Positions 1 through 63,120 of a stretch of 63,120 nt of DNA are shown one piece after another. Below the pieces are notes generated by a model that ran no database searches, was not told the origin of the DNA, and was given only the letters and a program-made list of their open reading frames with translations. Numbering within the stretch: position 1 is the stretch's first letter; each line of letters starts with the position of its first letter. The stretch is from Acidobacteriota bacterium (GTDB taxonomy: Bacteria > Acidobacteriota > Blastocatellia > Pyrinomonadales > Pyrinomonadaceae). The DNA lies in the NCBI GenBank assembly GCA_003222895.1, contig QHXI01000051.1, positions 1 through 63,120 of the forward strand, written 5' to 3'. The translations under genes were made by a program, and so were the position numbers.

Positions 1-80
1 GGACGGCTTATCTGAATCAAAGACGCGAAGGCGCCAAGGCTGGCAAGGGCCAGATTAAGGGACTACGCTCGGGCTTCTAG
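1..80 (+). CDS. C-terminal tail of an upstream gene (partial)
   Basis: An open frame enters from the left edge and stops at a TAG at 78-80. The 25 visible residues are basic and Gly/Lys-rich, ending in LRSGF. Too little is present to name the product. It runs in the same direction as the Fur-family gene that begins 61 bases further on, so the two may be co-transcribed. Confidence 0.45.
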   Translation, partial: TAYLNQRREGAKAGKGQIKGLRSGF

Positions 81-141
81 CGCGTCTCGTTAGGATGTTA
101 GAATGCAACCGCTTTCTTAGAACCACCGTCCAACGATATCG

Positions 142-624
142 ATGACTGAAGAGCAGGAAGTCTTTCGCGAGCACATTCAGCAGCAAGGCCTCAAGCGCAC
201 TGCGCAGCGCGACCTGATTCTGGATGTGTTTCTGCGGACCGAAGGCCACCTGTCGGGAGAGGATCTTTACCGGCTAGTTCATGATGAGGATCCGAGCGTG
301 GGCCAGACGACGGTGTATCGCACGCTGAGGCTCCTGACTGATGCGGGACTCGCGCGCGAAGTTCGATTCGGCGATGGCCGCGCGCACTACGAACACAATT
401 ACAAGCACGAGCATCACGATCACATGATCTGTTCCGAGTGCGGAAAGATCATCGAATTCTACTCGCCTGAGTTGGAAGCGATTCAGGATGCAATGGCTGC
501 GAAATACAAATTTCAATTAACGGAACATCTGCTGCGCATGATCGGGATCTGCAGCGACTGTCGAAGAAAGAGAGCAGGCTCTGAGAAGAAAGTCGCGCAA
601 GTTGCGAACTCGGCCCGCCGATAG
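142..624 (+). CDS. Fur-family metal-responsive transcriptional regulator
   Basis: This is a 160-residue protein of the ferric-uptake-regulator family, which represses genes when bound to a metal co-repressor. Residues about 15-75 form the winged-helix domain, including the family segment [11 protein letters not shown]. The metal-binding half follows, with a His-rich stretch HEHHDH at about 89-94 and two CxxC pairs (Cys97/Cys100 and Cys137/Cys140) that normally hold structural zinc. Length is slightly above the usual 135-150 because of a basic tail. Fur, PerR and Zur cannot be told apart from sequence alone. The ATG is preceded by only a weak ribosome-binding site. No metal transporter is adjacent, so the regulon is probably elsewhere. 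Confidence 0.93.
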
Positions 625-648
625 GCGGATCCCGTCGCGTTCATCAAC

Positions 649-1689
649 ATGACAATCGTCAACACAACGCTAAAACAATTGCTGAGGACTTCGTTTCACT
701 CTCTTATGCTGGGCATCGTGCTCGTGTTTCCGCTGCTGCTGCTTGGTTGCCCGAGCAGCACGAACAAGCCGTCGGAACCAAATTCAGATACATCGACAAA
801 CGATTCTTCCAAATCGAATTTCGACGGCGACCGCGCGTTCGAACACGTTCGCAAGCAAGTTGAGTTTGGACCACGGCCGGCGGGCTCAGCCGAGTTAGAG
901 AAAGCGCGCGGCTACATAATCGATCAGTTGAAGTCATACGGATTGAAAGTTACGACCGATGAATTTCACGCGATGACTCCGCTTGGCGATCGGCGAATGG
1001 TGAACGTTACGGCTGAGCTGCCGGGAGAATCTAACGACGTGATCATTATTGGCAGTCACTACGACACGAAGTACTTCAAGGAATTCAAATTCGTGGGCGC
1101 GAACGATGGCGGTGCGTCAACGGGCGCGCTGATGGAAGTCGCGCGTGTGCTGGCCGCGAAAGGAAAGCCCAAGCTGACTTACTGGTTTGTGTTCTTCGAC
1201 GGCGAGGAAGCGTTCTGCAAAAATTGGGACGATTGCCACAATCCGAATCCCGCCGATCCGAAAAATCCTCTGCCGGACAATCTCTACGGCAGTCGTCATT
1301 ACGTGGCGCAGCTCATAGACAAAAACGAATTGAAACGTGTACGAGCTATGATTCTATTCGACATGATGGGTTATAAGAACCTGCATCTTGGTCGCGACGA
1401 GCTAAGCACGACCTGGTTGCAGGAGATCGTGTGGCAAACCGCGAAGCAGATCGGTTATAGCCAGCAGTTCATCGATGGACCTGAAGGTGTGGGCGACGAC
1501 GATCACGCACCATTCCTGCGCGCCGGCATTCCTGCGCTCGATATTATTCAGTTGAGTACGTACGAACCCTGGCACACAAAAGACGACACGCTCGATAAGG
1601 TTTCGGCGAAGAGTTTGAAGGCTGTCGGCGATACGATCGTCATCAGCTTGCCGAAGATTGAAGAGCGGATACTGAGCCGATCGAGGTAG
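649..1689 (+). CDS. M28-family metallopeptidase lipoprotein, glutaminyl-cyclase-like
   Basis: A 346-residue exported protein. An N-terminal hydrophobic segment ends in a lipobox-like LLLLGC at about residues 29-34, suggesting a lipid-anchored periplasmic protein. The M28 zinc-peptidase fold is indicated by GSHYDTK, GANDGG, DGEEAF, a later DMMG and a final His in PWHTKDDT. These are the usual positions of the zinc ligands and general acid-base Glu. M28 members include aminopeptidases and glutaminyl-peptide cyclotransferases; the spacing and the YEPWHT end fit the cyclase-like branch, but substrate is not certain. It starts 24 bases after the Fur-family gene, so joint transcription is possible. 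Confidence 0.88.
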   Translation: MTIVNTTLKQLLRTSFHSLMLGIVLVFPLLLLGCPSSTNKPSEPNSDTSTNDSSKSNFDGDRAFEHVRKQVEFGPRPAGSAELEKARGYIIDQLKSYGLKVTTDEFHAMTPLGDRRMVNVTAELPGESNDVIIIGSHYDTKYFKEFKFVGANDGGASTGALMEVARVLAAKGKPKLTYWFVFFDGEEAFCKNWDDCHNPNPADPKNPLPDNLYGSRHYVAQLIDKNELKRVRAMILFDMMGYKNLHLGRDELSTTWLQEIVWQTAKQIGYSQQFIDGPEGVGDDDHAPFLRAGIPALDIIQLSTYEPWHTKDDTLDKVSAKSLKAVGDTIVISLPKIEERILSRSR

Positions 1690-1711
1690 AGTGCTAGGGT
1701 AATTAAATCTT

Positions 1712-1855
1712 CGTGCCGTCGGCACGAGATGTTTATAGAGTAGTCGAGTATTTATTGTTCTTGTCGCCCATTCATGGGCGAAAATATTTCGCTCCTGACG
1801 GAGCTTGTTAAGAATATCCGGCGGTAAGCTATAAACATTTCGTTCCTACGGAACG
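1712..1855. repeat. Array of four short intergenic hairpins
   Basis: Four small perfect inverted repeats lie in the convergent gap between the peptidase and the dehydrogenase: CGTGCCG/CGGCACG (1712-1726), CGCCCAT/ATGGGCG (1765-1780), GCTCC/GGAGC (1791-1804) and CGTTCC/GGAACG (1841-1855). The last is preceded by GCTATAAACAT. The same layout (CTATAAA-AT followed by a GC-rich hairpin, plus a GCTCC-N4-GGAGC unit) recurs at 17,383-17,477, so this is a dispersed family rather than a single terminator. One or more may still terminate the flanking genes. Confidence 0.7.
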
Positions 1856-1861
1856 ACATCT

Positions 1862-2923
1862 TCACACCATAGCTCGCAGCTTGTCTTCCACAGCTTTACC
1901 AACTTCGCTGCAACGAGAAGCTTTCTCCTCGCCAATCAAATCATAGGTAAGCGTTTTACCCTCGCTGAGAAGTTCCTCTACGGCACTTTCGACTTTCTCA
2001 GCGGCGCGAATTAATCGCTCATCTTCATCTCGCGTGCCGAGCCAATCCATCATCATCCGCACTGACAGAATCGCGGCCAGCGGATTCGCTTTATCCTTGC
2101 CCGCGTGTTTCGGCGCGCTCCCGTGAATAGGTTCGAACATCGCGTGCTCGTCGCCGATGTTGCCGCCGACCGCGAGTCCCAACCCGCCGGCGGTTGTCGC
2201 GCCGTTGTCGCTGATGATATCGCCGGCGAGATTCGGCGCCACGACCACGTCATACCATTCGGGATTGCGAATCTGCCACTGGCAGAACGCGTCGACATAA
2301 GCGTAATCGAGTTTGAGATCGACGCACGCGACTTTCAGTTGTTTGTCGCGGCGACGCGCGAGATTGAAAGCGTAACGCACGACCCGTTCAGTCGCGCGCC
2401 GCGTGATTCGAATCGGCGTTATCCGGCCGTCCGCGATTTCGTTTGTCTCGCCCGTGTACGCGTCCTCGGTGTTCTCGCGAATCACCACGTAATCGACTTT
2501 GCCAGCTTCCCAAACCTCTTTTAGCTCGCCATGAATCTTGTGCTTCACGCCGGGATAAAGTTTGATCGGCCGAACATTCGCATAGAGATCAAGCTTCTGC
2601 CGATTTGCAATCACCTGCGCGAATCCGGCGAGCTGAGCTTCGGGATAAGGCTTGCCGGCTTTCGTGAAAACGGTCTTGCCGTCAACTTCATGACCGACGG
2701 CGCCGAGAATAATCGCGTCGGCGGCTTCGCATTTTTCGAATGAGCCTGCGGGCCACTCGATTTCATGCTCGGCGTAGTAATGACCTCCGCATTCGATCTC
2801 TTCGATGCGAAAATCGATTTGAAAAAGTTCGCCAGCGGTGCGCAGAATTCGCAGACCTTGCGCCAAGACCTCCGGCCCGATGCCGTCACCCGGCAGAGCT
2901 ATGATGGAATAGGATTGTTTCAT
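1862..2923 (-). CDS. Isocitrate/isopropylmalate dehydrogenase-family enzyme
   Basis: A 353-residue NAD(P)-dependent beta-decarboxylating dehydrogenase. It has the N-terminal PGDGIGPEV segment, ENTEDAYTGE (substrate loop), the metal-binding Asp region NLAGDIISD and the cofactor segment EPIHGSAPKHAGK. Members oxidise and decarboxylate 3-isopropylmalate (leucine synthesis), isocitrate, homoisocitrate or tartrate. The loop reads ENTED rather than the phosphorylatable serine of E. coli-type isocitrate dehydrogenase. I favour 3-isopropylmalate dehydrogenase, but no other leucine gene is near and an isocitrate role is possible. Length is normal for the family. Confidence 0.85.
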   Translation of the reverse strand: MKQSYSIIALPGDGIGPEVLAQGLRILRTAGELFQIDFRIEEIECGGHYYAEHEIEWPAGSFEKCEAADAIILGAVGHEVDGKTVFTKAGKPYPEAQLAGFAQVIANRQKLDLYANVRPIKLYPGVKHKIHGELKEVWEAGKVDYVVIRENTEDAYTGETNEIADGRITPIRITRRATERVVRYAFNLARRRDKQLKVACVDLKLDYAYVDAFCQWQIRNPEWYDVVVAPNLAGDIISDNGATTAGGLGLAVGGNIGDEHAMFEPIHGSAPKHAGKDKANPLAAILSVRMMMDWLGTRDEDERLIRAAEKVESAVEELLSEGKTLTYDLIGEEKASRCSEVGKAVEDKLRAMV

Positions 2924-2988
2924 GTCGTGTTTGAAAGAAATTGAATATAAGCGACGCCTGGAAGAATCGACAAACGCGGCCTGTTCGT

Positions 2989-3111
2989 CCCTCTCCCTTT
3001 GGGAGAGGGCCAGGGTGAGGGCGCGAAGCGTAGCGAAAAAGAAAAAGAAAGGGACGATTTGCTTGCCGTGCTACGTAGTCCCTCACCCAACCCTCTCCCT
3101 TTGGGAGAGGG
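2989..3111. repeat. Large inverted repeat built from CCCTCTCCC/GGGAGAGGG hairpins
   Basis: Two copies of the hairpin CCCTCTCCC-TTT-GGGAGAGGG lie at 2989-3009 and 3091-3111. The first is followed by CAGGGTGAGGG and the second preceded by CCCTCACCC, so the whole 123-base element folds back on itself. It occupies the divergent promoter gap between the dehydrogenase and cinA. It resembles mobile REP/MITE-type elements common in bacterial intergenic DNA; that class assignment is inference. Confidence 0.75.
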
Positions 3112-3180
3112 CGTTTGGAGGGCGAAGACTTCTCCCTAGGTTTTCTTCCTCTGTGTCCTCTGTGGTAATAATCGTCGTTC

Positions 3181-4416
3181 ATGCTTACCGCGGAAATCAT
3201 CGCCATCGGTTCAGAACTGTTGTCTCCGGACCGCACCGACACGAACAGCCTCTGGCTCACGGATCAACTTAATCGCATCGGCATCGACGTTAAACTTAAA
3301 ACGATCGTGGGCGACGACGATGCGCGGCTTGAAGAAGTTATCAAAGATGCAGTCAAACGTTCCCGTGTCGTAATCACCACGGGTGGTCTTGGACCAACCG
3401 AAGATGACATCACGCGCAAAGTCGTCGCGCGCGCGTTGGGGAAACGTCTGTCGCTTGATGAAAAAGTTCTCGACGAAATTCGCGAGCGCTTCCAGAGCTT
3501 CGGCATGAAAATGCCTGAGCGAAACTCGCGGCAAGCGATGGTAATTGCCGGCGCTGAAGTGCTTTCAAATCCGAACGGCAGCGCCCCGGGTTTGTATCTT
3601 GAACACGAAGGCTGTGTGATCGCTCTATTCCCGGGTCCGCCGCGCGAAATGAAGCCGATGTTCGAGAATCATGTGCTGCCGCGGATCGAAAAACTTGCGG
3701 GTGACACACGATTCGCGACTCGCGTACTGCGCGTGGCGGGCATGGGCGAATCCGCAGTCGATGAAAAGATCGCGCCGATTTACACGAAATACGAGAACCC
3801 GCAAACGACGATTCTCTTCAATAGCAGCGAGATCGAGATTCATCTGCGCGCGCACGGAAGGACCGAGGCTGATGCCGAATCGTTGCTCGACGATCTTTCT
3901 TTGAAGATTGAAAAGGAACTTGGCAACGCGGCCTTTTCGTTTCGCGGCGAGACGATGGAAGAAGTTGTCGGCCGGCGTCTGGCGATGACTGAATTCACGC
4001 TCGCAGTGGCTGAGAGTTGCACCGGCGGGCTGATTGCTCAGCGTCTGACGAACGTGCCTGGCGCTTCGAAATATTTCATCGAAGGCCTGGTGACTTACTC
4101 GAATGAGTCGAAGGTTCGGCTGCTCGGTGTCGATAAGAAACTGATCAAGGAATTCGGGGCGGTGAGCCAGCAAGTCGCGCGCGACATGGCGCGCGGCGTT
4201 CGCCATCGCGCAAAGACCGATTTTGGTTTAGCAGTCACAGGAATCGCCGGTCCCGGCGGCGGAAGTGAAGAGAAGCCCGTCGGCTTGGTTTATATCGCGC
4301 TTGCTGATGACGCGCACACCGAACACAAGAAGCTGATGATTCCGGGCGACCGCGAACTCGTTCGCTGGCGTGCATCTCAGGCGGCGTTGGATATGTTGAG
4401 AAGAAGATTGATTTGA
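3181..4416 (+). CDS. cinA: CinA-family protein (nicotinamide-nucleotide amidase)
   Basis: A 411-residue, full-length CinA. Residues about 1-170 form the molybdopterin-binding-like domain (AEIIAIGSELL, TTGGLGPTEDD, FPGPPREMKPMF). The C-terminal domain from about 255 is the amidase module, with AESCTGGLIAQRL and GIAGPGGG. The family deamidates nicotinamide mononucleotide in pyridine-nucleotide salvage and historically is linked to competence and DNA damage. The ATG opens directly on the conserved MLTAEIIAIG start. It is divergent from the dehydrogenase gene, with the inverted repeat between them. Confidence 0.95.
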   Translation: MLTAEIIAIGSELLSPDRTDTNSLWLTDQLNRIGIDVKLKTIVGDDDARLEEVIKDAVKRSRVVITTGGLGPTEDDITRKVVARALGKRLSLDEKVLDEIRERFQSFGMKMPERNSRQAMVIAGAEVLSNPNGSAPGLYLEHEGCVIALFPGPPREMKPMFENHVLPRIEKLAGDTRFATRVLRVAGMGESAVDEKIAPIYTKYENPQTTILFNSSEIEIHLRAHGRTEADAESLLDDLSLKIEKELGNAAFSFRGETMEEVVGRRLAMTEFTLAVAESCTGGLIAQRLTNVPGASKYFIEGLVTYSNESKVRLLGVDKKLIKEFGAVSQQVARDMARGVRHRAKTDFGLAVTGIAGPGGGSEEKPVGLVYIALADDAHTEHKKLMIPGDRELVRWRASQAALDMLRRRLI

Positions 4417-4428
4417 GTATCAGGTCTC

Positions 4429-6015
4429 CTATTTCCTCAACCGATACACATGAATATTCGTTCGCAGAAACTCGGAATGCGCATGCATGATTGATTCGTA
4501 ATTCCCGATCGACTCGTTGTATTCGGCGGCTGATCGATACAAGTCAAATGGCGTCGATCGCTCGGCTTCAATCACGACCAAATATTCTACTTTTTGATCG
4601 TTGAGAAACTTCAAAAACGATTCGCGCTCACGTGGCGCATCGGCGGAAGACAGAAATTTGTCTTCAGAGATTCCTGACAGAACCCGCACTGTTCCGTCAT
4701 CGCAAAAGATTCGCGTGTTTGAATTCTGATCGAAGTGGTCGCGAAGATAATCGGCGACGTTGCGTTGAGTTTTGTACCGATTGATTTCGCCGACGGCACC
4801 GGCGAATTGAATGGTTGCGTCGAATGAGCAGATGACGATGATCGCGACGAGAACGCGTCGCGCGATCTGAGGTTTGTGCTTGCGAATCCACAGATACGTC
4901 CAGGCCAAAATCGGAAGACCGAGCGTGAACAGAATCAATCCATAGCGCGGAAAAATAATCGGTTGCTGATGCGTTAGGTATGCGCCGATCAGAAGCGCCA
5001 GAAAAGCAAAAAAGAAAAGCAGCGGCGCAAGGATAGATTGAACTTCGCTAACTTCGGATTTCGTTTGTCTCACGCGAAGGCCCAAAGACGAAAAGACTCC
5101 GCGCTCGCGAATGGCCGGGTGTGAGAGACTTCTTAGTACGAACCACGCCGCAACACAACACGCAACCAAGACTGCAATGTCTGTCGAGACGAGCAACGTC
5201 GCGGTATCGCTCATTATTTGCTTCAGCGAGAAGCGCGCGATTGATGGATTCATCGTCATCAGCCAATCGTGATACTCCTGACGTTGCTTGAAACACGCGA
5301 ATGCGTCACCGGTCGCCTTCCATGAAATGTAGAACCAGAACACTGGCGGCAGGATCAAGATCACAATTGCGACGAGTGAAACGCGACGGTCGCGGATGAG
5401 TTGAAGACAAGGAATCAACGCGATCAGCATCCAGCTTTCTACTCTCGTCAGCCCGGCAAGCGCGCCAAAGATTGCGGCAACAATCCAGTTACCGCTCAAA
5501 ATAAAATACAACACGGCCACCACTAAGAACGCGTGCGGCACATCGGTCATCGCCGACGCTGAATAAAAAATGTGCAGCGGATTCAATGCAATCAGCAGAA
5601 ACATCGCCAGCGCGGCGCGCCGGTCGGCGGTCAATCGGAGCGTGATGGCGTAAACAAACAGACAAGTCCCCGCGCCAAACAAGGCGGCGACCAACTTACC
5701 CGAATAAAAGCCGTTCTTAATAAGGACGTTAACAATCGCTGATAAGAATTGGTAGAGCGGCAACCAGAATCCAAATAGATCAGTCAGTCGCAGGCTTCCC
5801 GTAGAAATCTTTGTGCTGAGCGTGCCGATGTCGCGGATGTAAACGTACGCGTCGCCGAAAGCGTTGGGCAGAAAGAAAGCGCCGACAATACGAGGCGCGC
5901 CCGCAACGATCAGCAGCGCCGGCCAGATGGTCCTACGATTCCAAAATTGATTCATCTTAGCGAAAAACGAGTCTTGCGAGCATACCAGCAACCTGTGCGA
6001 CCGCAGTAGTTGCAT
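4429..6015 (-). CDS. Multi-pass membrane glycosyltransferase, ArnT/PMT-like
   Basis: A protein of up to 528 residues with about 9-11 hydrophobic segments and a soluble C-terminal part, the layout of family GT-C transferases that move sugars from polyprenyl-phosphate donors onto lipids or proteins outside the membrane. An early acidic segment (FGDAYVYIRD) sits where GT-C enzymes carry the catalytic Asp. The better start is probably Met21 (5955), since the first 20 residues look unlike a signal and no ribosome-binding site precedes either position clearly. It is convergent with cinA and only 12 bases away. Acceptor unknown. Confidence 0.72.
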   Translation of the reverse strand: MQLLRSHRLLVCSQDSFFAKMNQFWNRRTIWPALLIVAGAPRIVGAFFLPNAFGDAYVYIRDIGTLSTKISTGSLRLTDLFGFWLPLYQFLSAIVNVLIKNGFYSGKLVAALFGAGTCLFVYAITLRLTADRRAALAMFLLIALNPLHIFYSASAMTDVPHAFLVVAVLYFILSGNWIVAAIFGALAGLTRVESWMLIALIPCLQLIRDRRVSLVAIVILILPPVFWFYISWKATGDAFACFKQRQEYHDWLMTMNPSIARFSLKQIMSDTATLLVSTDIAVLVACCVAAWFVLRSLSHPAIRERGVFSSLGLRVRQTKSEVSEVQSILAPLLFFFAFLALLIGAYLTHQQPIIFPRYGLILFTLGLPILAWTYLWIRKHKPQIARRVLVAIIVICSFDATIQFAGAVGEINRYKTQRNVADYLRDHFDQNSNTRIFCDDGTVRVLSGISEDKFLSSADAPRERESFLKFLNDQKVEYLVVIEAERSTPFDLYRSAAEYNESIGNYESIMHAHSEFLRTNIHVYRLRK

Positions 6016-6069
6016 GCTTGTTCTGCGCAGAGCGGCTTGTTATAGTCAGCGTTCAATCGAGTATGCGTA

Positions 6070-6537
6070 ATGGCGGTAGCAACTGAAGAGAAGGTTCTGG
6101 CGACGAACCGCGCAGCGTTTCACAATTATCACATCTCCGCAAAATACGAAGCCGGTGCTGTGTTGACCGGAACGGAAGTGAAGAGTGTCCTCGACGGCCG
6201 GATTCAGTTGAAAGAATCATATGTGGCAGTGAGAGAAGGTGAAGCTTGGCTCTTTAATGCGCACATCTCGCCGTACGCGCACGGCAATCGCGCGAATCAC
6301 GATCCGTTGCGCACACGTAAGCTTTTGCTGCATCGGCGAGAGATTGAAAAACTCGATCAGGCCAGCGCTATCCAGGGCATGACACTCGTAATTACGCGGG
6401 TGTATGTGAAAACACGAAAGATCAAATTCGAAATTGGAATTGCCAAGGGAAAGAAGCTATACGACAAGCGCGAGACTGAGCTGCGCCGCATCGTCGATCG
6501 CGAAACGCGCGCGCAATTAAAACAAAGAAATCGATAA
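6070..6537 (+). CDS. smpB: SsrA-binding protein SmpB
   Basis: A 155-residue basic protein, the partner of tmRNA in trans-translation: it binds the tRNA-like domain and delivers it to stalled ribosomes. Family landmarks run the full length: NRAAFHNYHI, GTEVKSVLDGR, the IQLKESYV strand, HISPYAHGN and the basic KKLYDKRET tail that enters the mRNA channel. Length is typical. No tmRNA gene is visible in the window. It is divergent from the membrane glycosyltransferase and is followed after 47 bases by pepA. Confidence 0.97.
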   Translation: MAVATEEKVLATNRAAFHNYHISAKYEAGAVLTGTEVKSVLDGRIQLKESYVAVREGEAWLFNAHISPYAHGNRANHDPLRTRKLLLHRREIEKLDQASAIQGMTLVITRVYVKTRKIKFEIGIAKGKKLYDKRETELRRIVDRETRAQLKQRNR

Positions 6538-6584
6538 TCAGCACCGATCCTAATCTTGATCGTAAAAGAGAAGCGAGGTTAATA

Positions 6585-8075
6585 ATGGACGCATTCGGAA
6601 GCTCGAAACCTGTTAACGAAATTGACGCCGAGGGCTTGGCCGTTGCCGTTTTCAAAGATGAAAGAGCAAACGGCGGTCTGCTGAAGAGTTTGGACCAGGC
6701 CGTGGGCGGATTGATCAGCGAGGTTACCAAGTCGGAAGAATTCGTCGGCAAAGAAGGCGAGACAGCTTATTTTCATGTTTCCGGCAACGGCTTAAAGGCG
6801 CGCCGTCTGCTGCTGATCGGTTGCGGCGATCGGGCTTCGTACAAGTCCGCCCAAATTACGCAGATGGGCGGGACCGCGGCGCGATTTCTGCGCAGCAAGA
6901 ACCTGAAAACGATTGCGGTTGTTCCGCGCGCCGATGGCGAAGCGAAAGCCGCGGCGCAGATGGTTGTCGTCGGTGCAATCATGGGAATGTTCGAGCCCGA
7001 CAAATATCGAACGAAAGACAAGGAGCAGCGCCAACTGAAATCCGTCACGGTGGTGGTCGACGGCGCCGACAAGAAAGCCGTGCAGCGCGGAGCCGAACGC
7101 GGACGCATCATCGGCGAGTCGATCAATTTCACTCGCGATTTGGCGAACGAACCCGGCGCTTACATGACGCCGACGATCATGGCTGATCGCGCGAAGCAGG
7201 TGGCGAAGGAATTTGGGCTCAGCTTCGACGTGCTCGATCAAAAACAGATGGAAAAGCTGGGCATGGGATCGCTGCTCGGCGTTGCGCGCGGATCGGATGA
7301 GCCGCCGAAACTTATCGTGATGAAATACAAGCCTTCGAAATCGACTTCCAAAGATTTGCTGGCGCTGGTCGGGAAGGGAATCACATTCGATTCAGGTGGC
7401 ATTTCACTCAAGCCCGGCGAGAACATGGAGCTGATGAAGTACGACATGACGGGCGCCGCAACCGTAATTGGCACGATGCAAGCGATCGCTCAATTGAAGC
7501 CATCAGTATCGGTACTGGGCGTAGCGCCGTGTTCCGAAAACTTGCCGTCAGGTAAAGCCATAAAGCCCGGCGACGTGCTGCGCGCGATGACCGGCAAGAC
7601 GATTGAGGTAATCAACACGGATGCCGAGGGCCGCCTCGTTCTGGCGGACGCGATCGCTTATGCGAAGAAACTCGGCGCGACGAAAATCATCGACATGGCG
7701 ACGCTAACAGGCGCGGTCTCAATCGCGCTCGGCGACGTGAACACGGCAATCCTCGGAACTGATCAAGAATTGATCGACGAAGTAATCGCTTCGGGTGTCG
7801 AAGTCGGCGAAAAGTTTTGGCAGTTACCGCTTGACGCGGAGTACACGAAACAAATCAAGAGTGACATCGCCGATATCAAGAACGTTGGGGGCAAGAAGGC
7901 CGGAACCATCACGGCCGCGGCTTTCTTAAAAGAGTTTGCCGAAGAGACGCCGTGGGCGCATCTTGATATCGCCGGCACCGCATGGGGGGATCCGGCTACG
8001 CCTTATCGTTCAAAAGGTCCAACCGGCGTAGCCGTCCGGACGTTAGTGGAATTCATCGAACGCTCAGCCAAATGA
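6585..8075 (+). CDS. pepA: Leucyl aminopeptidase, M17 family
   Basis: A 496-residue cytosolic metallo-aminopeptidase that removes N-terminal residues from peptides. The N-terminal third is the variable regulatory domain. The catalytic domain carries the M17 signature NTDAEGRLVLADA, the metal-binding KGITFDSGG and the motif DMTGAA. Length and order are normal for the hexameric enzyme. GAGG lies 7-10 bases before the ATG. It probably forms a unit with smpB. Confidence 0.96.
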   Translation: MDAFGSSKPVNEIDAEGLAVAVFKDERANGGLLKSLDQAVGGLISEVTKSEEFVGKEGETAYFHVSGNGLKARRLLLIGCGDRASYKSAQITQMGGTAARFLRSKNLKTIAVVPRADGEAKAAAQMVVVGAIMGMFEPDKYRTKDKEQRQLKSVTVVVDGADKKAVQRGAERGRIIGESINFTRDLANEPGAYMTPTIMADRAKQVAKEFGLSFDVLDQKQMEKLGMGSLLGVARGSDEPPKLIVMKYKPSKSTSKDLLALVGKGITFDSGGISLKPGENMELMKYDMTGAATVIGTMQAIAQLKPSVSVLGVAPCSENLPSGKAIKPGDVLRAMTGKTIEVINTDAEGRLVLADAIAYAKKLGATKIIDMATLTGAVSIALGDVNTAILGTDQELIDEVIASGVEVGEKFWQLPLDAEYTKQIKSDIADIKNVGGKKAGTITAAAFLKEFAEETPWAHLDIAGTAWGDPATPYRSKGPTGVAVRTLVEFIERSAK

Positions 8076-8167
8076 GCAGCGTTATTAGTTCGCCCAGATA
8101 ATTCAGTCGATGATAAAATCGGCACGTAGGCTGAAGTCGCGTATCTTCCTGAGACGATCCCCTTACG

Positions 8168-9007
8168 ATGACCGATTATTATCAGGTCCTGGGCATTAAG
8201 CCATCGGCAACCGCTAGTGAGATCAAATCCGCCTATCGCCAGCTGGCCCGCAAACGGCATCCAGACGTCAATCGAGATTCCGAGAAAGCTGCGCGTGAGT
8301 TCGCGTTGCTCTCGCTCGCCTATCACACGCTGATTGATCCGCAAGAGCGGGCGTTTCACGATCAGCAACTCACCAAGCAGCGAAACGGCACGTCGATTCT
8401 CGAGTCCGACAATCCTCACGCGCAGCGCGCCCGCAACATCGCCGCGCAGGCTCGTTGGGATCGAGTCGTCAATCAAATCCTGGAGAACGATCGGCGCGAA
8501 AATACGGCGCGGCAGCGAGCCGTTTTCACCACGGTGTCGCTGTTTCTCTCGACGTTCTTTGTTGCCATGATCAAGCCACCGTTGTGGCAGTCGTTTGGTC
8601 TTATCGGCCGGGCGATTCTTGCGACGTTGTTCATCGCCGGGATCTGGCACTTGATCACTCGCCTGCGCGAATACTTTCGGCATTACACTTACAAGCCTGA
8701 GCCGATTCATTTTTCGATCACGCAGGAAGATAAATCGCCTTCACAGCCTTTCACGCGATTCTCTGCATACGCGTTTTTAGTTGGCGGCTACGGAGTTAGC
8801 CTGGGACTCGGATTGTTGATTGGTTGGCAAGCGCAGGATTTCTTTTCCGATTTGACGATGCTGTTCCGGCATCACGTCCCGGCCGGTACGGGGGCAGGCT
8901 TTTCACCCACGACCATGATCATTTCGGATTTGATTTTCTACCCGCCGATTGCAGTTTTGGTTATTGATACGATGCACGCGCTAGCATCGCGCATCGACGC
9001 AGGTTGA
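8168..9007 (+). CDS. Membrane protein with N-terminal J domain
   Basis: A 279-residue protein. Residues 1-65 are a J domain with the diagnostic HPD tripeptide (KRHPDVN), which stimulates the ATPase of a DnaK-type Hsp70. There is no Gly/Phe region or zinc finger, so it is not a general DnaJ. About four hydrophobic segments follow, at roughly 117-140, 143-165, 190-215 and 245-265, which would tether the J domain at the inner membrane. It lies just upstream of a HEAT-repeat protein. The client is unknown. Confidence 0.85.
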   Translation: MTDYYQVLGIKPSATASEIKSAYRQLARKRHPDVNRDSEKAAREFALLSLAYHTLIDPQERAFHDQQLTKQRNGTSILESDNPHAQRARNIAAQARWDRVVNQILENDRRENTARQRAVFTTVSLFLSTFFVAMIKPPLWQSFGLIGRAILATLFIAGIWHLITRLREYFRHYTYKPEPIHFSITQEDKSPSQPFTRFSAYAFLVGGYGVSLGLGLLIGWQAQDFFSDLTMLFRHHVPAGTGAGFSPTTMIISDLIFYPPIAVLVIDTMHALASRIDAG

Positions 9008-9018
9008 GGTCATAGAAA

Positions 9019-9816
9019 GTGATGTCATTTATCAAGAATGTGGCAGCGGGTTTGTTTCTCGCGACGGTGTCGTTTGTTCCTTTCGTGACAGGTCAGGACA
9101 ATCTCACGCCGCTGCAGCGCCAAGTCGAGCAGCAACGACAGCGTCTAAATTCGTCAGAGATTGAGGAACGGCGCGATGCGCTGATGAAACTCGGCTCGAT
9201 CAAGCAGCCCGAGGCGTCGCGCGCGGCAGCTGCGGCCTTGAACGATCAAGAAGCAATCGTTCGGGTGACAGCAGCGCACGCAATTATTTCGCTTCCTTCT
9301 GACGAAGCCGCGGGGCTCTTGATTCCGCTCTTGAAAGACAAATTGGAATTTGTGCGACGTGAGGCTGCGTACACTCTCGGTGAAACACACAGCCGTTCAG
9401 CAGCGGCGCCGTTGATTGAACTGCTGTCGTCCGACGAGGAAGCGAGTGTTCGCGCGGCCGCGACCGGCGCGCTGGGGCAGATCAAAGACGACTCGGCGGT
9501 AACTCCGTTGGTTCAATTACTCTCGGGAACGTCGAGCAAGAAAAAATCAAAGTCAGGCGAGAACGAGTTCGTGCTGCGCGCCGCGGCTCAGGCGCTCGGC
9601 GAGATTAGCAATCGGGCTGCTGTTAGCGTCTTGATTGCCACGCTCGGCAACGATTCGCAATCGTCGGACGTTCGCCGCGCGGCGGCTGTTGCGCTCGGCT
9701 CGATCGGCGACGCTCAAGCAATGCCGGCATTAAAAGCCGCCATTGAATCCAGCGATCCCTACCTGTCCGAAGCTGCGCGATCGGCAATTCGAAAACTCGA
9801 AACTGCCAAAAACTAA
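9019..9816 (+). CDS. Exported HEAT-repeat protein
   Basis: A 265-residue protein with a hydrophobic N-terminal signal of about 25 residues, then alpha-helical repeats of about 31 residues with the AAxALG/AVxALGxI pattern of PBS-lyase-type HEAT repeats. At least five repeats can be counted, with a lysine/serine-rich insertion (KKKSKSG) near residue 175. Such scaffolds bind other proteins; no catalytic residues are visible. It starts 11 bases after the J-domain gene, so they are probably one operon, but no functional link is shown. Confidence 0.85.
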   Translation: MMSFIKNVAAGLFLATVSFVPFVTGQDNLTPLQRQVEQQRQRLNSSEIEERRDALMKLGSIKQPEASRAAAAALNDQEAIVRVTAAHAIISLPSDEAAGLLIPLLKDKLEFVRREAAYTLGETHSRSAAAPLIELLSSDEEASVRAAATGALGQIKDDSAVTPLVQLLSGTSSKKKSKSGENEFVLRAAAQALGEISNRAAVSVLIATLGNDSQSSDVRRAAAVALGSIGDAQAMPALKAAIESSDPYLSEAARSAIRKLETAKN

Positions 9817-9846
9817 AGGCGCCGAAGCTCATCGCTCCGGCGCCTT
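9816..9846. terminator. Bidirectional hairpin terminator
   Basis: AAGGCGCCG at 9816-9824 pairs with CGGCGCCTT at 9838-9846 across a 13-base loop. It begins at the 3' end of the plus-strand HEAT gene and precedes the end of the minus-strand Clp-like gene. The A/T flanks make it plausible in both directions. Confidence 0.75.
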
Positions 9847-9870
9847 ACCTTTGAGGGGCTGAATTCTTAC

Positions 9871-11076
9871 TTAGCCTTCAGTCTTCTCGCTGCGTCCCTG
9901 TCCTTTTTTCGCAGCCTTGCTTTCCTTGGCTTGCGGAATCGGCAGGCCCACGCTGCCCGAACGGCTGGCGAGCGGCTCGACGTCGGCACGTGGCGAAATC
10001 ATGTCCTGAATCAACGCGCCACCGGACTTCTTAAAGAATGTCAGCTTGCGGTCTTTTTTATTCAGACCGACCTGGACCAAATCGCCAAGGCCGATTTGAC
10101 CAGTCGCCACCAGATTCGACAGCGGGTAGACGAGGAACCGTTCGACCGCGCGTTTCAAATGACGAGCGCCGTATTTGTAATCGATGCCTTCCTCCAACAG
10201 CATGTCTTTCGCGTCGTCTGAACACTGGAAGACGAACTTCGTTCCGGCCGATTGCATGATGCGATCCTGCACTGCCTGCAATTCGAGATCGAGAATCTGT
10301 CGCAGGTGATGTTCTTTCAGTGAGCGGAACACCACGACCTTATCGATGCGATTCATGAACTCAGGCGAGAACTTGCGCCGAGCTGCTTCGACCGCAGTGC
10401 GATAAATTTTCTGATCGACCTCCGTATCGTGCGGATTCTTGACGCCTTTGCCGGGCGCGAATCCGATGCCGCCAGTAATCAATTCAGCCATCTCGCGAGC
10501 GCCGAGGTTCGAAGTCATGATGACCATGCACTTCGAGAAATCTACGCGGCGGTTATCGCCCAACGTCAGAGTGGCTTTATCGAGAATGCCGAGCAGCAAT
10601 TGCCACAGCGCATCTGAAGCTTTTTCAATCTCGTCGAACAGCACGAGCGTCACCTTCATTTCTTCAGTGTGCATGCGGTCGAGGTTTTCCTGCGTCAACA
10701 TCGGCGATGTCTCGCGATGTCCGAGGTATCCCGGAGGCGAGCCGATCAACTTCGCAATTTCGTGTGAATGCTGAAACTCGGCACAGTCGATTTTCACGAC
10801 ACCGTTCACGTCGCCATAAAGAACTTCAGAAGCCGCCTCGATGACACGAGTCTTGCCTGAACCAGTCGGTCCAAGGAACAGCATCGTTCCGATTGGACGC
10901 GCCGGCGGATTCATTCCGGCGAGAAAAATCTGATAAAGCCCGCTCATCCTGCGGACAGCTCGTTCCTGCCCGACGATTCGCGCACCAAGTCTGTCTTCGA
11001 AATCCTGGGCGCGCGGACTCTTTTGATCCGGGTCGAGAAATACTGTTTCGTCAATCTGTTTCTCTGGGGCACTCAT
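9871..11076 (-). CDS. Single-AAA+ ATPase, ClpB/ClpA D2-like
   Basis: A roughly 401-residue ATPase consisting of one AAA+ module plus the small C-terminal Clp domain. Visible parts are Walker A GPTGSGKT, Walker B VLFDEIEKA, a sensor-1 region ending MTSNLG, and the arginine-finger/sensor-2 segments FMNRID and YGARHLKRA. It lacks the N domain and first AAA module of ClpA/ClpB, so it is half-size. No ClpP-binding IGF/L loop is evident, so unfolding or remodelling without ClpP is more likely. The frame extends to a GTG at 11,100, but the ATG at 11,076 has a purine-rich GGAAAAAGAG before it and is preferred. The tail is Lys/Glu/Gly-rich. Confidence 0.85.
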   Translation of the reverse strand: MSAPEKQIDETVFLDPDQKSPRAQDFEDRLGARIVGQERAVRRMSGLYQIFLAGMNPPARPIGTMLFLGPTGSGKTRVIEAASEVLYGDVNGVVKIDCAEFQHSHEIAKLIGSPPGYLGHRETSPMLTQENLDRMHTEEMKVTLVLFDEIEKASDALWQLLLGILDKATLTLGDNRRVDFSKCMVIMTSNLGAREMAELITGGIGFAPGKGVKNPHDTEVDQKIYRTAVEAARRKFSPEFMNRIDKVVVFRSLKEHHLRQILDLELQAVQDRIMQSAGTKFVFQCSDDAKDMLLEEGIDYKYGARHLKRAVERFLVYPLSNLVATGQIGLGDLVQVGLNKKDRKLTFFKKSGGALIQDMISPRADVEPLASRSGSVGLPIPQAKESKAAKKGQGRSEKTEG

Positions 11077-11483
11077 CTCTTTTTCCAATTCGGCAATCAC
11101 GATTTTCTATCGGCCTACAACGCCGCTACTATCTCGGTCGTTGTTGCGGATCCTCCGTTCCTGAGCTATGCAAAGAACGATCCGCTCCGTAAATTGATGC
11201 ACAACGAACGTTTCGCGTTTACTTTCCGTGAAAGTCACGAATCCCGTGCACTTGCTGACGCACACGGTATATATACGACTCAGCGCGAATTGTCACCGAA
11301 AATTTTGGTGACGCGGCGACAACTTGACGTGATTGTCGACACATCAAATTAACATACGTGACACTTATCGGCAGGAAAGACGTGACATTTCGTGGGAGTA
11401 GTTTCGCGAGGATTCTGCCCTTACACGGAAAGGGATTACACCTAGACCTAAAAGGTTGGAATTGAGAAAGCTCACGCCAGCGC
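11077..11483. other. 407-base intergenic region between inositol-phosphate synthase and the Clp-like gene
   Basis: No convincing coding sequence is present. Open frames on the plus strand are shadows of the flanking genes. The region holds the candidate promoter and palindrome described separately and several GTGAC/GTCAC motifs in both orientations. Nothing else is recognised. Confidence 0.6.
11268..11312 (-). promoter_or_regulatory. Candidate promoter overlapped by a palindrome, upstream of the Clp-like gene
   Basis: On the minus strand a GTGACA (11,291-11,296) stands 15-17 bases before TATATATA (11,268-11,275), a plausible -35/-10 pair pointing at the Clp-like ATPase. A near-perfect palindrome with arms GTCACC and GGTGAC around an A4/T4 centre (11,292-11,312) overlaps the -35 box, as an operator would. 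Further TGTCACGT copies occur at about 11,360 and 11,384. Confidence 0.45.
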
Positions 11484-12803
11484 TCAGTCGTAGTACTCAA
11501 GGCCCAAGTGAGTAATCAAGTCCTCACCGCGCAGATGACGCAGCGTGTTCTTCAACTTCATCAACTGAATGAAAATGTCGTGTTCGGGATACAAACTCGG
11601 CGCGGTCATTGGCGATTTGAAATAGAACGATAACCATTCCTGCACGCCCTTCATGCCGGTGCGCTGCGCGAGATCCAGGAACAACGCTAAATCAAGCACG
11701 ATCGGAGCGGCTAGAATCGAGTCGCGGCAAAGGAAGTCGATCTTGATCTGCATCTTATAGCCGAGCCAACCGAAAATATCGATATTGTCCCAGCCCTCTT
11801 TGTTATCGCCGCGCGGCGGATAGTAATTGATGCGGACCACGTGAGAAAAATCCTTGTAGAGCTGGGGATAAACGTCCGGTTGCAGAATGTATTCCAGCAC
11901 TGACAGCTTGGATTCTTCCTTCGTTTTGAAGGAGTCAGGATCGTCGAGGACCTCGCCATCGCGATTACCGAGGATGTTTGTCGAATACCAGCCGTGCAGA
12001 CCGAGCATTCTTGATTTCAATCCCGGCGCGAGAATTGTTTTCATCAATGTCTGACCGGTCTTGAAATCCTTACCGCAAACCGGCATGCCCTGCTTGTTCG
12101 CCAAATCCATCAGCGCCGGAATATCAACCGTCAGATTCGGCGCGCCATTCGCGAACGGCACGCCCGACTTCAACGCCGCGTATGCATAAACCATCGAGGG
12201 CGCGATCGCTTTATGGTTTTCACGCATCGCTTTCTCGAACGTTTCCAGATTGCGATGCACGGCGTGCTGCTTCATGAAAACTTCCGTTGACGCCGCCCAA
12301 ATCATTACGAGCCGATCACACTTATTCTTGCGCTTGAATTCGGCAATGTCGTCAATCAACTGATTCGCCAGTTCCAGCTTGTTCTTGCCGGTCTTGACGT
12401 TCACTCCGCTGAGGCGCTTCACATAAGATTGGTCGAAGACCGCCGTCATCGGCTTGATCTTCTGGAGGGGCTTCTTCAGCTTCGTGAGCAGATCCTTTTC
12501 CAGAACCCCGGCATGCATTGCCGCGTCGTAAGCAGAATCCGGAAAAATATCCCACGCGCCAAAAACCAGATCATTCAGGTTGGCCAGGGGCACCAACTGT
12601 TTGATCTTAGGCACTCGATTGTCCGTGCGTTTACCGAGACGAATCGTGCCCATCTGTGTGAGGCTGCCGATCGGTTCGGCCAGCCCTTCCTTGATTGCCT
12701 CGACCCCTGCTATGAACGTGGTGCTGACGGCGCCAAGACCGACGAGCAAAACACCCAGTTTTCCTTTGGCCGGCGCGATTTCCGCGCCTTTCTTAACCGG
12801 CAT
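11484..12803 (-). CDS. ino1: myo-Inositol-1-phosphate synthase
   Basis: A 439-residue enzyme that converts glucose 6-phosphate to myo-inositol 1-phosphate using NAD as an internal redox cofactor. The N-terminal Rossmann segment GVLLVGLGAVSTTFIAGVEA and the later NGAPNLTVDIP, GKDFKTGQTL and GWYSTNILGNRDG regions are typical of the bacterial/archaeal branch. The open frame continues upstream to 12,866, but the ATG at 12,803 has GGAGG 12 bases upstream and gives the usual N-terminus, so I chose it. It follows the glycerophosphodiesterase gene in a minus-strand run with lipid-related genes. Inositol here may feed inositol lipids or compatible solutes. Confidence 0.93.
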   Translation of the reverse strand: MPVKKGAEIAPAKGKLGVLLVGLGAVSTTFIAGVEAIKEGLAEPIGSLTQMGTIRLGKRTDNRVPKIKQLVPLANLNDLVFGAWDIFPDSAYDAAMHAGVLEKDLLTKLKKPLQKIKPMTAVFDQSYVKRLSGVNVKTGKNKLELANQLIDDIAEFKRKNKCDRLVMIWAASTEVFMKQHAVHRNLETFEKAMRENHKAIAPSMVYAYAALKSGVPFANGAPNLTVDIPALMDLANKQGMPVCGKDFKTGQTLMKTILAPGLKSRMLGLHGWYSTNILGNRDGEVLDDPDSFKTKEESKLSVLEYILQPDVYPQLYKDFSHVVRINYYPPRGDNKEGWDNIDIFGWLGYKMQIKIDFLCRDSILAAPIVLDLALFLDLAQRTGMKGVQEWLSFYFKSPMTAPSLYPEHDIFIQLMKLKNTLRHLRGEDLITHLGLEYYD

Positions 12804-12880
12804 TCCTAAAATTTCCTCCGAAAGAAAAAGACAGATTGACGAGACGGACGATGATACATGAGACATGATTGATTCGCACG

Positions 12881-13741
12881 TTAGCCCAGAAGAAGTTTGG
12901 TCGAATCAAGGCCCATCTTCGCCGGATTGTTCGTGATGAGCGCGAGAATTCCGCGGGTCTTCGCACGCTCGATCCATTTTGGATCGTCGACGGTCCAAAT
13001 GACGGGAGCAAGATTAGCTTCGAGCGCGGCATCAACCATTCGCCGTGTCGCGATCAGTCGGTGAAGCAGAAGCTCGCTTGCGCCGTGATCGAGCGCGGCA
13101 TTAATCATCTGATGTTTGCGCACAACGCGATGAATATTGCGGCGAGGCTCGAAGAGCGCGCCGGTGCGAATTGTCGAATCGAGTTCTTTCGTTAGCGCCA
13201 CAGCCTTCAGGTTGAAACTGATAACGATGATCTGCTTTTGCAGTTTGTGGTTCGAAATGAGACTAGTGACTGATTCGACGAGACCGCGATACTCTTGACC
13301 CTTGTCGATCTTCAACTCGACATAGCCGAGGGGACCTTTGGCTTTGGCGGTTGTGAGGATTCCGAAGACCCGTTCGAGCTTCGGCACAGACTCTTTCGAG
13401 TATTCGAGCCGGGCCAGTTGAGGCTTCGCTCGATTGAACCAACTACCAACTTTGGTTCGCGTGAGTTCAGCAGAACTCATCTCAGCCACCGCGCGCGTGT
13501 CGTCGCCGGTTCGCCTTAAAGTTGCATCGTGAATAACGACAGGAACGCCGTCGCGCGAAAGACGCACGTCGAGCTCAATCCCGTCCGCGCCTTCTTCGAG
13601 AGCGCGATTGAAAGCAGCGAGCGTGTTTTCAGGCGCAACGGACGACGCGCCGCGATGGCCGATAATTAGCGGTAAAGGTGCGGACGTGGGCAATCGGGAT
13701 TGATGTTCAGCCGGGTTATTGCGGCTGCGAGTAGCTAACAC
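12881..13741 (-). CDS. Glycerophosphodiester phosphodiesterase
   Basis: A 286-residue GDPD-family hydrolase that splits glycerophosphodiesters into an alcohol and glycerol 3-phosphate. The N-terminal catalytic signature is clear: GHRGASSVAPENTLAAF, then GADGIELDVRLSRDG and VVIHDATLRRT, supplying the His, Glu and Asp ligands for the metal. The C-terminal part ends with the common VIWTVDD segment. No signal peptide is evident. Its start overlaps the preceding DUF3108-like gene by 26 bases, indicating coupling. Its neighbours, inositol-phosphate synthase and a membrane methyltransferase-like gene, suggest lipid turnover; glycerophosphoinositol as substrate is only a possibility. Confidence 0.9.
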   Translation of the reverse strand: MLATRSRNNPAEHQSRLPTSAPLPLIIGHRGASSVAPENTLAAFNRALEEGADGIELDVRLSRDGVPVVIHDATLRRTGDDTRAVAEMSSAELTRTKVGSWFNRAKPQLARLEYSKESVPKLERVFGILTTAKAKGPLGYVELKIDKGQEYRGLVESVTSLISNHKLQKQIIVISFNLKAVALTKELDSTIRTGALFEPRRNIHRVVRKHQMINAALDHGASELLLHRLIATRRMVDAALEANLAPVIWTVDDPKWIERAKTRGILALITNNPAKMGLDSTKLLLG

Positions 13742-14540
13742 TCTTCAGTTTGATATCGAAGGTGCCGATATCGACCTTCAGTTGCGCTCTGACGGGCAAA
13801 TGACGGTCGTCTTCAGTCACCCAAATTGAAAGTGCGCCCCGCGCGCGCACAAGCGCGTTGTCACCAAACAATGCGGGCTCAACGCGAATGGTTTTGACTT
13901 CGCCCAGAACTGTGTTTAGTTCCTTTCGCTCGACGGCTTTCACCGATAGACGGAACATATGGCCGGCGTCGCTGACCGGCACGTCAAACGAATCCCCCAC
14001 ATTCAGTTTCTGTGTTCTGAGAAAGTAAATAACGGTCAGGAAATCCTGAATCGGTTCAGAGAAATCGATCGAGACGCTTCCGGGATTGGGGTTGTGTTCA
14101 GTCCAAAGGGCTTTGTGTGTTTCATGATCGAAGACCGCCTCGAGGATACGCGAACGCTTGCCTTGCTCTTCTATCTTGTTGGTGTGGAGAACGGTGAAAG
14201 GTTTGACATCGGCAACGGACTCAACGTGTTGATGGAATCGAAAGCCGGCGATCCTCGGAAATAATCCCTTACTGACAACGTCGCCCGTCAAGCGCAGGAC
14301 GGTAGTGTCGTCTGTCCCGCGGCTGATATGTTCGCTGATCGACTTGAAGCGAAACTCGGCAACGTCAGCGCCGCGCAGGAGCGCCCGACTGAACTCCGCC
14401 TGGTAAACGAGTTCCTCGCCGCGCTCGAATGGCAGCGGGTTACGTTGTGGAGTTTGCGCCAGGGCAACGCCGCAAGCCGCGACCAAAAGAAAGAACGCAA
14501 CGAGGGCTTTGCTGAAACTGGTCAGTCGGCGGTGATTCAT
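13716..14540 (-). CDS. Secreted DUF3108-like protein
   Basis: A 274-residue protein with a signal peptide (about 1-29, ending ...VALAQ). The mature part begins with FERGEELVYQAEFS, followed by beta-rich sequence containing a DFLTVIYFLR segment and ending in a conserved-looking VSYS strand. This fits the DUF3108 family of periplasmic beta proteins of unknown role. It sits between the isoprenylcysteine-methyltransferase-like gene (1 base away) and the glycerophosphodiesterase (26-base overlap), so it belongs to the envelope/lipid operon. Confidence 0.75.
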   Translation of the reverse strand: MNHRRLTSFSKALVAFFLLVAACGVALAQTPQRNPLPFERGEELVYQAEFSRALLRGADVAEFRFKSISEHISRGTDDTTVLRLTGDVVSKGLFPRIAGFRFHQHVESVADVKPFTVLHTNKIEEQGKRSRILEAVFDHETHKALWTEHNPNPGSVSIDFSEPIQDFLTVIYFLRTQKLNVGDSFDVPVSDAGHMFRLSVKAVERKELNTVLGEVKTIRVEPALFGDNALVRARGALSIWVTEDDRHLPVRAQLKVDIGTFDIKLKSVSYSQPQ

Positions 14541-14541
14541 C

Positions 14542-15093
14542 CTACTTAAAAATAATCATCTTCAATGCGAGCAAAGCCCATGCGATTGCGACGCCCAACG
14601 CGGCCCGGTACTCTCGATAGCGAAGGTAAAGACTACGATCGAACGTCGCCGGCGTAACTTGATTTCGATAGATCGACAATCTCGGCAAAAACAACGGAAC
14701 CTCGTTCGCGTATCGCTCATATTTCTTTCCAAATAATTGCGCAAGTGTCGCCGATTCGACGCGCATCACCGGGAGATAGATGCCCAACAACATTACCAGA
14801 GGAATGATCGCAAGCAGCCATCGGCCCGCTGCGACAGTAAAGCCAACACCAATCAAGAAGCTGCCGAAATAGAGAGGATTGCGCGTGAAAGCATACGGCC
14901 CGCTTGTCGCCAAACTTTCATTCTTTCGTAAATGTCCCGAAGCCCATGCGCGTAAAGCGAGGCCGGGCAGTGCCACCAGCGCACCAATCAGCAACAGCTC
15001 AAACGTCGGCTTCGCAAAAAACAAAAAGAGCGCGCCACATACAAATCCCAGCGGCACGCGCCAACGCTGCATCCATGTTCCGCCTCTAGCCAA
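14542..15093 (-). CDS. Membrane methyltransferase-like protein (isoprenylcysteine carboxyl methyltransferase family)
   Basis: A 183-residue protein with four or five hydrophobic helices. The centre has the family pattern SGPYAFTRNPLYFGSFLIG, and the C-terminal half contains RVESATLAQLFGKKYERYANEV, matching the Glu/Arg region that binds S-adenosylmethionine in ICMT/PEMT-type enzymes. Bacterial members methylate unknown small lipids or proteins. The start overlaps the upstream GT9 gene by 8 bases. Membership is strong; substrate is unknown. Confidence 0.82.
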   Translation of the reverse strand: MARGGTWMQRWRVPLGFVCGALFLFFAKPTFELLLIGALVALPGLALRAWASGHLRKNESLATSGPYAFTRNPLYFGSFLIGVGFTVAAGRWLLAIIPLVMLLGIYLPVMRVESATLAQLFGKKYERYANEVPLFLPRLSIYRNQVTPATFDRSLYLRYREYRAALGVAIAWALLALKMIIFK

Positions 15094-16162
15094 TCGACAC
15101 CAGTTGCGCGGGTATCAACACGTTCGCTCGTCGCAGACGTTCCTCGACCGCACTGAGCACGCGTTCGACTTCGATGTCCATGCAGATCCATTGCGAGCAA
15201 GATCGTCGATGACAATTTTCGCGACAGCCAATGTCCGTACGCTCGACGCAAACGTCTTCAGAGTAAGGACTACCGTTTCGCCACCATTCGGTCGGCCCAA
15301 GCAAGCCGACGACGGGTGTGTGCATAGCGATCGCCAGATGGGTTGGGCCCGTTTCGCCCCCGACGTAAACTTGTGCGCCTTTTGCCAACGCGCAAAAGCC
15401 CTTCAAAGAAACCGACACCGCCTTGGCTTTGCCTGATTTAGACGTTGAGAGCGCGCGTTGTGTTAACTCATCTTCACCGGGGCCGGAGGCGACGAGCGAG
15501 TGAAGCCCAAAGTGATTCCAAAGCTCATCCGCCAACGTGCCAAACTTTTCCGCGCTCCAAAGTTTCGTGGGCCAGCCACCGCCAGGATTTAGAATCGCGT
15601 AGCGACCTTCGGTTTCCGAAGCTATCAGATCGGCTTCGATTTCATGACTGGGCTCAATCGTGATCGGAAACTCCAACTCAGCTTCCTCGGTCGGAATCGA
15701 AATCTCGAGGGCCGCCCCGACCAACGCCAAATTTTTTTGGATTACGTGGAGACCTGTCGGGATCGAAACAGATTCGTGAAGCAGAATACGGCTCGGTGGC
15801 TCGCGCAGCTCCTCACGCGCAAAGCCGACAATTCGGCCAGCGCCGGACAACCGCGCGATCATCGCTGATTTGATTAGTCCCTGGAAATCTAAGGCGAGAT
15901 CGAAGGCCGAGGCGCGTAGCAGACGTAACTGCTGGCGCGGTGCCCGCAGCGTCTCCCCAGACATCAGCCCGCGCCTCAGGGCCTTCGTGTCGATTTCGAT
16001 GAGGCGATTGAGAAGCGGGTTGTCCCGCAAAATTTCAGATGCACGACGTTCGACGACCCAGGAAATTTCCGCCTCCGGCAGCGCGCGACGCATCGCCGCG
16101 AGCGACGGCAGAGTGTGAACCACATCACCGATGCTGCCGAGTTTAACTATGAGAATTCGCAT
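15086..16162 (-). CDS. Glycosyltransferase family 9, heptosyltransferase I-like
   Basis: A 358-residue GT-B enzyme of family GT9, which adds ADP-activated heptose to lipid A-core or a related acceptor. The start MRILIVKLGSIGDVVHTLP is the classic family opening, and the C-terminal nucleotide-sugar site reads GGETGPTHLAIAM followed by GLLGPT. The open frame extends to 16,216, but the ATG at 16,162 begins exactly on the conserved motif and is preferred. Paired with a second GT9 gene, it points to a Gram-negative lipopolysaccharide core. The C-terminus has a Cys-rich patch (ERTDIGCRENC). Confidence 0.87.
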   Translation of the reverse strand: MRILIVKLGSIGDVVHTLPSLAAMRRALPEAEISWVVERRASEILRDNPLLNRLIEIDTKALRRGLMSGETLRAPRQQLRLLRASAFDLALDFQGLIKSAMIARLSGAGRIVGFAREELREPPSRILLHESVSIPTGLHVIQKNLALVGAALEISIPTEEAELEFPITIEPSHEIEADLIASETEGRYAILNPGGGWPTKLWSAEKFGTLADELWNHFGLHSLVASGPGEDELTQRALSTSKSGKAKAVSVSLKGFCALAKGAQVYVGGETGPTHLAIAMHTPVVGLLGPTEWWRNGSPYSEDVCVERTDIGCRENCHRRSCSQWICMDIEVERVLSAVEERLRRANVLIPAQLVSIG

Positions 16163-16260
16163 TCGCGGAATCAAAAGGGATTCAAGTGATCGCCTGTCGT
16201 GCGCCGATCGTATCACACGTCGATAACCGAAGCGGGCAGTCTTTACAGTTCTTCGGACTT

Positions 16261-17319
16261 TTATCCAGATAACTGGAGGGCGCGCTTCTCAACCATCGCG
16301 ATCGCCTTTTGGAAAACCTGTTCTGAAGTAATCGCGGTCATGCAACGATGATCGATCGGGCAATCGCGCAGCATGCACGGCGCGCAGTCAGGCGGTTCGC
16401 GAATCATTTGCGCGTTTGCCGAGAACGGATAGGTCGTCAGCGGGTTGGTCGGGCCGAAGATGACCAGTGTCGGTGCCCCCACTGCTGCGCCGATGTGAGC
16501 CGGCCCGGTGTCATTCGTCACAAGTACATCCGCGATGCTGATCAGCGCGACGACTTCCGCGACCGAGGTCTGGCCGGTTAGTAGGATCGGTTGGTGTTTG
16601 GCTTGACTGACGACCTGTTGCGAAACTTCCAACTCGCCAGATGATCCAATCAGGGCGACGTTCATTCCCGCTTCGATCAATCGATCCGACAATTCAGCAT
16701 AACGTTCGGCGGGCCAGCGCTTGGCGCGGCTGTTGACTGATCCGGGGCAGAGGACTGCCAGCGGTTTATCAATCGACCTTCCGTTCTCAAGAAGCAGTTC
16801 TTTCGCTCGTTGCTCGCGATCTTTCGATACAGCGAGATCAAATCGAGGTTGAGCCGCAATGTTCGATGATCCGAAGAGTTGTCGCTCTAACTCAGCGATG
16901 ATGTTCAGGTAGTAGAAGCTTTCATGTCGCTCGTTCTTCCACGATGGCAGGGGCAAAGCAGTCGTCAATAGTGGGCCACGACGATCAGTCTCGTACCCAA
17001 GGCGAAAGGGAATTTGCGATGCGAAAGCTGTGAACGCTGCAACGAAGGCATTTTGAAACAAGACAGCGAGATCGAACTCGCCTTCACGGAGTTGACGAAT
17101 GGAGGCAAAGAATCCGGGCTGACTAATAATTACTTGGTCGATGAAATCGGCATCAATGAAAATGTCAGCCGGGCCCGGCCGTGCGACGATGGAGATGTGA
17201 GCGTCAGGAAGCAGCCGACGCAACTCTCGCAACGCGGGAATACTCATAACTGCGTCGCCAACCCAGGTAGGCGCGCGGACGACGATGCGTCTGATTTGAA
17301 GTGATGCGATCCGTTGCAA
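16261..17319 (-). CDS. waaF: Lipopolysaccharide heptosyltransferase II-like enzyme
   Basis: A GT9 enzyme of about 353 residues. Key segments are VVRAPTWVGDAVMSIPALREL near the start, CPGSVNSRAKRWPAERYAEL mid-protein and VLVTNDTGPAHIGAA...FGPTNP near the C-terminus, as in heptosyltransferase II, plus the terminal CAPCMLRDCPIDHRCM segment. The frame is open to 17,448, but that extension runs through an intergenic hairpin array and has no homology-like sequence. A TTG at 17,319 is the closest in-frame start; the start is uncertain. Transcribed just ahead of the heptosyltransferase I-like gene. Confidence 0.87.
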   Translation of the reverse strand: MQRIASLQIRRIVVRAPTWVGDAVMSIPALRELRRLLPDAHISIVARPGPADIFIDADFIDQVIISQPGFFASIRQLREGEFDLAVLFQNAFVAAFTAFASQIPFRLGYETDRRGPLLTTALPLPSWKNERHESFYYLNIIAELERQLFGSSNIAAQPRFDLAVSKDREQRAKELLLENGRSIDKPLAVLCPGSVNSRAKRWPAERYAELSDRLIEAGMNVALIGSSGELEVSQQVVSQAKHQPILLTGQTSVAEVVALISIADVLVTNDTGPAHIGAAVGAPTLVIFGPTNPLTTYPFSANAQMIREPPDCAPCMLRDCPIDHRCMTAITSEQVFQKAIAMVEKRALQLSG

Positions 17320-17382
17320 GGATATTTTCGAAACGCCATTAGGCGCGAAAGATTTATAGTTTGAATCGAGACGAATTTGTTG

Positions 17383-17477
17383 AGCTCCTTTAGAAGCGAA
17401 ATCTATTGTGCTCCTAAAGGAGCTGGATTCCTGAATTATCGAACACAACTATAAATATCCGGCTCCGCTGGAGCCGG
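17383..17477. repeat. Second intergenic hairpin array
   Basis: AGCTCCTTTAG (17,383-17,393) pairs with CTAAAGGAGCT (17,414-17,424), and the second arm itself contains GCTCC-TAAA-GGAGC. After ACTATAAATAT comes CCGGCTCC-GCT-GGAGCCGG (17,459-17,477). Layout and spacing match the array at 1712-1855. It lies between the epimerase gene and the heptosyltransferase, both transcribed leftward. Confidence 0.7.
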
Positions 17478-17495
17478 AACACTTTGCCCCACGTT

Positions 17496-18338
17496 CTAAA
17501 TCAAACTCTTCAAGCCTTCTTCGATGCCAATCTCCGGTTGCCAACTCAATTCGTGTTTGATGCGCGCGAGATCGGAAATGTAATTCAGGGGCACCGGCGC
17601 CGGCAGCTTCGCATCTTCATCGATCACCGGATTGCACTGAATCATCCCCCCGACCTTGTCGATGATTTCGCGCAGCGACAAGGCATTCTGGCGTCCGCCT
17701 CCAAGATTGTACAGACCATGTGTGACTGATGAATCGACGAAGGCACGACACGCGCGCGAGAAATCGTCGACGTGCAAAATGTCGCGCACAGGTTTGCCTT
17801 CGAGCGGCAAACGAATCGGCCAGCCGCGCTTCACCGACTCGACATAATGCGTGACGAACCCGTTCTGATTTCCTTCCGAAGACCGCCCATAAACGGTCGA
17901 GAGACGAAAGATGCAGGATCGAAAGTTTCGTTGCGCGGCGTAGTATTCAACATACTCTTCGGCGATCAGCTTAGACCATTCCAAGGCGGATTGATTCGCA
18001 TAGTCAGTGACGCAAGTCTCCGGCACTTCCTCGAAATTATCCGCGTGCGAGCCATAGACGTCTTTGGTCGAAGCGAAAATGAAAACCGAATTAGGTTCTG
18101 CCGAACGGAGCAGATTTACCGTGCCTTCGACGTTCGTGCGAAAGCACTGCTCGGCGTCGGCAGGGTCTTTGCTGAGATGAGCAGCGAGATGAACTATGAC
18201 TTCGTAGGCGCCGGCGCGCGCGGCATCGAGCGGACTTAAAATGTCGAGGTGCGATCGCCGCGACAGGTCTTCGGCACTAAAGAACCGGCGGACGTGAGTG
18301 CCGAGATAACCGCTGCCGCCTGTGACTAAGACTCGCAT
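17496..18338 (-). CDS. NAD-dependent epimerase/dehydratase, SDR family
   Basis: A 280-residue extended short-chain dehydrogenase acting on nucleotide sugars. It opens with MRVLVTGGSGYLGTHVRR (Rossmann NAD-binding), has STKDVYG for the active-site Ser/Thr region, and a LSTVYGR segment downstream. The usual YxxxK is not obvious: the corresponding region reads SALEWSKLIAEEY, where a Trp may take the Tyr position. This could mean altered catalysis or a binding-only role. It sits upstream of the two heptosyltransferases, consistent with supplying or modifying a core or O-antigen sugar. Confidence 0.83.
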   Translation of the reverse strand: MRVLVTGGSGYLGTHVRRFFSAEDLSRRSHLDILSPLDAARAGAYEVIVHLAAHLSKDPADAEQCFRTNVEGTVNLLRSAEPNSVFIFASTKDVYGSHADNFEEVPETCVTDYANQSALEWSKLIAEEYVEYYAAQRNFRSCIFRLSTVYGRSSEGNQNGFVTHYVESVKRGWPIRLPLEGKPVRDILHVDDFSRACRAFVDSSVTHGLYNLGGGRQNALSLREIIDKVGGMIQCNPVIDEDAKLPAPVPLNYISDLARIKHELSWQPEIGIEEGLKSLI

Positions 18339-18437
18339 GTTTCAGGTTTCAAGTTTCAGCTTTCAAGTTCGAGAATTCCCAAATTGATTTCACAATCCAG
18401 GAGTGCAACCTGAAACCTGAAACTTGAAACCTGAAAC
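18339..18437. repeat. Inverted GTTTCAGG/CCTGAAAC repeat, copy 1
   Basis: The left arm (18,339-18,367) starts GTTTCAGGTTTCAAGTTTCA. The right arm (18,409-18,437) is its reverse complement with two mismatches over 29 bases; the loop is 41 bases. The element exactly fills the gap between the epimerase start codon and the cysS stop codon. A second copy lies at 35,148-35,268. Confidence 0.85.
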
Positions 18438-19838
18438 TCATTTTCGTTTCCAGCGCACGCCGTCTTTCGTGTCTTCGAGAATGATGTCGCGCTCGGCGAG
18501 TTCGTCGCGAATCTCGTCCGCGCGTTTGAAATCGCGGCGATGGCGAGCCTCCTGACGCTCATCGATCAGCTTTTGAATTTCATCGTCGAGCATTTGCCGT
18601 CGAGATTCGCCGAATACATTCAGCACACTGTCGAAGCTTTTGATCGCTTCGAGCACTTCGCCCTGGTCGTCAGATCGCAACGCACCTTTTGCCAAAGCGG
18701 TATTAACTTCGCGCGTTAGATCGTGAACCGCGGCGAGCGCAACCGACGTATTCAGATCGTCGTCCATGCCGGCTTCGAAATCCTGTAGCGCTCGCTGCGT
18801 TGCCGAAGAAAGCTTTTCGTTGCGACCAACTTCGGTTTTTGCTTCTTCAACGCGGGCGCGAAAATCGCGCAAGCTCGCCACAGTCTTCTCGGCGCCGCGC
18901 AACGCATCGAAGGTGAAGTTGAGTTGCTTACGCGGCGGCACGCTCAACAGAAAATAGCGAATCGCGGGTGCGGTGAATCCCTTCTCGATCAGATCGCGAT
19001 ACGTGTAGTAATTGCCCTTAGATTTCGACATCGTTTCGCCTTCGACCTTCAGATGTTCGAAGTGAAACCAATAGCGCGCGAACCGCTTGCCGGTGGCGCC
19101 TTCGCTTTGGGCAATTTCGTTTTCGTGATGCGGAAAAACCAGATCGATTCCGCCGAGGTGCAAGTCAAAGGTCTCGCCGAGATACTTCATCGACATCGCC
19201 GAACATTCGATGTGCCAGCCGGGACGGCCGCGGCCGATGCTTGTTTCCCAATTGGGTTCATCCTCTTTCGTCGGTGCTTTCCAAAGAGCGAAATCGCGCG
19301 CGTCTTCCTTTTCATACTTGTCGGTGTCGACGCGTTGGCTGCCGCCCGCGATGTTACCGGCGAAATTGATCTTCGAAAGTTTGCCGTAATCCGGAAACGA
19401 GGTGATTCGATAATAAATCGAATCATCAGATCGATAGGCGTGGCTTTTTTGCTCGAGTCTTTCAATCAGATCGGCCATCTCAGCGATATGGCGCGTGGCG
19501 CGCGGCGCGACGTCGGGACGCTCGCAGCCGAGCGCGTCAAAATCTTCCCAAAAGGCTTTGATGTAACGCGCGGTGTACTCATCGATCGTCTTACCTGCCC
19601 CGGCTGCCTTCGCGATAATTCGATCATCGACGTCGGTGAGATTCATGACGGAAGTAACGCGAAGCCCTTTGAACTTCAGATAACGACGCAGGATATCGGC
19701 AGCAATCGTCGAGCGAAAATTTCCAATGTGTCCAAAATCCCAAACCGTCGGTCCGCAGTAATAGAACTTCGCTTCGCCTTCAACCATTGGCCGAAATTCT
19801 TCGAGCTGACCGGACAACGTATTGTGAATGCGCAACAT
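18438..19838 (-). CDS. cysS: Cysteine-tRNA ligase
   Basis: A 466-residue class I aminoacyl-tRNA synthetase that charges tRNA-Cys. The zinc/ATP motifs are in place: FYCGPTVWDFGHIGNFRS (first Cys ligand and HIGH-type box), WHIECSAMS (second Cys), HHENEIAQSEG and MSKSKGN (KMSKS loop). The C-terminal helical anticodon domain is full length. The ATG begins MLRIHNTLSGQ, the usual family start. The stop codon abuts the inverted GTTTCAGG repeat. Confidence 0.97.
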   Translation of the reverse strand: MLRIHNTLSGQLEEFRPMVEGEAKFYYCGPTVWDFGHIGNFRSTIAADILRRYLKFKGLRVTSVMNLTDVDDRIIAKAAGAGKTIDEYTARYIKAFWEDFDALGCERPDVAPRATRHIAEMADLIERLEQKSHAYRSDDSIYYRITSFPDYGKLSKINFAGNIAGGSQRVDTDKYEKEDARDFALWKAPTKEDEPNWETSIGRGRPGWHIECSAMSMKYLGETFDLHLGGIDLVFPHHENEIAQSEGATGKRFARYWFHFEHLKVEGETMSKSKGNYYTYRDLIEKGFTAPAIRYFLLSVPPRKQLNFTFDALRGAEKTVASLRDFRARVEEAKTEVGRNEKLSSATQRALQDFEAGMDDDLNTSVALAAVHDLTREVNTALAKGALRSDDQGEVLEAIKSFDSVLNVFGESRRQMLDDEIQKLIDERQEARHRRDFKRADEIRDELAERDIILEDTKDGVRWKRK

Positions 19839-19889
19839 TGAGGCTGAGTCTAGGGAAGGGAATTCGGTGAGTCAAACAGAGCGTTTTCG

Positions 19890-20156
19890 TCAGAAGTCCG
19901 ACCGTGAGGGAGGGCTCAATCGGTACGCGGGATAGTCATGCTCAGCGATTTCTTCACGCATGCGGTGGAGTTCGCTCCATACGCGCTCAGGTGGTGAGTT
20001 CAACTGATTCTCGAGAGCTAATCGTGTGCGATACTTCTCTGAGAGAGCGTGAAGGCCTTTTTGGAAATTCAGTTGCGCGACCTTATCCAACAGAGCTTGC
20101 TGCTCTGACGATTCAAGATCGCTGATCACATTTGCGAGATCGTCAATCGATTGCAT
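19890..20156 (-). CDS. Small uncharacterised protein
   Basis: An 88-residue, helix-prone, charged protein (LANVISDLESSEQQALLDKV...). The middle is rich in Arg/Glu (KYRTRLALENQL, ELHRMREEIAEHDYPAYR), resembling the general character of small antitoxin or addiction-module subunits, but I do not recognise a family. An AGGAAG lies shortly before the ATG. No toxin-like partner is seen in the 247 bases upstream. It may be an orphan antitoxin or an unrelated small protein. Confidence 0.55.
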   Translation of the reverse strand: MQSIDDLANVISDLESSEQQALLDKVAQLNFQKGLHALSEKYRTRLALENQLNSPPERVWSELHRMREEIAEHDYPAYRLSPPSRSDF

Positions 20157-20403
20157 GGGAAAAACTTCCTAATGTCGCTATGGTATCGTTTCGCGTCGAA
20201 GGTTGGCAACTCTCATGAATTGGAACGAGCTCACTACAGGGACAGTAGCGGATCGGAAGGCCCCGAGCAGAGCGATATTTTGTATCGGTCTTCTCGGAGG
20301 CCCGTCAGTTGGTTATTGTTTTCCCTTAATGAGATCTCTCATCGCCATACGAGCGAAGAGGTTCGCCCAACGGGTTCGCGAAAAAGGCTAAGCCAAAGCT
20401 CGT

Positions 20404-21492
20404 TCAGCCTTCATTTTTGAAGTGTTCAAAGCCTCGCGGTTCAAGTTTCCAGGTTCGATTCTTCTCCGTGATATTCATAATGCCCGCGTCTGTGATTTCG
20501 CCGATGCGGGAAATTGGGACGCCGTCGACGAGTTTCGGCAGGCGCGAAGCGTTCTTCGGGTCGACCGTGAACAGGAGTTCGAAGTCTTCGCCGCCGTGCA
20601 ACGCGAGGGCGAGCGGATCGAGCGCGCGCCGGCCGCACAGATGTCTCACATCTTCATCGAGAGGTATCGAAGCCGAATCGATCAAAGCGCCGACGTCGCT
20701 TTCTTTGCACAAGTGATAGAGATCGGACGAGAGGCCATCGCTGAGATCGATCATAGCCGTTGCGAGACGCTCTTCACCGAGCACGATTCCCCAGCCGACG
20801 CGTGGTGATGGGCGGAGCTGGCGCAGAAGGAGAGTTTGAATTGAGTCGTCATCGGATTTCTCTGTCACTCGATCGGATAAGCCCTGCCTTACAGTCGGGC
20901 TAGTGCTCGGTTCTGACTCCCGACCCCCGACTCCAGACTCCTGCTTCATTTGTGCGCCTTTCTCAATCAACTTCAACCCAGCGGCTGCGCCTCCGAGCGT
21001 TCCCGTCAGGTAGATTTGATCGCCCGGCTGGGCGCCGGATCGTAATATCGCCGCGCCCGACGCAACTTCGCCAAGGACGACCGAATCGATCACGATGCCT
21101 TGCTTTGATTCTGACACGTCGCCGCCGGTGAGCGTCACTCCGAATTGATCGGCAAGCGCAAAGAAGCCTTCGAAGAATTCATCCTTGAACTTGTTATCCC
21201 AGGTTTCGCGAGACATGCCAATCGAAAGAAAAGACCAGGACGGCCGCGCGCCCATCGACGCGATGTCCGACAAAGAAACGGCTAGGGCTTTGTGACCGAG
21301 CAGGCCCGGCGGCGTGGCGTTGCGAATAAAGTCGATTTCCTCGACCAGTAGATCGGTGGTGACGATCAAATCCCGATTGCCAACTTCAGCGATCACCGAC
21401 GCATCGTCGCCGATGCCCTTGATTACACGAGTCGAATGTTTGCGTGATTGAGTTTGGCGCCGAAGCTGATCGATGAAATCGAATTCGTTCAT
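20404..21492 (-). CDS. thiL: Thiamine-monophosphate kinase
   Basis: A 362-residue kinase that phosphorylates thiamine monophosphate to the active diphosphate. ATP/metal motifs are present: KGIGDDASVI, TTDLLVEEIDF, ALAVSLSDIASMGA, GGDVSES and the later DLSDGLSSDL, HGGEDFELLF. Between about residues 176 and 215 there is a low-complexity insertion (GVGGRESEPSTSPT...) not typical of ThiL. It is encoded by a GACTCC-type repeat (20,914-20,942) and stays in frame. Neighbours are not thiamine genes. Confidence 0.93.
   Translation of the reverse strand: MNEFDFIDQLRRQTQSRKHSTRVIKGIGDDASVIAEVGNRDLIVTTDLLVEEIDFIRNATPPGLLGHKALAVSLSDIASMGARPSWSFLSIGMSRETWDNKFKDEFFEGFFALADQFGVTLTGGDVSESKQGIVIDSVVLGEVASGAAILRSGAQPGDQIYLTGTLGGAAAGLKLIEKGAQMKQESGVGGRESEPSTSPTVRQGLSDRVTEKSDDDSIQTLLLRQLRPSPRVGWGIVLGEERLATAMIDLSDGLSSDLYHLCKESDVGALIDSASIPLDEDVRHLCGRRALDPLALALHGGEDFELLFTVDPKNASRLPKLVDGVPISRIGEITDAGIMNITEKNRTWKLEPRGFEHFKNEG
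20914..20942. repeat. GACTCC-type simple repeat inside thiL
   Basis: On the plus strand the stretch reads as near-repeats of GACTCC(C/A)GAC over about 29 bases, within the thiL reading frame. It encodes the low-complexity Gly/Ser/Glu insert. Its composition resembles the simple dispersed repeats in this window rather than the surrounding codons. Confidence 0.5.
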
Positions 21493-21651
21493 GAAGAAAC
21501 GGTCACGCGCGCTAGAATGAAAGAGAATTTGCCACAGATAAACGCGGATTTCACGGTCAAGAGAGTTGTGGTCTCAACTGTGAATATTGGTGCTCATCCG
21601 ACGGCCGTCTCAATTTTTTCTTTGGTTCCCTGCGACTTTGTCGCGATCTCG

Positions 21652-22824
21652 TCACAGATTCCGACGCATCGATTCAAGGCCGCCTTCGATCATCTCGATT
21701 GACGTGGAGAACGAAAAACGCACGCGGCCTTCGCCTTGAGGACCAAAGACCACGCCAGGCACTGTGGCAACTTGCGCTCTATTAAGCAGGACTTCGGCGG
21801 CCGTGCGACTGTCCTTGTCGATTCCCTTCACATCAGGAAATACATAGAACGCGCCGGCGGGCGGTGTGCAGGTCAAGCCGAGTTCGTTCAAACCCGCCAC
21901 TAACAAATCGCGCCGCTCACGATAAGCGGCACGCGACGTTTCCAGGAAATCTGATTCGGTGGTAAAGGCGGCGAGCGCAGCCCACTGCGTCGGCGTCGAA
22001 ACGCCATTCGAAGAATACAACACAGCCTTGGCGAGACCGGTCATCCAGGGCTCCGACGCAACGGCGTATCCAACGCGCCAACCCGTCATCGCGTAGGATT
22101 TAGAAAGCGTGAAAGAAGTAATCGTTCGTTCGAACATTCCGGGCAGGGAAGCGATCGAAACGTGCTCGCCTTCATAGACGATGTCTTCATAAGCTTCGTC
22201 GGCGATTACCACCAGATCGTGGTCGATCGCGAACTGTGCGACCGCTTCGGTTTCTTCGCGAGTGAACACGGCGCCTGAAGGATTGGTCGGCGTGTTGAAA
22301 TAGATCGCGCGCGTGCGGTTGGTGAGGTAGCGAGCAAGTGTTTCACGAACGCCGCTGTCTCGCGCTTCGGTCGTTGGCACGGGCACAAAACGCCCGCCGC
22401 AATGCGCAACCAGATCTTTTATCGGAGTCCAGTAAGGCGAGAAGATCAGCACGTCGTCTTCGGGATCGACAATCGATTGGAAGGCTCCGAACAGTCCCTG
22501 CATTCCACCGTTGACGACGATCACATTTTCGGACGACGCGTCGATGTGGTTGCGCTCTTGAAGCTTGTAGGCGATTGCGTGCCGCAATTCTGAAATCCCC
22601 GATGAAGGCGCGTAGCGAGTCTTGTTCTCAGCGAGCGCGGAACTGATCGCCTGCTTGATGTAATCAGGCGTCTGACGATAAGGCTCGCCGCCTTCGAACT
22701 GATAGACAGTCTCGCCGCGCGCGCGCAACTCGATCACGCGATTGCGAATTTGCACGATGTCGGAAAAGCCAACTTCGTCGAAGCGCTTTGCCAGACGAAA
22801 TGAAGCCCGGGCAGTTGCTGACAA
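21652..22824 (-). CDS. PLP-dependent aminotransferase, class I/II
   Basis: A 390-residue fold-type I aminotransferase. The pyridoxal-phosphate lysine lies in SFTLSKSYAMTGWRVGY, preceded by the TPTNPSGAVFTREE segment (Asn contacting PLP) and VIADEAYEDIVYEG (Asp/Tyr contacts). The C-terminal Arg of RVRFSFSTS binds the substrate carboxylate. Aspartate, aromatic or related amino acids are possible; the sequence is closest in style to AspC-like enzymes of subgroup I-gamma. Length is normal. Confidence 0.92.
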   Translation of the reverse strand: MSATARASFRLAKRFDEVGFSDIVQIRNRVIELRARGETVYQFEGGEPYRQTPDYIKQAISSALAENKTRYAPSSGISELRHAIAYKLQERNHIDASSENVIVVNGGMQGLFGAFQSIVDPEDDVLIFSPYWTPIKDLVAHCGGRFVPVPTTEARDSGVRETLARYLTNRTRAIYFNTPTNPSGAVFTREETEAVAQFAIDHDLVVIADEAYEDIVYEGEHVSIASLPGMFERTITSFTLSKSYAMTGWRVGYAVASEPWMTGLAKAVLYSSNGVSTPTQWAALAAFTTESDFLETSRAAYRERRDLLVAGLNELGLTCTPPAGAFYVFPDVKGIDKDSRTAAEVLLNRAQVATVPGVVFGPQGEGRVRFSFSTSIEMIEGGLESMRRNL

Positions 22825-22981
22825 GTTGATGCGGCCTCCTGGACTGAAGAGAGTTGATCGGAAGAGGCGCGATTATAGCTTGCGCGATTTGCAGCGTCCA
22901 TTCGCGAACCTTAATCGGAGGCCAACATACCGTTGTCCGGCGGGGATCCGCCTTAGTCTCGAGTCAATCGACCTTCGTCCA

Positions 22982-23086
22982 GAGCTGACGAAACCCCGTC
23001 GGGAGCTGACGAAACCCCGTCGGGAGCTGACGAAACCCCGTCGGGAGCTGACGAACCCCCGTCGGAAGCTGACGAACCTTCGTCGA
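22982..23086. repeat. Tandem array of five 21-base units
   Basis: Five consecutive units start GAGCTGACGAAACCCCG at 22,982, 23,003, 23,024, 23,045 and 23,066. The first three are identical; units 4 and 5 carry one and several changes. A partial unit precedes the array. Each unit contains GACG...CGTC, so each can form a small hairpin. Confidence 0.9.
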
Positions 23087-23142
23087 GGACAAACGTAACT
23101 TGGTTAGCGGGGCTTTGCCTTAAAAGGCGGATTATCAGTCGA

Positions 23143-23175
23143 TTTATGAGACAAACGGCGGTTTTGTCTCATAAA
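23143..23175. terminator. Perfect 13-bp hairpin, possible terminator
   Basis: TTTATGAGACAAA (23,143-23,155) pairs perfectly with TTTGTCTCATAAA (23,163-23,175) around a 7-base loop. It lies downstream of the minus-strand 638-residue gene. There is no T-run after it in either direction, so it may be an mRNA-stabilising or protein-binding site instead. Confidence 0.5.
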
Positions 23176-23324
23176 TGTGATTTGCTCCGAATCTATTTAG
23201 GGCAGACGTCCTAATTGTTTAGTGTGCAGTTACTCCGTCGATATCCTGTTTCTCGGCAACAGGTATTTGGTGGATTCCAGGCTACGTATGCTCTGTGGCA
23301 CAATCAGTGTCTTAGGCTTCACAG

Positions 23325-25241
23325 TCACGGCTGCCTGACCAGAATCACATCCCAAGCCCACCGACCGACATGCTGATGCTTCGCATCGGCAACCTTTGCA
23401 CGATAACGAAACTGGTTGCCGTATTCATCAGTCCGCTTCGACAGTTTGTAATCGAGGGAAATTGAATCAACTCCAAGCTCAGGCAAGGTGTGCAATTCCG
23501 CAGGCTCGGAAACACCATTGTGATTGATGTCTTGCCAGAGTCTTAGTCTTGAGAAAACAGTATCTCGATCGTCGATCACGCCATCGCCGTTGCCGCCGTT
23601 CGCTGGCTTGTCATACTCAGCCAAAGCAAGAAATCCATTTCGCTCTACTCCAGGAGGCGGCTGGGGCTGTGGAGTAAAGTTGCCAAACATTTCGGTCCCG
23701 TTGTCGATAACGCGGTTGCTATTACGATCTAGGACAAGCCATGCGTCATCAGATCCGCCGACTGTCCATGCGATCTTTTCCTTCACTCTGTCGCTGTTGA
23801 GGTCGAACGAAACTCCCCCTACGGCGTCCGTGAGGGCGAAGCCATCGCCGGCAATATCTATCAAGACCGGAGTACCATAGCAACTATAGCCATTATCAGA
23901 GCAGCAGAGAGCAAAACTGAAATAACCATGGGCACATCCAGTGGGCCCGCAAGATGATTCGCCGCCACAGGGATTTCCCACTTGGTCGACACATCGGCAA
24001 AACCGCGTATCCCAGTTGCAGGTGGGTGGTTGGCAGCTCAGAACCAACGTGCACTGACAACAATCGGAGCCGTCGTTGTACTTATCTGGTGGGCAATTAT
24101 AGTTGGATTGGTAAACGGTGCGATCGGCATATTCGCCGTCGCATCCTTCGCCACATGCCCAGCCAACGCCGCCTTGACCGTCTGGCGCGCACTGACAATT
24201 TGTCGGGTTGGGTCTCGTGGCCGGGTTGCAAGTTGGGGAAGGAGATGGGCTCGGCGAGGGACTCGGAGATGGCGATGGCGACGCGCATGCGATCAGGTCG
24301 AATTGTGTGCACCAAACTCCCAAGCCTTCGCATTCGAAATCGGCCCGCTCTGTTAACTGACAATGGCCGTTCGGATCCCCAGAACTAACAATCTGGTAAG
24401 TACGAGCTGCGCTGCTACAGGCACAAATATATGTGTCCGGCTTCGCGAAAATGCAATCGGTGCCTGGACAGTTGAGGTCGGGGACTGACATTTCAGGGCT
24501 GATGAAAAATGTGTAGTCCAGAAAAAAAGTAGCCGGCACAATTGCTGCCGGCTTAGATAGTAGCGAGTGCGCTCGCAAAGCAGAAACACGATCTCGCTTC
24601 TTCAATCGCGCAGCGCTTTTGACAGTCTTCTCAGGACCTTCTCGACAGGAGGCAGTCGAAGATTCCTCATTCTTAAACGGATAGCTTTCTCCCGCACTGT
24701 TAAAACCGGTGCCGTCCCCAAAACTCAACTGGACAAATTTAATTCTTACCCTTAAGGGATCCGCGGCATTTCTCCTAAGCTTAAGCTCACGCCACCCTCG
24801 TTGCTTTTCCTCTGCAATGGCAAAAGTATGAGTTTCTCCCGCACGGATTGGTACATCATCGATGTTCGCGCGAGTTTCGTAGTGAATGAAATCGTCCCTC
24901 CCGTATCGCAGCAAGAAGGCAACTGGGTTGTCGTTCTCACTCTTAAGATCTGGAAGCATGAGCCAGAATTCTAAAAAATAAATCGGTTTATCCCCGACGT
25001 TGGTAACTTCCAACTCAAAGTCACCCAGCCAATTTGAATTACTCAAATCCTTAAATTTGGACTCTTTTTCACTTTTGAGCTTCACTTTTATCGGCACTTG
25101 CTTCGGTATGTTGTTATCAACCTCTCTTCCTTGTTGGCGTAAGGCGGATGGGTGGACTCCAACAACTAGAAGCCCTAACGCCATGCTTGCCAATAGAAAC
25201 GCTAGTATTAATCTTACGTATAAGACTTGTTTGGATTTCAT
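23325..25241 (-). CDS. Large secreted protein with calcium-loop-like C-terminal module
   Basis: A 638-residue exported protein. A signal/anchor occupies about 1-30. Residues about 45-200 form a beta-rich domain shared with the next upstream gene ([26 protein letters not shown], then LSFGDGTG). A Cys-rich middle follows with a Ser-Pro repeat linker ([15 protein letters not shown]). The C-terminal part from about 455 reads [19 protein letters not shown], with Asp/Asn loops such as [20 protein letters not shown] and [10 protein letters not shown], like EF-hand or dockerin-type calcium loops. Surface or secreted location is inferred. Its start overlaps the upstream gene by 4 bases. Confidence 0.78.
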
Positions 25242-25984
25242 GTTTCAGCCCCCTTCAATGCTGCCGGTCTTTGTCTTGATGAATACGCTTGAGACAACCT
25301 AGGAAAACTAAGACGGGCCTCAGTTTCTTTCCCGTCATTCGCATTCGGGCGTTCGCGGCAAGGCGCGTTTGAAGACTGATCTTTCTTAAAAGGATAACTT
25401 CTGCCATCGCGACCCCGATAACCCGTTCCGTCGCCGTAGCTCAATTGAGTCAAGCTGATTTCAAGATGCTTGGGATCTACCCTTTTTTCCCTCAGTTTAT
25501 GTGCTAACCAGCCTTTTTGATCTGATGCTGGGATAGTAAGAGAAATCGTTGCGCCCGGCAAAATAGGTACGTCTTCCGGGACGGGACGAGTATCGAAATC
25601 AGTGAAATCCGGTCGACCATAGCGCAAGACGGCGCCAACACTGTGGCCATTAGGGTCAAAGACATCAGAATAGATTAGCCATAAGTCGAGGTAGTAAATC
25701 GGTTTGTCAGAGACATTAGTAATCTCCAGTTCAAAATCCCGATACCAATCCGAGTTATTCAAGTCCTTGATTCTCTTTTCCTTCTCGGCTCTAAGTTTGA
25801 TCTTTATTGGTACATGATCCTGGACCTTGTTTTCGATTACTCTTTCCGTCGATTGAGTCTTACCGCTGCCACCTGATCGGGCGGCGACCGCCAATAATCC
25901 CAGAGATGTTCCTAGAACTAACAGTGCAACTAATAATCTTAGATTGGCGGATTTCATGAGCGAGGCGTCAATGTCTTTGCGCAT
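25238..25984 (-). CDS. Secreted protein, short paralogue of the downstream gene
   Basis: About 248 residues from the ATG at 25,984, which has AAGGAAGG about 10 bases upstream. A signal segment ([20 protein letters not shown]) is followed by a beta domain homologous to that of the 23,325-25,241 protein: shared stretches include [21 protein letters not shown] and LSYGDGTG, and a YPFKK-(N/D)-(E/Q)SS-type end. It then stops, lacking the Cys-rich and calcium-loop modules. It overlaps both neighbours (17 bases upstream, 4 bases downstream), indicating a coupled three-gene operon. Function unknown. Confidence 0.75.
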
Positions 25985-26843
25985 TATAGTAAGCCCTTCC
26001 TTTTTGTAACTGACAAAATGAAGGCTGACTGTCGGAGACATCCGTTGACGTGGGCGGCAGGGAGCCGTTGATGGCCATATCGACTTCGGCCATAAAGGAA
26101 TCCAGGTTCTCACCGTTGTGTTTATCGAAAATCGAGGCGCCCTGACGTCCTCCAGGTTCCAGGCGTGAGCCATCGAGAGGGGAGACCGTATCGCCTTGTA
26201 TTTCATATGCAGTTAGTATGTTGTATGTATCCTGATCTAGTTTGGCGAGAAAGAAGAGGTAGCGCTTCCCAATAATCGGTGTCCCTTGTCGCGCATTTCG
26301 AAAACGAGCTATTTGACCCGAGGGATACTTGATTTTCCCGCCAAATCGCTCCCCTACAATCCGATCGTTGAGGTTAACGCCCAGCCCTGTAGTCAACTTG
26401 GCGGGCTTTGAGACAAGCAAAGTGAACTCTGAATAGATACCTGTCTTATCATTTGAGAGAAACGCATGCGATTGGGATACTACGGCCTCGACAATAAGAT
26501 CGCTGGTCCTGACCGGGATGTCGGAATAGCCGGAGCGCCATTCAGGCTCCGCAACGAAACCGCCGGCGTTAGGAATGGGATGTGTCTTATCATCGCCGTC
26601 ATTGTCATGCCGAGCGTTCTTTATTCTCCTGCTATTCTTATCAACTCGGTCGGAAGTGTCAGGATTTTGCAAATCAACGACCGGAGTTGCTTCATCGTCG
26701 ATCTGCTTTGCAAGCAAAGCGTCATCAACCTTACGTGGGTTTTGTTGGTTGTCTTTGCTGCGCCCGGCTAGTGCGACTAGCGAACCAATAAATAGGGCAG
26801 TACTGATGACAGTGATGATAAATATTCGGTTTTTCTTGATCAT
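25968..26843 (-). CDS. Uncharacterised exported protein
   Basis: About 291 residues from the ATG at 26,843, which is preceded by GGAG. The N-terminus is a signal or membrane anchor (IFIITVISTALFIGSLVALAG). An Asp/Asn-rich linker (NARHDNDGDDK) leads into a beta-rich domain with IYSEFTLLVSKPAKL and GKRYLFFLAKL, reminiscent of secreted adhesion-type beta domains. I do not recognise a named family. It is first in the three-gene overlapping operon ending with the calcium-loop protein, so the three probably act together at the cell surface. Confidence 0.7.
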   Translation of the reverse strand: MIKKNRIFIITVISTALFIGSLVALAGRSKDNQQNPRKVDDALLAKQIDDEATPVVDLQNPDTSDRVDKNSRRIKNARHDNDGDDKTHPIPNAGGFVAEPEWRSGYSDIPVRTSDLIVEAVVSQSHAFLSNDKTGIYSEFTLLVSKPAKLTTGLGVNLNDRIVGERFGGKIKYPSGQIARFRNARQGTPIIGKRYLFFLAKLDQDTYNILTAYEIQGDTVSPLDGSRLEPGGRQGASIFDKHNGENLDSFMAEVDMAINGSLPPTSTDVSDSQPSFCQLQKGRAYYNAQRH

Positions 26844-27056
26844 AAGACTCCAAATGCTCTTTTGATTTGCTATTCTTATTCGACGAGCCTGCGTAGAACT
26901 TTTACTTTCGTATCCCAGTCCTTTTCCAGATAAACGCTTGAAGCGCAAAAGTACCAGGCCGTGTCATTATTGACCTAACCTCCACCTTAGTCCAATAATC
27001 TGTTTGGTTCATTCTCATAGGCTGTTTGGCTCATCTGGCTAGTACACCTAACCACA

Positions 27057-27389
27057 ATGGACTCAAAACAGATTCGTAGGCTTGTCGCAGGAACAGCGGA
27101 CGCGGCCTTCGCCGTCGATGTGTCGGGATTGATCAGCGCCTGGAACACGATGGCGGAAGAATTGTTTGGGTTGAGTTCAACGGAAGCGATCGGCCGAGGC
27201 TGCCATGAGATTCTACAGGGCAATGACGTCCGTCAGCCCACCACCTTAGAACTCCTGGACAAGTCTCGCTCTTTGTGTGCGATTTCATCTTTTTCTCTAG
27301 CGCAGCTCATTTTGATCTTGAACTTTCTCACCTCAGACGATACGTTTAATCTTGCAGTTGAGGCCAGCGCCGCTAAATGTAACTGTTGA
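27057..27389 (+). pseudogene. Truncated PAS-domain gene
   Basis: The first about 55 residues match the front of a PAS sensor domain: AGTADAAFAVDVSGLISAWNTMAEELFGLSSTEAIGRGCHEILQG. After that the sequence no longer follows the fold and the frame ends after 110 residues, without the second half of PAS or any output domain (these families usually end in a LuxR-type HTH). I read it as a decayed remnant, though a short standalone PAS peptide cannot be excluded. It is divergent from the exported-protein operon and sits upstream of the MerR-type gene. Confidence 0.5.
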
Positions 27390-27480
27390 CACGGCATTCC
27401 CAGCAAAGTACCATGCCGCGCGTTAGCCTTGCTGAACGACCGTCGCCAACGCCGCTGACTTTTCCCAGCATGTTCGCAAT

Positions 27481-27972
27481 ATGAGCCAGGCCGCTGCATC
27501 AATTCCCCAAAAGCTGTTCTTTAAGATTGGAGAGGTTTGCGAGCTCGCCGGAGTTCAGGCGCACGTGCTGCGATATTGGGAGACCGAGTTTCCAATGCTC
27601 GCGCCGCAAAAAAATCGAGCGGGGCAACGCACGTATCGGCGGCGTGACGTCGAGATTGCTTTGCGGATCAAAGAATTGCTCTACGACGAGCAATACACAA
27701 TCGCGGGAGCGAAAAAGAAATTGGCGAGCGAGCTCAAAGCATCGAGCCGCGAAAATTTACCGTCAACGCAAACAAAATCACCAATGCGCAGCCTACAACC
27801 TCCGCCGTCTCTCGCGGCAAAATTTTCGTCACCGAAACCGGCTCCTGCTTCGACGACTAGCGACGATCAACCGGCTTCGTTGAAGCAGCTTGCGGCTGAA
27901 TTGCAGGAAGTTCTCGACATGCTCGACAGAGGCGATGCCGAACTCGAAAAGCTTCGCAGTAAAGCGAAGTGA
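27481..27972 (+). CDS. MerR-family transcriptional regulator
   Basis: A 163-residue DNA-binding protein. Residues about 10-80 are the MerR winged helix (FFKIGEVCELAGVQAHVLRYWETEF, then RTYRRRDVEIALRIKELLY and the YTIAGAKKKL segment). The C-terminal part is a Pro/Ser-rich linker and a short coiled-coil-like helix (LKQLAAELQEVLDMLDRGDAELEKL) without effector-binding cysteines. This is the common small MerR of unknown signal found near tRNA-Pro. tRNA-Pro follows after 57 bases, and they may share a transcript and terminator. Confidence 0.9.
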   Translation: MSQAAASIPQKLFFKIGEVCELAGVQAHVLRYWETEFPMLAPQKNRAGQRTYRRRDVEIALRIKELLYDEQYTIAGAKKKLASELKASSRENLPSTQTKSPMRSLQPPPSLAAKFSSPKPAPASTTSDDQPASLKQLAAELQEVLDMLDRGDAELEKLRSKAK

Positions 27973-28029
27973 TCTTTCCGATTTCGCGTTTGACAAAGAG
28001 GATTTTGCGTCCATACTGAAATAGCTTGA

Positions 28030-28106
28030 CGGGACGTGGCGCAGCCTGGTAGCGCGCACGCTTGGGGTGCGTGAGGTCGCTGGTTCGAATCCAGTCGTCC
28101 CGACCA
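28030..28106 (+). tRNA. tRNA-Pro (anticodon GGG)
   Basis: A complete 77-base cloverleaf including an encoded CCA. Acceptor arms CGGGACG/CGTCCCG pair perfectly, the anticodon stem is CACGC/GCGTG with loop TTGGGGT (anticodon GGG at 28,064-28,066), and the T-loop is GGTTCGAATCC. It is followed by a strong terminator. Confidence 0.97.
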
Positions 28107-28114
28107 ATGAACAA

Positions 28115-28150
28115 AAAGGCTTTCCGATTTCAGATCGGAAAGCCTTTCTT
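28115..28150 (+). terminator. Intrinsic terminator after tRNA-Pro
   Basis: AAAGGCTTTCCGAT (28,115-28,128) pairs perfectly over 14 bp with 28,134-28,147 around a 5-base loop. The sequence then continues CTTGTTTCC. Confidence 0.9.
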
Positions 28151-28175
28151 GTTTCCAGCCAAACTGAATCTTAGA

Positions 28176-28952
28176 TCAGCGTGGTTTTTTTGTGGTTCCA
28201 GTCTTCGAGCTATTGCTGTTCGTGGCGCGAGTTGTATTAGTGCTGGCTTTTGCACTTCCTGAATTATTCGCTGCGGGTTGCGACGCACGCCTATCAATGA
28301 ATCCGCCGGCCAGCGTTACCACACACATTGTCTTATACTCGGGGTGCGGACCGCATGAGATCCCTGCGACTTTGTAACCGTCGCTCATTAAGCGATTGCG
28401 ATGTCCGCGAGTCGTAAAGCCGTCATCAATTAACCAGGTGAGGAGTCGCTCACGCGCTGACTCTTCCCCGTAACCCAGGTTCTCGCCGATGCCGCCTTGC
28501 CAACTTCCGTACGGCTTAACGCGATCCTCGACCATCGTGCGGTCAGCGCCTTTGTGTCCGGTAGCGCCGCTGGAACTTTGATCTTTCACATGCGAAAGAG
28601 CGGCCAACCTGAGACCTTCCGAAGCGTTTAGCGGGCTGAGCGGTTTCGCCGAGCGTAGGAACTTGATCGCATCCTCGACGGCGCTCCAACCCTCCTGAGT
28701 TTCCAACACACCCTCACCGTTGGGGTCGTATTCCTTACCTTTGAAAAACGGCTTTAGCTTTTCGAGGTAACCAGCGTACATCAGCGGGTTGGCGCGCGCC
28801 TGGTTGATTTCATTAAGAAGATCTTGTTCCGCTGGGGTGAGCGTCGGAGTCGATCCTTTCTTCGTTTGCGAATACGTATGTCGCTGATTAACGGAAACGA
28901 GAACGGCGAATACGCAAGAGAAGGCAAGAACGCCGAGTAGTCTGAACTTCAT
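28176..28952 (-). CDS. Secreted CAP (SCP/PR1) domain protein
   Basis: A 258-residue protein with a signal peptide (LLGVLAFSCVFAVLVSVN). The CAP domain follows: LLNEINQARANPLMYAGYL, LSHVKDQSSSGATGHKGADRT with the conserved His, IGENLGYGEESAR with the Glu, and a TRGHRNRLMS segment with the second His. These residues make the cavity seen in CAP proteins. The C-terminal tail is low-complexity Ser/Thr/Asn/Lys. It is probably periplasmic or extracellular; bacterial CAP proteins have few defined roles. Convergent with tRNA-Pro. Confidence 0.9.
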   Translation of the reverse strand: MKFRLLGVLAFSCVFAVLVSVNQRHTYSQTKKGSTPTLTPAEQDLLNEINQARANPLMYAGYLEKLKPFFKGKEYDPNGEGVLETQEGWSAVEDAIKFLRSAKPLSPLNASEGLRLAALSHVKDQSSSGATGHKGADRTMVEDRVKPYGSWQGGIGENLGYGEESARERLLTWLIDDGFTTRGHRNRLMSDGYKVAGISCGPHPEYKTMCVVTLAGGFIDRRASQPAANNSGSAKASTNTTRATNSNSSKTGTTKKPR

Positions 28953-29141
28953 TTGAGGGATTTCCTTTCATTGGATCATTCGGGGCGCCATGATCGATGG
29001 CGCAAGTCGGTTGTCGGGAAGCCGTCGCCAAAATTAGCGAAACGCGACGCCGCTGTCAATCATTTAGTAGACAGCCGAAGCGTTACGGTTTAGCATCAGA
29101 GACAGCAGTGCCCCCCAGAGGCCGAAAGCGTATCGTTTTTC

Positions 29142-31871
29142 ATGGCAATTCGGCATCCACCTGATGACAACGTTCCCCGCGTTATTCGCCGCAGCGGTAT
29201 GCCGCCGCCGCGTGTGATCCGCTACGACGAGTCAGAGCCCGGTTTTTTGCGACGGCTCCTTCGCTTCCTGTTACGACCATATATCGTGATTCCGGTGACG
29301 CTGGTGGCCGTGCTCGCGGTCTCGGTCCTTGTTTATTACTGGTTCGTCTTCTCGGCGCGCATCGACAACTTATTAAAGGGCGAAGTCTTCACTCGCTCGG
29401 CCGGCATTTATGCCGCGCCGAAGCAGATTCGCGCCGGTCAAAACATCTCGGAAGACGATCTGGTTGCGTATTTGAAGCGAGCTGGATATGTGGAACGGAA
29501 CCAGCAAGCGGACGTTGCCCGCGGACGTTATGCAATCGCCAGCGAGACGGTCGACATCGATCCGGGCGTGGATTCGATCATCGATAATGCCCATCCGATT
29601 CAAGCGTTGCGCGTGCAATTCGCGCGCGGCGGAAAATCGATCGCGTACATCGCACAGAAGGACAACGGCACTCGCGTCGACCGAGCCCAACTCGAACCGG
29701 AACTGATTAGTTCAGTCACTGGCCGCGAGCGCGCCAAGCGCCGCGTGATTGGCTTTAATGATGTGCCGGAGAATTTGAAAAACGCGATCGTCGTGACCGA
29801 AGATCGATCGTTCTTCGAGCATCACGGCGTCAACATCCGCGGCATCATTCGCGCTTTGCTGCGGCGATATGACAGCGATCCAAACTCGCCGCTCGCTCGA
29901 CAAGGCGGATCGAGCATCACGCAGCAACTCGTCAAGAATCTTCTCTTGTCTCCTGAATACAGCCTGAAGCGAAAGATCGCCGAAGCTTACATGTCTGTGA
30001 TTCTCGAGACGCGTCTGTCAAAGCAGGAAATATTCGCGCTCTACTGCAACCAGGTTTATCTCGGACAGCAGTCTGGATTTTCGATTAACGGACTCGGCGA
30101 AGCATCCAGCGCTTACTTCAACAAAGACGTCACGAACATCACGCTGCCCGAATCCGCGTTTCTCGCCGGCATCATTCGCAGTCCTAATCGTTACAATCCA
30201 TTTCATGATCCGGAAACAGCACGCGCACGTCGCAATCAGGTGCTCGAATCCATGGCTGAGACGGGAACGATTAGCGACGATCAGGCAAAGCAAGCGGAGG
30301 CCATGGACCTGAAACTCGCGCCCGCGAAAGGTCGCATCGACATCTCTGACGCGCCTTATTTTGCAGATTACGTGCAGAATCAACTCGGCGATTTGGTTAC
30401 GGGAGAGGGCGCGGATCATCTCCGCATCTACACCTCGGTCGACATGGATTTGCAGCGCGCGGCTTACTCCGCGGTAACCAAGCAACTGACAGCACTCGAC
30501 AAAATTGAATCCAAGCGCGTACCCGAAGGGACTTTGCAGGCCTCGCTGATCGCGATGAACGCGCACACCGGCGAGATTGTCGCGATGGTTGGTGGGCGCG
30601 ATTACACCAAGAGTCAGCTGAATCGTGTCGAAGCTTTGCGTCAACCGGGATCAGCTTTCAAGCCGTTTGTGTATGCGACGGCGCTGAATACGGCTTACGA
30701 TCCGGTGCCCCGCGTTATTACACCGGCGACGACGTTCAAAGACGAACCCAAAACTTTCACCTATGACAATCAAGAATATTCACCGGGTAACATGGGCGAT
30801 AAGTATTCGCTGCAACCGGTGACGTTGCGCGACGCGATGGTTCACAGCTTGAATGTAGTCACCGTCGACGTGGCAATGGAAGTATCGGTCGGACGCGTGA
30901 TGAATCTCGCTGCCAAGGCCGGATTGCCGCGGGTGCCGCACGCTTATCCGGCGATGGCGCTGGGCACTGCTGAAGCTACGCCACTGCAAGTCGCGTCGGC
31001 TTACACCGCGTTTGCGGCGAATGGAACGCGCACAACTCCGATCGCGATCACGCGCGTGACGACCGGCAATGGTATGACCATCGCGCAACCAACCGCGCAG
31101 AAGAATGAGGTGTTGCGTCCCGAGATTGCTTACGTTATGACGTCGTTCATGAAAGACGTCGTCAACCGCGGCACCGCTGCGCCGATTCGCGCGCGCGGCT
31201 TCAAATTCAACGTTGCCGGCAAGACGGGAACATCGCGCGACGGCTGGTTCGCGGGTTACACGCCAGACTTGGTTTGCGTCGTATGGGTTGGATTCGACGA
31301 CGGATCGCAATTGGGATTGACCGGCGCGGCGTCGGCGTTGCCGATCTGGGGGGACTTCATGAGTGCCGCGCTGACGACACACCCGGAATGGACCGGCGAC
31401 TGGACGATGCCCGAGGGCATTCAACAGATCGACATCGATCCCGCAACTGGCGACATCGCGAAGACTGATTCGTTGACCAAGCGGCCAGAATTTTTCATCA
31501 ACGGAACATCGCCCGGATCAGAGAGCGGCGAGGCCCCGGATGACATGGCCCAGGACAGCGATAGCGCGGATTCGGATCGGAATTCTCAAACCGAACCGGC
31601 TTCTTTGCCGCCACTTGATTCTCCGAAACCAAAGTCAACTCCGAAGCCTGATCCAAAACTGAAATCGCGAGACTATCTCAACGGTGATTCTTCCGAGAAG
31701 TTGCAAGGGACAATCACTCTCGACATCGATCCCACGACAGGATTGATCGCGGTCGACAGTTGTCCCGTGATTCGCACGAAGACTTTCGTGATCGGTCAGG
31801 AGCCGAAGAAGTATTGCGGGCCCGAGTATCACAAGAAGCCTTCGTCCTCTCCCAATCCTCGTCCGCGCTAG
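29142..31871 (+). CDS. Class A penicillin-binding protein, PBP1a type
   Basis: A 909-residue bifunctional peptidoglycan synthase. One membrane helix lies at about 48-72. The GT51 glycosyltransferase has VVTEDRSFFEHHG (catalytic Glu220), GGSSITQQLVKN and an RKIAEAYMSVILE region. The transpeptidase has Ser504 in GSAFKPF (SxxK), SLNVVTVD and KTGTS from Lys694. A Pro/Asp/Ser-rich tail with two short repeats beginning DIDPATG/DIDPTTG (near 765 and 865) follows. Length and order are typical of PBP1a of Gram-negatives. It is the main cell-wall polymerase of this window. Confidence 0.96.
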   Translation: MAIRHPPDDNVPRVIRRSGMPPPRVIRYDESEPGFLRRLLRFLLRPYIVIPVTLVAVLAVSVLVYYWFVFSARIDNLLKGEVFTRSAGIYAAPKQIRAGQNISEDDLVAYLKRAGYVERNQQADVARGRYAIASETVDIDPGVDSIIDNAHPIQALRVQFARGGKSIAYIAQKDNGTRVDRAQLEPELISSVTGRERAKRRVIGFNDVPENLKNAIVVTEDRSFFEHHGVNIRGIIRALLRRYDSDPNSPLARQGGSSITQQLVKNLLLSPEYSLKRKIAEAYMSVILETRLSKQEIFALYCNQVYLGQQSGFSINGLGEASSAYFNKDVTNITLPESAFLAGIIRSPNRYNPFHDPETARARRNQVLESMAETGTISDDQAKQAEAMDLKLAPAKGRIDISDAPYFADYVQNQLGDLVTGEGADHLRIYTSVDMDLQRAAYSAVTKQLTALDKIESKRVPEGTLQASLIAMNAHTGEIVAMVGGRDYTKSQLNRVEALRQPGSAFKPFVYATALNTAYDPVPRVITPATTFKDEPKTFTYDNQEYSPGNMGDKYSLQPVTLRDAMVHSLNVVTVDVAMEVSVGRVMNLAAKAGLPRVPHAYPAMALGTAEATPLQVASAYTAFAANGTRTTPIAITRVTTGNGMTIAQPTAQKNEVLRPEIAYVMTSFMKDVVNRGTAAPIRARGFKFNVAGKTGTSRDGWFAGYTPDLVCVVWVGFDDGSQLGLTGAASALPIWGDFMSAALTTHPEWTGDWTMPEGIQQIDIDPATGDIAKTDSLTKRPEFFINGTSPGSESGEAPDDMAQDSDSADSDRNSQTEPASLPPLDSPKPKSTPKPDPKLKSRDYLNGDSSEKLQGTITLDIDPTTGLIAVDSCPVIRTKTFVIGQEPKKYCGPEYHKKPSSSPNPRPR

Positions 31872-32266
31872 GTCTTGGGTATCGCAAGCACTACGACTAG
31901 CAAAAGACCTCCCAGAACTCCGGCGGCGACGATCGCGCCCGTCTTGGGATTTGGCCGTTTGCCAAAAACGTTTTTCTGGCCATAGTTGCCGTAGAGGTTC
32001 TTGACCTCCGCGTATTGAAACTTCACGACTTGGGCCAAATCCACTTCTGCGATTTCGAAACTATTGGATTCAAGCTTGGAAATTGTGCCGTGATAGTAAT
32101 CACCGTTCTTCATCTTCACAGTTATCCTGTGACCGACGCCGAGATCCTCTACTTGCGCTCGAATGTGCGACGCATTTTTGTCGAGAAACGGCGGTGGCGT
32201 TTGGGCCATCGTCACGATGGTTAGTCCGAACACCAACAACAAAGCGATGAGCGATCGTTTTAGCAT
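31868..32266 (-). CDS. Small exported membrane-anchored protein
   Basis: 132 residues from the ATG at 32,266, chosen because GGAG stands 7-8 bases upstream and it gives a clean signal peptide (LIALLLVFGLTIVTMAQ). The mature part contains a short beta domain with GHRITVKMKNGDYYHGTI, suggestive of an SH3/LSm-like barrel. It ends in a hydrophobic helix (GAIVAAGVLGGLLLVVVLAI). Convergent with the PBP gene, which it overlaps by 4 bases. I do not know its function. Confidence 0.7.
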   Translation of the reverse strand: MLKRSLIALLLVFGLTIVTMAQTPPPFLDKNASHIRAQVEDLGVGHRITVKMKNGDYYHGTISKLESNSFEIAEVDLAQVVKFQYAEVKNLYGNYGQKNVFGKRPNPKTGAIVAAGVLGGLLLVVVLAIPKT

Positions 32267-32387
32267 TGTGTGTCTCCTTCGCAAGGGCGTTTCGAGGAGA
32301 CATAGCAACCGCTGTGCGGCGAGATTGTGGGCGCAAATCTATTTGATTCGCAGAAGCAGTGCAGGATTAAAAAGTCATCTGTCGCAA

Positions 32388-32768
32388 TTACTCGCCATCT
32401 TCAGAGGCGTGTTTGATGATGGCCGCCCGTAACGTCTCGATGGCGAGTGATGCCGCGTGTTGCTTTCGCGAGGGCAAACCACCGACTGCCGCAACAATTT
32501 CGTTCTTGGTTAGTTTCGTCGCCTCGTGGATGGTCGTGCCCTGGATCATTTCGGCGATCGCCGATCCGCACGCAAGCGTCGGCGGACATCCGTAGGCGAG
32601 AAAGCGCGCCGCGTCGATGCGCCCGTCGCGAATGCGAAGACTCAGACGGAGACGGTCACCGCAGACTGGGTTTGTTTCTTCGGCTACGACGTCAGCGTCC
32701 GCGAGCTCACCAGCATTACGCGGATTAGCGAGATGGTCACTAAAAATATCTGAATACGACAAGGTCAA
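32388..32768 (-). CDS. IscU/NifU-like iron-sulfur scaffold lacking the third cysteine
   Basis: A 126-residue protein of the IscU/NifU-N fold. Cys36 lies in NPVCGD with the Asp that aids cluster transfer. The second site is expanded to GCPPTLACGSAIAEM (Cys61 and Cys67). The third canonical Cys is absent: the segment is KQHAASLAIE instead of the usual HCS. The start overlaps the cysteine desulfurase stop by 4 bases, so the pair is translationally coupled and probably functions in Fe-S assembly. Either Cys61 substitutes as a ligand or the protein is a specialised carrier. Confidence 0.85.
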   Translation of the reverse strand: MTLSYSDIFSDHLANPRNAGELADADVVAEETNPVCGDRLRLSLRIRDGRIDAARFLAYGCPPTLACGSAIAEMIQGTTIHEATKLTKNEIVAAVGGLPSRKQHAASLAIETLRAAIIKHASEDGE

Positions 32769-33958
32769 TTGGCGACTAACGATTTGCGGGATAACGGTGA
32801 TAATTCGCGCAGACTCTCGACCGCGCGCAACAATGCAGTGACGGCATAATCGACATCTTCATCAGTGCTATCTTTGCCAAAGCTGAAACGGATCGCCCCG
32901 CGCGCCAGCTCTTCGTTCCGACCGAGCGCGCGAATCACCGGCGACGGCTCAAGCGTTCCTGAAGAACAAGCTGAGCCGGTGGAAACGGCAACGCCTTGCA
33001 TATCGAGATGAATCAGCAAGCCTTCGCCTTCAATGAAACGAAACGAGATATTCGAAAGGTGCGGCAGGCGTTGTTCACGGTCGCCGTTGAAGACGATGTC
33101 GGGAATGCGATCCTCAACTTCGGTTTCAAATCGATCGCGCAGACGTCGTGTGTGATCGTTTCGCTGATCCATTTCCTTTTTAGCAAGTTCTGCAGCCGTG
33201 CCAAACGCGACGATGTTCGCGACTGATTCAGTTCCTGCGCGTCTTTCACGCTCCTGATGGCCACCGACCTGCTGAGGCGCCAAGCGAACGCCGCGACGAA
33301 TGAAAAGCGCACCGGTTCCTTTCGGCGCGTAGATCTTGTGAGCTGATAACGAAAGGAGATCGCATCCGAGCGCTTGCACATCGATCGGAAGTCGTCCGGC
33401 AGCCTGCACGGCGTCGGTATGAAAACAGAGATGCCGATGACCGTGCTCGCGCTCTTCAACAACCAGCGCGCCAATCTCGGCGATAGGCTGATTCGTTCCG
33501 ATCTCGTTGTTCGCGGTCATCACGCTGATCAAAATCGTGTCTGATCGAATCGCCGCGCGCAGGTCGTCGATGCGCACGATGCCGTTGTCATAAACCGGCA
33601 AGCGTGTGATTTCCCATCCTTCTTTCTCGATCTCGTCAACGACACCACGCACCGACGGATGTTCGATCGCGGAGGTGATGACGTGCCGGCCATGAGCTTT
33701 GGCTACCTCACAAATTCCACGAATCGCCAGGTTGTTCGCCTCAGTTCCGCCCGACGTGAAAACAACCTCGTTCGCGCGCGCACCTACAAGCGAGGCGACT
33801 TGCCGGCGAGCCTTATCCACAGCGGCGCGGGCCTCCTGGCCGAACATGTGCACGCTCGAGGCATTGCCAAACTTCTCAGTCAAGTAGGGCAGCATGGCCT
33901 CGAGCACGCGCGAATCAATCGGCGTGGTCGCGCTGTGATCCAGATAAACTTTTCGCAT
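32765..33958 (-). CDS. iscS: Cysteine desulfurase, IscS/NifS family
   Basis: A 397-residue PLP enzyme that takes sulfur from cysteine for Fe-S clusters and other thio-products. MRKVYLDHSATTPID is the canonical start, so the ATG at 33,958 is preferred to the upstream 34,039. TSGGTEANNLAI and the PLP lysine in LSAHKIYAPKGTGAL follow. The catalytic Cys is in AVSTGSACSSGTLEPS, a long mobile loop as in group I IscS. It overlaps the downstream scaffold gene by 4 bases. Confidence 0.95.
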   Translation of the reverse strand: MRKVYLDHSATTPIDSRVLEAMLPYLTEKFGNASSVHMFGQEARAAVDKARRQVASLVGARANEVVFTSGGTEANNLAIRGICEVAKAHGRHVITSAIEHPSVRGVVDEIEKEGWEITRLPVYDNGIVRIDDLRAAIRSDTILISVMTANNEIGTNQPIAEIGALVVEEREHGHRHLCFHTDAVQAAGRLPIDVQALGCDLLSLSAHKIYAPKGTGALFIRRGVRLAPQQVGGHQERERRAGTESVANIVAFGTAAELAKKEMDQRNDHTRRLRDRFETEVEDRIPDIVFNGDREQRLPHLSNISFRFIEGEGLLIHLDMQGVAVSTGSACSSGTLEPSPVIRALGRNEELARGAIRFSFGKDSTDEDVDYAVTALLRAVESLRELSPLSRKSLVAN

Positions 33959-34143
33959 TACAACTGATATTTCCGTCCACGCATCTGAAATCCGGCTGCC
34001 GAAGCGTGGTTGTTGCTGACTTGCGCTCGGTGTTAGCATTTTGACGCTTCTAAGGCAGAGTCAGCAAGCAACGGCTCTGATTGAAAGCTCTCCCTTTCGT
34101 TTTGCCGATCGCGCGTTTTGCTGGTCGGCAAGAAAGGTTAACG

Positions 34144-35142
34144 ATGAAAACCCTCAAGTCAACATTAACGCTGCTTCTCACTTTCACGCTCGTTTCGATT
34201 TCGTTTGCGGGCTCTGCCAACGCGCAGGATCCGCAGGATCAGAATCAGGCCACGGCGATCATGCGCGGCTATCGCACTGGTTATTCCGATGGTTATCAGG
34301 CCGGCGTGGGCGATTCGGCGAAGAGCGCCCCGCGTGGATTTCGCAACAAGCCCGAATACGATCACGCTGATCGGGCGTTCAATTCCGCGTGGGGATCAGT
34401 CGAAGAGTACCGCAATGGTTATCGACAAGGATTCGAGACCGGCTATAACGCGGGATACGATCGCAAGGCTTTCGATTCGAGCATTCCACCCGATCTCAAA
34501 ACCCGGACCGAGGACACGTCGGTCCAGTATCCGACGGATCAGAACAAAGCTCCGGGCAACAACGACCCGACGAATGCGCCGGCCAATGCGCCGACGAACG
34601 CATCGATGATTCCGCGCGATACGCTCATGCGCGTTGAGCTGCTCAACAATATTTCGACGGACGCGTCGCAGAAAGGCGATCGATTTCAGGCGCGCGTGCT
34701 TGAACCAAATGGTTATCAAGGCGCGGTGATCGATGGGCACATCGAACAGGTGAAGCGGCCCGGGAAAGCGAAGGGCACTGCGGAGTTGCAACTTGCTTTC
34801 GATCAAATCAAGTTGTCAGACGGACGCAGCTCGAAAATGAGTGCGCAGGTGATCGAAGTTATTCCCAACGGCGCCAGCGAAGGCGTCGGCAAAGTTGATT
34901 CTGAAGGCGGCGTGCAGGGAAGCAGTTCGACGAAGAGCGATGTGCAGAAAGTCGGCGCGGCCGCCGGCATCGGCGCGATCATCGGATTGATTGCCGGTGG
35001 TGGAACGGGCGCCGCGATTGGCGCAACCATCGGCGCTGGTGTCGGCACTGCGGGGGTGTTGACACAAAAGGGCAAAGACATTCGTCTTAATCAGGGACAA
35101 CAGTTGCGGATTCGCACAGCAGGCGATGCCGAGTTCCAGTAA
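34144..35142 (+). CDS. Exported protein with YxxGY repeats and a glycine-zipper end
   Basis: 332 residues from the ATG at 34,144, which gives a standard signal peptide (LTLLLTFTLVSISFAGSANAQ). The mature N-terminal part has YRTGYSDGYQAGVGDS and YRNGYRQGFETGYNAGYDR, Tyr/Gly repeats. A beta-rich domain (DTLMRVELLNNISTDASQKGD...) resembles secreted domains that end with a Gly-rich membrane zipper, here AAAGIGAIIGLIAGGGTGAAIGATIGAG. The role is unknown; outer-membrane association is likely. It is divergent from iscS. Confidence 0.72.
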   Translation: MKTLKSTLTLLLTFTLVSISFAGSANAQDPQDQNQATAIMRGYRTGYSDGYQAGVGDSAKSAPRGFRNKPEYDHADRAFNSAWGSVEEYRNGYRQGFETGYNAGYDRKAFDSSIPPDLKTRTEDTSVQYPTDQNKAPGNNDPTNAPANAPTNASMIPRDTLMRVELLNNISTDASQKGDRFQARVLEPNGYQGAVIDGHIEQVKRPGKAKGTAELQLAFDQIKLSDGRSSKMSAQVIEVIPNGASEGVGKVDSEGGVQGSSSTKSDVQKVGAAAGIGAIIGLIAGGGTGAAIGATIGAGVGTAGVLTQKGKDIRLNQGQQLRIRTAGDAEFQ

Positions 35143-35147
35143 GGACA

Positions 35148-35268
35148 GTTTCAAGTTTCAGGTTTCAAGTCTCAGGTTCGTTAACGAAATTTGAAATGTA
35201 TTTGCGGTGCGACTAAATCCTGAAAATCATAACCAGGAACTTGAAACTTAAAACCTGAAACTTGAAAC
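35148..35268. repeat. Inverted GTTTCAAG/CTTGAAAC repeat, copy 2
   Basis: The left arm 35,148-35,179 begins GTTTCAAGTTTCAGGTTT; the right arm 35,237-35,268 is its reverse complement with a few mismatches. It is the same family as 18,339-18,437. The right arm runs into the coding region of the next gene and contains its apparent TTG start. Confidence 0.82.
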
Positions 35269-36071
35269 CTTCGCTCATCACTCTGCTAACCGACTTTGGC
35301 ACGCAGGATTATTTCGTCGGTGCGATGAAAGGAGCGATCCTTTCAATCAATCCCGCCGCGCAAATTATTGACATCACGCACGACATTTCGCCACAGGATA
35401 TCCACGCCGGAGCATTCAACTTCGTTTCCATTTACAAAGACTTTCCGCCGGGCACGATTCACCTCGGCGTCGTCGATCCAGGTGTCGGTTCGAATCGATA
35501 TGCTCTGCTCATTGAGTGCGCTCAACAATATTTCATTGGCCCTGATAACGGTTTGTTTAGCTGGATCTGTGAACGAGAAGGGAAGTTTGTCGCGCGGCAG
35601 TTAACTAACGAGCAGTTTTTCCGTCAGCCTGTGAGCGCAACTTTTCATGGCCGCGATGTCTTTGCGCCGGTTGCGGCAGCGTTGTCGAATGGCGTCAATC
35701 CTGAAGAATTCGGTCCGCTGATTGAAGATATCGTGTTACTCGAATCGTTAGAACCGAAGACAACCGCGAAAGGGATCGAGGCGCGCATCATTCACATCGA
35801 TCGCTTCGGAAACTGCATTACGAATCTGAGGCGCGAGCATTTCGGTGACGAGGAAGTTTCTGCCGGGATGAGCTTGAGCGTTAACGAAGAGCGCGTGACT
35901 TCTTTTCGTAAATTCTTTTCTCAAACCACGGCTCACGGCGGCGACGAATTATTTATGATCGTCGGCAGCGCGGGCTTTCTGGAAATCGCGGCGCGCAACG
36001 CTTCTGCTGCTTCAATACTGAAGGCCCGACGCGGCCAGCCGATCATTCTTTCGACCGAAAACAACGGGTGA
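35262..36071 (+). CDS. S-adenosylmethionine hydrolase (DUF62 family)
   Basis: A 269-residue member of the SAM hydroxide adenosyltransferase family, which splits SAM into adenosine and methionine (relatives are fluorinases and chlorinases). LITLLTDFGTQDYFVGAMKG carries the conserved Asp; THDISPQDI, GVVDPGVGS and FIGPDNGLFSWI follow, with the C-terminal RIIHIDRFGNCITNL. No halogenase-type insertion is seen. The only start near the conserved N-terminus is a TTG at 35,262, located in the inverted repeat and lacking an obvious ribosome-binding site. Confidence 0.92.
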   Translation: MKPSLITLLTDFGTQDYFVGAMKGAILSINPAAQIIDITHDISPQDIHAGAFNFVSIYKDFPPGTIHLGVVDPGVGSNRYALLIECAQQYFIGPDNGLFSWICEREGKFVARQLTNEQFFRQPVSATFHGRDVFAPVAAALSNGVNPEEFGPLIEDIVLLESLEPKTTAKGIEARIIHIDRFGNCITNLRREHFGDEEVSAGMSLSVNEERVTSFRKFFSQTTAHGGDELFMIVGSAGFLEIAARNASAASILKARRGQPIILSTENNG

Positions 36072-36161
36072 AACTTCTTTCATTTCACTATTTCGCGGTC
36101 GCTTGTCACGCTCTTATCGCTCTGCTATCTTCGACACATCAAACTATAAAGGACGCACATA

Positions 36162-37310
36162 ATGGCTAACGCGAAAGATACTGCGACAGGCAGCGCAGTC
36201 GCCACCGGACTGCGCGGCGTGATTGCCGCGGCATCATCAATCGGCGACGTCAACGGCGAAAAAGGCGAACTGATTTATCAGGGCATCAACATTCACGACC
36301 TGGCGACGAAATCAACGTTCGAAGAGGTTGTGTTCCTGCTTTGGAACGGAAGGTTGCCAAAGCGCGCGGAACTAGATGAGCTAAGAAAGAACGTCGCTGC
36401 GTCGTACGAGATCCCACAATGGGTTCGCGGCCCGATCGAATATTTTCCGAAAGATGCCGAGCCAATGGATACGCTGCGCACTGCGGTGTCAGCGCTCGCG
36501 TTTTTCGATAAAGAAGCGCGCGACCTCTCACGTGAAGCCAGCATAAGGGTAGCGACGCGCCTGACCGCGCAGTTCCCCACAATCGTTGCGGCGATCGATC
36601 GCGCGCGCCGCGGCTTGAAACCAATTCCTCCCAAACCCGAACTAAACATCGCGACCAATTTTCTTTACATGCTCAAGGGCGAGATGCCTGACGAGTTTGA
36701 CGCGCACGTCCTCGATGTGGCTTTGATTCTCCAGGCCGATCACGAATTGAATGCTTCGACCTTCACTGCTCGCGTAGTCGCCGGCACGCTCGCCGATATG
36801 TATAGCTGTGTGACCGCCGCGCTGGGCGCTCTGTCCGGACCACTGCACGGTGGGGCAAACACTGCCATCATGAAAATCCTGCTTGAGATTGATAGCGTGG
36901 ATCAGGTCGAAAGCTATGTGAAAGACGCTCTCTCGAAGAAGAAAAAGATCATGGGGTTCGGCCATGCGGTTTATAAGACGGAAGATCCGCGTGCTACGCA
37001 TCTGCGACGCTTCTCGAAAGAGATGGGCGAGCGCAAGGGTAACCCGAAGTGGTACGACATCACGGCAAAACTGGAAGAGATCATGAAGCGCGAGAAGAAT
37101 CTACTTCCGAACGTCGATGCCTATTCAGCTTCGACTTATTACATGATGGGAATCCCGCTCGACCTTTACACGCCGATTTTTGCGATCAGTCGCATCAGCG
37201 GTTGGACGGCGCATATCCTCGAACAATACGCCGACAACAAACTGATCCGTCCGCGCGCTGAGTACATCGGACCACGCAACGTGCCGTATGTGCCGATTGA
37301 TGAAAGGTAG
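36162..37310 (+). CDS. gltA: Citrate synthase
   Basis: A 382-residue citrate synthase of the shorter (type I-like or methylcitrate-synthase-like) group, condensing acetyl-CoA (or propionyl-CoA) with oxaloacetate. The catalytic His residues lie in GPLHGGAN and MGFGHAVYK; the Asp is in NVDAYSASTYYMMGI. The protein begins ...GLRGVIAAASSIGDVNGEKGELIYQGI, the normal N-terminus. Citrate and methylcitrate activity cannot be separated here. Its 3' end faces the precursor-peptide operon. Confidence 0.94.
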   Translation: MANAKDTATGSAVATGLRGVIAAASSIGDVNGEKGELIYQGINIHDLATKSTFEEVVFLLWNGRLPKRAELDELRKNVAASYEIPQWVRGPIEYFPKDAEPMDTLRTAVSALAFFDKEARDLSREASIRVATRLTAQFPTIVAAIDRARRGLKPIPPKPELNIATNFLYMLKGEMPDEFDAHVLDVALILQADHELNASTFTARVVAGTLADMYSCVTAALGALSGPLHGGANTAIMKILLEIDSVDQVESYVKDALSKKKKIMGFGHAVYKTEDPRATHLRRFSKEMGERKGNPKWYDITAKLEEIMKREKNLLPNVDAYSASTYYMMGIPLDLYTPIFAISRISGWTAHILEQYADNKLIRPRAEYIGPRNVPYVPIDER

Positions 37311-37548
37311 GCCCGAGTCGAGAATGGAAAGTCGAACGCTCGACGATTCGTATGTTCGGAATCCTCTCGAATAAATCAGGCCTCCGGGAACCCAGAAGAC
37401 TTGGGTCGGACCATCCTATCGTGCAACGGAAATCCGCCGTGGGGTCAGTCCAACCCACACAAGATGACCGGAGCGAGGAGAGGCCCGCGGTTGCCCGCTC
37501 TTCGTGTTGAGCGCGATGCTGGCCGCTCGAAAACTTCTCGTCACGTCC

Positions 37549-37833
37549 TCAGCATGGTCTGGTAAAGGTTCTAGGCACGTTATTGTGCGATATGCAATGG
37601 CATATCTGAAATGGGGGAATACAAACCTGCCCAAACCGGGGAATCGGAAAACATAGTCGGTGACACGGCCCACAATCGGGTTGCTTGCAGGAGTCCGAGC
37701 CTTCCGGATCGATACCGGTATCAAGTTGGGCGGGACGCAAACTGCCGCCCCCATGTCCGAAGGTCCGAACCGTTCGGTGCCCCTCGTCTGTTGCATACAG
37801 GGATGCGGCAGCATTAAATCCTGGTGTCCTCAT
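37549..37833 (-). CDS. Cys-rich precursor peptide A, PGF leader family
   Basis: 94 residues from an ATG at 37,833 with AAGGAGG 8 bases upstream. The leader MRTPGFNAAASLYATDEG has the shared PGF-x-A-x-x-S-L motif. The tail has eight Cys (49, 54, 57, 61, 71, 78, 80, 94), including CGPC and CHC. It aligns with peptide B, also 94 residues, over the whole length: CGPC, G-x-VC-x-P and a C-x-C-x-SHN-x-V segment then a terminal PC are shared. Last gene of the precursor operon. The product could be a disulfide-rich or otherwise modified secreted peptide; the modification is not known. Confidence 0.8.
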   Translation of the reverse strand: MRTPGFNAAASLYATDEGHRTVRTFGHGGGSLRPAQLDTGIDPEGSDSCKQPDCGPCHRLCFPIPRFGQVCIPPFQICHCISHNNVPRTFTRPC

Positions 37834-38143
37834 TTTATAATCCTCCTTAAACGTCAGCTCTGCCAGGGGGGCATGGTAACACAGCGTCAGCATGACAAGT
37901 TGCGTGCATAGATTGTAATTGCCGGCCTTTGTTTTAGACGGAGGCTTTCGCCATAAATCCAGGCATGTTCATTTTCCCCGCCACGGCAAGCGCCACCATT
38001 CGAAACGAGAAAGCGTTATGCTCTCAGCGACAACAGAAAAATTTCGCGCGCGCCTAACAACCTGGCCCGCCAATCGCAAGAGACGACAATCTTGCCATCT
38101 CTCGATGATCGGGCCTTGAGATGCTCGCCGCTCGAGGTCCTCG
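37834..38143. other. 310-base gap between precursors A and B
   Basis: This contains a leader-only precursor remnant (37,934-37,972) and the ribosome-binding site of peptide A. Sequence next to the stop of peptide B resembles that next to the stop of peptide A (shared CGAGCGGC and AGCATC), so this is the flank of a duplicated unit. No other credible gene is seen. Confidence 0.55.
37934..37972 (-). pseudogene. Leader-only remnant of a precursor peptide
   Basis: ATG at 37,972 opens a 12-codon frame, MNMPGFMAKASV, ending in TAA at 37,934-37,936. The first residues equal the leader of peptide B (MNMPGF) and keep the A-x-(A/S) spacing, but a stop codon replaces the rest. The upstream ribosome-binding site is weak (GGCGGGGAAA). 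I read it as a dead precursor copy between B and A. Confidence 0.6.
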
Positions 38144-38428
38144 TTATGAATAGCACGGTAGCGGGAAGCGTCTAACGACACCGTTATGCGATACGCATGC
38201 GCAGTGCTTGACTGAAGGAGTACAAACCTTCCGCCCAAAAACGATGAAGCATCTGCCCTCTATGCATGGCCCGCAAAAGGGCTCTGAGCAATTCCCCACT
38301 TCTGTATGGATATCATCAAGCTGCGTGGCATGCACCGCTTGGGCTTCGCAGGCGAAAACTCCGGCCATTCGATACATCTCTTTCACTTGGTTCAGCGACG
38401 CTTCAGCATCAAATCCAGGCATATTCAT
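38144..38428 (-). CDS. Cys-rich precursor peptide B, PGF leader family
   Basis: 94 residues from the ATG at 38,428 (an in-frame GTG at 38,437 lies within the ribosome-binding region, AAGAGG standing 8 bases before the ATG). The leader is MNMPGFDAEASLNQVKEMY. Eight tail Cys (47, 52, 55, 60, 69, 76, 78, 92) match those of peptide A, with CGPC, GRKVC, CACVSHNGVV and a final PC; one extra Cys is at 27. The duplicated-gene relationship with A is clear. The unusual Cys spacing (4-2-4-8-6-1-13) may form a defined fold. Confidence 0.8.
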   Translation of the reverse strand: MNMPGFDAEASLNQVKEMYRMAGVFACEAQAVHATQLDDIHTEVGNCSEPFCGPCIEGRCFIVFGRKVCTPSVKHCACVSHNGVVRRFPLPCYS

Positions 38429-38450
38429 TTCAATCACCTCTTTGGTTTAG

Positions 38451-38552
38451 TTAGCGCTCATGGTAAGGAAACAACCTGGTGACTCGGAACAGAAGCTCCT
38501 CGGTCACGTCGACTCGGGTCGAGGACTTCTCCGGCGACATTGATCCCGTCGC
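38451..38552 (-). pseudogene. C-terminal remnant of a duplicated PatG-like domain
   Basis: On the minus strand this segment encodes about 26 residues ending at TAA (38,451-38,453) that align without gaps with the C-terminus of the 39,564-40,511 protein: both have an EK-x-x-TRVDVTEE-x-x-F core and end P-Y-x-x-R before the stop, 16 of 26 identical. An in-frame TGA lies just upstream at 38,553-38,555, so the rest of the gene is missing. It sits between peptides C and B. Confidence 0.75.
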
Positions 38553-38562
38553 TCAACACGCC

Positions 38563-38823
38563 TCAGACGTATGTACAGCTGAAACAGGCGGGATTTGCGA
38601 GTCCAGCATGAAACCACATACATCCACTATTGAAGAAACATGGAAAGAACGCGGCAGGTGCACCGAGAGCCGTACACAGCGCACCCAAAGCCGTGCGAGT
38701 CCCGCAGTTAACTCGAAACGCGGGAGAGATAACTGCTTCCCGCGGTGAAAAGTTAGCTTGAGACTCATACTGCTCACTTGTCATGCGGAGTGAACCATCC
38801 GCAGTAAACCCAGGTAGATTCAT
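38563..38823 (-). CDS. Precursor peptide C, PGF leader family
   Basis: 86 residues; the ATG at 38,823 follows GGAAGGAG. The leader MNLPGFTADGSLRMTSEQY keeps the shared motif. The tail is hydrophobic and aromatic with six Cys (40, 50, 62, 68, 80, 83), including FFPCFFNSGCMWF, and is unrelated to the tails of A, B or H. A 15-base perfect tandem duplication lies 12 bases before the start (38,836-38,865). Predicted substrate of the cluster protease; final form unknown. Confidence 0.78.
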   Translation of the reverse strand: MNLPGFTADGSLRMTSEQYESQANFSPREAVISPAFRVNCGTRTALGALCTALGAPAAFFPCFFNSGCMWFHAGLANPACFSCTYV

Positions 38824-38835
38824 TTCTTTCTCCTT

Positions 38836-38865
38836 CCCTTAAGTGAAATCCCCTTAAGTGAAATC
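38836..38865. repeat. 15-base tandem duplication upstream of peptide C
   Basis: CCCTTAAGTGAAATC is present twice head to tail at 38,836-38,850 and 38,851-38,865, just before the ribosome-binding site of peptide C. It may be replication slippage, or a spacing element affecting translation. Confidence 0.85.
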
Positions 38866-38943
38866 GTCCATATCTATTTTCCGGTAAACAGACGCGCGCT
38901 TGCAACTACGCGCTGAGAACGACAGTCCGCTAAGAGTGAACAA

Positions 38944-39186
38944 CTATCTAAAGCAACCGGCACGATCCATAACTCCCTCCCAAAACTCTGCCCGGTTGTA
39001 GGCTCCTTCGTTGTAGGCCCCCCAAACCAATTCAGCCAGCACATGGCAAACCCTGGCCATAGCGGGTTGCACAGTTGCCACAGCATCATTCGAATCAAAC
39101 GGGGTGGTCAGGCCATATCCCTTCCGGACCTTTGCAATTGCGTTCTCAGCGGTAAAGCCTGGCAAGTTCACTTTAAGAGTTTTCAT
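38944..39186 (-). CDS. Precursor peptide D, PGF leader family
   Basis: 80 residues; the ATG at 39,186 follows AAAGGAGA. The leader MKTLKVNLPGFTAENAIAKVRKGY keeps PGF-x-A. The tail is amphipathic, aromatic and Cys-poor (Cys47, Cys78), with a small internal repeat in GAYNEGAYN and an end in EGVMDRAGCFR. It shows that tail chemistry varies while the leader stays, as in other RiPP families with permissive processing. The assignment rests on leader and position. Confidence 0.75.
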   Translation of the reverse strand: MKTLKVNLPGFTAENAIAKVRKGYGLTTPFDSNDAVATVQPAMARVCHVLAELVWGAYNEGAYNRAEFWEGVMDRAGCFR

Positions 39187-39204
39187 GTCTCTCCTTTTCG
39201 GCCA

Positions 39205-39262
39205 TTAGTAATTTGAGAGTACTCCCATTTCCTGGTTACGTCGCGTAGACCTGCAAAGCTTC
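39205..39262 (-). pseudogene. Possible second PatG-like C-terminal scrap
   Basis: Minus-strand bases here align at DNA level with the 3' end of the PatG-like gene: TCGAGAAG, then after 15-16 bases GACGT(A/G)ACC and AGGA, with one-base shifts that break the frame. It lies between peptides E and D, the same place as the clearer scrap between C and B. The match is short, so this is tentative. Confidence 0.4.
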
Positions 39263-39290
39263 TCGATCTTCAAAAGAGGGCGCTCTGCCG

Positions 39291-39533
39291 TTAGCCGATC
39301 GTGGGTCTAAGTACAGACCGTATCGCAGTAGCCGCCGCGCCGATGCAGGCAGGATTAGGACCGCCAAGGCATGCCGCTGTTTCCGCGCCTATGGCCACTG
39401 CACACTTGAACCATTTGGGCATTTGTGGAATCACAGTATCAATTTGTGTTCGCTCCCACTTTACGTTCGTCCGTGAGTGATGAGAAGTATCGGAAAGCGA
39501 CGCGTTGGCGGAAAATCCTGGAACGTTTCTCAT
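39291..39533 (-). CDS. Precursor peptide E, PGF leader family
   Basis: 80 residues; the ATG at 39,533 follows GAGGAGG. The leader MRNVPGFSANASLSDTSHH carries the shared motif. The tail has a Gly/Ala-rich hydrophobic segment (CAVAIGAETAACLGGPNPAC) with Cys44, 55 and 63, then AAATAIRSVLR: it could insert in or cross a membrane, as many peptide bacteriocins do. It starts 30 bases after the PatG-like gene, with a small hairpin between them. Confidence 0.77.
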   Translation of the reverse strand: MRNVPGFSANASLSDTSHHSRTNVKWERTQIDTVIPQMPKWFKCAVAIGAETAACLGGPNPACIGAAATAIRSVLRPTIG

Positions 39534-39543
39534 TTTGCTGCCT

Positions 39544-39563
39544 CCTCGAAAGGTTCGACCTTT
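39544..39563 (-). promoter_or_regulatory. Small hairpin between the PatG-like gene and peptide E
   Basis: On the minus strand GAAAGGT and ACCTTTC pair around a 3-base CGA loop, immediately after the PatG-like stop codon and before the ribosome-binding site of peptide E. It might set the ratio of enzyme to precursor mRNA. No T-run follows. Confidence 0.4.
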
Positions 39564-40511
39564 CTATCGATCAAAATATGGTGACATCTTCGTCACCAGG
39601 AATGGAAACTCCTCGGTCACGTCTACACGAGTAAAGAACTTCTCGACCACATAGGTCGCGCGGTTCGTGAACGAAAAGATCACGTCAACGACGTTGCGCG
39701 TGCTGCTCAGCGGCGACCTCTGAACGTCCACTGCAGTCAACGAAGAGTTCCGCCCGAACGCATCAGCGGCCGTGGTGTAGATCGCCGGATAGCGAACGGC
39801 CAGATAATTCAATGCGCGATGATCGTCGGTCGACCCAGCATTGTCCGCGGCCAGCATGATCCGATCGAACAACTCTTCCGCCGCTGGGCCAAATTCTTTA
39901 GCCGAAGTCTTTTCTGGTCGCGGAATAGCCTTGATGAGCGCATCACGATCAAAGGAATAGATTTGATCGAATATGACAATTGGCGCCATCAGTCCGTTGC
40001 ACATTTCCGGTGGAGCGATTGGTCCCCGCACGCCCACCACGACATCAAGGTCGAGAGGGCTTGGCTGGGGACGCACCGCCTCAAGCAGTTGGTCGTAGTC
40101 GGCGGGATCACGTGGCACGAGGATGTAAGTCTCCAGACCCTCAATACTAAATACCCAGCACACTTGACGTGCGATGTAGCGATTCGAGCGCTCGGACAGC
40201 ACGGCGTGGGCCGCTGCTCGGTCGGTGAGCCCCTTGGTATCAGCCCGCCCCGTCGCCTGCGCAAATTCCTTTTCCACCGCGAGAGTCGGAAAGCGCATTT
40301 CGACGCGGCCGATCGCAAAGACATAGGACGGCGCAGTCGCGCCATTGCCATTAGAGGCAGCCGTCGCTCCGCAGGTCGCACAAGTCGCGGGGTTCACTTG
40401 AGGGTACTGGGCCCTTCCGGCGTTGTTGTCGGCAGGCGGTGCAATTATCTGACCTGCGTTAACAGCATCTAGTTGACTTGTCGATTGCTCATTCAATTCA
40501 GATTGTTCCAT
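39564..40511 (-). CDS. Standalone PatA/PatG-type C-terminal domain protein
   Basis: 315 residues from the ATG at 40,511 (AAGGAG upstream). After a disordered N-terminus and a CATC pair (Cys44/Cys47), the sequence resembles the region that follows the protease domain in PatA/PatG-family cyanobactin maturation proteases: YVFAIGRVEMRFPTL, EKEFAQATGRAD, CWVFSIEGLETYIL, GVRGPIAPPEMCNGL, DQIYSFDRDALIKAIP, RALNYLAVRYPAIY and the end TRVDVTEEFPFLVTK. It has no protease triad. The protease is encoded separately upstream, so the normally fused enzyme appears split. It probably recognises precursors or the protease partner. Family recall is from memory. Confidence 0.72.
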   Translation of the reverse strand: MEQSELNEQSTSQLDAVNAGQIIAPPADNNAGRAQYPQVNPATCATCGATAASNGNGATAPSYVFAIGRVEMRFPTLAVEKEFAQATGRADTKGLTDRAAAHAVLSERSNRYIARQVCWVFSIEGLETYILVPRDPADYDQLLEAVRPQPSPLDLDVVVGVRGPIAPPEMCNGLMAPIVIFDQIYSFDRDALIKAIPRPEKTSAKEFGPAAEELFDRIMLAADNAGSTDDHRALNYLAVRYPAIYTTAADAFGRNSSLTAVDVQRSPLSSTRNVVDVIFSFTNRATYVVEKFFTRVDVTEEFPFLVTKMSPYFDR

Positions 40512-40546
40512 GACCCTTCTTCTCCTTTCGGGATAAAAAGCAAGTT

Positions 40547-40750
40547 CTATCGCCTGCCAGAAAAAACCATCCAGCGATTGAGAGCCGCTGCCCGCCGTTC
40601 GCAACCGCCGCAAGGCTTGATGCCGACGGCATAAGTAGCGCGTTTGATAACGTCACCTAGTCCGACCTCTTTGTCGCTTACGAAACCAGGCAGGCGCACC
40701 TGGAAGGGCTTTGAGTGACGCTCATTAATACGAGGCTTTGTCTCCTTCAT
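40547..40750 (-). CDS. Precursor-like peptide G with CGGC motif
   Basis: 67 residues from the ATG at 40,750 (GGAAAG upstream). It has an internal RLPGF, then VSDKEVGLGDVIKRATYAVG and CGGCERRAAALNRW. The GLGDVIKRAT...CGGC...LNRW pattern is one I recall from small uncharacterised proteins in many bacteria, so it may be less like the other peptides: perhaps a zinc- or metal-binding short protein, or a precursor with a CxxC core. The PGF at 21-23 and position between protease and PatG-like gene favour the cluster. The frame remains open upstream, but no good start precedes this ATG. Confidence 0.65.
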   Translation of the reverse strand: MKETKPRINERHSKPFQVRLPGFVSDKEVGLGDVIKRATYAVGIKPCGGCERRAAALNRWMVFSGRR

Positions 40751-40811
40751 ATTCTTTCCGATTCGTAATGCGGCTTCCGCCGTGCTCGCGAGTGCCGAAC
40801 TGTTGCTTTGG

Positions 40812-41075
40812 TTAACAAGCCTCCTGGAAACAGAATGGCTTACCCCAGCTGCAGACTTCCCCGCCTGCCCACTGCAAATAGCAATGGGATATCTTGCAGC
40901 AAATCGTTTGCTTGCCATTTCGACACGGAGTTCGTTCCCAGCACTGCTCATCGCCCCGACCTTGTTGAGGTTCAATCCTGGCCGAGGCATCCGATAAGCT
41001 GCCCGGAAAGTTTGTCCATTGGCTCGCTGGTTTTGCGAGCGATGCTTCCGAAGTGAATCCCGGTATTCTCGTCAT
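40812..41075 (-). CDS. Cys-rich precursor peptide H, PGF leader family
   Basis: 87 residues; the ATG at 41,075 follows AAAGGAG (the longer frame from 41,144 overlaps the protease stop and has no such site). The leader MTRIPGFTSEASLAKPASQW keeps the motif. The tail has eight Cys (45, 51, 59, 60, 65, 75, 82, 87) with a CC pair and a terminal Cys, in a pattern different from A and B. It lies directly downstream of the protease, which is its likely processing enzyme. Confidence 0.8.
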   Translation of the reverse strand: MTRIPGFTSEASLAKPASQWTNFPGSLSDASARIEPQQGRGDEQCWERTPCRNGKQTICCKISHCYLQWAGGEVCSWGKPFCFQEAC

Positions 41076-41133
41076 GTTGTTTCTCCTTTCGAACGGATCG
41101 TTGATTTGATAAGAGCCATTTCTTGCGTGTCCA

Positions 41134-42090
41134 TCATCCGGCACGCTTGATCAAGTCTTGATAGGCCGCCCACGCATCGAGTAACGGTGGGACAACCGTT
41201 GGACTTCTTTGGAAACCCGCTCTTGTTACGGCGCTCTTCACCGCGGCTGCCGTCGCCTTCGGAAATACTGACAACAACAACGTGATGGTCCCGGTAACAA
41301 ACGGAGCCGCCGCGCTTGTCCCGCCGAATGTAGGCGCTTTGCCGTTAACACCGAGGCTCGTGACGCCGTCACCGGGCGCGCTAAGTCCTCGCCTCCCGAT
41401 GGAATTTCCGAGATTCGAATAACCAAGTGGTCTGCCTCGAAGGTCACATGCAATCACCGGAATAACCCAAGGATGACGCGTGAGAGCAGTACTACCTACT
41501 CTTCCCTGATTGCCCGCCGCCACGACGACGATAACGCCGCGCCTTGCGGCATAATCAAGCACCTCTTCTAACTTCCTTTCACCTTTAGAAGAGGGTTGCG
41601 CGAGCGCCGCACTCAGGTTAATCACGTGAGCGCCGCCCTCAATGCAATCACTGAGCGCTGTGGCGAGTTCTTGCGGAGTCGCGCTTGGCATATGACCGTT
41701 CGCCGATGTTCCCTCCGCGAAAATTGGCCTTACGAGCAGAGTACACTTCGGGCAAATGGCTGGGGCGGCCGAACCTCTCGTTGCACACAAGATGCCTGCC
41801 ACGAAAGTTCCGTGCATACACGCCACGCTGTCGGCTCGCGCGCAAGTGCCGGCGAGCGTTCCAGGAATCTCACGGATATTTGTATTTGATAGATCCTTGT
41901 GGTTAGAGGCAATAGGCCCGTCTATTAGCGCGATCGTCGTTTCAACTCGACCGCTGCTGAGTTCCATGAGTGGTCTGAGCTTAACCAGATCCAATGGACT
42001 CGCGGCGTTCCGCACAGCTGGAGAAAATAGACTCGCAGGCTGCCTGTAAGAGGAAGTTGTAATCCGCGAAATGGGAGTCGTTGGAAACAC
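41134..42090 (-). CDS. Subtilisin-like (S8) protease of the precursor cluster
   Basis: 318 residues, GTG start at 42,090 with AAAGGAA upstream. The S8 triad is complete: Asp57 in ALIDGP, His93 in HGTFVAGI, Ser259 in GGTSAAAPF, and oxyanion Asn194 in AAGNQG. Extra Cys (83, 91, 102, 113, 116, 148) include CPKC. There is no signal peptide, so it is probably cytosolic, like PatA/PatG-type maturation proteases. The protein ends soon after the catalytic domain; the PatG-like C-terminal region is a separate gene 623 bases downstream, beyond two peptide genes. It likely removes the PGF leaders. Macrocyclisation is unproven. Confidence 0.85.
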   Translation of the reverse strand: MFPTTPISRITTSSYRQPASLFSPAVRNAASPLDLVKLRPLMELSSGRVETTIALIDGPIASNHKDLSNTNIREIPGTLAGTCARADSVACMHGTFVAGILCATRGSAAPAICPKCTLLVRPIFAEGTSANGHMPSATPQELATALSDCIEGGAHVINLSAALAQPSSKGERKLEEVLDYAARRGVIVVVAAGNQGRVGSTALTRHPWVIPVIACDLRGRPLGYSNLGNSIGRRGLSAPGDGVTSLGVNGKAPTFGGTSAAAPFVTGTITLLLSVFPKATAAAVKSAVTRAGFQRSPTVVPPLLDAWAAYQDLIKRAG

Positions 42091-42201
42091 TTGAAATTCC
42101 TTTGAGCTAATCCAAGGCTCAGCTTGACGTGGTTAACGCATGCACTTTGGGCCGATGTTTTTATGACGTGCGAGGTGTATCGGTCGAGTGAATGCAGCCC
42201 T

Positions 42202-42229
42202 TATATACCTACGGCTAAGTGGGTGTCAA
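42202..42229 (-). promoter_or_regulatory. Near-consensus sigma70 promoter of the precursor-peptide operon
   Basis: On the minus strand TTGACA (42,224-42,229) and TATATA (42,202-42,207) are 16 bases apart and point at the protease, about 112 bases upstream of its GTG. TATAAG with 18 spacing is an alternative -10. This is among the clearest promoters I see in the window, and no other strong one appears inside the cluster. Confidence 0.7.
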
Positions 42230-42263
42230 CAGGAAATCTCATGCGCGCAGTCAAGGTCAGGCT

Positions 42264-43028
42264 TCACTGCTCATCAGTCACGCGAATGAAATCGCTCGCC
42301 GGATTGTATTGATCCAAACTTTCGGTTGCGCTTGCGTCAATGATCGATCCAATCGGCGGATGAAATTCATCCGTCGGAACTGACGAGCACGGCGGTGACT
42401 CGGCAGTCATGACCGGCACCGGTTCGATGAACGGCGCCGGCGGCGGCGGTTGATGCGAGACGTGGATGTCTCGATCTTCATAACGCAGGCCGTGGGGAAA
42501 CTCCTTACGAACCTTGTCTGCAATCTCACCGAGATCGATGAAGCAGTCCGCAACGTCAATCAACTTAGGCGCAGTGTTCGATCGGAATCCGACAATCTCG
42601 ACGCGACAGCCTTTGTAGGCCACCGCATTCACGGCATAGACGAAGTCTTCGTCTCCCGAAACCAACACAGCGGTATCGTAACGTCCGGCCAGCGAAAGCA
42701 TATCAACAGCTATTTCGACGTCGAGATTTGCTTTCCGCGTCCCGTCATAAAAAGTTTTGAGTTCCTTCTGCACGACGCGGAAACCGTTGCGCCTCATCCA
42801 CAGCAAAAATCCCTGTTGACGTTCAGCGCCGGCATCGACGCCGGTGTAGAAGAAAGCTCGAAATAAACGACCATCGCCCAGCAGCACACGCAGCAGCTTG
42901 TTATAGTCAATATCTATATTGTGAAATCGCGCCGCGTGAAAGAGATTATTTCCATCAATAAAAATCGCCACTTTTCCGCGATGGCCGAACTGCAACGAAA
43001 TGTTGTTGTTCGAATCAAAGTGGTTCAC
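42264..43028 (-). CDS. NYN/LabA-like (DUF88) nuclease-domain protein
   Basis: A 254-residue protein. Residues about 14-160 form a PIN-like NYN domain: VAIFIDGNNLFHAA with the first acidic residue, then DVEIAVDMLS and VLVSGDEDFVYAVNAV, the acidic residues that bind metal. Members are RNA-processing nucleases or regulators. The C-terminus is a Pro-rich low-complexity tail (HQPPPPAPFIEPVPV). It lies just upstream of the precursor operon on the same strand but is separated by that operon's promoter, so I do not count it as part of the cluster. Confidence 0.86.
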   Translation of the reverse strand: MNHFDSNNNISLQFGHRGKVAIFIDGNNLFHAARFHNIDIDYNKLLRVLLGDGRLFRAFFYTGVDAGAERQQGFLLWMRRNGFRVVQKELKTFYDGTRKANLDVEIAVDMLSLAGRYDTAVLVSGDEDFVYAVNAVAYKGCRVEIVGFRSNTAPKLIDVADCFIDLGEIADKVRKEFPHGLRYEDRDIHVSHQPPPPAPFIEPVPVMTAESPPCSSVPTDEFHPPIGSIIDASATESLDQYNPASDFIRVTDEQ

Positions 43029-43149
43029 GTCATTAGCTCCGATACAATTTTGAATAGGCCCAATTAGAATGCCGCCGCGACCATGCTGAGGTCAAGCGAG
43101 CCTAATTGGATTAGATTGGACCTGCTCACGTCGTATAATTCTCATCGAC

Positions 43150-44184
43150 ATGAGCGAGTTAGACGAGACCAAGACCATCGGCACCGCGATCGATCATCAA
43201 GAATCCAAGCCGAAGAGTTTTGCGGTGGATGAATTGGTCAATTGTGACGAGTGCTCGCGCGCGAATCCGCCGACGCGATCGGCTTGTCTATATTGCGGAG
43301 CGCCGCTGGCGACGGCGACTCTGTTGGAAGTCTCGCCGGGCGCCGCAACTGAAGCACAAACAGCGTCGTCAGGCGACGGGTCGTATGTGGTTTTGATTCA
43401 TCGAGAGACTGATCCGAACGAAGAATCGACCGTCAGTCAGCTTGCATCGTTGCTGCAAGTGCAGACAACCGAAGTACAAAACGCGTTGAGCGCCGGTGGT
43501 GTGTTGCCGCTGCGACTCGCAAAGAGCGCGGAAGATGCGGACAGGTGCGCCGATGATATTCGATCGCTCGGACTGGAGGTCGTCACAGTCGCAGAAAACG
43601 AATTGAAACCAAACGAACCTTTCGTAAAGATTCGCGCGGTTGAATTGGCGGATGATTCGCTCACGGGATTAAGCGTGACCTCGGGCGCCAGGTTTACCGT
43701 TAAATGGAGCGACCTGTACTTGCTCGTCGTCGGACGATTGATTACGACACAAACTGAAATCGAAGAGAAGCGTCGTGGTAAGCAGCAGCCGTCAGACGGG
43801 AGTCATAATTCATTTGATGAAACGGTGCTCGACGTTTGGACATATTCCAACATCGCGTGGCGCATCTTCGTTAATAGTTTCGATTTTTCCTGCCTCGGAT
43901 CGATGAAGAGCTTGACGGCTTTCGAGAATTCCAAAGCGATGCTCCAAATCTTCCGCGAGCGCGCACCGCAGGCTCAGATCAACGAATCGTATACTCGCGC
44001 GCGCCCAATCCTGGCGAATGTCTGGCCGCTCGAAAAACAAACTCGGAATTCGCAACTGCGCCACACGGGCATCGGCAAGCGCCAGCTCGCCACCGTGACG
44101 GTCACGGATAATCAGACGCAATTCAACAGCTATTCTCGACTGTTGCATCATTTGAGACTGCGCGAATATTCGAACCGCACATGA
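43150..44184 (+). CDS. Uncharacterised protein with N-terminal zinc ribbon
   Basis: A 344-residue soluble protein. A CxxC-type zinc ribbon (VNCDECSRANPPTRSACLYCGAPL) lies at about 32-55. Then comes a domain with VVLIHRETDPNEESTVSQLASLLQV, where LRLAKSAEDADRCADDI resembles a small alpha/beta ligand-binding fold, and a C-terminal part of unknown type (DVWTYSNIAWRIFVNSFDF...). No catalytic motif is recognised. Its TGA overlaps the ATG of rlmB (ATGA), so the two are coupled; a role in RNA modification or translation is only a guess. Confidence 0.65.
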   Translation: MSELDETKTIGTAIDHQESKPKSFAVDELVNCDECSRANPPTRSACLYCGAPLATATLLEVSPGAATEAQTASSGDGSYVVLIHRETDPNEESTVSQLASLLQVQTTEVQNALSAGGVLPLRLAKSAEDADRCADDIRSLGLEVVTVAENELKPNEPFVKIRAVELADDSLTGLSVTSGARFTVKWSDLYLLVVGRLITTQTEIEEKRRGKQQPSDGSHNSFDETVLDVWTYSNIAWRIFVNSFDFSCLGSMKSLTAFENSKAMLQIFRERAPQAQINESYTRARPILANVWPLEKQTRNSQLRHTGIGKRQLATVTVTDNQTQFNSYSRLLHHLRLREYSNRT

Positions 44185-44978
44185 AAAAGAAGCACGCAGG
44201 AAAATCGTCAGCGCCGCTGCGTTTGATCTATGGAGTCAATCCCGTGATCGAATCCCTTCGCGCCGATCGCATTCCTAGCGAGATCATCATCGCCGCGGGC
44301 GCACGTGATGCTCGCTTGCGCGATCTGGTTGAGCTGGCGCGAACTAAGGACGTTACGATCAAGCAGGCACCGCGCGCTGTGTTGGATCGAGAAGCCGGCA
44401 ACACGCATCATCAGGGCGTCGTCGCGCGGCTCGCGCAAGCCTCGTATGCTGACGCCGGCGACTTGCTTGAATCGATTACAGAAAAGATTGGTACAGCGAA
44501 TGAACCGCTCACCTTGCTGCTTGATGGAATCGAAGATCCGCGAAACCTCGGCGCTGTCTTGCGCACGGCCGAATGCGCCGGAGTCGACGGGGTTTTCATT
44601 CCCGAGCGGCGCGCGGCCGGCTTGAATGAAACGGTCGCCAAGGCCTCAGCCGGCGCCAGCGAACATCTGCCAATCGCTCGCGTTACAAATCTTTCTCTTT
44701 TGATTAGGCAGTTGAAAGAGCGTAATTTGTGGATCGTCGGAACGTCAGCGGATGCCGCGGTCGACTACACGGGCTGGGACTGGACGCGGCCATCGGCGAT
44801 TGTGCTCGGCGCGGAAGGATCTGGCCTGCATCGTCTGGTGCGCGAACATTGTGATGCACTGGTGAAGATTCCGGTGCGCGGGAAAATCCAATCGCTGAAC
44901 GTCTCAGTTGCAGCAGGGATTATTCTTTATGAAGTGTTGCGTCAGCGAGTGGCTGCGAAACAAAACTCAGAACCCTGA
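44181..44978 (+). CDS. rlmB: 23S rRNA 2'-O-methyltransferase, TrmH/RlmB family
   Basis: A 265-residue SPOUT methyltransferase. The N-terminal substrate-binding domain opens LRLIYGVNPVIESLRA. The catalytic knot has DGIEDPRNLGAVLRTAECAG (motif 1), IVLGAEGSGL (motif 2) and VRGKIQSLNVSVAAGIILYEV (motif 3), all SAM-binding. The best fit is RlmB, which methylates G2251 of 23S rRNA; a tRNA TrmH role is possible. It is translationally coupled to the zinc-ribbon gene. Confidence 0.93.
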   Translation: MKKKHAGKSSAPLRLIYGVNPVIESLRADRIPSEIIIAAGARDARLRDLVELARTKDVTIKQAPRAVLDREAGNTHHQGVVARLAQASYADAGDLLESITEKIGTANEPLTLLLDGIEDPRNLGAVLRTAECAGVDGVFIPERRAAGLNETVAKASAGASEHLPIARVTNLSLLIRQLKERNLWIVGTSADAAVDYTGWDWTRPSAIVLGAEGSGLHRLVREHCDALVKIPVRGKIQSLNVSVAAGIILYEVLRQRVAAKQNSEP

Positions 44979-45017
44979 TGCTCAGCCTTTCGTTTAACAG
45001 GCTGGAGGACTAATGAA

Positions 45018-45545
45018 ATGTTTTGTCCGAAATGCGCAACTCAAAACGTCGAAGGCGCCAAGTTCTGCCGTTCGTGCGGCGCGAACATAAGTTTAATACC
45101 TCACGCGCTGAGCGGCCAGTTGCCGATCGCGCCGGCGAATGAAGCCATTGAGCGCGCGTTTCGGCGGAAGCGGCGGAAGGAGCCAAGTCTTGCTGAAGGC
45201 AGTAGACTTCTGATGATGGGAATTGCTTTTGTCGTCGTGTCCATCCTGATTGGCAAATACAGCCCCGGCGGTTGGAGCTGGTGGTACTGGATGCTGATCC
45301 CAGCGGCGACATTTCTCGGCAGAGGAATTTCCGACCTCATTCGCGCGAGGCAGGCTGGAGCTTTCGGCGCTGCCCAACGATCGCCACAGGTCCAAGCCCC
45401 GAATCCAATTCAGATTCCGTCACCACGTAGTACCAGCGAGTTGATGCCGCCCGCGCCCAGCGTCACCGAAGGCACAACGCGTCATCTGAACGCCGAGCCG
45501 CCGCCGCGGCACTTCGATTCAGTCGAGAATCAAAAGCCATCCTAA
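45018..45545 (+). CDS. Zinc-ribbon small membrane protein
   Basis: A 175-residue protein with an N-terminal zinc ribbon (MFCPKCATQNVEGAKFCRSCGAN), then a basic stretch, then one or two membrane helices (LLMMGIAFVVVSILIGKY and WSWWYWMLIPAATFLG). The C-terminus is Pro/Ser-rich. Such zinc-ribbon membrane proteins are widespread and mostly unassigned. It follows rlmB and precedes aroDE, with short gaps. Confidence 0.8.
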   Translation: MFCPKCATQNVEGAKFCRSCGANISLIPHALSGQLPIAPANEAIERAFRRKRRKEPSLAEGSRLLMMGIAFVVVSILIGKYSPGGWSWWYWMLIPAATFLGRGISDLIRARQAGAFGAAQRSPQVQAPNPIQIPSPRSTSELMPPAPSVTEGTTRHLNAEPPPRHFDSVENQKPS

Positions 45546-45557
45546 GCCTTTCGATCA

Positions 45558-47126
45558 ATGACAAAAATCTGCGTCCCCGTCTGTGTTGACCGCATCGACA
45601 AAATGCGGGAAGCGGTTGAGCGCGCGTCGCAAGTCGCTGACATCGTCGAGTTGCGGCTGGATTATTTGTCAGAGTCCGAACTCGCTCAGTCCAACGAGAT
45701 TAGGGCGGTCGTTAGGTTCACAAAGCGACCAGTGATCCTGACGCTGCGTCCTGCTGAATACGGTGGACATCGAGCGATGAACACTCAGGACCGGCTGTTT
45801 TTCAGGATTCAAAATTTATCAGTAGTGAGAGAGAAGAGCCCTCGGAATTATTGGGATCTCGAACTTGACCTGGCTCTGATTCTCGAGCAGAGAGAGAAAG
45901 AAGGAAACGATGTCGCCGGCTGGGGCTCGGTCGATTGGAAGCACACCATCTGCTCTCATCACGACTTTGTTGGTATCCCTCGCGACTTGGATGGATTGTA
46001 CAAGGCGATGGCTGCGACGCCGGCGGCCATAATCAAGATTGCAGTACAGGCTGATGACGCGATCGACTGCCTTCCAATCTTTCGCTTGCTTGAGCATGCT
46101 CAACGGGAACGGCGAGAGCTGATCGCTATTGCGATGGGCCAGGCGGGAATTATGACGCGCGTGCTTGGTCCTTCACGCGGATCGTTTCTGACTTACGCCT
46201 CGATTGATGAAGACAACAAAACCGCACCGGGGCAACTAACCGCGAAAGAGCTGCGCGAGCTTTATCGGGTCGATCAGATCGGTCGAGAGACGCAAATCTT
46301 CGGGATCATCGGCAATCCCGTGAGTCATTCGTTATCACCGCGCATTCACAACGCGTCGTTCGCGGCGTCAGACTTGAACGCTGTATACATCCCAATGCAG
46401 GTTGATGACGCGCGACCATTCATGCTGCGAATGGCTCATCCAAAATCGCGCGAACTCGATTGGAACCTTCGGGGCTTGAGTGTGACCGCGCCGCACAAAT
46501 CAACTGTGATGAGCTTTCTGGATTGGATCGATCCATCGGCGAAAGAAATTGGCGCAGTCAACACGATAGTTGTGCGGGACGATCAACTGCTTGGATACAA
46601 CACTGACGCTGCCGGGTTCATTTCACCTTTGCGCGAGAGATTTGGATCGCTGAACGGTGTGAGGTGTGCCGTAATCGGCGCGGGCGGTGCAGCGCGAGCG
46701 GTCTTGTGGGCATTGCGGAATGCAGACGCAAACGTCGCGTTGTTCGTGCGAGATGTCGAGAAAGCAACCGCACTCTCGAATCAGTACGACCTTTCCTGCG
46801 ACCAGTTGGAAAACGCGCGATTCGAATCGTTCGACATCGTCATTAACGCTGCGCCGCTCGGAACTCGTGGCGAACATGAAGATCGAACGGCGGCCAGGGC
46901 TGAGCAGTTGCGCGGGGTGCGGTTGGCTTACGATCTCGTTTACAATCCACCTGAAACGCGGTTTCTGCGCGAGGCGCGCGAAGCTGGATGCGAGACGCTC
47001 AGCGGAGTCGAGATGCTTCTGTACCAGGCCGTCGAACAATTCAAGTTATGGACCGGCAGCGAACCTGACCGACCGACGATACGCGAAGCGGCGATGCGCG
47101 CGCTCACGCAGCCATCCGGCAATTAA
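45558..47126 (+). CDS. aroDE: Bifunctional dehydroquinate dehydratase/shikimate dehydrogenase
   Basis: A 522-residue fusion of shikimate-pathway steps three and four. Residues about 1-235 are type I AroD (VADIVELRLDYL, CSHHDF with the catalytic His, and IIKIAVQA with the Schiff-base Lys). From about 248 is AroE: GIIGNPVSHSLSPRIHN, VTAPHKSTVMSF (Lys and following substrate contacts), NTDAAGF and the NADP motif GAGGAARAV. The fusion, familiar from plants and Chlamydiae, allows channelling. It overlaps the next gene by one base (TAATG). Confidence 0.93.
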   Translation: MTKICVPVCVDRIDKMREAVERASQVADIVELRLDYLSESELAQSNEIRAVVRFTKRPVILTLRPAEYGGHRAMNTQDRLFFRIQNLSVVREKSPRNYWDLELDLALILEQREKEGNDVAGWGSVDWKHTICSHHDFVGIPRDLDGLYKAMAATPAAIIKIAVQADDAIDCLPIFRLLEHAQRERRELIAIAMGQAGIMTRVLGPSRGSFLTYASIDEDNKTAPGQLTAKELRELYRVDQIGRETQIFGIIGNPVSHSLSPRIHNASFAASDLNAVYIPMQVDDARPFMLRMAHPKSRELDWNLRGLSVTAPHKSTVMSFLDWIDPSAKEIGAVNTIVVRDDQLLGYNTDAAGFISPLRERFGSLNGVRCAVIGAGGAARAVLWALRNADANVALFVRDVEKATALSNQYDLSCDQLENARFESFDIVINAAPLGTRGEHEDRTAARAEQLRGVRLAYDLVYNPPETRFLREAREAGCETLSGVEMLLYQAVEQFKLWTGSEPDRPTIREAAMRALTQPSGN

Positions 47127-48166
47127 TGACGTCAAACTCTCAACCTTCAAACGATCGATACAGCCGCCAGATTCTTTTCGCCGGTATTGGCGCCGAAGGA
47201 CAGCGGCGATTGCTTTCTTCACGAGCATTGATCGTTGGCTGCGGCGCGCTGGGCTCAGCGCAGGCTGAATCGCTGGCGCGCGCGGGCGTTGGAAAATTGC
47301 GGATTGTCGATCGCGACTTCGTTGAGTTCTCGAATCTTCAACGGCAAACAATGTTCACTGAGGCTGACGCCAATGATCGTCTGCCAAAAGTAATCGCCTG
47401 CGCGAATCATCTTCGCAAAATCAATTCAGATGTTCTGGTCGAGCGGGAAATCGCCGACGTCAATCATTCGAATATCGAACGCCTTATTCAGGATTGTGAC
47501 GTTGTGATCGATGGCACAGACAATTTCGCGACGCGGTACTTAATTAACGATGCTTGCGTCAAGCACAACGTGAATTGGATTTATGGCGCCGCGGTCGGAT
47601 CGTATGGCGTGACCATGACGATCAGGCCGAACGTCGCGCCGTGCCTGCGCTGCATTTTTCCCGAAGCGCCGCCGGCCGCGAGCGCGCCGACGTGCGACAC
47701 CGCGGGCGTGATCATGCCAATCATCAATGTCGTTGCGGCCGTTCAGATAAGCGAAGCGCTGAAACTATTGACCGGACACTTCGAAAACTTGCACAACTCT
47801 CTGATGCAGTTCGATGTCTGGCGGAACGAGTGGCGACTCATTGCAGTGGGGACGCCGGTGAAGGATTGTCCGACCTGTTCGGCTCGTAAGTTTGAAACGC
47901 TTCAATCCGACAGTCGAGAGTTCGCGGCCGTCTTGTGTGGCCGTCATGCGGTGCAGATTTCGCCATCACATCCGGCGCGAATAGATCTCAATCTGCTCGG
48001 TGAGCGACTCGCGGGCGCTGGCGAAGTGAACTGCAACGACTATCTGCTACGATTTCGCACCGGCGAATTCGAGATGACTATCTTTCAGGATGCGCGTTCG
48101 ATCATTCGCGGCACCGACGACATCGCCACCGCGCGCTCGCTTTACGCAAAATACGTCGGCAATTAA
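47126..48166 (+). CDS. ThiF/MoeB-type adenylyltransferase (E1-like)
   Basis: A 346-residue E1-superfamily enzyme that adenylates the C-terminus of a ubiquitin-like sulfur carrier. Visible motifs are RYSRQILFAGIG, the ATP loop VGCGALGSAQAE, DRDFVEFSNLQRQ, TDNFATRYLIND and paired zinc-type CxxC sites (CLRC and CPTC). The C-terminus has no rhodanese domain. MoeB (molybdopterin) and ThiF (thiazole) cannot be separated from sequence alone. It shares a one-base overlap with aroDE, with no cofactor-synthesis gene adjacent. Confidence 0.88.
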   Translation: MTSNSQPSNDRYSRQILFAGIGAEGQRRLLSSRALIVGCGALGSAQAESLARAGVGKLRIVDRDFVEFSNLQRQTMFTEADANDRLPKVIACANHLRKINSDVLVEREIADVNHSNIERLIQDCDVVIDGTDNFATRYLINDACVKHNVNWIYGAAVGSYGVTMTIRPNVAPCLRCIFPEAPPAASAPTCDTAGVIMPIINVVAAVQISEALKLLTGHFENLHNSLMQFDVWRNEWRLIAVGTPVKDCPTCSARKFETLQSDSREFAAVLCGRHAVQISPSHPARIDLNLLGERLAGAGEVNCNDYLLRFRTGEFEMTIFQDARSIIRGTDDIATARSLYAKYVGN

Positions 48167-48189
48167 TCTTGTTCCTTAGGCTCGTAATT

Positions 48190-50388
48190 ATGCAAAAAAT
48201 CAAATCGCTCGTTCTTCTAATCACAGTTGTTCTTTTCACCGCCAACAAATCTTTCGCCGGCGAACCGATCGTTTGGGAGATTGGCTCGCGAGCCGACCTT
48301 CTGAAAGGCGAAGCTCGCGGAGTCTCAGTTACAGACACGGGTGTGTTGACGCTCGCGCCGAACGTCAGCCAGTTGTTCAATACTGAGCAGGCTTATGTCT
48401 GGTCCACAGCGATCGATTCGTCGGGCAACGTTTATCTCGGCACCGGCCATGACGGAAAGCTCTTTCGCGTCGGCGCGGACGGCAAGGGCGCTTTGCTGTT
48501 CAAAGCTTCTGAGTTGGACGTGACCGCGCTTGCGATCGCGAGTGACGGATCGATCTATGCCGCGACTTCTCCGGACGGAAAAATTTATAAGGTTGCCGCG
48601 AACGGCAATGCAACGGTGTATTTCGATCCGCCCGACAAGTACATCTGGTCGCTGGCGATTTTGAGAGACGGTTCGCTGGCAGTCGGCACCGGTGACAACG
48701 GCAAGTTGTATCGCGTGCGTAGCGCGGGAGCGAAACCGGAAGACTCGCTGCTGGTCAATACAACTCAAACCCACGTGATGTCGCTTGCGGTGACTTCACA
48801 AGGCGAGCTTTTCGCTGGAACGGATCCAGGTGGACTGGTCCTGCGAGTTTCTCTGGAAGGAAAAGCGTTCGCACTGCTCGATTCATCTTTGCGCGAAATC
48901 CACGCATTGGCGGCGGCCGCAGACGGTTCAGTTTACGCATTGGCGCTGGGCGATGCTGCCGCGACTACAAAGGCAGGCGCGGCCGCTACATCGACTGATA
49001 CATCCGCGGCGGTAGCCGCCGCCGTAACAAGCACTGTCTCAGCGACTGACGAGGCTGCGGCTCAGGTGGCCCAAGCTCAGCAACCTGTGCGCAGTCGCAA
49101 CGATCTTACGAACGCGCGAAGCGCGGTCTATCGCATCTTGCCCGACGGCGGCAGTGATGTTGTATGGAGTTCCACTTCAGTCACCGGATTCGCCGTGCTT
49201 GCCTCGCGCGGGGGCGTGTTGGTTGGAACTTCAGATAAAGGGCGCATCTACTCGGTTACAGACGATGGCCGCGACACGTTGTTGCTGCAATCAACCGAAG
49301 GGCAAGTCTCTTCGCTGGTCGCGCGCGGGTCGGACGTTTATGCCGCGTCGAGTAATCAAGGGAAACTTTTTCGCTTCGATGATGTATCGGTGCGAGAAGG
49401 GAATTACGAGTCGCCGGTTCGCGATGCGAAACTAGTTGCGAGTTGGGGAAGAATCTGGTGGCGCGGTACCGGCCCAATCGAATTGCAAACGCGGAGCGGC
49501 AATAGCGAGCGGCCCGACATCACGTGGAGCGATTGGAGCAGTGCCTATAACGACGCAACTGGATCGCAAATCGCCAGTCCGAAAGCGCGCTTCATTCAAT
49601 GGCGCGCGACGCTGCGCATTTCCAGTGGCGCAAGTCGCAATGAACCGAAACTTGAAGATGTGAGTCTTGCATACCTGCCGCGCAACGTTGCCCCTGAAGT
49701 TCTCGCGGTCAACGTTCTTCCGCCTGGCGTTGCTTTGCAGCAGCAGATCCAAATTCAAATTGATCCAAACATCGAGGCTTCCGGTCTTGATACGGCGCTC
49801 TTCGGAATTATCGCGCAAGCGCCTCCGCGCCGTTTGTATCAACGTGGTGCGCGCGCGCTGCAATGGCAAGCCGAAGATCGCAACGGCGATACGCTGGAGT
49901 ACGCCGTCTATTATCGATCGCTAAACGAAACGACGTTTCGTCTGTTGAAGGATCACATTCGCGAAACGTTCTACACAGTTGATGGCGCAAGCCTCGCCGA
50001 TGGTCGGTACATCTTTCGCGTTGTCGCCTCCGACGCTTTGGATAATCCAATCGGACTGGCAGCAATGGCGGAGCGAGTCAGCGAACCGGTCGACATTGAT
50101 AACACGCCGCCGGTGATCCGATCTGTCGGCCAACTACAGGCTAATGGCGATCAGGTGCGCGCGGTTTTCGATGTTGAGGACGCCACGGGTCGGATAAAGC
50201 GAGCCGATGTAAGCGTCGACGGAAGCGCTTGGCGAGAAGTGTTTCCTGATGATGGCATCGCCGACGGCGCCAAAGAACGGTACTCGCTGGACGTCGCGAA
50301 TAGTGGGCCAGGCGAACATACTATTTCGTTGCGAGCCTTTGATAGCAGCAATAACGTTGGCAACATCAGCGTCACATATCGGCGATAA
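48190..50388 (+). CDS. Large secreted beta-propeller-like protein
   Basis: 732 residues from the ATG at 48,190 (the frame opens earlier at a TTG, but the signal MQKIKSLVLLITVVLFTANKSFAGEP begins here). The first half has repeated blades of the type GNVYLGTGHDGKLFRV, GSIYAATSPDGKIYKV, GSLAVGTGDNGKLYRV, as in seven-bladed propellers; an Ala/Thr-rich linker (about 255-290) interrupts them. The C-terminal half holds beta-sandwich-like domains (ARFIQWRATLRISSG; a PVDIDNTPPVIRS strand then an Ig-like end). Probably periplasmic or extracellular; no enzyme motif. Confidence 0.75.
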   Translation: MQKIKSLVLLITVVLFTANKSFAGEPIVWEIGSRADLLKGEARGVSVTDTGVLTLAPNVSQLFNTEQAYVWSTAIDSSGNVYLGTGHDGKLFRVGADGKGALLFKASELDVTALAIASDGSIYAATSPDGKIYKVAANGNATVYFDPPDKYIWSLAILRDGSLAVGTGDNGKLYRVRSAGAKPEDSLLVNTTQTHVMSLAVTSQGELFAGTDPGGLVLRVSLEGKAFALLDSSLREIHALAAAADGSVYALALGDAAATTKAGAAATSTDTSAAVAAAVTSTVSATDEAAAQVAQAQQPVRSRNDLTNARSAVYRILPDGGSDVVWSSTSVTGFAVLASRGGVLVGTSDKGRIYSVTDDGRDTLLLQSTEGQVSSLVARGSDVYAASSNQGKLFRFDDVSVREGNYESPVRDAKLVASWGRIWWRGTGPIELQTRSGNSERPDITWSDWSSAYNDATGSQIASPKARFIQWRATLRISSGASRNEPKLEDVSLAYLPRNVAPEVLAVNVLPPGVALQQQIQIQIDPNIEASGLDTALFGIIAQAPPRRLYQRGARALQWQAEDRNGDTLEYAVYYRSLNETTFRLLKDHIRETFYTVDGASLADGRYIFRVVASDALDNPIGLAAMAERVSEPVDIDNTPPVIRSVGQLQANGDQVRAVFDVEDATGRIKRADVSVDGSAWREVFPDDGIADGAKERYSLDVANSGPGEHTISLRAFDSSNNVGNISVTYRR

Positions 50389-50620
50389 CGAGCACGATAT
50401 GGTGCGAAAACGGGCTCGGTCGCCTTTATCCGTCAGGTTCTTCGGATGTCGGTGGCGATGTCAAAATCGCAATATCTATCGCTTCATCAGAGACTCAACG
50501 AACTTTTGGCGCTGATGAAACGTCAAAGAATCGGGACTTGGCATCGAGTTTGCTGAAATTGGGGCAGCGCAGCTCCCCGCCTCTCCCGCGTGAATACGCA
50601 AAGCACGGAGGCGGCAAGTA

Positions 50621-50824
50621 GTGATGAAGGAACTTAGACGAATTTTCACGGTGGTACTGATGGCGGCGATTCTCTCGATCCCTGCTTTCACGCAGATGAC
50701 GGCGTTCGGTCAGAAGAATGACAACCGTCCACCCAAAGAGACGCCGAAAGTGAAGGAAAAAGATAAGCCCCCGCCAAGCAACAGCAACAACAGTCAGGGT
50801 AATAACAATCGGCGGAAGCCATAG
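50621..50824 (+). CDS. Tiny secreted Pro/Asn-rich protein
   Basis: 67 residues, starting ATGATG with GGAGG about 12 bases upstream. A signal peptide (IFTVVLMAAILSIPAFTQ) is followed by a charged, disordered tail rich in Lys/Pro/Asn (KETPKVKEKDKPPPS, NNSQGNNNRRKP). Function unknown; the gene has its own terminator. It could be a small cell-surface or periplasmic peptide. Confidence 0.65.
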   Translation: MMKELRRIFTVVLMAAILSIPAFTQMTAFGQKNDNRPPKETPKVKEKDKPPPSNSNNSQGNNNRRKP

Positions 50825-50855
50825 TCCCGTGGCTTGAGAATTTTTGGAAAGAAGC

Positions 50856-50886
50856 CCGCGAGTTTTATCTCGCGGTTTTATTTTCT
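50856..50886 (+). terminator. Intrinsic terminator
   Basis: CCGCGAG (50,856-50,862) and CTCGCGG (50,869-50,875) form a 7-bp stem with a TTTTAT loop, followed by TTTTATTTTCTT. This is a clear Rho-independent terminator for the tiny secreted protein gene. Confidence 0.9.
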
Positions 50887-50933
50887 TAAGAGGCTTAACG
50901 CCCAAGCTCCTACCGGCAACTCGTTAACAATTT

Positions 50934-51200
50934 TTAAGGTCGAGCAATGCTAAAGCGTATCGCCTTGTCCTCTGGGCCATCGCCCGCGATCGTAGTGCCG
51001 GAAGTAACCTTGGAGCTGACATAATCCGAAGTGCCAACGAAGCCCATAATTGGAACATAAGCGTCGCGACGAGGCGTGTTCGGTTTCATGCTTGGATCAA
51101 GCGACTTCCCATCAACAGGCGCAGCTTCGGGCGGTTGGATGCGCTCGGCTTATAGGCGATCATCAATGGCACGATAACCGCGGAATCAACCCAAAGCTAT
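50934..51200 (-). pseudogene. C-terminal scrap of a degraded gene
   Basis: On the minus strand the frame from 51,149 down to a TAA at 50,934-50,936 encodes about 71 residues of protein-like sequence (PPEAAPVDGKSLDPSMKPN, RRDAYVPIMGFVGTSDYVSS, IAGDGPEDKAIRFSIARP). A neighbouring frame upstream (to about 51,200) reads WVDSAVIVPLMIAYKPSAS, so a frameshift and stop separate the halves. I do not recognise the family. It is in the gap just left of tRNA-Val, consistent with old rearrangement. Confidence 0.45.
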
Positions 51201-51390
51201 CCCAATTTACTTTCCCGAGAAACAGGCGGCGAAGTGCTTAGGGATTGTCCGAATAACCCCTTCGAGCCTGTGAAGCCGGGCGCATCAGATTCTTTAGGCC
51301 AAGAGAACGGCCAACCGATGCAATTTCGTGAGAATTCATGATCGTTTTTCACTTCAATGTGTGTGCGAAAGTGTAGTGTGACGCACAAAC

Positions 51391-51418
51391 GGGCGACCCG
51401 AAATCAAAAGGGTCGCCC
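51391..51418. terminator. Hairpin after tRNA-Val
   Basis: GGGCGACCC (51,391-51,399) and GGGTCGCCC (51,410-51,418) form a perfect 9-bp stem, located 19 bases downstream of the tRNA-Val 3' end in its direction of transcription. It is followed by GTTTGTGCG, with a weak T-run. Confidence 0.75.
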
Positions 51419-51436
51419 GTAAGTTATTGAAAAATA

Positions 51437-51511
<75 letters not shown>

Positions 51512-51533
51512 ATATGATTTAAGGAAGCTTAAG

Positions 51534-52094
51534 CTATAACGCTACTTCTTTCAATTCCAAGGACTTAGCGTCCACACCGACTGTTCCCGTTGTTCCCTGA
51601 ATTCCCGTAAAAGTCCCCAACAACTCCCCAACGGAATTCATGCGTTGTTTAGCAAGTATCCTGCCTTCTCTCGTTGGATGCAGATAGGTGCGAAACGACT
51701 CAAGCGATCGGTGACCGCTGTAAGACATCACCAGTGCTACATCATTCCCGGTCGCTTCCATCATATCGGTGACGAACGTGTGACGAAAACTGTGACACGT
51801 AAAACCATTCGCTTGACCGTAGTTGAGTTTCGCAAGTTTAGCTGCCTTGCGACAAGCGCGAGCGATCGCGTTATCAAACGTTTTTACCTTTGCGCGAGGA
51901 AACAGGTATTCTCCGTCAGTTAGTCCTTCACTAATCCGACGCTGCACGATATCACGAATGCAATCCCAAAGAGGCAGCTCGCGCTCATCTTCTGTTTTTG
52001 AAGCGTTGAGTTTTATCTTGCCTTTCGACCATTGAAATTGATCGAGCTTTATTCGGAGCAACTCATTAAAGCGTGCTCCAGTCATACGAAGCAA
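51534..52094 (-). pseudogene. Tyrosine recombinase, catalytic domain only
   Basis: 186 residues from the first usable start, with the full catalytic set of the phage-integrase family: TGARFNEL (first Arg), a Lys-containing beta turn near NASKTEDERE, HSFRHTF (HxxR), YSGHRSLESFRTYLH (second His and the Tyr nucleophile). In-frame sequence upstream (SLWREAGDAVQLLRM) still looks like integrase but is cut by a TGA about 17 codons before this start, so the N-terminal DNA-binding domain is lost. It is next to tRNA-Val, a common insertion target. Confidence 0.8.
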
Positions 52095-52682
52095 TTGAAC
52101 CGCGTCGCCAGCTTCGCGCCACAGTGATTTAAGAAACTTCGTTCAGCTAAGGGTGGGGAGAAACTTCGGGATGGTAGCGAGTGGGTTAACATGGCGGTGA
52201 TGCACGTGGTCAATGGGATGGCCGTGAAGTACCCGAACCTGACCTGAGTGGACGAGTTATCGTACGTGTCGTGGGCTTCACACAAATCTGCGAGTGGCTC
52301 GTAATATAACAGGTCATTCATTGGTCTAAGATTACTATGAAAGCCTTGCTGAGGTGGAGGTCGCCTAACGCCGCGCTCGTTGGGCGGCCCTCTTGAAATT
52401 TGTGACTTTAAGAATAATACTGACTGCTGATGTAGAGGAGGTGATTATGTTAACCAAACTTTGCATCAGGCCGCCCAGGGCTTCGGGATGGCATAAGGTC
52501 AATGACCGAAAGAGCGTGGAGGCCTTATCATTCGCAAGGTAAGGTCGAGGAATCGCGAACTCCTTTTCAAGGAGATGGCACAAAGGACAAGCTAAATTGC
52601 GAGCCTTCAAGATGCCCACTTACAACAGCGGCATCTTCATATCCGCACATCTCTGAGCTGAGTGTGAAATGAGCGATCAAAA
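52095..52682. other. 588-base decayed region upstream of the recombinase fragment
   Basis: No complete gene is recognised. It contains a short plus-strand open frame without start (about 52,128-52,243, with EWVNMAVMHVVNGMAVKYP) that looks protein-like but is unassigned, and the small reading frame at 52,447. The region is probably debris from insertions and deletions at the tRNA site. Confidence 0.5.
52447..52542 (+). CDS. Candidate 31-residue peptide with a very strong ribosome-binding site
   Basis: GAGGAGGTGATT precedes the ATG, nearly a full complement to the usual 16S 3' end. The peptide is basic (MLTKLCIRPPRASGWHK...). It has no recognised relatives in the window. It may be a leftover ribosome-binding site of a deleted gene or a real microprotein. 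Confidence 0.3.
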   Translation: MLTKLCIRPPRASGWHKVNDRKSVEALSFAR

Positions 52683-54473
52683 CTATTTTTCCGGAATACT
52701 GGCACTACGCAACAAATCGGCGAACCGCTCCTGCGACACTAGGCCGTCGAACTCTGGGGTTAGCATGAGCCAGCCTCTCCAGCGACCATTTTCCACACAG
52801 GCCTTTTCGAGCCACTGAAGCGCCGGCTCAAGCTGATTCAGGCCCGCGAAAACGAGGGCTATACTATATGGCGGGACATACGTTCGCTTCGATTTTCGTA
52901 ACATGGCGTCGAGCAGCGCCAGCGCCTCTTTTTTGTTCCCCGACATGCCATAGGCATATCCGAGAAAGCCTGAGAGCACCGGCGTGTCCTCTATTTGGTT
53001 AGCCCGCTTAAACTCCCGGATCGCTTCAGCGAAGGAGCCCTTTTGCCCATAGGCTATCCCCAAAAGAAGGCGTGCCCGGTAGAAATCCGGACTCAGCTCA
53101 AGTGTCTTATCAAGTTGCTCAATTGCCTGAGGGAATTGCCGTGCTAACAGGTAATGCCACGCGAGCTGCTGATTGATCTCAGGATCAGCCGGCTCAAGCT
53201 CCAAAGCCAACTTGCATTCGGCGAGTGCAGCCTCGGGCAGACTCATCTCCAGCAAACAGTGCGCGTAACCGCTATGCGCCCAGGCAAGTTTCGGATCCAA
53301 TTCGATGGCTAATCTGAATTCACGCTCGGCACCGGCCCGGTCTCGGTCATAGACGAGCTTAATAGATGCCAGTGTGTTGTGAGCTTCGGCGAGTCCATCG
53401 TCGATTTCAAGCGCCTTGGACACCGCGGCCCTCGCTTTTTGTATTGTTTCCAAAGGAGGCACAAGGCCGTAGAAATCAAATTGTATACAAGAATCCCCCA
53501 GTCCTGTGTAGGCCAGCGAATAATCCGGGTCTATTTCGATTGCCTGCTCGAAGGCCTTCATCGCTCTCTCGTACCCCTCTCGGGTGCGCGTGTTCAGCAT
53601 ATAGCGACCTTTCAAATAAAGCTGATAAGCCTCGGCACTCTCGGTACCAAGTTTGAACAGTAGCCTTGGATCTGAGCCCTTCAGTTTCAGCCGGAGTCTC
53701 TCGCAAATGTTCCTGGAAATGTTTTCGTGAATCCTGAGGATGTCGGAAATTTTATCGTCGTACTGCTTACCCCACAGCTGCCATCCATTTGCTACATCAA
53801 CCAATTCCACCTTGATCATTATGTTCTCTCCAACAAGCGATACTCCCCCTATCAACACCCAGGCCACACCCAGCTCGAGCCCGGCTTCTTGTGGATCGAC
53901 TCTCCGTCCTTCGTAACGCATAACGGTGCTGCAAGCCTTGACATGCAGGTCGGGTAGCAACGAGAGACTGTTGACGAGGCTCTCTGTAATGCTGGTAGTA
54001 AGGTATTCTGCGTTGGGATCGGTGCTCTCGTTAATCATTGGCAAGATAGCGAGAGAGGTGATGCGTCCATCTTGAGTTTCTGTTTTGCCAGGTCCAGCGA
54101 CGTCCCGTTCCGTGCGAAGCTGCTCTTCTTGAAGGCTCGCGCTTGGAGCATTTACTTCCATTACGCTTGCAGCAAACCGGTAGCCTCGTTTCGGAATCGT
54201 CTGAATATATTGATCTGCGCGGCCACCCAAAACCTTCCTGAGGATAAAGATGTTTTGGGCGACTATCGCTTCTTCGACAAAGGTGTCCGCCCAGATGCTC
54301 TGCAACATCTCTTCTTTCCCGACCATTCGCCCGCTATTTCGAACAAGTAAAAGGAGAGTTTCAAAGGCCTTAGGAGTAAGAGCTATGACAATGCCTTCGC
54401 GTAAGAGTAGGCGCTCTCTCGGGGACAAGCGGAATGCGCCAAAATCATAAAAATCTGGAAGCTTACTACTCAT
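52683..54473 (-). CDS. Winged-helix transcriptional regulator with TPR repeats
   Basis: A 596-residue protein. Residues 1-108 are an OmpR/CadC-type winged helix (FGAFRLSPRERLLLREG, LTPKAFETLLLLVRN, EEAIVAQNIFILRKVLG, YIQTIPKRGYRFAASV). Residues about 135-270 resemble the FlgO-type domain found in such regulators (SLAILPMINESTDPNAEYLTTSITESLVNSLS). The C-terminal half has at least six TPR repeats (SLAYTGLGDSCIQF; AWAHSGYAHCLLEMSLPEAAL). No membrane helix is evident. It stands divergent to the polyketide synthase gene and may control it. Confidence 0.88.
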   Translation of the reverse strand: MSSKLPDFYDFGAFRLSPRERLLLREGIVIALTPKAFETLLLLVRNSGRMVGKEEMLQSIWADTFVEEAIVAQNIFILRKVLGGRADQYIQTIPKRGYRFAASVMEVNAPSASLQEEQLRTERDVAGPGKTETQDGRITSLAILPMINESTDPNAEYLTTSITESLVNSLSLLPDLHVKACSTVMRYEGRRVDPQEAGLELGVAWVLIGGVSLVGENIMIKVELVDVANGWQLWGKQYDDKISDILRIHENISRNICERLRLKLKGSDPRLLFKLGTESAEAYQLYLKGRYMLNTRTREGYERAMKAFEQAIEIDPDYSLAYTGLGDSCIQFDFYGLVPPLETIQKARAAVSKALEIDDGLAEAHNTLASIKLVYDRDRAGAEREFRLAIELDPKLAWAHSGYAHCLLEMSLPEAALAECKLALELEPADPEINQQLAWHYLLARQFPQAIEQLDKTLELSPDFYRARLLLGIAYGQKGSFAEAIREFKRANQIEDTPVLSGFLGYAYGMSGNKKEALALLDAMLRKSKRTYVPPYSIALVFAGLNQLEPALQWLEKACVENGRWRGWLMLTPEFDGLVSQERFADLLRSASIPEK

Positions 54474-55094
54474 ATGGGCCGTTGAGGAGTTATTGAGAAG
54501 TCGTTAAGAAGAAATTTGAGCGTTCTCTAAAGACTTTTGAGAACCACACCGAATACATTACCCCGCGACATTGGCTAACCTTAACTATATACGAGGTTAC
54601 TTGACCCAGCAAGAACCCACGTTTCACGCTTGGAGTGTAACCAAACACACCCTTTAGGCGCAACCTTTTGAGCGTAACTCAAAGGCAGACCTGAGGTGTG
54701 AGACTAGCCTGATTGAGGCGCTAGTTTCATCTTTCCCCAAAGATATTCGACTCAAGCTGGGATAGAGGTTAAGCGCATTTCCCCCGGAACGGAGTGTCAG
54801 CATAGCACCCAAGGGGTTGGTTCGCTCATATCCGCAATGCGATCACTCGTATTGCTCCAGTCAAAGAAAGATCGAGTTCCGCTCGAAGAGCGGTAGCTTT
54901 GCCCTTTGGCCTGAATCTAATGTTCTACGACTAAGGTGGCCGTTAAGAACCGCCTGATTGCAAAGATGTTGGCACGCTACCCTCTGCTCCTCAAGTAAGC
55001 GCACCATTTCTAAATCGCCCAACGGTCCACTTTTTCAACCGCGATAAGCCTGCCTAAGTTCTGCCTTTTCGGAGTAGTCCTTTCGGAGTAGTCC
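54474..55094. other. 621-base divergent control region
   Basis: This lies between the regulator and the polyketide synthase. I find no gene in it. It holds an inverted GTTCTC-N11-GAGAAC (54,522-54,544), about 50 bases upstream of the regulator start, and the duplicated ribosome-binding site at 55,067-55,094. A long, A/T-rich leader like this would suit regulated expression, but no strong promoter can be picked by eye. Confidence 0.5.
55067..55094 (+). repeat. Duplicated ribosome-binding site before the PKS
   Basis: TTTCGGAGTAGTCC occurs twice head to tail (55,067-55,080 and 55,081-55,094), ending right at the ATG (55,095). Each copy has GGAG; the proximal one is 6 bases before the start codon. 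Confidence 0.85.
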
Positions 55095-58000
55095 ATGTTT
55101 CGCAACAGAGCCAACGGCGCCGAACCTCATTCTGAGTTCACACCTCAGTTTGCCACTTTCGTCGAGGTCCTTAATTGGAGAGCCCGACACCAGCCTGATC
55201 GCGTAGCTTATACATTTCTGAAGGATGGCGAGACAGAACTGGTCGACCTAACTTATCAGAACTTGGACCATCAGGCGCGGGCCATCGGGATGTCGCTTCA
55301 ATCAATCGGTGCAGCTGGCGAGCGTGTATTGCTGTTGTATCCCCCCGGGCTGGAATATGTCGCCGCTTTTTACGGTTGCCTCTACGCGGGAGCAGTAGCC
55401 GTGCCAGCTTACCCGCCGCGATTTAACCGGAACTTGCTCCGGCTTCAAACCATGATAGGCGATTCTGAAGCCACCGTGGCGCTGACGACGGCCGGGCTCC
55501 TTAGCGGCGTCGAGCATCATTTTCCACAGGCGCCGGACTTAGGAGCACTGCGATGGCTCGCCACTGACAAAGCTTGCAACAATCCGGCAGTCGAATGGAC
55601 TCATCCAGCGATCAGCAGTGAGACGCTGGCTTTCCTGCAATACACATCCGGCTCAACGGGCTCGCCAAAGGGCGTCATGCTCACGCACGGAAACTTGCTA
55701 CACAATTCGGCTTTGATTCAAGAGTGCTTCGGAACAACCCCGGATAGCAGAGGAATGGTCTGGCTCCCGCCTTACCATGACATGGGCCTCATTGGCGGGA
55801 TTCTACAGCCGCTCTTCGTCGGAATGCCGGTCACGCTCATGTCACACGTTTCCTTTCTGCAGCGGCCATTGCGCTGGTTGCAAGCCATCTCTCGCAGCAG
55901 AGCCACCTCGAGCGGAGGTCCTAATTTCGCGTATGACCTCTGCATTTCCAAGACCAGTCCAGAGGAGCGGGCGACACTTGATCTGAGCAGTTGGACCACG
56001 GCTTTCAATGGTGCGGAACCAATCCGCCCAGAGGTGCTGGAAAGATTTGCCCGCACATTCGAATCCTGCGGCTTTCGCCGAGAGGCTTTTCTTCCCTGCT
56101 ATGGACTTGCAGAAGCAACTCTGATCGTCTCTGGAGCTAAGAGTGTGAACCCGCCTGTCGGCAGAGTCTTTGAGACGCAGGCGTTAGAGGAAAATCGGGC
56201 CGTCGAAATGCCTTCAACCGGCGAGAATGAGGGCGGCCGCGTGCTGGTGGGATGCGGTCGGAATCTGCGCGACCAAAAAATCGCCATTGTTGAGCCAGAG
56301 ACTCGGATCCAATGTTCTTCGGGGCGCATCGGAGAGGTCTGGGTCTCAGGACCGAGCGTGGCGCAAGGTTACTGGAAGCAGCCTGAAGAGACTGACCGAA
56401 CTTTTGGAGCATATCTTTCAGATCGCACCGACGGGCCATTTCTACGCACTGGAGATCTTGGCTTCCTGCAGGACAGCGAGCTGTTCATCACCGGTCGTCT
56501 CAAAGACTTGATTATCATACGCGGAAACAATCACTACCCACAGGATCTAGAGGCGACAGCGGAACAGAGTCACTGGGCGATGAAGTCTGGTTGCGGTGCC
56601 GCCTTTTCGGTCGAGGTCAAAGGTGAAGAGCAACTGATAATCGTGCACGAGGTCAAGCGTGAGTACCGTACCATAAATGTCTATGAAGTCTCCGAGGCTA
56701 TTCGTCGCGCCATAGCCGAGAACCATGGTATCGAGTTGCACTCATTGGTTTTGCTCAAACCAGGAAGTATCCCAAAGACGTCCAGCGGTAAGATTCAGCG
56801 CCATGCCTGCCGTCTTAATTATCTAACGGCTAATCTTCAGGCTTTGGGGAACTGGACACAGCCTCTGGAACAAGACGCGGAACGCGCCGCTCTGAACGCA
56901 GCAAAGAACCTTGAAGGCGCTACTGAGCAGGGAAGTTCCCCCAAAGATTCTAGCGTAATCGATAACATCCAGACTTGGCTGGTGTCATGCATCTCGAAAC
57001 GGCTGCAGATTCTTCCCGGAAAGATAGATGTCCGCGAGTCATTCGCGCACTACGGTTTAGATTCAGCGGCAGCGGTGAGTATCTCAGGAGAACTGGAGCA
57101 ATGGCTGGGGCGCAGGCTCTCCCCCACGCTGGTTTATGAATATCCCACTATTGCGGCGCTTGCCTTGCATTTGGCAGCGGACGCGGCCAAAACGGAAACC
57201 TTCTTCGCCGACGAGGGAGGCGCTCTCGTGGCGGAAGAACCGATCGCCATAGTTGGTATTGGTTGTCGTTTCCCAGGTGCCCAGAACGGCTTGGCCTTCT
57301 GGCAGCTCCTGCGAGATGGCGTCGATGCCATCACGGAAGGAGCATTGCAACGGTGGGGCGCTGACATCTATGACCCAGATCCGGCTGCGCCTGGCAAAGT
57401 CAACAGCTGCTGGGGTGGCTTTCTGGATGAGGTGGACCAGTTCGACCCGCACTTTTTTGGCATCTCTCCTCGCGAGGCAACTCGCATGGATCCTCAGCAG
57501 CGATTGCTTCTCGAAGTAGCTTGGGAGGCGCTGGAGGACGCCGGGTTAGTGGCGGAGCAACTGGCTGGTACCCGGACAGGCGTTTTTGTGGGGATTTCGA
57601 GTAATGACTACGGACAGCTTCAATGGAGTAATCACCGTGGCATAGACGCGTATGCGGGAACCGGCAACGCTCTGAGTATAGCCGCCAATCGCCTCTCTTA
57701 TCTGCTCGATTTTCGCGGACCAAGCATGTCCATTGATACGGCTTGCTCTTCCTCCCTAGTAGCCGTACATCTGGCATGTCGGAGCCTTTGGAACAAAGAG
57801 TCTACCGTGGCTCTTGCTGGTGGCGTGAACCTAATTCTTTCACCAGGAATCACCATCAATTTTACTAAAGCAGGTGTGATGGCGCCCGATGGTCGCTGCA
57901 AAACTTTCGACGCGCGAGCGAACGGCTACGTCAGGGGTGAAGGAGCCGGGATGGTGGTTCTAAAGCCTCTCTCAATCGCCCTGGCAGATGGTGATCCGAT

Positions 58001-61000
58001 CTACGCTATGATTCGAAGCACAGCCATAAACCAGGATGGACGCACGAATGGGCTGATGGCCCCCAACCGGCACGCGCAAGAAGCGGTGCTGCGCGAAGCA
58101 TACAAGCGCGCTGGAATCTCGCCTGGCCGGATCCACTACGTTGAAGCACATGGAACGGGAACGCTCTTAGGCGATCCCATTGAGGCGGGGGCGTTGGGAA
58201 CCGTGCTCGCCACAGATCGGCCACTGGGCAAGCTCTGCGCCATAGGTTCTGTGAAAACAAATATTGGTCATCTGGAAGCCGCCGCGGGAATTGCCGGCTT
58301 GATCAAGGTAGCCCTGTCACTTAGACATCGCGCTATCCCTCCGAGCCTGCATTTCCACGAGCCTAATCCCTACATACCCTTTAGCGAACTCTCCTTGTAT
58401 GTCCAGCAGAACCTCGGCCATTGGCCCGAAGATTCCGATCAGACTTACGCCGGGGTCAGTTCTTTTGGTTTTGGTGGCACGAACGCGCACGTTGTTCTTC
58501 AGGGACCAGCGAGAACAGACTCTGCGGCTGTGCAACCCAACAGGCCAACTGGGCGGGCCGAATTACTGCCGCTGTCGGCGCGCCATGCGGGATCCTTACA
58601 CTCTATGGTGCGCGCCCATCAAGGCTTCTTAACGAACGGCGACGATCTCAACGAATTGCACGAAGTGTGTTACACGGCCGCCGTGCGGCGCAGCCATCAC
58701 GATCAACGAGTAGCGTTCGTAGCCCATTCTCACGCCGAGCTGGCAGAACAACTGGGAACGTTTCTCGATGGGGAGTCTTGTTCGAGCGTATTCTCAGGTC
58801 GAAAGGTTCCGGGTAAGTCACCGCGGCCGGTCTTCGTGTTTCCAGGTCAGGGCTCACAATGGTTCGGCATGGGACGGGATTTGTTGAGGCAAGAGCCGGT
58901 CTTTCGAGAAGCTATGGAGCGATGCGAGACGGCTATAGGCCAACATGCTGATTGGTCTTTGCTGGAGGAACTCGCAGCTGACGAAGCAAGATGGAGGATG
59001 AATGAAATCGAGGTGGTGCAGCCTACTCTCTTTGCTATTCAGGTTGCCCTGGCAGCCGTATGGCGATCCTGGGGGGTTGAGCCTGAGGCGGTGGTAGGTC
59101 AAAGCATGGGAGAGGTGGCCGCGGCACACATTGCCGGCGCGCTGAGTCTGCAAGACGCCGCCAAGGTCATCTGCCTCCGCAGCAAGTTGCTGAAACAGGT
59201 GAGCGGTCAGGGAAGTATGGCTATCGCAGAGCTTTCTTATGAGCAGGCTCTACACGCGCTCGTTGGTTACGAAGATCGTTTATCCATTGCCGTCAGCAGC
59301 AGTCCGGTGTCGACGGTCATCTCGGGAGATACGCCAGCGCTGCTCCAGTTGATGGGTGAACTGGAGCGACGGGATGTCTTCTGCCGCCTGGTAAATGTAG
59401 ATGTAGCCTCTCACAGTCCCCAGATGGATCCCCTGCGAGGTGAGTTGTTACGTCTCCTTGCAGGTTTGCTGCCTCGGCGTCCATCCATCCCAATCTATTC
59501 AACGGTGACAGGTGAGAACAGCGATGAGCTCGCGTTTGACGCCGCCTACTGGATGCGCAACCTGAGAGAGCCAGTGCTTTTCTCCAACTCAGTTCAACGA
59601 TTATTGGAAGGCGGCCATGATGTTTTCCTGGAAATAAGCCCTCACCCCGTGCTCACGGGCGTCGTACAGCAAGTGCTCCAGCACGTCGGAAGTGAAGGAT
59701 GTGTAGTGCCTTCGCTCCGGCGCGGAGAAGATGAACGGGCTGTGATGCTGGGAGGCCTCGGCGCTCTCTATGCCCGGGGTTATGCTGTCGATTGGAACAG
59801 ACAATACGCAACAAGAGGCCGCTGTGTTCAACTACCGTCTTATCCTTGGCAACATGAACGTTGTTGGCTGGAACCAGAGGCAACTGACAGCGGCTCAGAA
59901 AAGGAACTTGCCCGAAGCGATTATGGAAATGTGGGGGAACATCCACTCCTGGGCCACCATCTCAAGGTGGCGTACCCGCCCGGAACACATTGCTGGGAAG
60001 TCGAACTTGACCGGGCGGCGCTGGCTTACTTGGATGACCATCGAGTTCGGGGCGCTGTGGTGCTGCCCGGCGCCGCTTTCGTCGAAATGGCGCTGTCTGC
60101 GGTTACGCAAGCTTTTGGAGCGGGACCACGTTCGTTGATGGGGATAGAGTTCAACCGAGCGCTCTTTTTGGACCCGGACCGGCGGCAAAAACTTCAGGTC
60201 GTAATCTCTTCTCGCTTTGGCGATGAAGCAGCGTTCCACATCTATGGCTACTCATTCGAAGCGGGCCCTTCAGAAGCTGACTGGACACTCCACGCCACCG
60301 GAACGGTTCGTCGAGAGGCCGTTGATGGCGCCCCCCCCGCTGTGACTCTGCCCTCTTCGGAAGAGTTCCTTAAAGGCGAGTGGGAAAAAATTGACCCTGC
60401 AGAATTCTACCAGAAGCTGACCGCCGCGGGGCTCCAATACGGGCCCCGATTTCAGATGATTGAACGACTCCAGAGGCGCGACGGAGAGTCCCTCGCAAAA
60501 TTGAGGATTCCGCCGGAGTTGGAGCAAGAGCTTGATGCTTACGAACTCCATCCGGCTATCTTGGACGGCTGCTGGCAGGCACTTGCTGCTGCCCTGCCCG
60601 CTGAAGTCGTTGCTACGGGTGACGCGGGAGTCTACCTGCCGGTACGCGTGGATCGTGTCCGCGTCTATAGTCGCCACCGCAAAGAGCTCTGGAGCCATGC
60701 ACATCTTCGACCAGTCGCAGATCAGACGACGGGTATTCTCGAGGGGGATATTCGTCTGTTGGACGAAGCCGGTCATGTGGTGGCCGAGATTGTCGGCCTG
60801 CGGAGTCAACGCCTGGATCGTAGCTCAGAGCACCGCGATGTTTCGGAAGACCTGAGCGATTGGCTCTACGACTTACAGTGGCAGCGGCTTGCGCCGTTGA
60901 AAACACCGCTTGATGTCGACCCTTCTCCCACCAGCCCAGTCAGTAGTTGGTTAATCTTCATAGACAAACAAGGCGTTGGTGAGAGTCTGGCAGAACTTTT

Positions 61001-61463
61001 GGCGACGCGCAGTGAAAAGTGCGTCATGGTTTCCGTGGGTGAAGCATTCGAGCGGATAGACGAAAGCCACTTCCGTCTGAACCCCGCGAGACCTGAACAC
61101 TTCAGGCGGTTACTTGACGAGGCGATAGGACATGAACACTCTGCCAACTGTGGCGTGGTCCACCTGTGGAGTCTGGACATCGTTGTATCCGAAGTTGTCG
61201 GCGTGGCTGCCCTTGAATCGGCGCAAGCCGTAGGATGGCCCAGTGCCTTGAATCTAGTCCGCTCGCTGACTCACGGCGGTTGGACAAAGCCTCCGCGGCT
61301 GTGGCTAGTGACGAGAGGTGTTCATGCTGTGGGAACAGCACCCGCCCCTGCGGTTGTATTCCAAGCCCCGCTGTGGGGTCTTGGCAGGACGGTTGATTTT
61401 GAACATCCCGAATTCCATTGTTCCATGATTGACCTGGTCAAGCGCGATATGGCCTCAGGTTGA
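55095..61463 (+). CDS. Type I polyketide synthase, FAAL-ACP-KS-AT-DH part (frame broken at 3' end)
   Basis: 2,122 residues. About 1-590 is a fatty-acyl-AMP ligase (LQYTSGSTGSPKGVMLTHGNL, YGLAEATLIVSG, LRTGDLGFL). The ACP has Ser657 in YGLDSAAAV. The ketosynthase (about 714-1140) has Cys884 in DTACSSS, His1019 in HGTGT and His1059 in NIGHLEAAAG. The acyltransferase has Ser1337 in GQSMGE, with VASH later (methylmalonyl-like but inconclusive). The dehydratase has His1649 (HxxxGxxxxP) and Asp1824 (DGCWQ). Next is a structural ketoreductase half ending GRTVDFEHPEFHCSMIDL, where the frame runs into a stop. The FAAL suggests a fatty-acid starter loaded directly on the ACP. Confidence 0.9.
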   Translation: MFRNRANGAEPHSEFTPQFATFVEVLNWRARHQPDRVAYTFLKDGETELVDLTYQNLDHQARAIGMSLQSIGAAGERVLLLYPPGLEYVAAFYGCLYAGAVAVPAYPPRFNRNLLRLQTMIGDSEATVALTTAGLLSGVEHHFPQAPDLGALRWLATDKACNNPAVEWTHPAISSETLAFLQYTSGSTGSPKGVMLTHGNLLHNSALIQECFGTTPDSRGMVWLPPYHDMGLIGGILQPLFVGMPVTLMSHVSFLQRPLRWLQAISRSRATSSGGPNFAYDLCISKTSPEERATLDLSSWTTAFNGAEPIRPEVLERFARTFESCGFRREAFLPCYGLAEATLIVSGAKSVNPPVGRVFETQALEENRAVEMPSTGENEGGRVLVGCGRNLRDQKIAIVEPETRIQCSSGRIGEVWVSGPSVAQGYWKQPEETDRTFGAYLSDRTDGPFLRTGDLGFLQDSELFITGRLKDLIIIRGNNHYPQDLEATAEQSHWAMKSGCGAAFSVEVKGEEQLIIVHEVKREYRTINVYEVSEAIRRAIAENHGIELHSLVLLKPGSIPKTSSGKIQRHACRLNYLTANLQALGNWTQPLEQDAERAALNAAKNLEGATEQGSSPKDSSVIDNIQTWLVSCISKRLQILPGKIDVRESFAHYGLDSAAAVSISGELEQWLGRRLSPTLVYEYPTIAALALHLAADAAKTETFFADEGGALVAEEPIAIVGIGCRFPGAQNGLAFWQLLRDGVDAITEGALQRWGADIYDPDPAAPGKVNSCWGGFLDEVDQFDPHFFGISPREATRMDPQQRLLLEVAWEALEDAGLVAEQLAGTRTGVFVGISSNDYGQLQWSNHRGIDAYAGTGNALSIAANRLSYLLDFRGPSMSIDTACSSSLVAVHLACRSLWNKESTVALAGGVNLILSPGITINFTKAGVMAPDGRCKTFDARANGYVRGEGAGMVVLKPLSIALADGDPIYAMIRSTAINQDGRTNGLMAPNRHAQEAVLREAYKRAGISPGRIHYVEAHGTGTLLGDPIEAGALGTVLATDRPLGKLCAIGSVKTNIGHLEAAAGIAGLIKVALSLRHRAIPPSLHFHEPNPYIPFSELSLYVQQNLGHWPEDSDQTYAGVSSFGFGGTNAHVVLQGPARTDSAAVQPNRPTGRAELLPLSARHAGSLHSMVRAHQGFLTNGDDLNELHEVCYTAAVRRSHHDQRVAFVAHSHAELAEQLGTFLDGESCSSVFSGRKVPGKSPRPVFVFPGQGSQWFGMGRDLLRQEPVFREAMERCETAIGQHADWSLLEELAADEARWRMNEIEVVQPTLFAIQVALAAVWRSWGVEPEAVVGQSMGEVAAAHIAGALSLQDAAKVICLRSKLLKQVSGQGSMAIAELSYEQALHALVGYEDRLSIAVSSSPVSTVISGDTPALLQLMGELERRDVFCRLVNVDVASHSPQMDPLRGELLRLLAGLLPRRPSIPIYSTVTGENSDELAFDAAYWMRNLREPVLFSNSVQRLLEGGHDVFLEISPHPVLTGVVQQVLQHVGSEGCVVPSLRRGEDERAVMLGGLGALYARGYAVDWNRQYATRGRCVQLPSYPWQHERCWLEPEATDSGSEKELARSDYGNVGEHPLLGHHLKVAYPPGTHCWEVELDRAALAYLDDHRVRGAVVLPGAAFVEMALSAVTQAFGAGPRSLMGIEFNRALFLDPDRRQKLQVVISSRFGDEAAFHIYGYSFEAGPSEADWTLHATGTVRREAVDGAPPAVTLPSSEEFLKGEWEKIDPAEFYQKLTAAGLQYGPRFQMIERLQRRDGESLAKLRIPPELEQELDAYELHPAILDGCWQALAAALPAEVVATGDAGVYLPVRVDRVRVYSRHRKELWSHAHLRPVADQTTGILEGDIRLLDEAGHVVAEIVGLRSQRLDRSSEHRDVSEDLSDWLYDLQWQRLAPLKTPLDVDPSPTSPVSSWLIFIDKQGVGESLAELLATRSEKCVMVSVGEAFERIDESHFRLNPARPEHFRRLLDEAIGHEHSANCGVVHLWSLDIVVSEVVGVAALESAQAVGWPSALNLVRSLTHGGWTKPPRLWLVTRGVHAVGTAPAPAVVFQAPLWGLGRTVDFEHPEFHCSMIDLVKRDMASG

Positions 61464-63120
61464 CGAGGGGTGAATCCCGAAAGCAAGAAACGGAATCGTT
61501 AGACGCCTCTGCGGAGTCAGAACAACTCTCAGTGCCCAATTCGCAAGTTTTCCACCTTTCAGCAACATCTCCATACACCGTGGAAAGTTTGTCGCTTCAA
61601 CCTGCGACGCGCCGAGCCCCTGAGCCAGGCGAGGTTGAGATTAAGGTCATTGCCGCGGGTCTCAATTTTCGAGATATCCTAAGAGCGATGGGCATCTATC
61701 CCGGCGTCGCCGCCGAGAACACCTGGGTCGGCGACGAATGTGCGGGAAAGATTGTCGCGCTCGGAGAAGGCATAGAGGCTTTCCAGATGGGTGACGAAGT
61801 GCTCGCGGTAGCGGCCCATAGCCTTGGTACATATGTCACGACCCGCGCCGAATTTGTCGCGCTCAAACCAGCTAGCCTTACCTTCGAAGAGGCTGCGACT
61901 GTTCCCATCGCCTACACTACAGCCTACTACGCATTACATCATCTGGGCAGGCTCGCGAAAGGCGAGAGAGTCTTGATTCACGCCGCCGCCGGTGGTGTTG
62001 GACTAGCCGCTGTGCAGCTCGCTCGGTTGGCTGGGGCGGAAATCTTTGCAACAGCGGGCAGTCCTGAAAAGCGCACATTCCTTCGCTCCCTGGGTGTGCA
62101 GCACGTCATGGACTCTCGTTCGTTGGATTTCGCGGATGAAGTTTTAAGTCTCACGAACGGCACCGGAATGGATCTGGTGCTCAATTCTCTGGCCGGAGCG
62201 TATCTCAATAGGAGTCTCTCGATAGTTGGAAGTTTTGGGCGCTTCATCGAGCTCGGCAAGATGGATGTAGATCAGAATAGCCAAGTGGGCCTGCGTTCGT
62301 TCCAGAAGAACGTCTCCTTTTCCGCCGTTGACATGCACAGACTATTTCAAGAGCGGCCCTTTCTGGCTCGGTCTATCATGGGCGAGGTCATGCAGTTACT
62401 GCAAGACGGAGATATTCGACCGTTACCATTGAAGGTCTTTCCGATTGAAGAGGCAAGAAATGCCTTTCGCTACATGGCACAGCGCAAGAATATCGGCAAG
62501 ATTGTGATTTCGCTCCAGGATGTCATGGCTCCACCTGAGAATGAAAAAGATTTCAGGCCGACCATTCCCGGAGTTGACCGCGACTGCAGTTACCTGATTA
62601 CGGGCGGACTGGGTGGGCTTGGCTTAGAGGCGGCTCAATGGCTTTTCCAGCAAGGGGCTCGATATCTGGCGCTGCTGGGTAGAAGCGATCCATCTAACAA
62701 TGCGAACGCGGTCTTGAACGATTTGAGGGCGAGAGGCGCAGAGATCCTTGTCATTAAAGCCGACGTTGCCCAACGGGAGGAACTGGCCGCTGCGTTGGCT
62801 GAGATTGATCGTTCTCAGCCGCCATTACGGGGCATCATCCATGCAGCTGGCACGCTTGATGATGGCGTCCTCATACAACTTGATCGGGAGCGCTTCGAGG
62901 GTGTTATGCGGCCCAAGGTCGATGGTGCCTGGAATCTTCATGTGCTCACTCTGGACCGACCGCTCGACTTCTTTGTTTTCTTCTCCTCGGCGGCTTCGGT
63001 ATTGGGCTCCCCGGCTCAGGGCAATTATGCGGCGGCCAATGCCTTTATGGACGCTTTGGCCCATCGTCGTCGATCACAGGGACGACCGGCGTTAAGCATC
63101 AACTGGGGATCATGGAGCAC
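61464..63120 (+). CDS. Continuation of the PKS: enoylreductase and ketoreductase (other frame, runs off the end)
   Basis: From about 61,445 the sequence is open in the +2 frame to the window end. It begins R-Y-G-L-RLTRGES, the normal junction after the structural ketoreductase, then an enoylreductase (LNFRDILRAMGIYP, HAAAGGVGLAAVQLARLAG, GRFIELGKMD) and a ketoreductase (YLITGGLGGLGLEAA, then the Ser and Tyr region FFSSAASVLGSPAQGNYAAANAF). There is no start codon with a ribosome-binding site, so this is the same synthase separated by a frameshift. DH+ER+KR would give a fully saturated extension. Confidence 0.85.

Follow-up and report, generated by a model that had tools for sequence, protein, structure and literature searches.

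The Acidobacteriota bacterium contig QHXI01000051.1 carries, in the 63,120-nt stretch analyzed here (referred to below as the window), one copy of a compact and apparently undescribed gene set that comprises an S8 protease, a PatG-like protein, a small protein designated G, and genes for small Cys-rich peptides, all encoded on the minus strand at positions 37549-42229 (Table 1). On the sequence evidence, this gene set is probably a self-contained, horizontally spread RiPP-like cassette that makes small disulfide-rich peptides after removal of their leaders by the S8 protease. A broader proposal, offered tentatively and with rather less than even confidence, is that these peptides form an undescribed class, present not only in Bacteria but also in at least one archaeon, and produced by a four-part module (S8 protease, PatG DUF protein, G, and exchangeable precursors), in which G and the PatG-like protein serve as mimics or folding partners, the peptide repertoires change at the 3' end of patG, and the cores cross phyla. 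Two of the features by which RiPPs are recognized were found, in the form of a putative maturation enzyme gene (S8) linked to the precursors and of 133 ribosomal precursor peptides that combine a conserved leader with a variable core. The likeliest role of the products would be in inter-microbial competition or signaling.

Table 1. Features of the cassette identified in the window
Feature	Position	Strand	Evidence and remarks
S8 serine protease, PatA-type	41134..42090	-	PF00082, catalytic residues, PDB matches; GTG start
Peptide H	40812..41075	-	Leader MTRIPGFTSEASL; junction IEPQ; core with 8 Cys; leader profile 23.7 bits
Gene G, conserved 67-aa partner	40547..40750	-	Homologues in 32/40 PatG-like loci
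Stand-alone PatG DUF protein (PatG_D + PatG_C)	39564..40511	-	PF18047/PF18065; 4uvq by profile and fold
Peptide E	39291..39533	-	Junction VIPQ; core with 3 Cys (one of few odd cores)
Peptide D	38944..39186	-	Junction VQPA; core with 2 Cys
Peptide C	38563..38823	-	Junction ISPA; core with 6 Cys
patG-like 3'-end remnant	38442..38531	-	Weak: tblastn E 1e-3, profile 3.4e-5
Peptide B	38144..38428	-	Start at 38428; leader MNMPGFDAEASL; leader profile 36.3 bits; without canonical junction motif; 8 Cys after the leader and 1 inside it
Decayed precursor	37934..37972	-	Leader MNMPGFMAKASV, then stop; read directly
Peptide A	37549..37833	-	Leader MRTPGFNAAASLY; junction LRPA; core with 8 Cys

S8 protease and PatG-like protein

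The S8 protease matches the Pfam domain PF00082 with an E value of 1.2e-24; in an alignment of 19 sequences, Asp57 is nearly invariant and His93 and Ser259 are invariant, which bears out the earlier note's description of a complete protease with these three residues. Neither a signal peptide nor a pro-domain was apparent by eye. The same note called the protease PatG-type; its profile, however, best fits the cyanobactin PatA-type structures in the PDB (4h6w, 2e-43; 4h6v, 2e-39) and is far more distant from the PatG macrocyclase structures 4h6x and 4aks (about 4e-19, with the alignment beginning only at profile position 72). Being of the PatA rather than the PatG type, the protease gives no indication of head-to-tail cyclization. 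Cyanobactin-like maturation, with the S8 protease cleaving the precursors and joining their ends into head-to-tail cyclic peptides as PatG does, is thus very unlikely, even though the DUF partner is a PatG/PatA family domain and the protease has a match, scoring under the cut-off, to TIGR03895 in the N-terminal part of that model. The single S8 gene of the cassette fits a PatA-type enzyme and not a macrocyclase; AYDG-type sequences were not found ([AFS]YDG after residue 30 in none of the 133 peptides); the cores are tens of residues long and Cys-rich instead of being short cassettes; and YcaO was not found in 35 of 37 genomes, while in the other two it is encoded on a contig other than that of the cassette.

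The PatG-like protein contains the PatG_D (PF18047, 3.6e-30) and PatG_C (PF18065, 6.8e-33) domains and matches the PDB entry 4uvq, the PatG DUF, both by profile (1.1e-6) and by a Foldseek search with its structural model (pLDDT 64; 5.1e-12). The HMM searches proposed earlier for this protein and the protease thus recovered the expected domains, and the separate protein does correspond to the region that follows the protease in the PatA/PatG family. It is 56 to 87% identical to 23 homologues across phyla. The N-terminal tail has a CxxC pair and, judging from the model (pLDDT below 50 for residues 1 to 66), is probably disordered. Many PatG-like proteins have a junction-like P-Q tail adjoining a CxC or CxxC pair.

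The paper on the PatG DUF structure described a novel fold whose function was then unknown, asked why it is conserved, and reported no detectable binding to a linear cyanobactin precursor (PMC4259220), which by analogy counts against leader recognition by the DUF; a literature search found no later answer as to the function of the PatA/PatG DUF. In the cassette, this domain is free-standing, strongly conserved, and accompanied by leader peptides of its own, so that its role should be directly testable in a system of few genes.

Gene G

Protein G contains an internal leader-like RLPGF motif and the CGGCERRA..LNRW signature. Of its homologues, 31 are encoded between the S8 and PatG-like genes; G was not found in eight of the 40 PatG-like loci, one of which is a truncated contig. 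Wherever full-length G turned up in the sampled genomes and plasmids, a PatG-like gene was next to it, and among 297 genomes of the phylum matches came only from the window and the genomes G084 and G259. G had been counted among the variable PGF peptides; its conservation as a protein of ~67 aa across 32 of 40 loci led to its rejection as a seventh precursor and to its reassignment as a conserved partner. The PGF motif inside G and the P-Q tail of the PatG-like protein suggest that these two proteins could be built-in substrate mimics or folding partners, with the Cys tail as a possible thiol-disulfide helper. If true, such a role would be the first function for the PatA/PatG DUF.

Precursor peptides of the window

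Peptides H, E, D, C, B, and A share the N-terminal PGF leader noticed earlier and are encoded on one strand behind purine-rich ribosome-binding sites. The claim of seven small genes with strong sites in one minus-strand run accordingly stands for these six, but not for G, which by eye has only a weak site upstream. The tails, described earlier as unrelated, have more in common than that: A and B are end-to-end paralogues (40% identity, E 1e-17), a junction motif of the form V/I/L-x-P-Q/A is present in five of the six peptides (all except B), and the tails share a Cys-rich composition with mostly even Cys numbers. In searches of Pfam and NCBIfam, the best match of the window peptides had an E value of 0.054.

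Junction motif and cysteines

In the wider peptide collection, a second motif, V-x-P-(Q/A/S), lies ~31 residues after PGF at a near-fixed spacing and divides the Cys-poor leader from the Cys-rich core: the 73 motif-bearing peptides have Cys at 10 of 2438 residues before the motif end and at 515 of 4045 residues after it. The motif is present in 73 of 99 peptides of the first set (shuffles: mean 16.8, maximum 29) and in 29 of 34 peptides of the set collected by PatG first (shuffles: mean 2.0, maximum 7), including 23 of 28 that are less than 50% identical to any first-set peptide. As written, it is missing from 26 of 99 and 5 of 34 peptides, respectively, some of which have close variants. Gly-Gly is found at residues 18 to 36 in at most 33 of the 133 peptides and so is not the common junction; the window peptides and 22 representative peptides did not match the double-glycine, NHLP, or Nif11 leader families.

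Among 130 cores, 123 have an even number of Cys residues, 6 an odd number, and 1 none; with one core per cluster (64 clusters), the counts are 60 even and 3 odd. For comparison, other small ORFs of the same loci with at least two Cys, which are mostly not genes, are even in 569 and odd in 370 cases. This preference points to disulfide pairing. The earlier suggestion of proteolysis, cyclization, or disulfide formation as the chemistry is therefore favored in its disulfide part, whereas cyclization loses ground with the PatA-type protease. In three peptide families, dN/dS is below 0.4 in the leader and below 0.2 (0.07 to 0.16) in the core; at the codon level, these values show purifying selection.

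Paired cysteines might instead bind Zn, Fe, or Cu inside the cell, with the S8 protease activating or turning over a metal buffer. This is a distinctly unlikely explanation. It would agree with the even Cys numbers and the CxC/CxxC spacings of several core families, with the absence of an export signal visible by eye, and with the ammonia or methane oxidizers, presumably rich in metalloenzymes, among the hosts from the leader scan described below. However, the Cys spacings are very diverse; of the 22 representative peptides, only one matches a metal-binding family, scoring 17 bits where the cut-off is 30 (E 0.004, the best value in the entire search, in which no family was common to more than one peptide); and the patG fragments and the several different cores per genome would be left unexplained.

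Export raises another alternative. Disulfides in the cores would need an oxidizing place, though by eye no export signal was seen in the protease or the precursors and no transporter was found linked to the cassette. The PGF leader could be a targeting signal that docks the precursor on a complex of the PatG-like protein and G for export or surface display, with S8 as the signal peptidase and a secreted protein as the product. The conserved leader at its near-fixed distance from the junction, the size of some precursors, which are about 230 aa long in loci L092 and L093 and contain large Cys-rich repeats, and the oxidizing environment that disulfide-bonded products would require fit this idea; the lack of any transmembrane segment or signal visible by eye in the PatG-like protein, G, and S8, and of a transporter family that is prominent next to the cassette (ABC_tran accounts for 2 of the 123 flanking proteins), make it unlikely on the whole.

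Distribution and co-occurrence

The cassette is distributed sporadically among many bacterial phyla and one archaeon. In all 38 loci that hold both genes, S8 lies upstream of the PatG-like gene on the same strand, and every peptide gene counted is on the PatG strand. Some cassettes are plasmid-borne, and one Streptomyces plasmid encodes the PatG-like protein and G without S8 or the peptides. No conserved neighbor was seen, the most frequent Pfam family accounting for 4 of 123 flanking proteins.

The earlier suggestion to scan genomes for the leader was followed with a degenerate DNA pattern for approximately PGFTAEA(S/T)L, blind to PatG, which returned 42 loci. Twenty-eight of them, in 26 genomes, were judged leader-bearing after the results had been seen; PatG-like proteins are encoded in 25 of these 26 genomes (the exception is G420) and in none of the 14 genomes with chance matches. 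A mechanical rule that requires the motif inside a translated ORF gives 25 of 29 versus 0 of 11 genomes. In the opposite direction, a search with only the PatG-like profile led to 10 further genomes, every one of which has leader peptides; so have the window, G084, and G259, which were reached via PF18065. The association therefore holds in both directions. The PatG-like profile matches 2 of 292 cyanobacterial genomes, one of them the chosen center. The central claim of the earlier note, leader peptides served by a dedicated PatA/PatG-related maturation pair, withstood the two tests set for it: the leader occurs almost always together with PatG-like genes, and the presumed PatG-like protein belongs to the PatG DUF family by Pfam, profile, and fold.

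The sporadic distribution, the plasmid carriage, and the possible acquisition scars described below would also suit a defense or conflict module in which the protease, acting as a sensor, would set free peptides that poison its own cell or a phage. Matches of S8 to the PADLOC subtilase (1e-14) and IetS (1e-6) models, and of half of G to phrog_32048, a phage protein family without an assigned function, point the same way. Such a module is nevertheless highly improbable, since similarity between S8 proteases is generic, the flanking families listed include no conserved sensor or ATPase partner, the peptides are many and diverse instead of a single effector, and a search of 50,697 phage records yielded no PatG-like protein.

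patG remnants and the proposed pathway

The remnant in the window corresponds to residues 228-253 of 253 and lies directly before peptide B, the PGF codon of which follows 23 nt on. Eight of 11 patG fragments end 23 to 49 nt before a leader PGF, with two of the eight (in the window and in locus L107) being weak matches (E 1e-3). The position of these truncated 3' ends of patG, immediately in front of some downstream peptide genes, hints at cassette-like acquisition, and the scars lead us to infer that new peptide genes would arrive as units with a 3' piece of patG and recombine behind patG.

In the probable RiPP-like pathway, each precursor starts with the leader (M..PGFTAEASLYKTS..Y) and continues through a spacer poor in Cys and the V-x-P-(Q/A/S) junction into the Cys-rich core. 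Recognition or scaffolding of the leader may fall to the stand-alone PatG DUF protein together with G. In the available part of PMC10885120, PatA is described as cutting after G(L/V)E(A/P)S. The V-x-P-(Q/A/S) motif resembles this signal, and the cytosolic PatA-type S8 is therefore predicted, from the motif and from homology, to cut directly after it, at the equivalent of the PatA site. The released core would then fold, with its cysteines paired as the parity suggests, and the product would leave the cell by an unlinked route. The cassette gives easy access to a repertoire, spanning phyla, of seemingly genetically encoded disulfide-rich peptides, most of which have a predicted cut site.

Comparison with known systems

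Cyanobactin precursors have a leader helix of the LAELSEEAL type. The loose pattern L[AS]EL[ST] was found in none of the 133 peptides, and the cassette leader is unrelated. The cassette and cyanobactin biosynthesis of the patellamide type (PatA/PatG) are alike in the PatA type of the S8 protease, the conserved C-terminal PatA/PatG DUF, and precursors with a leader, a recognition site (V-x-P-(Q/A/S) being only similar to that of PatA), and a variable core. They differ in that the DUF of the cassette forms a protein of its own, the macrocyclase S8 domain and the AYDG site are lacking, as is YcaO in the 35 genomes mentioned above, the cores are long with mostly even Cys numbers, and G is present as a fourth partner. 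Two other genomes of the phylum (loci L110 and L111) likewise encode S8 followed by PatG_C, but fused in one ORF, and have no leader-profile match above 6 bits in the surrounding 19 kb.

Small precursors near an S8 peptidase are also a feature of the group VI cyanobacterial bacteriocin clusters, defined by proteins with S8 peptidase domains; the available portion of that paper (PMC3140520) describes a check of the precursors for double glycines and cluster groups that contain ABC transporter and HlyD genes, and the text of the paper mentions neither PGF nor PatG.

In polymorphic toxins (Rhs/CdiA), a constant end is followed by a variable module, and truncated constant copies precede other modules. 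The cassette resembles these orphan modules in having a constant gene end, a variable module, and truncated constant copies. It departs from Rhs/CdiA in that the constant portion comes from a neighboring gene, as the 3' end of patG, and does not belong to the peptide's own reading frame, and in that no immunity genes were noticed. Peptide genes would thus be exchanged here with an adjacent gene as the anchor.

The split PatG cassette and its surroundings

Minus-strand genes for an S8 protease, a stand-alone PatG_D/PatG_C protein (PatG-like), the small gene G, and the precursor peptides H, E, D, C, B, and A, which share an N-terminal PGF signal (the leader), form a single cassette. Across 19 aligned sequences, the catalytic residues that an earlier note had named in the protease are conserved. 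The same note placed the PatG-like protein in the PatG family, and this assignment stands: both domains score far over the Pfam cut-offs, and the protein matches the solved structure of the PatA/PatG C-terminal domain (DUF; 4uvq) in profile as well as in fold. Its structure model also gave weak matches to cystatin/latexin-like folds, all with probabilities below 0.5.

Both flanks are ordinary in look, with citrate synthase and SAM hydroxide adenosyltransferase genes on one side and an NYN-domain gene and a SpoU methylase gene on the other. The NYN-domain (LabA-like) nuclease gene lies immediately upstream of the S8 gene; the NYN domain is outside the 25 commonest families among the flanking proteins of other loci. 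The gene for a modular polyketide synthase of 2122 aa lies ∼13 kb away from the cassette. The enzyme has an AMP-ligase loading domain (AMP-binding) and carrier, ketosynthase, acyltransferase, dehydratase, and partial further domains; no link between it and the cassette was seen.

Positions of the cassette genes and of further features in the window and in compared records
Record	Feature	Coordinates	Strand	Remarks
Window	S8 protease	41134-42090	-	first in block order from 42090 down to 37549
Window	precursor H	40812-41075	-	between S8 and gene G
Window	gene G	40547-40750	-	between precursor H and PatG_D/PatG_C protein
Window	PatG_D/PatG_C protein	39564-40511	-	between gene G and precursor E
Window	precursors E, D, C, B, A	down to 37549	-	after PatG_D/PatG_C gene, in that order
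Window	truncated leader ORF	37934-37972		inside block
Window	patG 3'-end remnant	38442-38531		in front of peptide B; weak match
Window	NYN-domain nuclease gene	42264-43028	-	
Window	polyketide synthase	55095-61463	+	
L092	long precursor	11144-11908		
L093	long precursor	2252-2968		
L096	S8 protease	10010-10798	-	two adjoining pieces
L117	PatG-like and gene G homologues	6613-7762		
Nonlabens phage P12024S	hypothetical protein	21307-21420		similar to C-terminal half of gene G

Association of the leader with PatG-like proteins

In the genomes searched, the leader goes with the PatG-like gene and is not found mainly elsewhere, in line with the earlier note. A degenerate DNA pattern for approximately PGFTAEA(S/T)L, scanned over GTDB species genomes without reference to PatG, gave 42 loci; in 28 of these, spread over 26 genomes, the match was judged to begin a small peptide gene. 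Whole-genome profile searches, in which the best first-look candidates per genome were scored (e.g., 20 for gene G), detected a PatG-like protein in 25 of these 26 genomes versus none of the 14 genomes where the pattern had matched by chance, the division into 28 and 14 loci being a post hoc judgement. Loci L026, L034, and L040 were excluded on the grounds of a short tail or the lack of a start codon close upstream of the motif; with them, the count is 25 of 29 genomes. A mechanical rule, namely, that the motif lie inside a translated ORF, gives 25 of 29 versus 0 of 11.

The reverse test picked genomes by the PatG-like profile alone, which matched in 16 of 100 Nitrosomonadaceae genomes and in 2 of 292 of a cyanobacterial sample. 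Leader peptides were present behind the PatG-like gene in all 10 new genomes (nine Nitrosomonadaceae and one cyanobacterium). The resulting PatG-first set of 34 peptides, 8 of them plasmid-borne, is partly independent: 9 of the 10 genomes are relatives of those that yielded the first set, 1 peptide has an exact copy in the first set, and 6 share 50% identity or more with a peptide of that set.

Leader, junction, and core of the precursors

After removal of peptides shorter than 45 aa (5 of 104), the first set comprises 99 peptides and, with the PatG-first set, brings the total to 133. Their consensus is M..PGFTAEASLYKTS..Y, followed by a Cys-poor spacer and then by the motif V-x-P-(Q/A/S) (the junction), ∼31 residues past PGF. 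Of the 99 peptides of the first set, 73 have the junction, versus a mean of 16.8 and at most 29 in 500 shuffles of the tails; within a fixed window of residues 24 to 42, 71 have it (mean 6.4, maximum 16). In the PatG-first set, the same fixed window contains it in 29 of 34 peptides (mean 2.0, maximum 7), including 23 of the 28 that are less than 50% identical to every first-set peptide; all these shuffle controls ignore kinship among the peptides. Family searches gave no previously described leader family to which the PGF peptides could be assigned. The leader, gene G, and the split PatG cassette are undescribed in the literature searched, a scope that left aside preprints and most subscription journals; the available portions of PMC10885120, PMC10783134, PMC4603692, PMC3140520, and PMC4558948 contain neither the split PatG cassette nor the leader.

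The junction separates a Cys-poor part from a Cys-rich core. In the motif-bearing peptides of the first set (73), there are 10 Cys among the 2438 residues up to the end of the motif versus 515 among the 4045 beyond. With cores shorter than 20 aa (3 of 133) excluded, 123 of the 130 cores have an even number of Cys, 6 an odd number, and 1 has none; shuffling residues across cores gave a mean of 65 even cores and a maximum of 85. Taking one core per similarity cluster left 60 even and 3 odd, which corrects partly for kinship; the largest cluster (39 cores) is joined largely by Gly-rich matches. Parity is robust to the choice of boundary (cuts at 20 to 34 give 120 to 124 even cases of 133), and 113 of the 133 whole peptides have even Cys counts. 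Control small ORFs with at least two Cys from the same loci, mostly non-genes, were even in 569 cases and odd in 370.

Cores recur across phyla, and one archaeon-acidobacterium pair retains six of six Cys at 51% identity. Over 70 cross-group core pairs, some of which are Gly-rich low-complexity matches, 64% of Cys are kept versus 35% of other residues. Three Nitrosomonadaceae families have dN/dS of 0.07 to 0.16 in the core and 0.22 to 0.38 in the leader; these are simple pairwise estimates at high dS, and a fourth family allowed no core estimate. The precursor genes behave as real, selected genes. The cores are likely to contain disulfides, and the peptides may be exported and have a biological role (export signals were assessed by eye). 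Unusually long precursors (∼230 aa) occur at L092 and L093, in Brocadia and a cyanobacterium; they have in common 30 Cys in repeat-like CC blocks and are 45% identical across phyla.

Gene G and the PatG-like tail

Gene G, previously counted as a seventh precursor, proved to be a conserved partner instead. Its homologues are ∼67 aa long, with the consensus RVRLPGFIxDEEIGLGDxxKRAT...GIKPCGGCERRAAALNRW, and conservation in 32 of 40 loci with PatG-like, in 31 cases at a place between the S8 and PatG-like genes, rules out a precursor. This set required a PatG-like match below 1e-60 (relaxed for L096 and L106) and excluded L108, L109, L140, and the fused L110 and L111. The eight loci where gene G was not found are three from cyanobacteria, three from Nitrosomonadaceae, that of Methanoperedens, and a truncated contig. 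In a search of 297 genomes from the phylum of the window, with the best 20 candidates of each scored, gene G matched only in the three already known for the split system (the window's, G084, and G259); among 72,556 plasmids, it was found only on the four with PatG-like.

No PDB entry matched the AlphaFold model of gene G (pLDDT 68) at an E value under 6. The second half of the protein resembles the phage family phrog_32048 (26 of 26 scanned members match), and a hypothetical protein of Nonlabens phage P12024S is 42% identical to it over 38 aa (E 2e-4), hinting at what may be a wider small-protein motif. A phage origin of the cassette itself was rejected, as no PatG-like match was found among phage records.

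A nine-column alignment pairs the internal PGF of gene G with the leader (hhalign P-value 1.2e-4, probability 55%). Many PatG-like proteins carry a P-Q motif beside a CxC/CxxC pair in a low-confidence N-terminal tail, in 29 of 37 related rows (38 rows, one unplaced) versus a shuffled mean of 0.2; the window's own protein is a poor example. Because of these two features, it may be suspected that PatG-like and gene G mimic parts of the substrate, which is an idea rather than a result.

Predicted cleavage and chemistry

PatA-like enzymes cleave after G(L/V)E(A/P)S, according to PMC10885120. The junction corresponds to the final four positions of this site, so the simplest reading of the sequences is that the S8 protease would cut the precursors directly after V-x-P-(Q/A/S). 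Macrocyclisation by the logic of PatG, which the earlier note had proposed, did not hold: the S8 profile fits PatA-type 4h6w (2e-43) much better than the PatG macrocyclase (4h6x and 4aks, ∼4e-19), and none of the 133 peptides has an AYDG-type site. YcaO was absent from 35 of 37 genomes. Nothing here therefore points to macrocyclisation or to azole chemistry. The neighbourhood of the cassette was also searched for a conserved modification enzyme or transporter, on the basis of 123 nearest-flank proteins (from 190 ORFs; the 67 excluded were chiefly those of plasmid loci, near-duplicates, and a number of very long ORFs), and no widely common family emerged among the 25 commonest of 128; Radical_SAM and ABC_tran each occurred in 2 of the 123.

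Phyletic distribution

The system is rare and patchy. PF18065 was found in 5 of 396 genomes sampled from the window's phylum and was not found in the two sampled genomes of the same genus. Three of the five (the window's, G084, and G259) have the split protein with PGF peptides, and the other two encode fused S8-DUF proteins, L110 (genome G051) and L111 (G346), with no leader-profile match above 6 bits within 19 kb. G346 has three PatG_C matches on two adjoining ORFs, one of which comprises two DUF copies without an S8 match. A phylum sample centred on a Nitrosospira yielded 1 of 398 genomes, the centre genome itself. Hosts include Acidobacteriota, Nitrosospira, Methylococcaceae, rhizobia, Brocadia, cyanobacteria, Streptomyces, and the archaeon Methanoperedens. 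PatG-like is encoded on 4 of 72,556 plasmid records (at least 80% of the query, 48 to 74% identity), three of them with leader peptides, and a fifth record has a match at 27% identity.

The PatG-like tree mostly tracks taxonomy, with exceptions. The copy from a Mesorhizobium plasmid groups among gamma- and betaproteobacteria with moderate support (86/75 and 92/81, within a starred 98/95 group).

One of the four, the Streptomyces xanthophaeus plasmid L117, has PatG-like and G homologues together but neither S8 nor leader peptides; here the pair is reduced or used differently. Genome G1168 contains, besides an intact cassette, a second, decayed patG-like copy split over several frames (L140), with no leader peptides detected nearby. 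The S8 gene of the gammaproteobacterial cassette L096 may be interrupted, though PatG-like, G, and peptides are present.

patG 3' fragments

A scan of 43 loci found 11 extra patG-like pieces beside the main gene, in 10 of the loci. Eight of the pieces stop at most 4 residues from the patG 3' terminus, and a leader PGF codon comes 23 to 49 nt later, a spacing much like that behind intact patG; two of these eight, in the window and in L107, match weakly (E 1e-3). No detected peptide gene abuts the remaining three. In the S8 control, 39 loci yielded no more than three extra matches, and one of these was another subtilase. The simplest account of these arrangements is that the patG 3' end and a peptide gene would move as a unit, recombining behind patG.

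Relation to cyanobactins

The PatA/PatG DUF, crystallised in 2014, has a novel fold; binding to the linear precursor was undetectable, and its role was left open by the authors (PMC4259220). Searches of the cassette for the cyanobactin-defining macrocyclase domain and AYDG site found neither, so the cassette is not a cyanobactin, while in its way of working it resembles a RiPP/cyanobactin-type leader/protease system.
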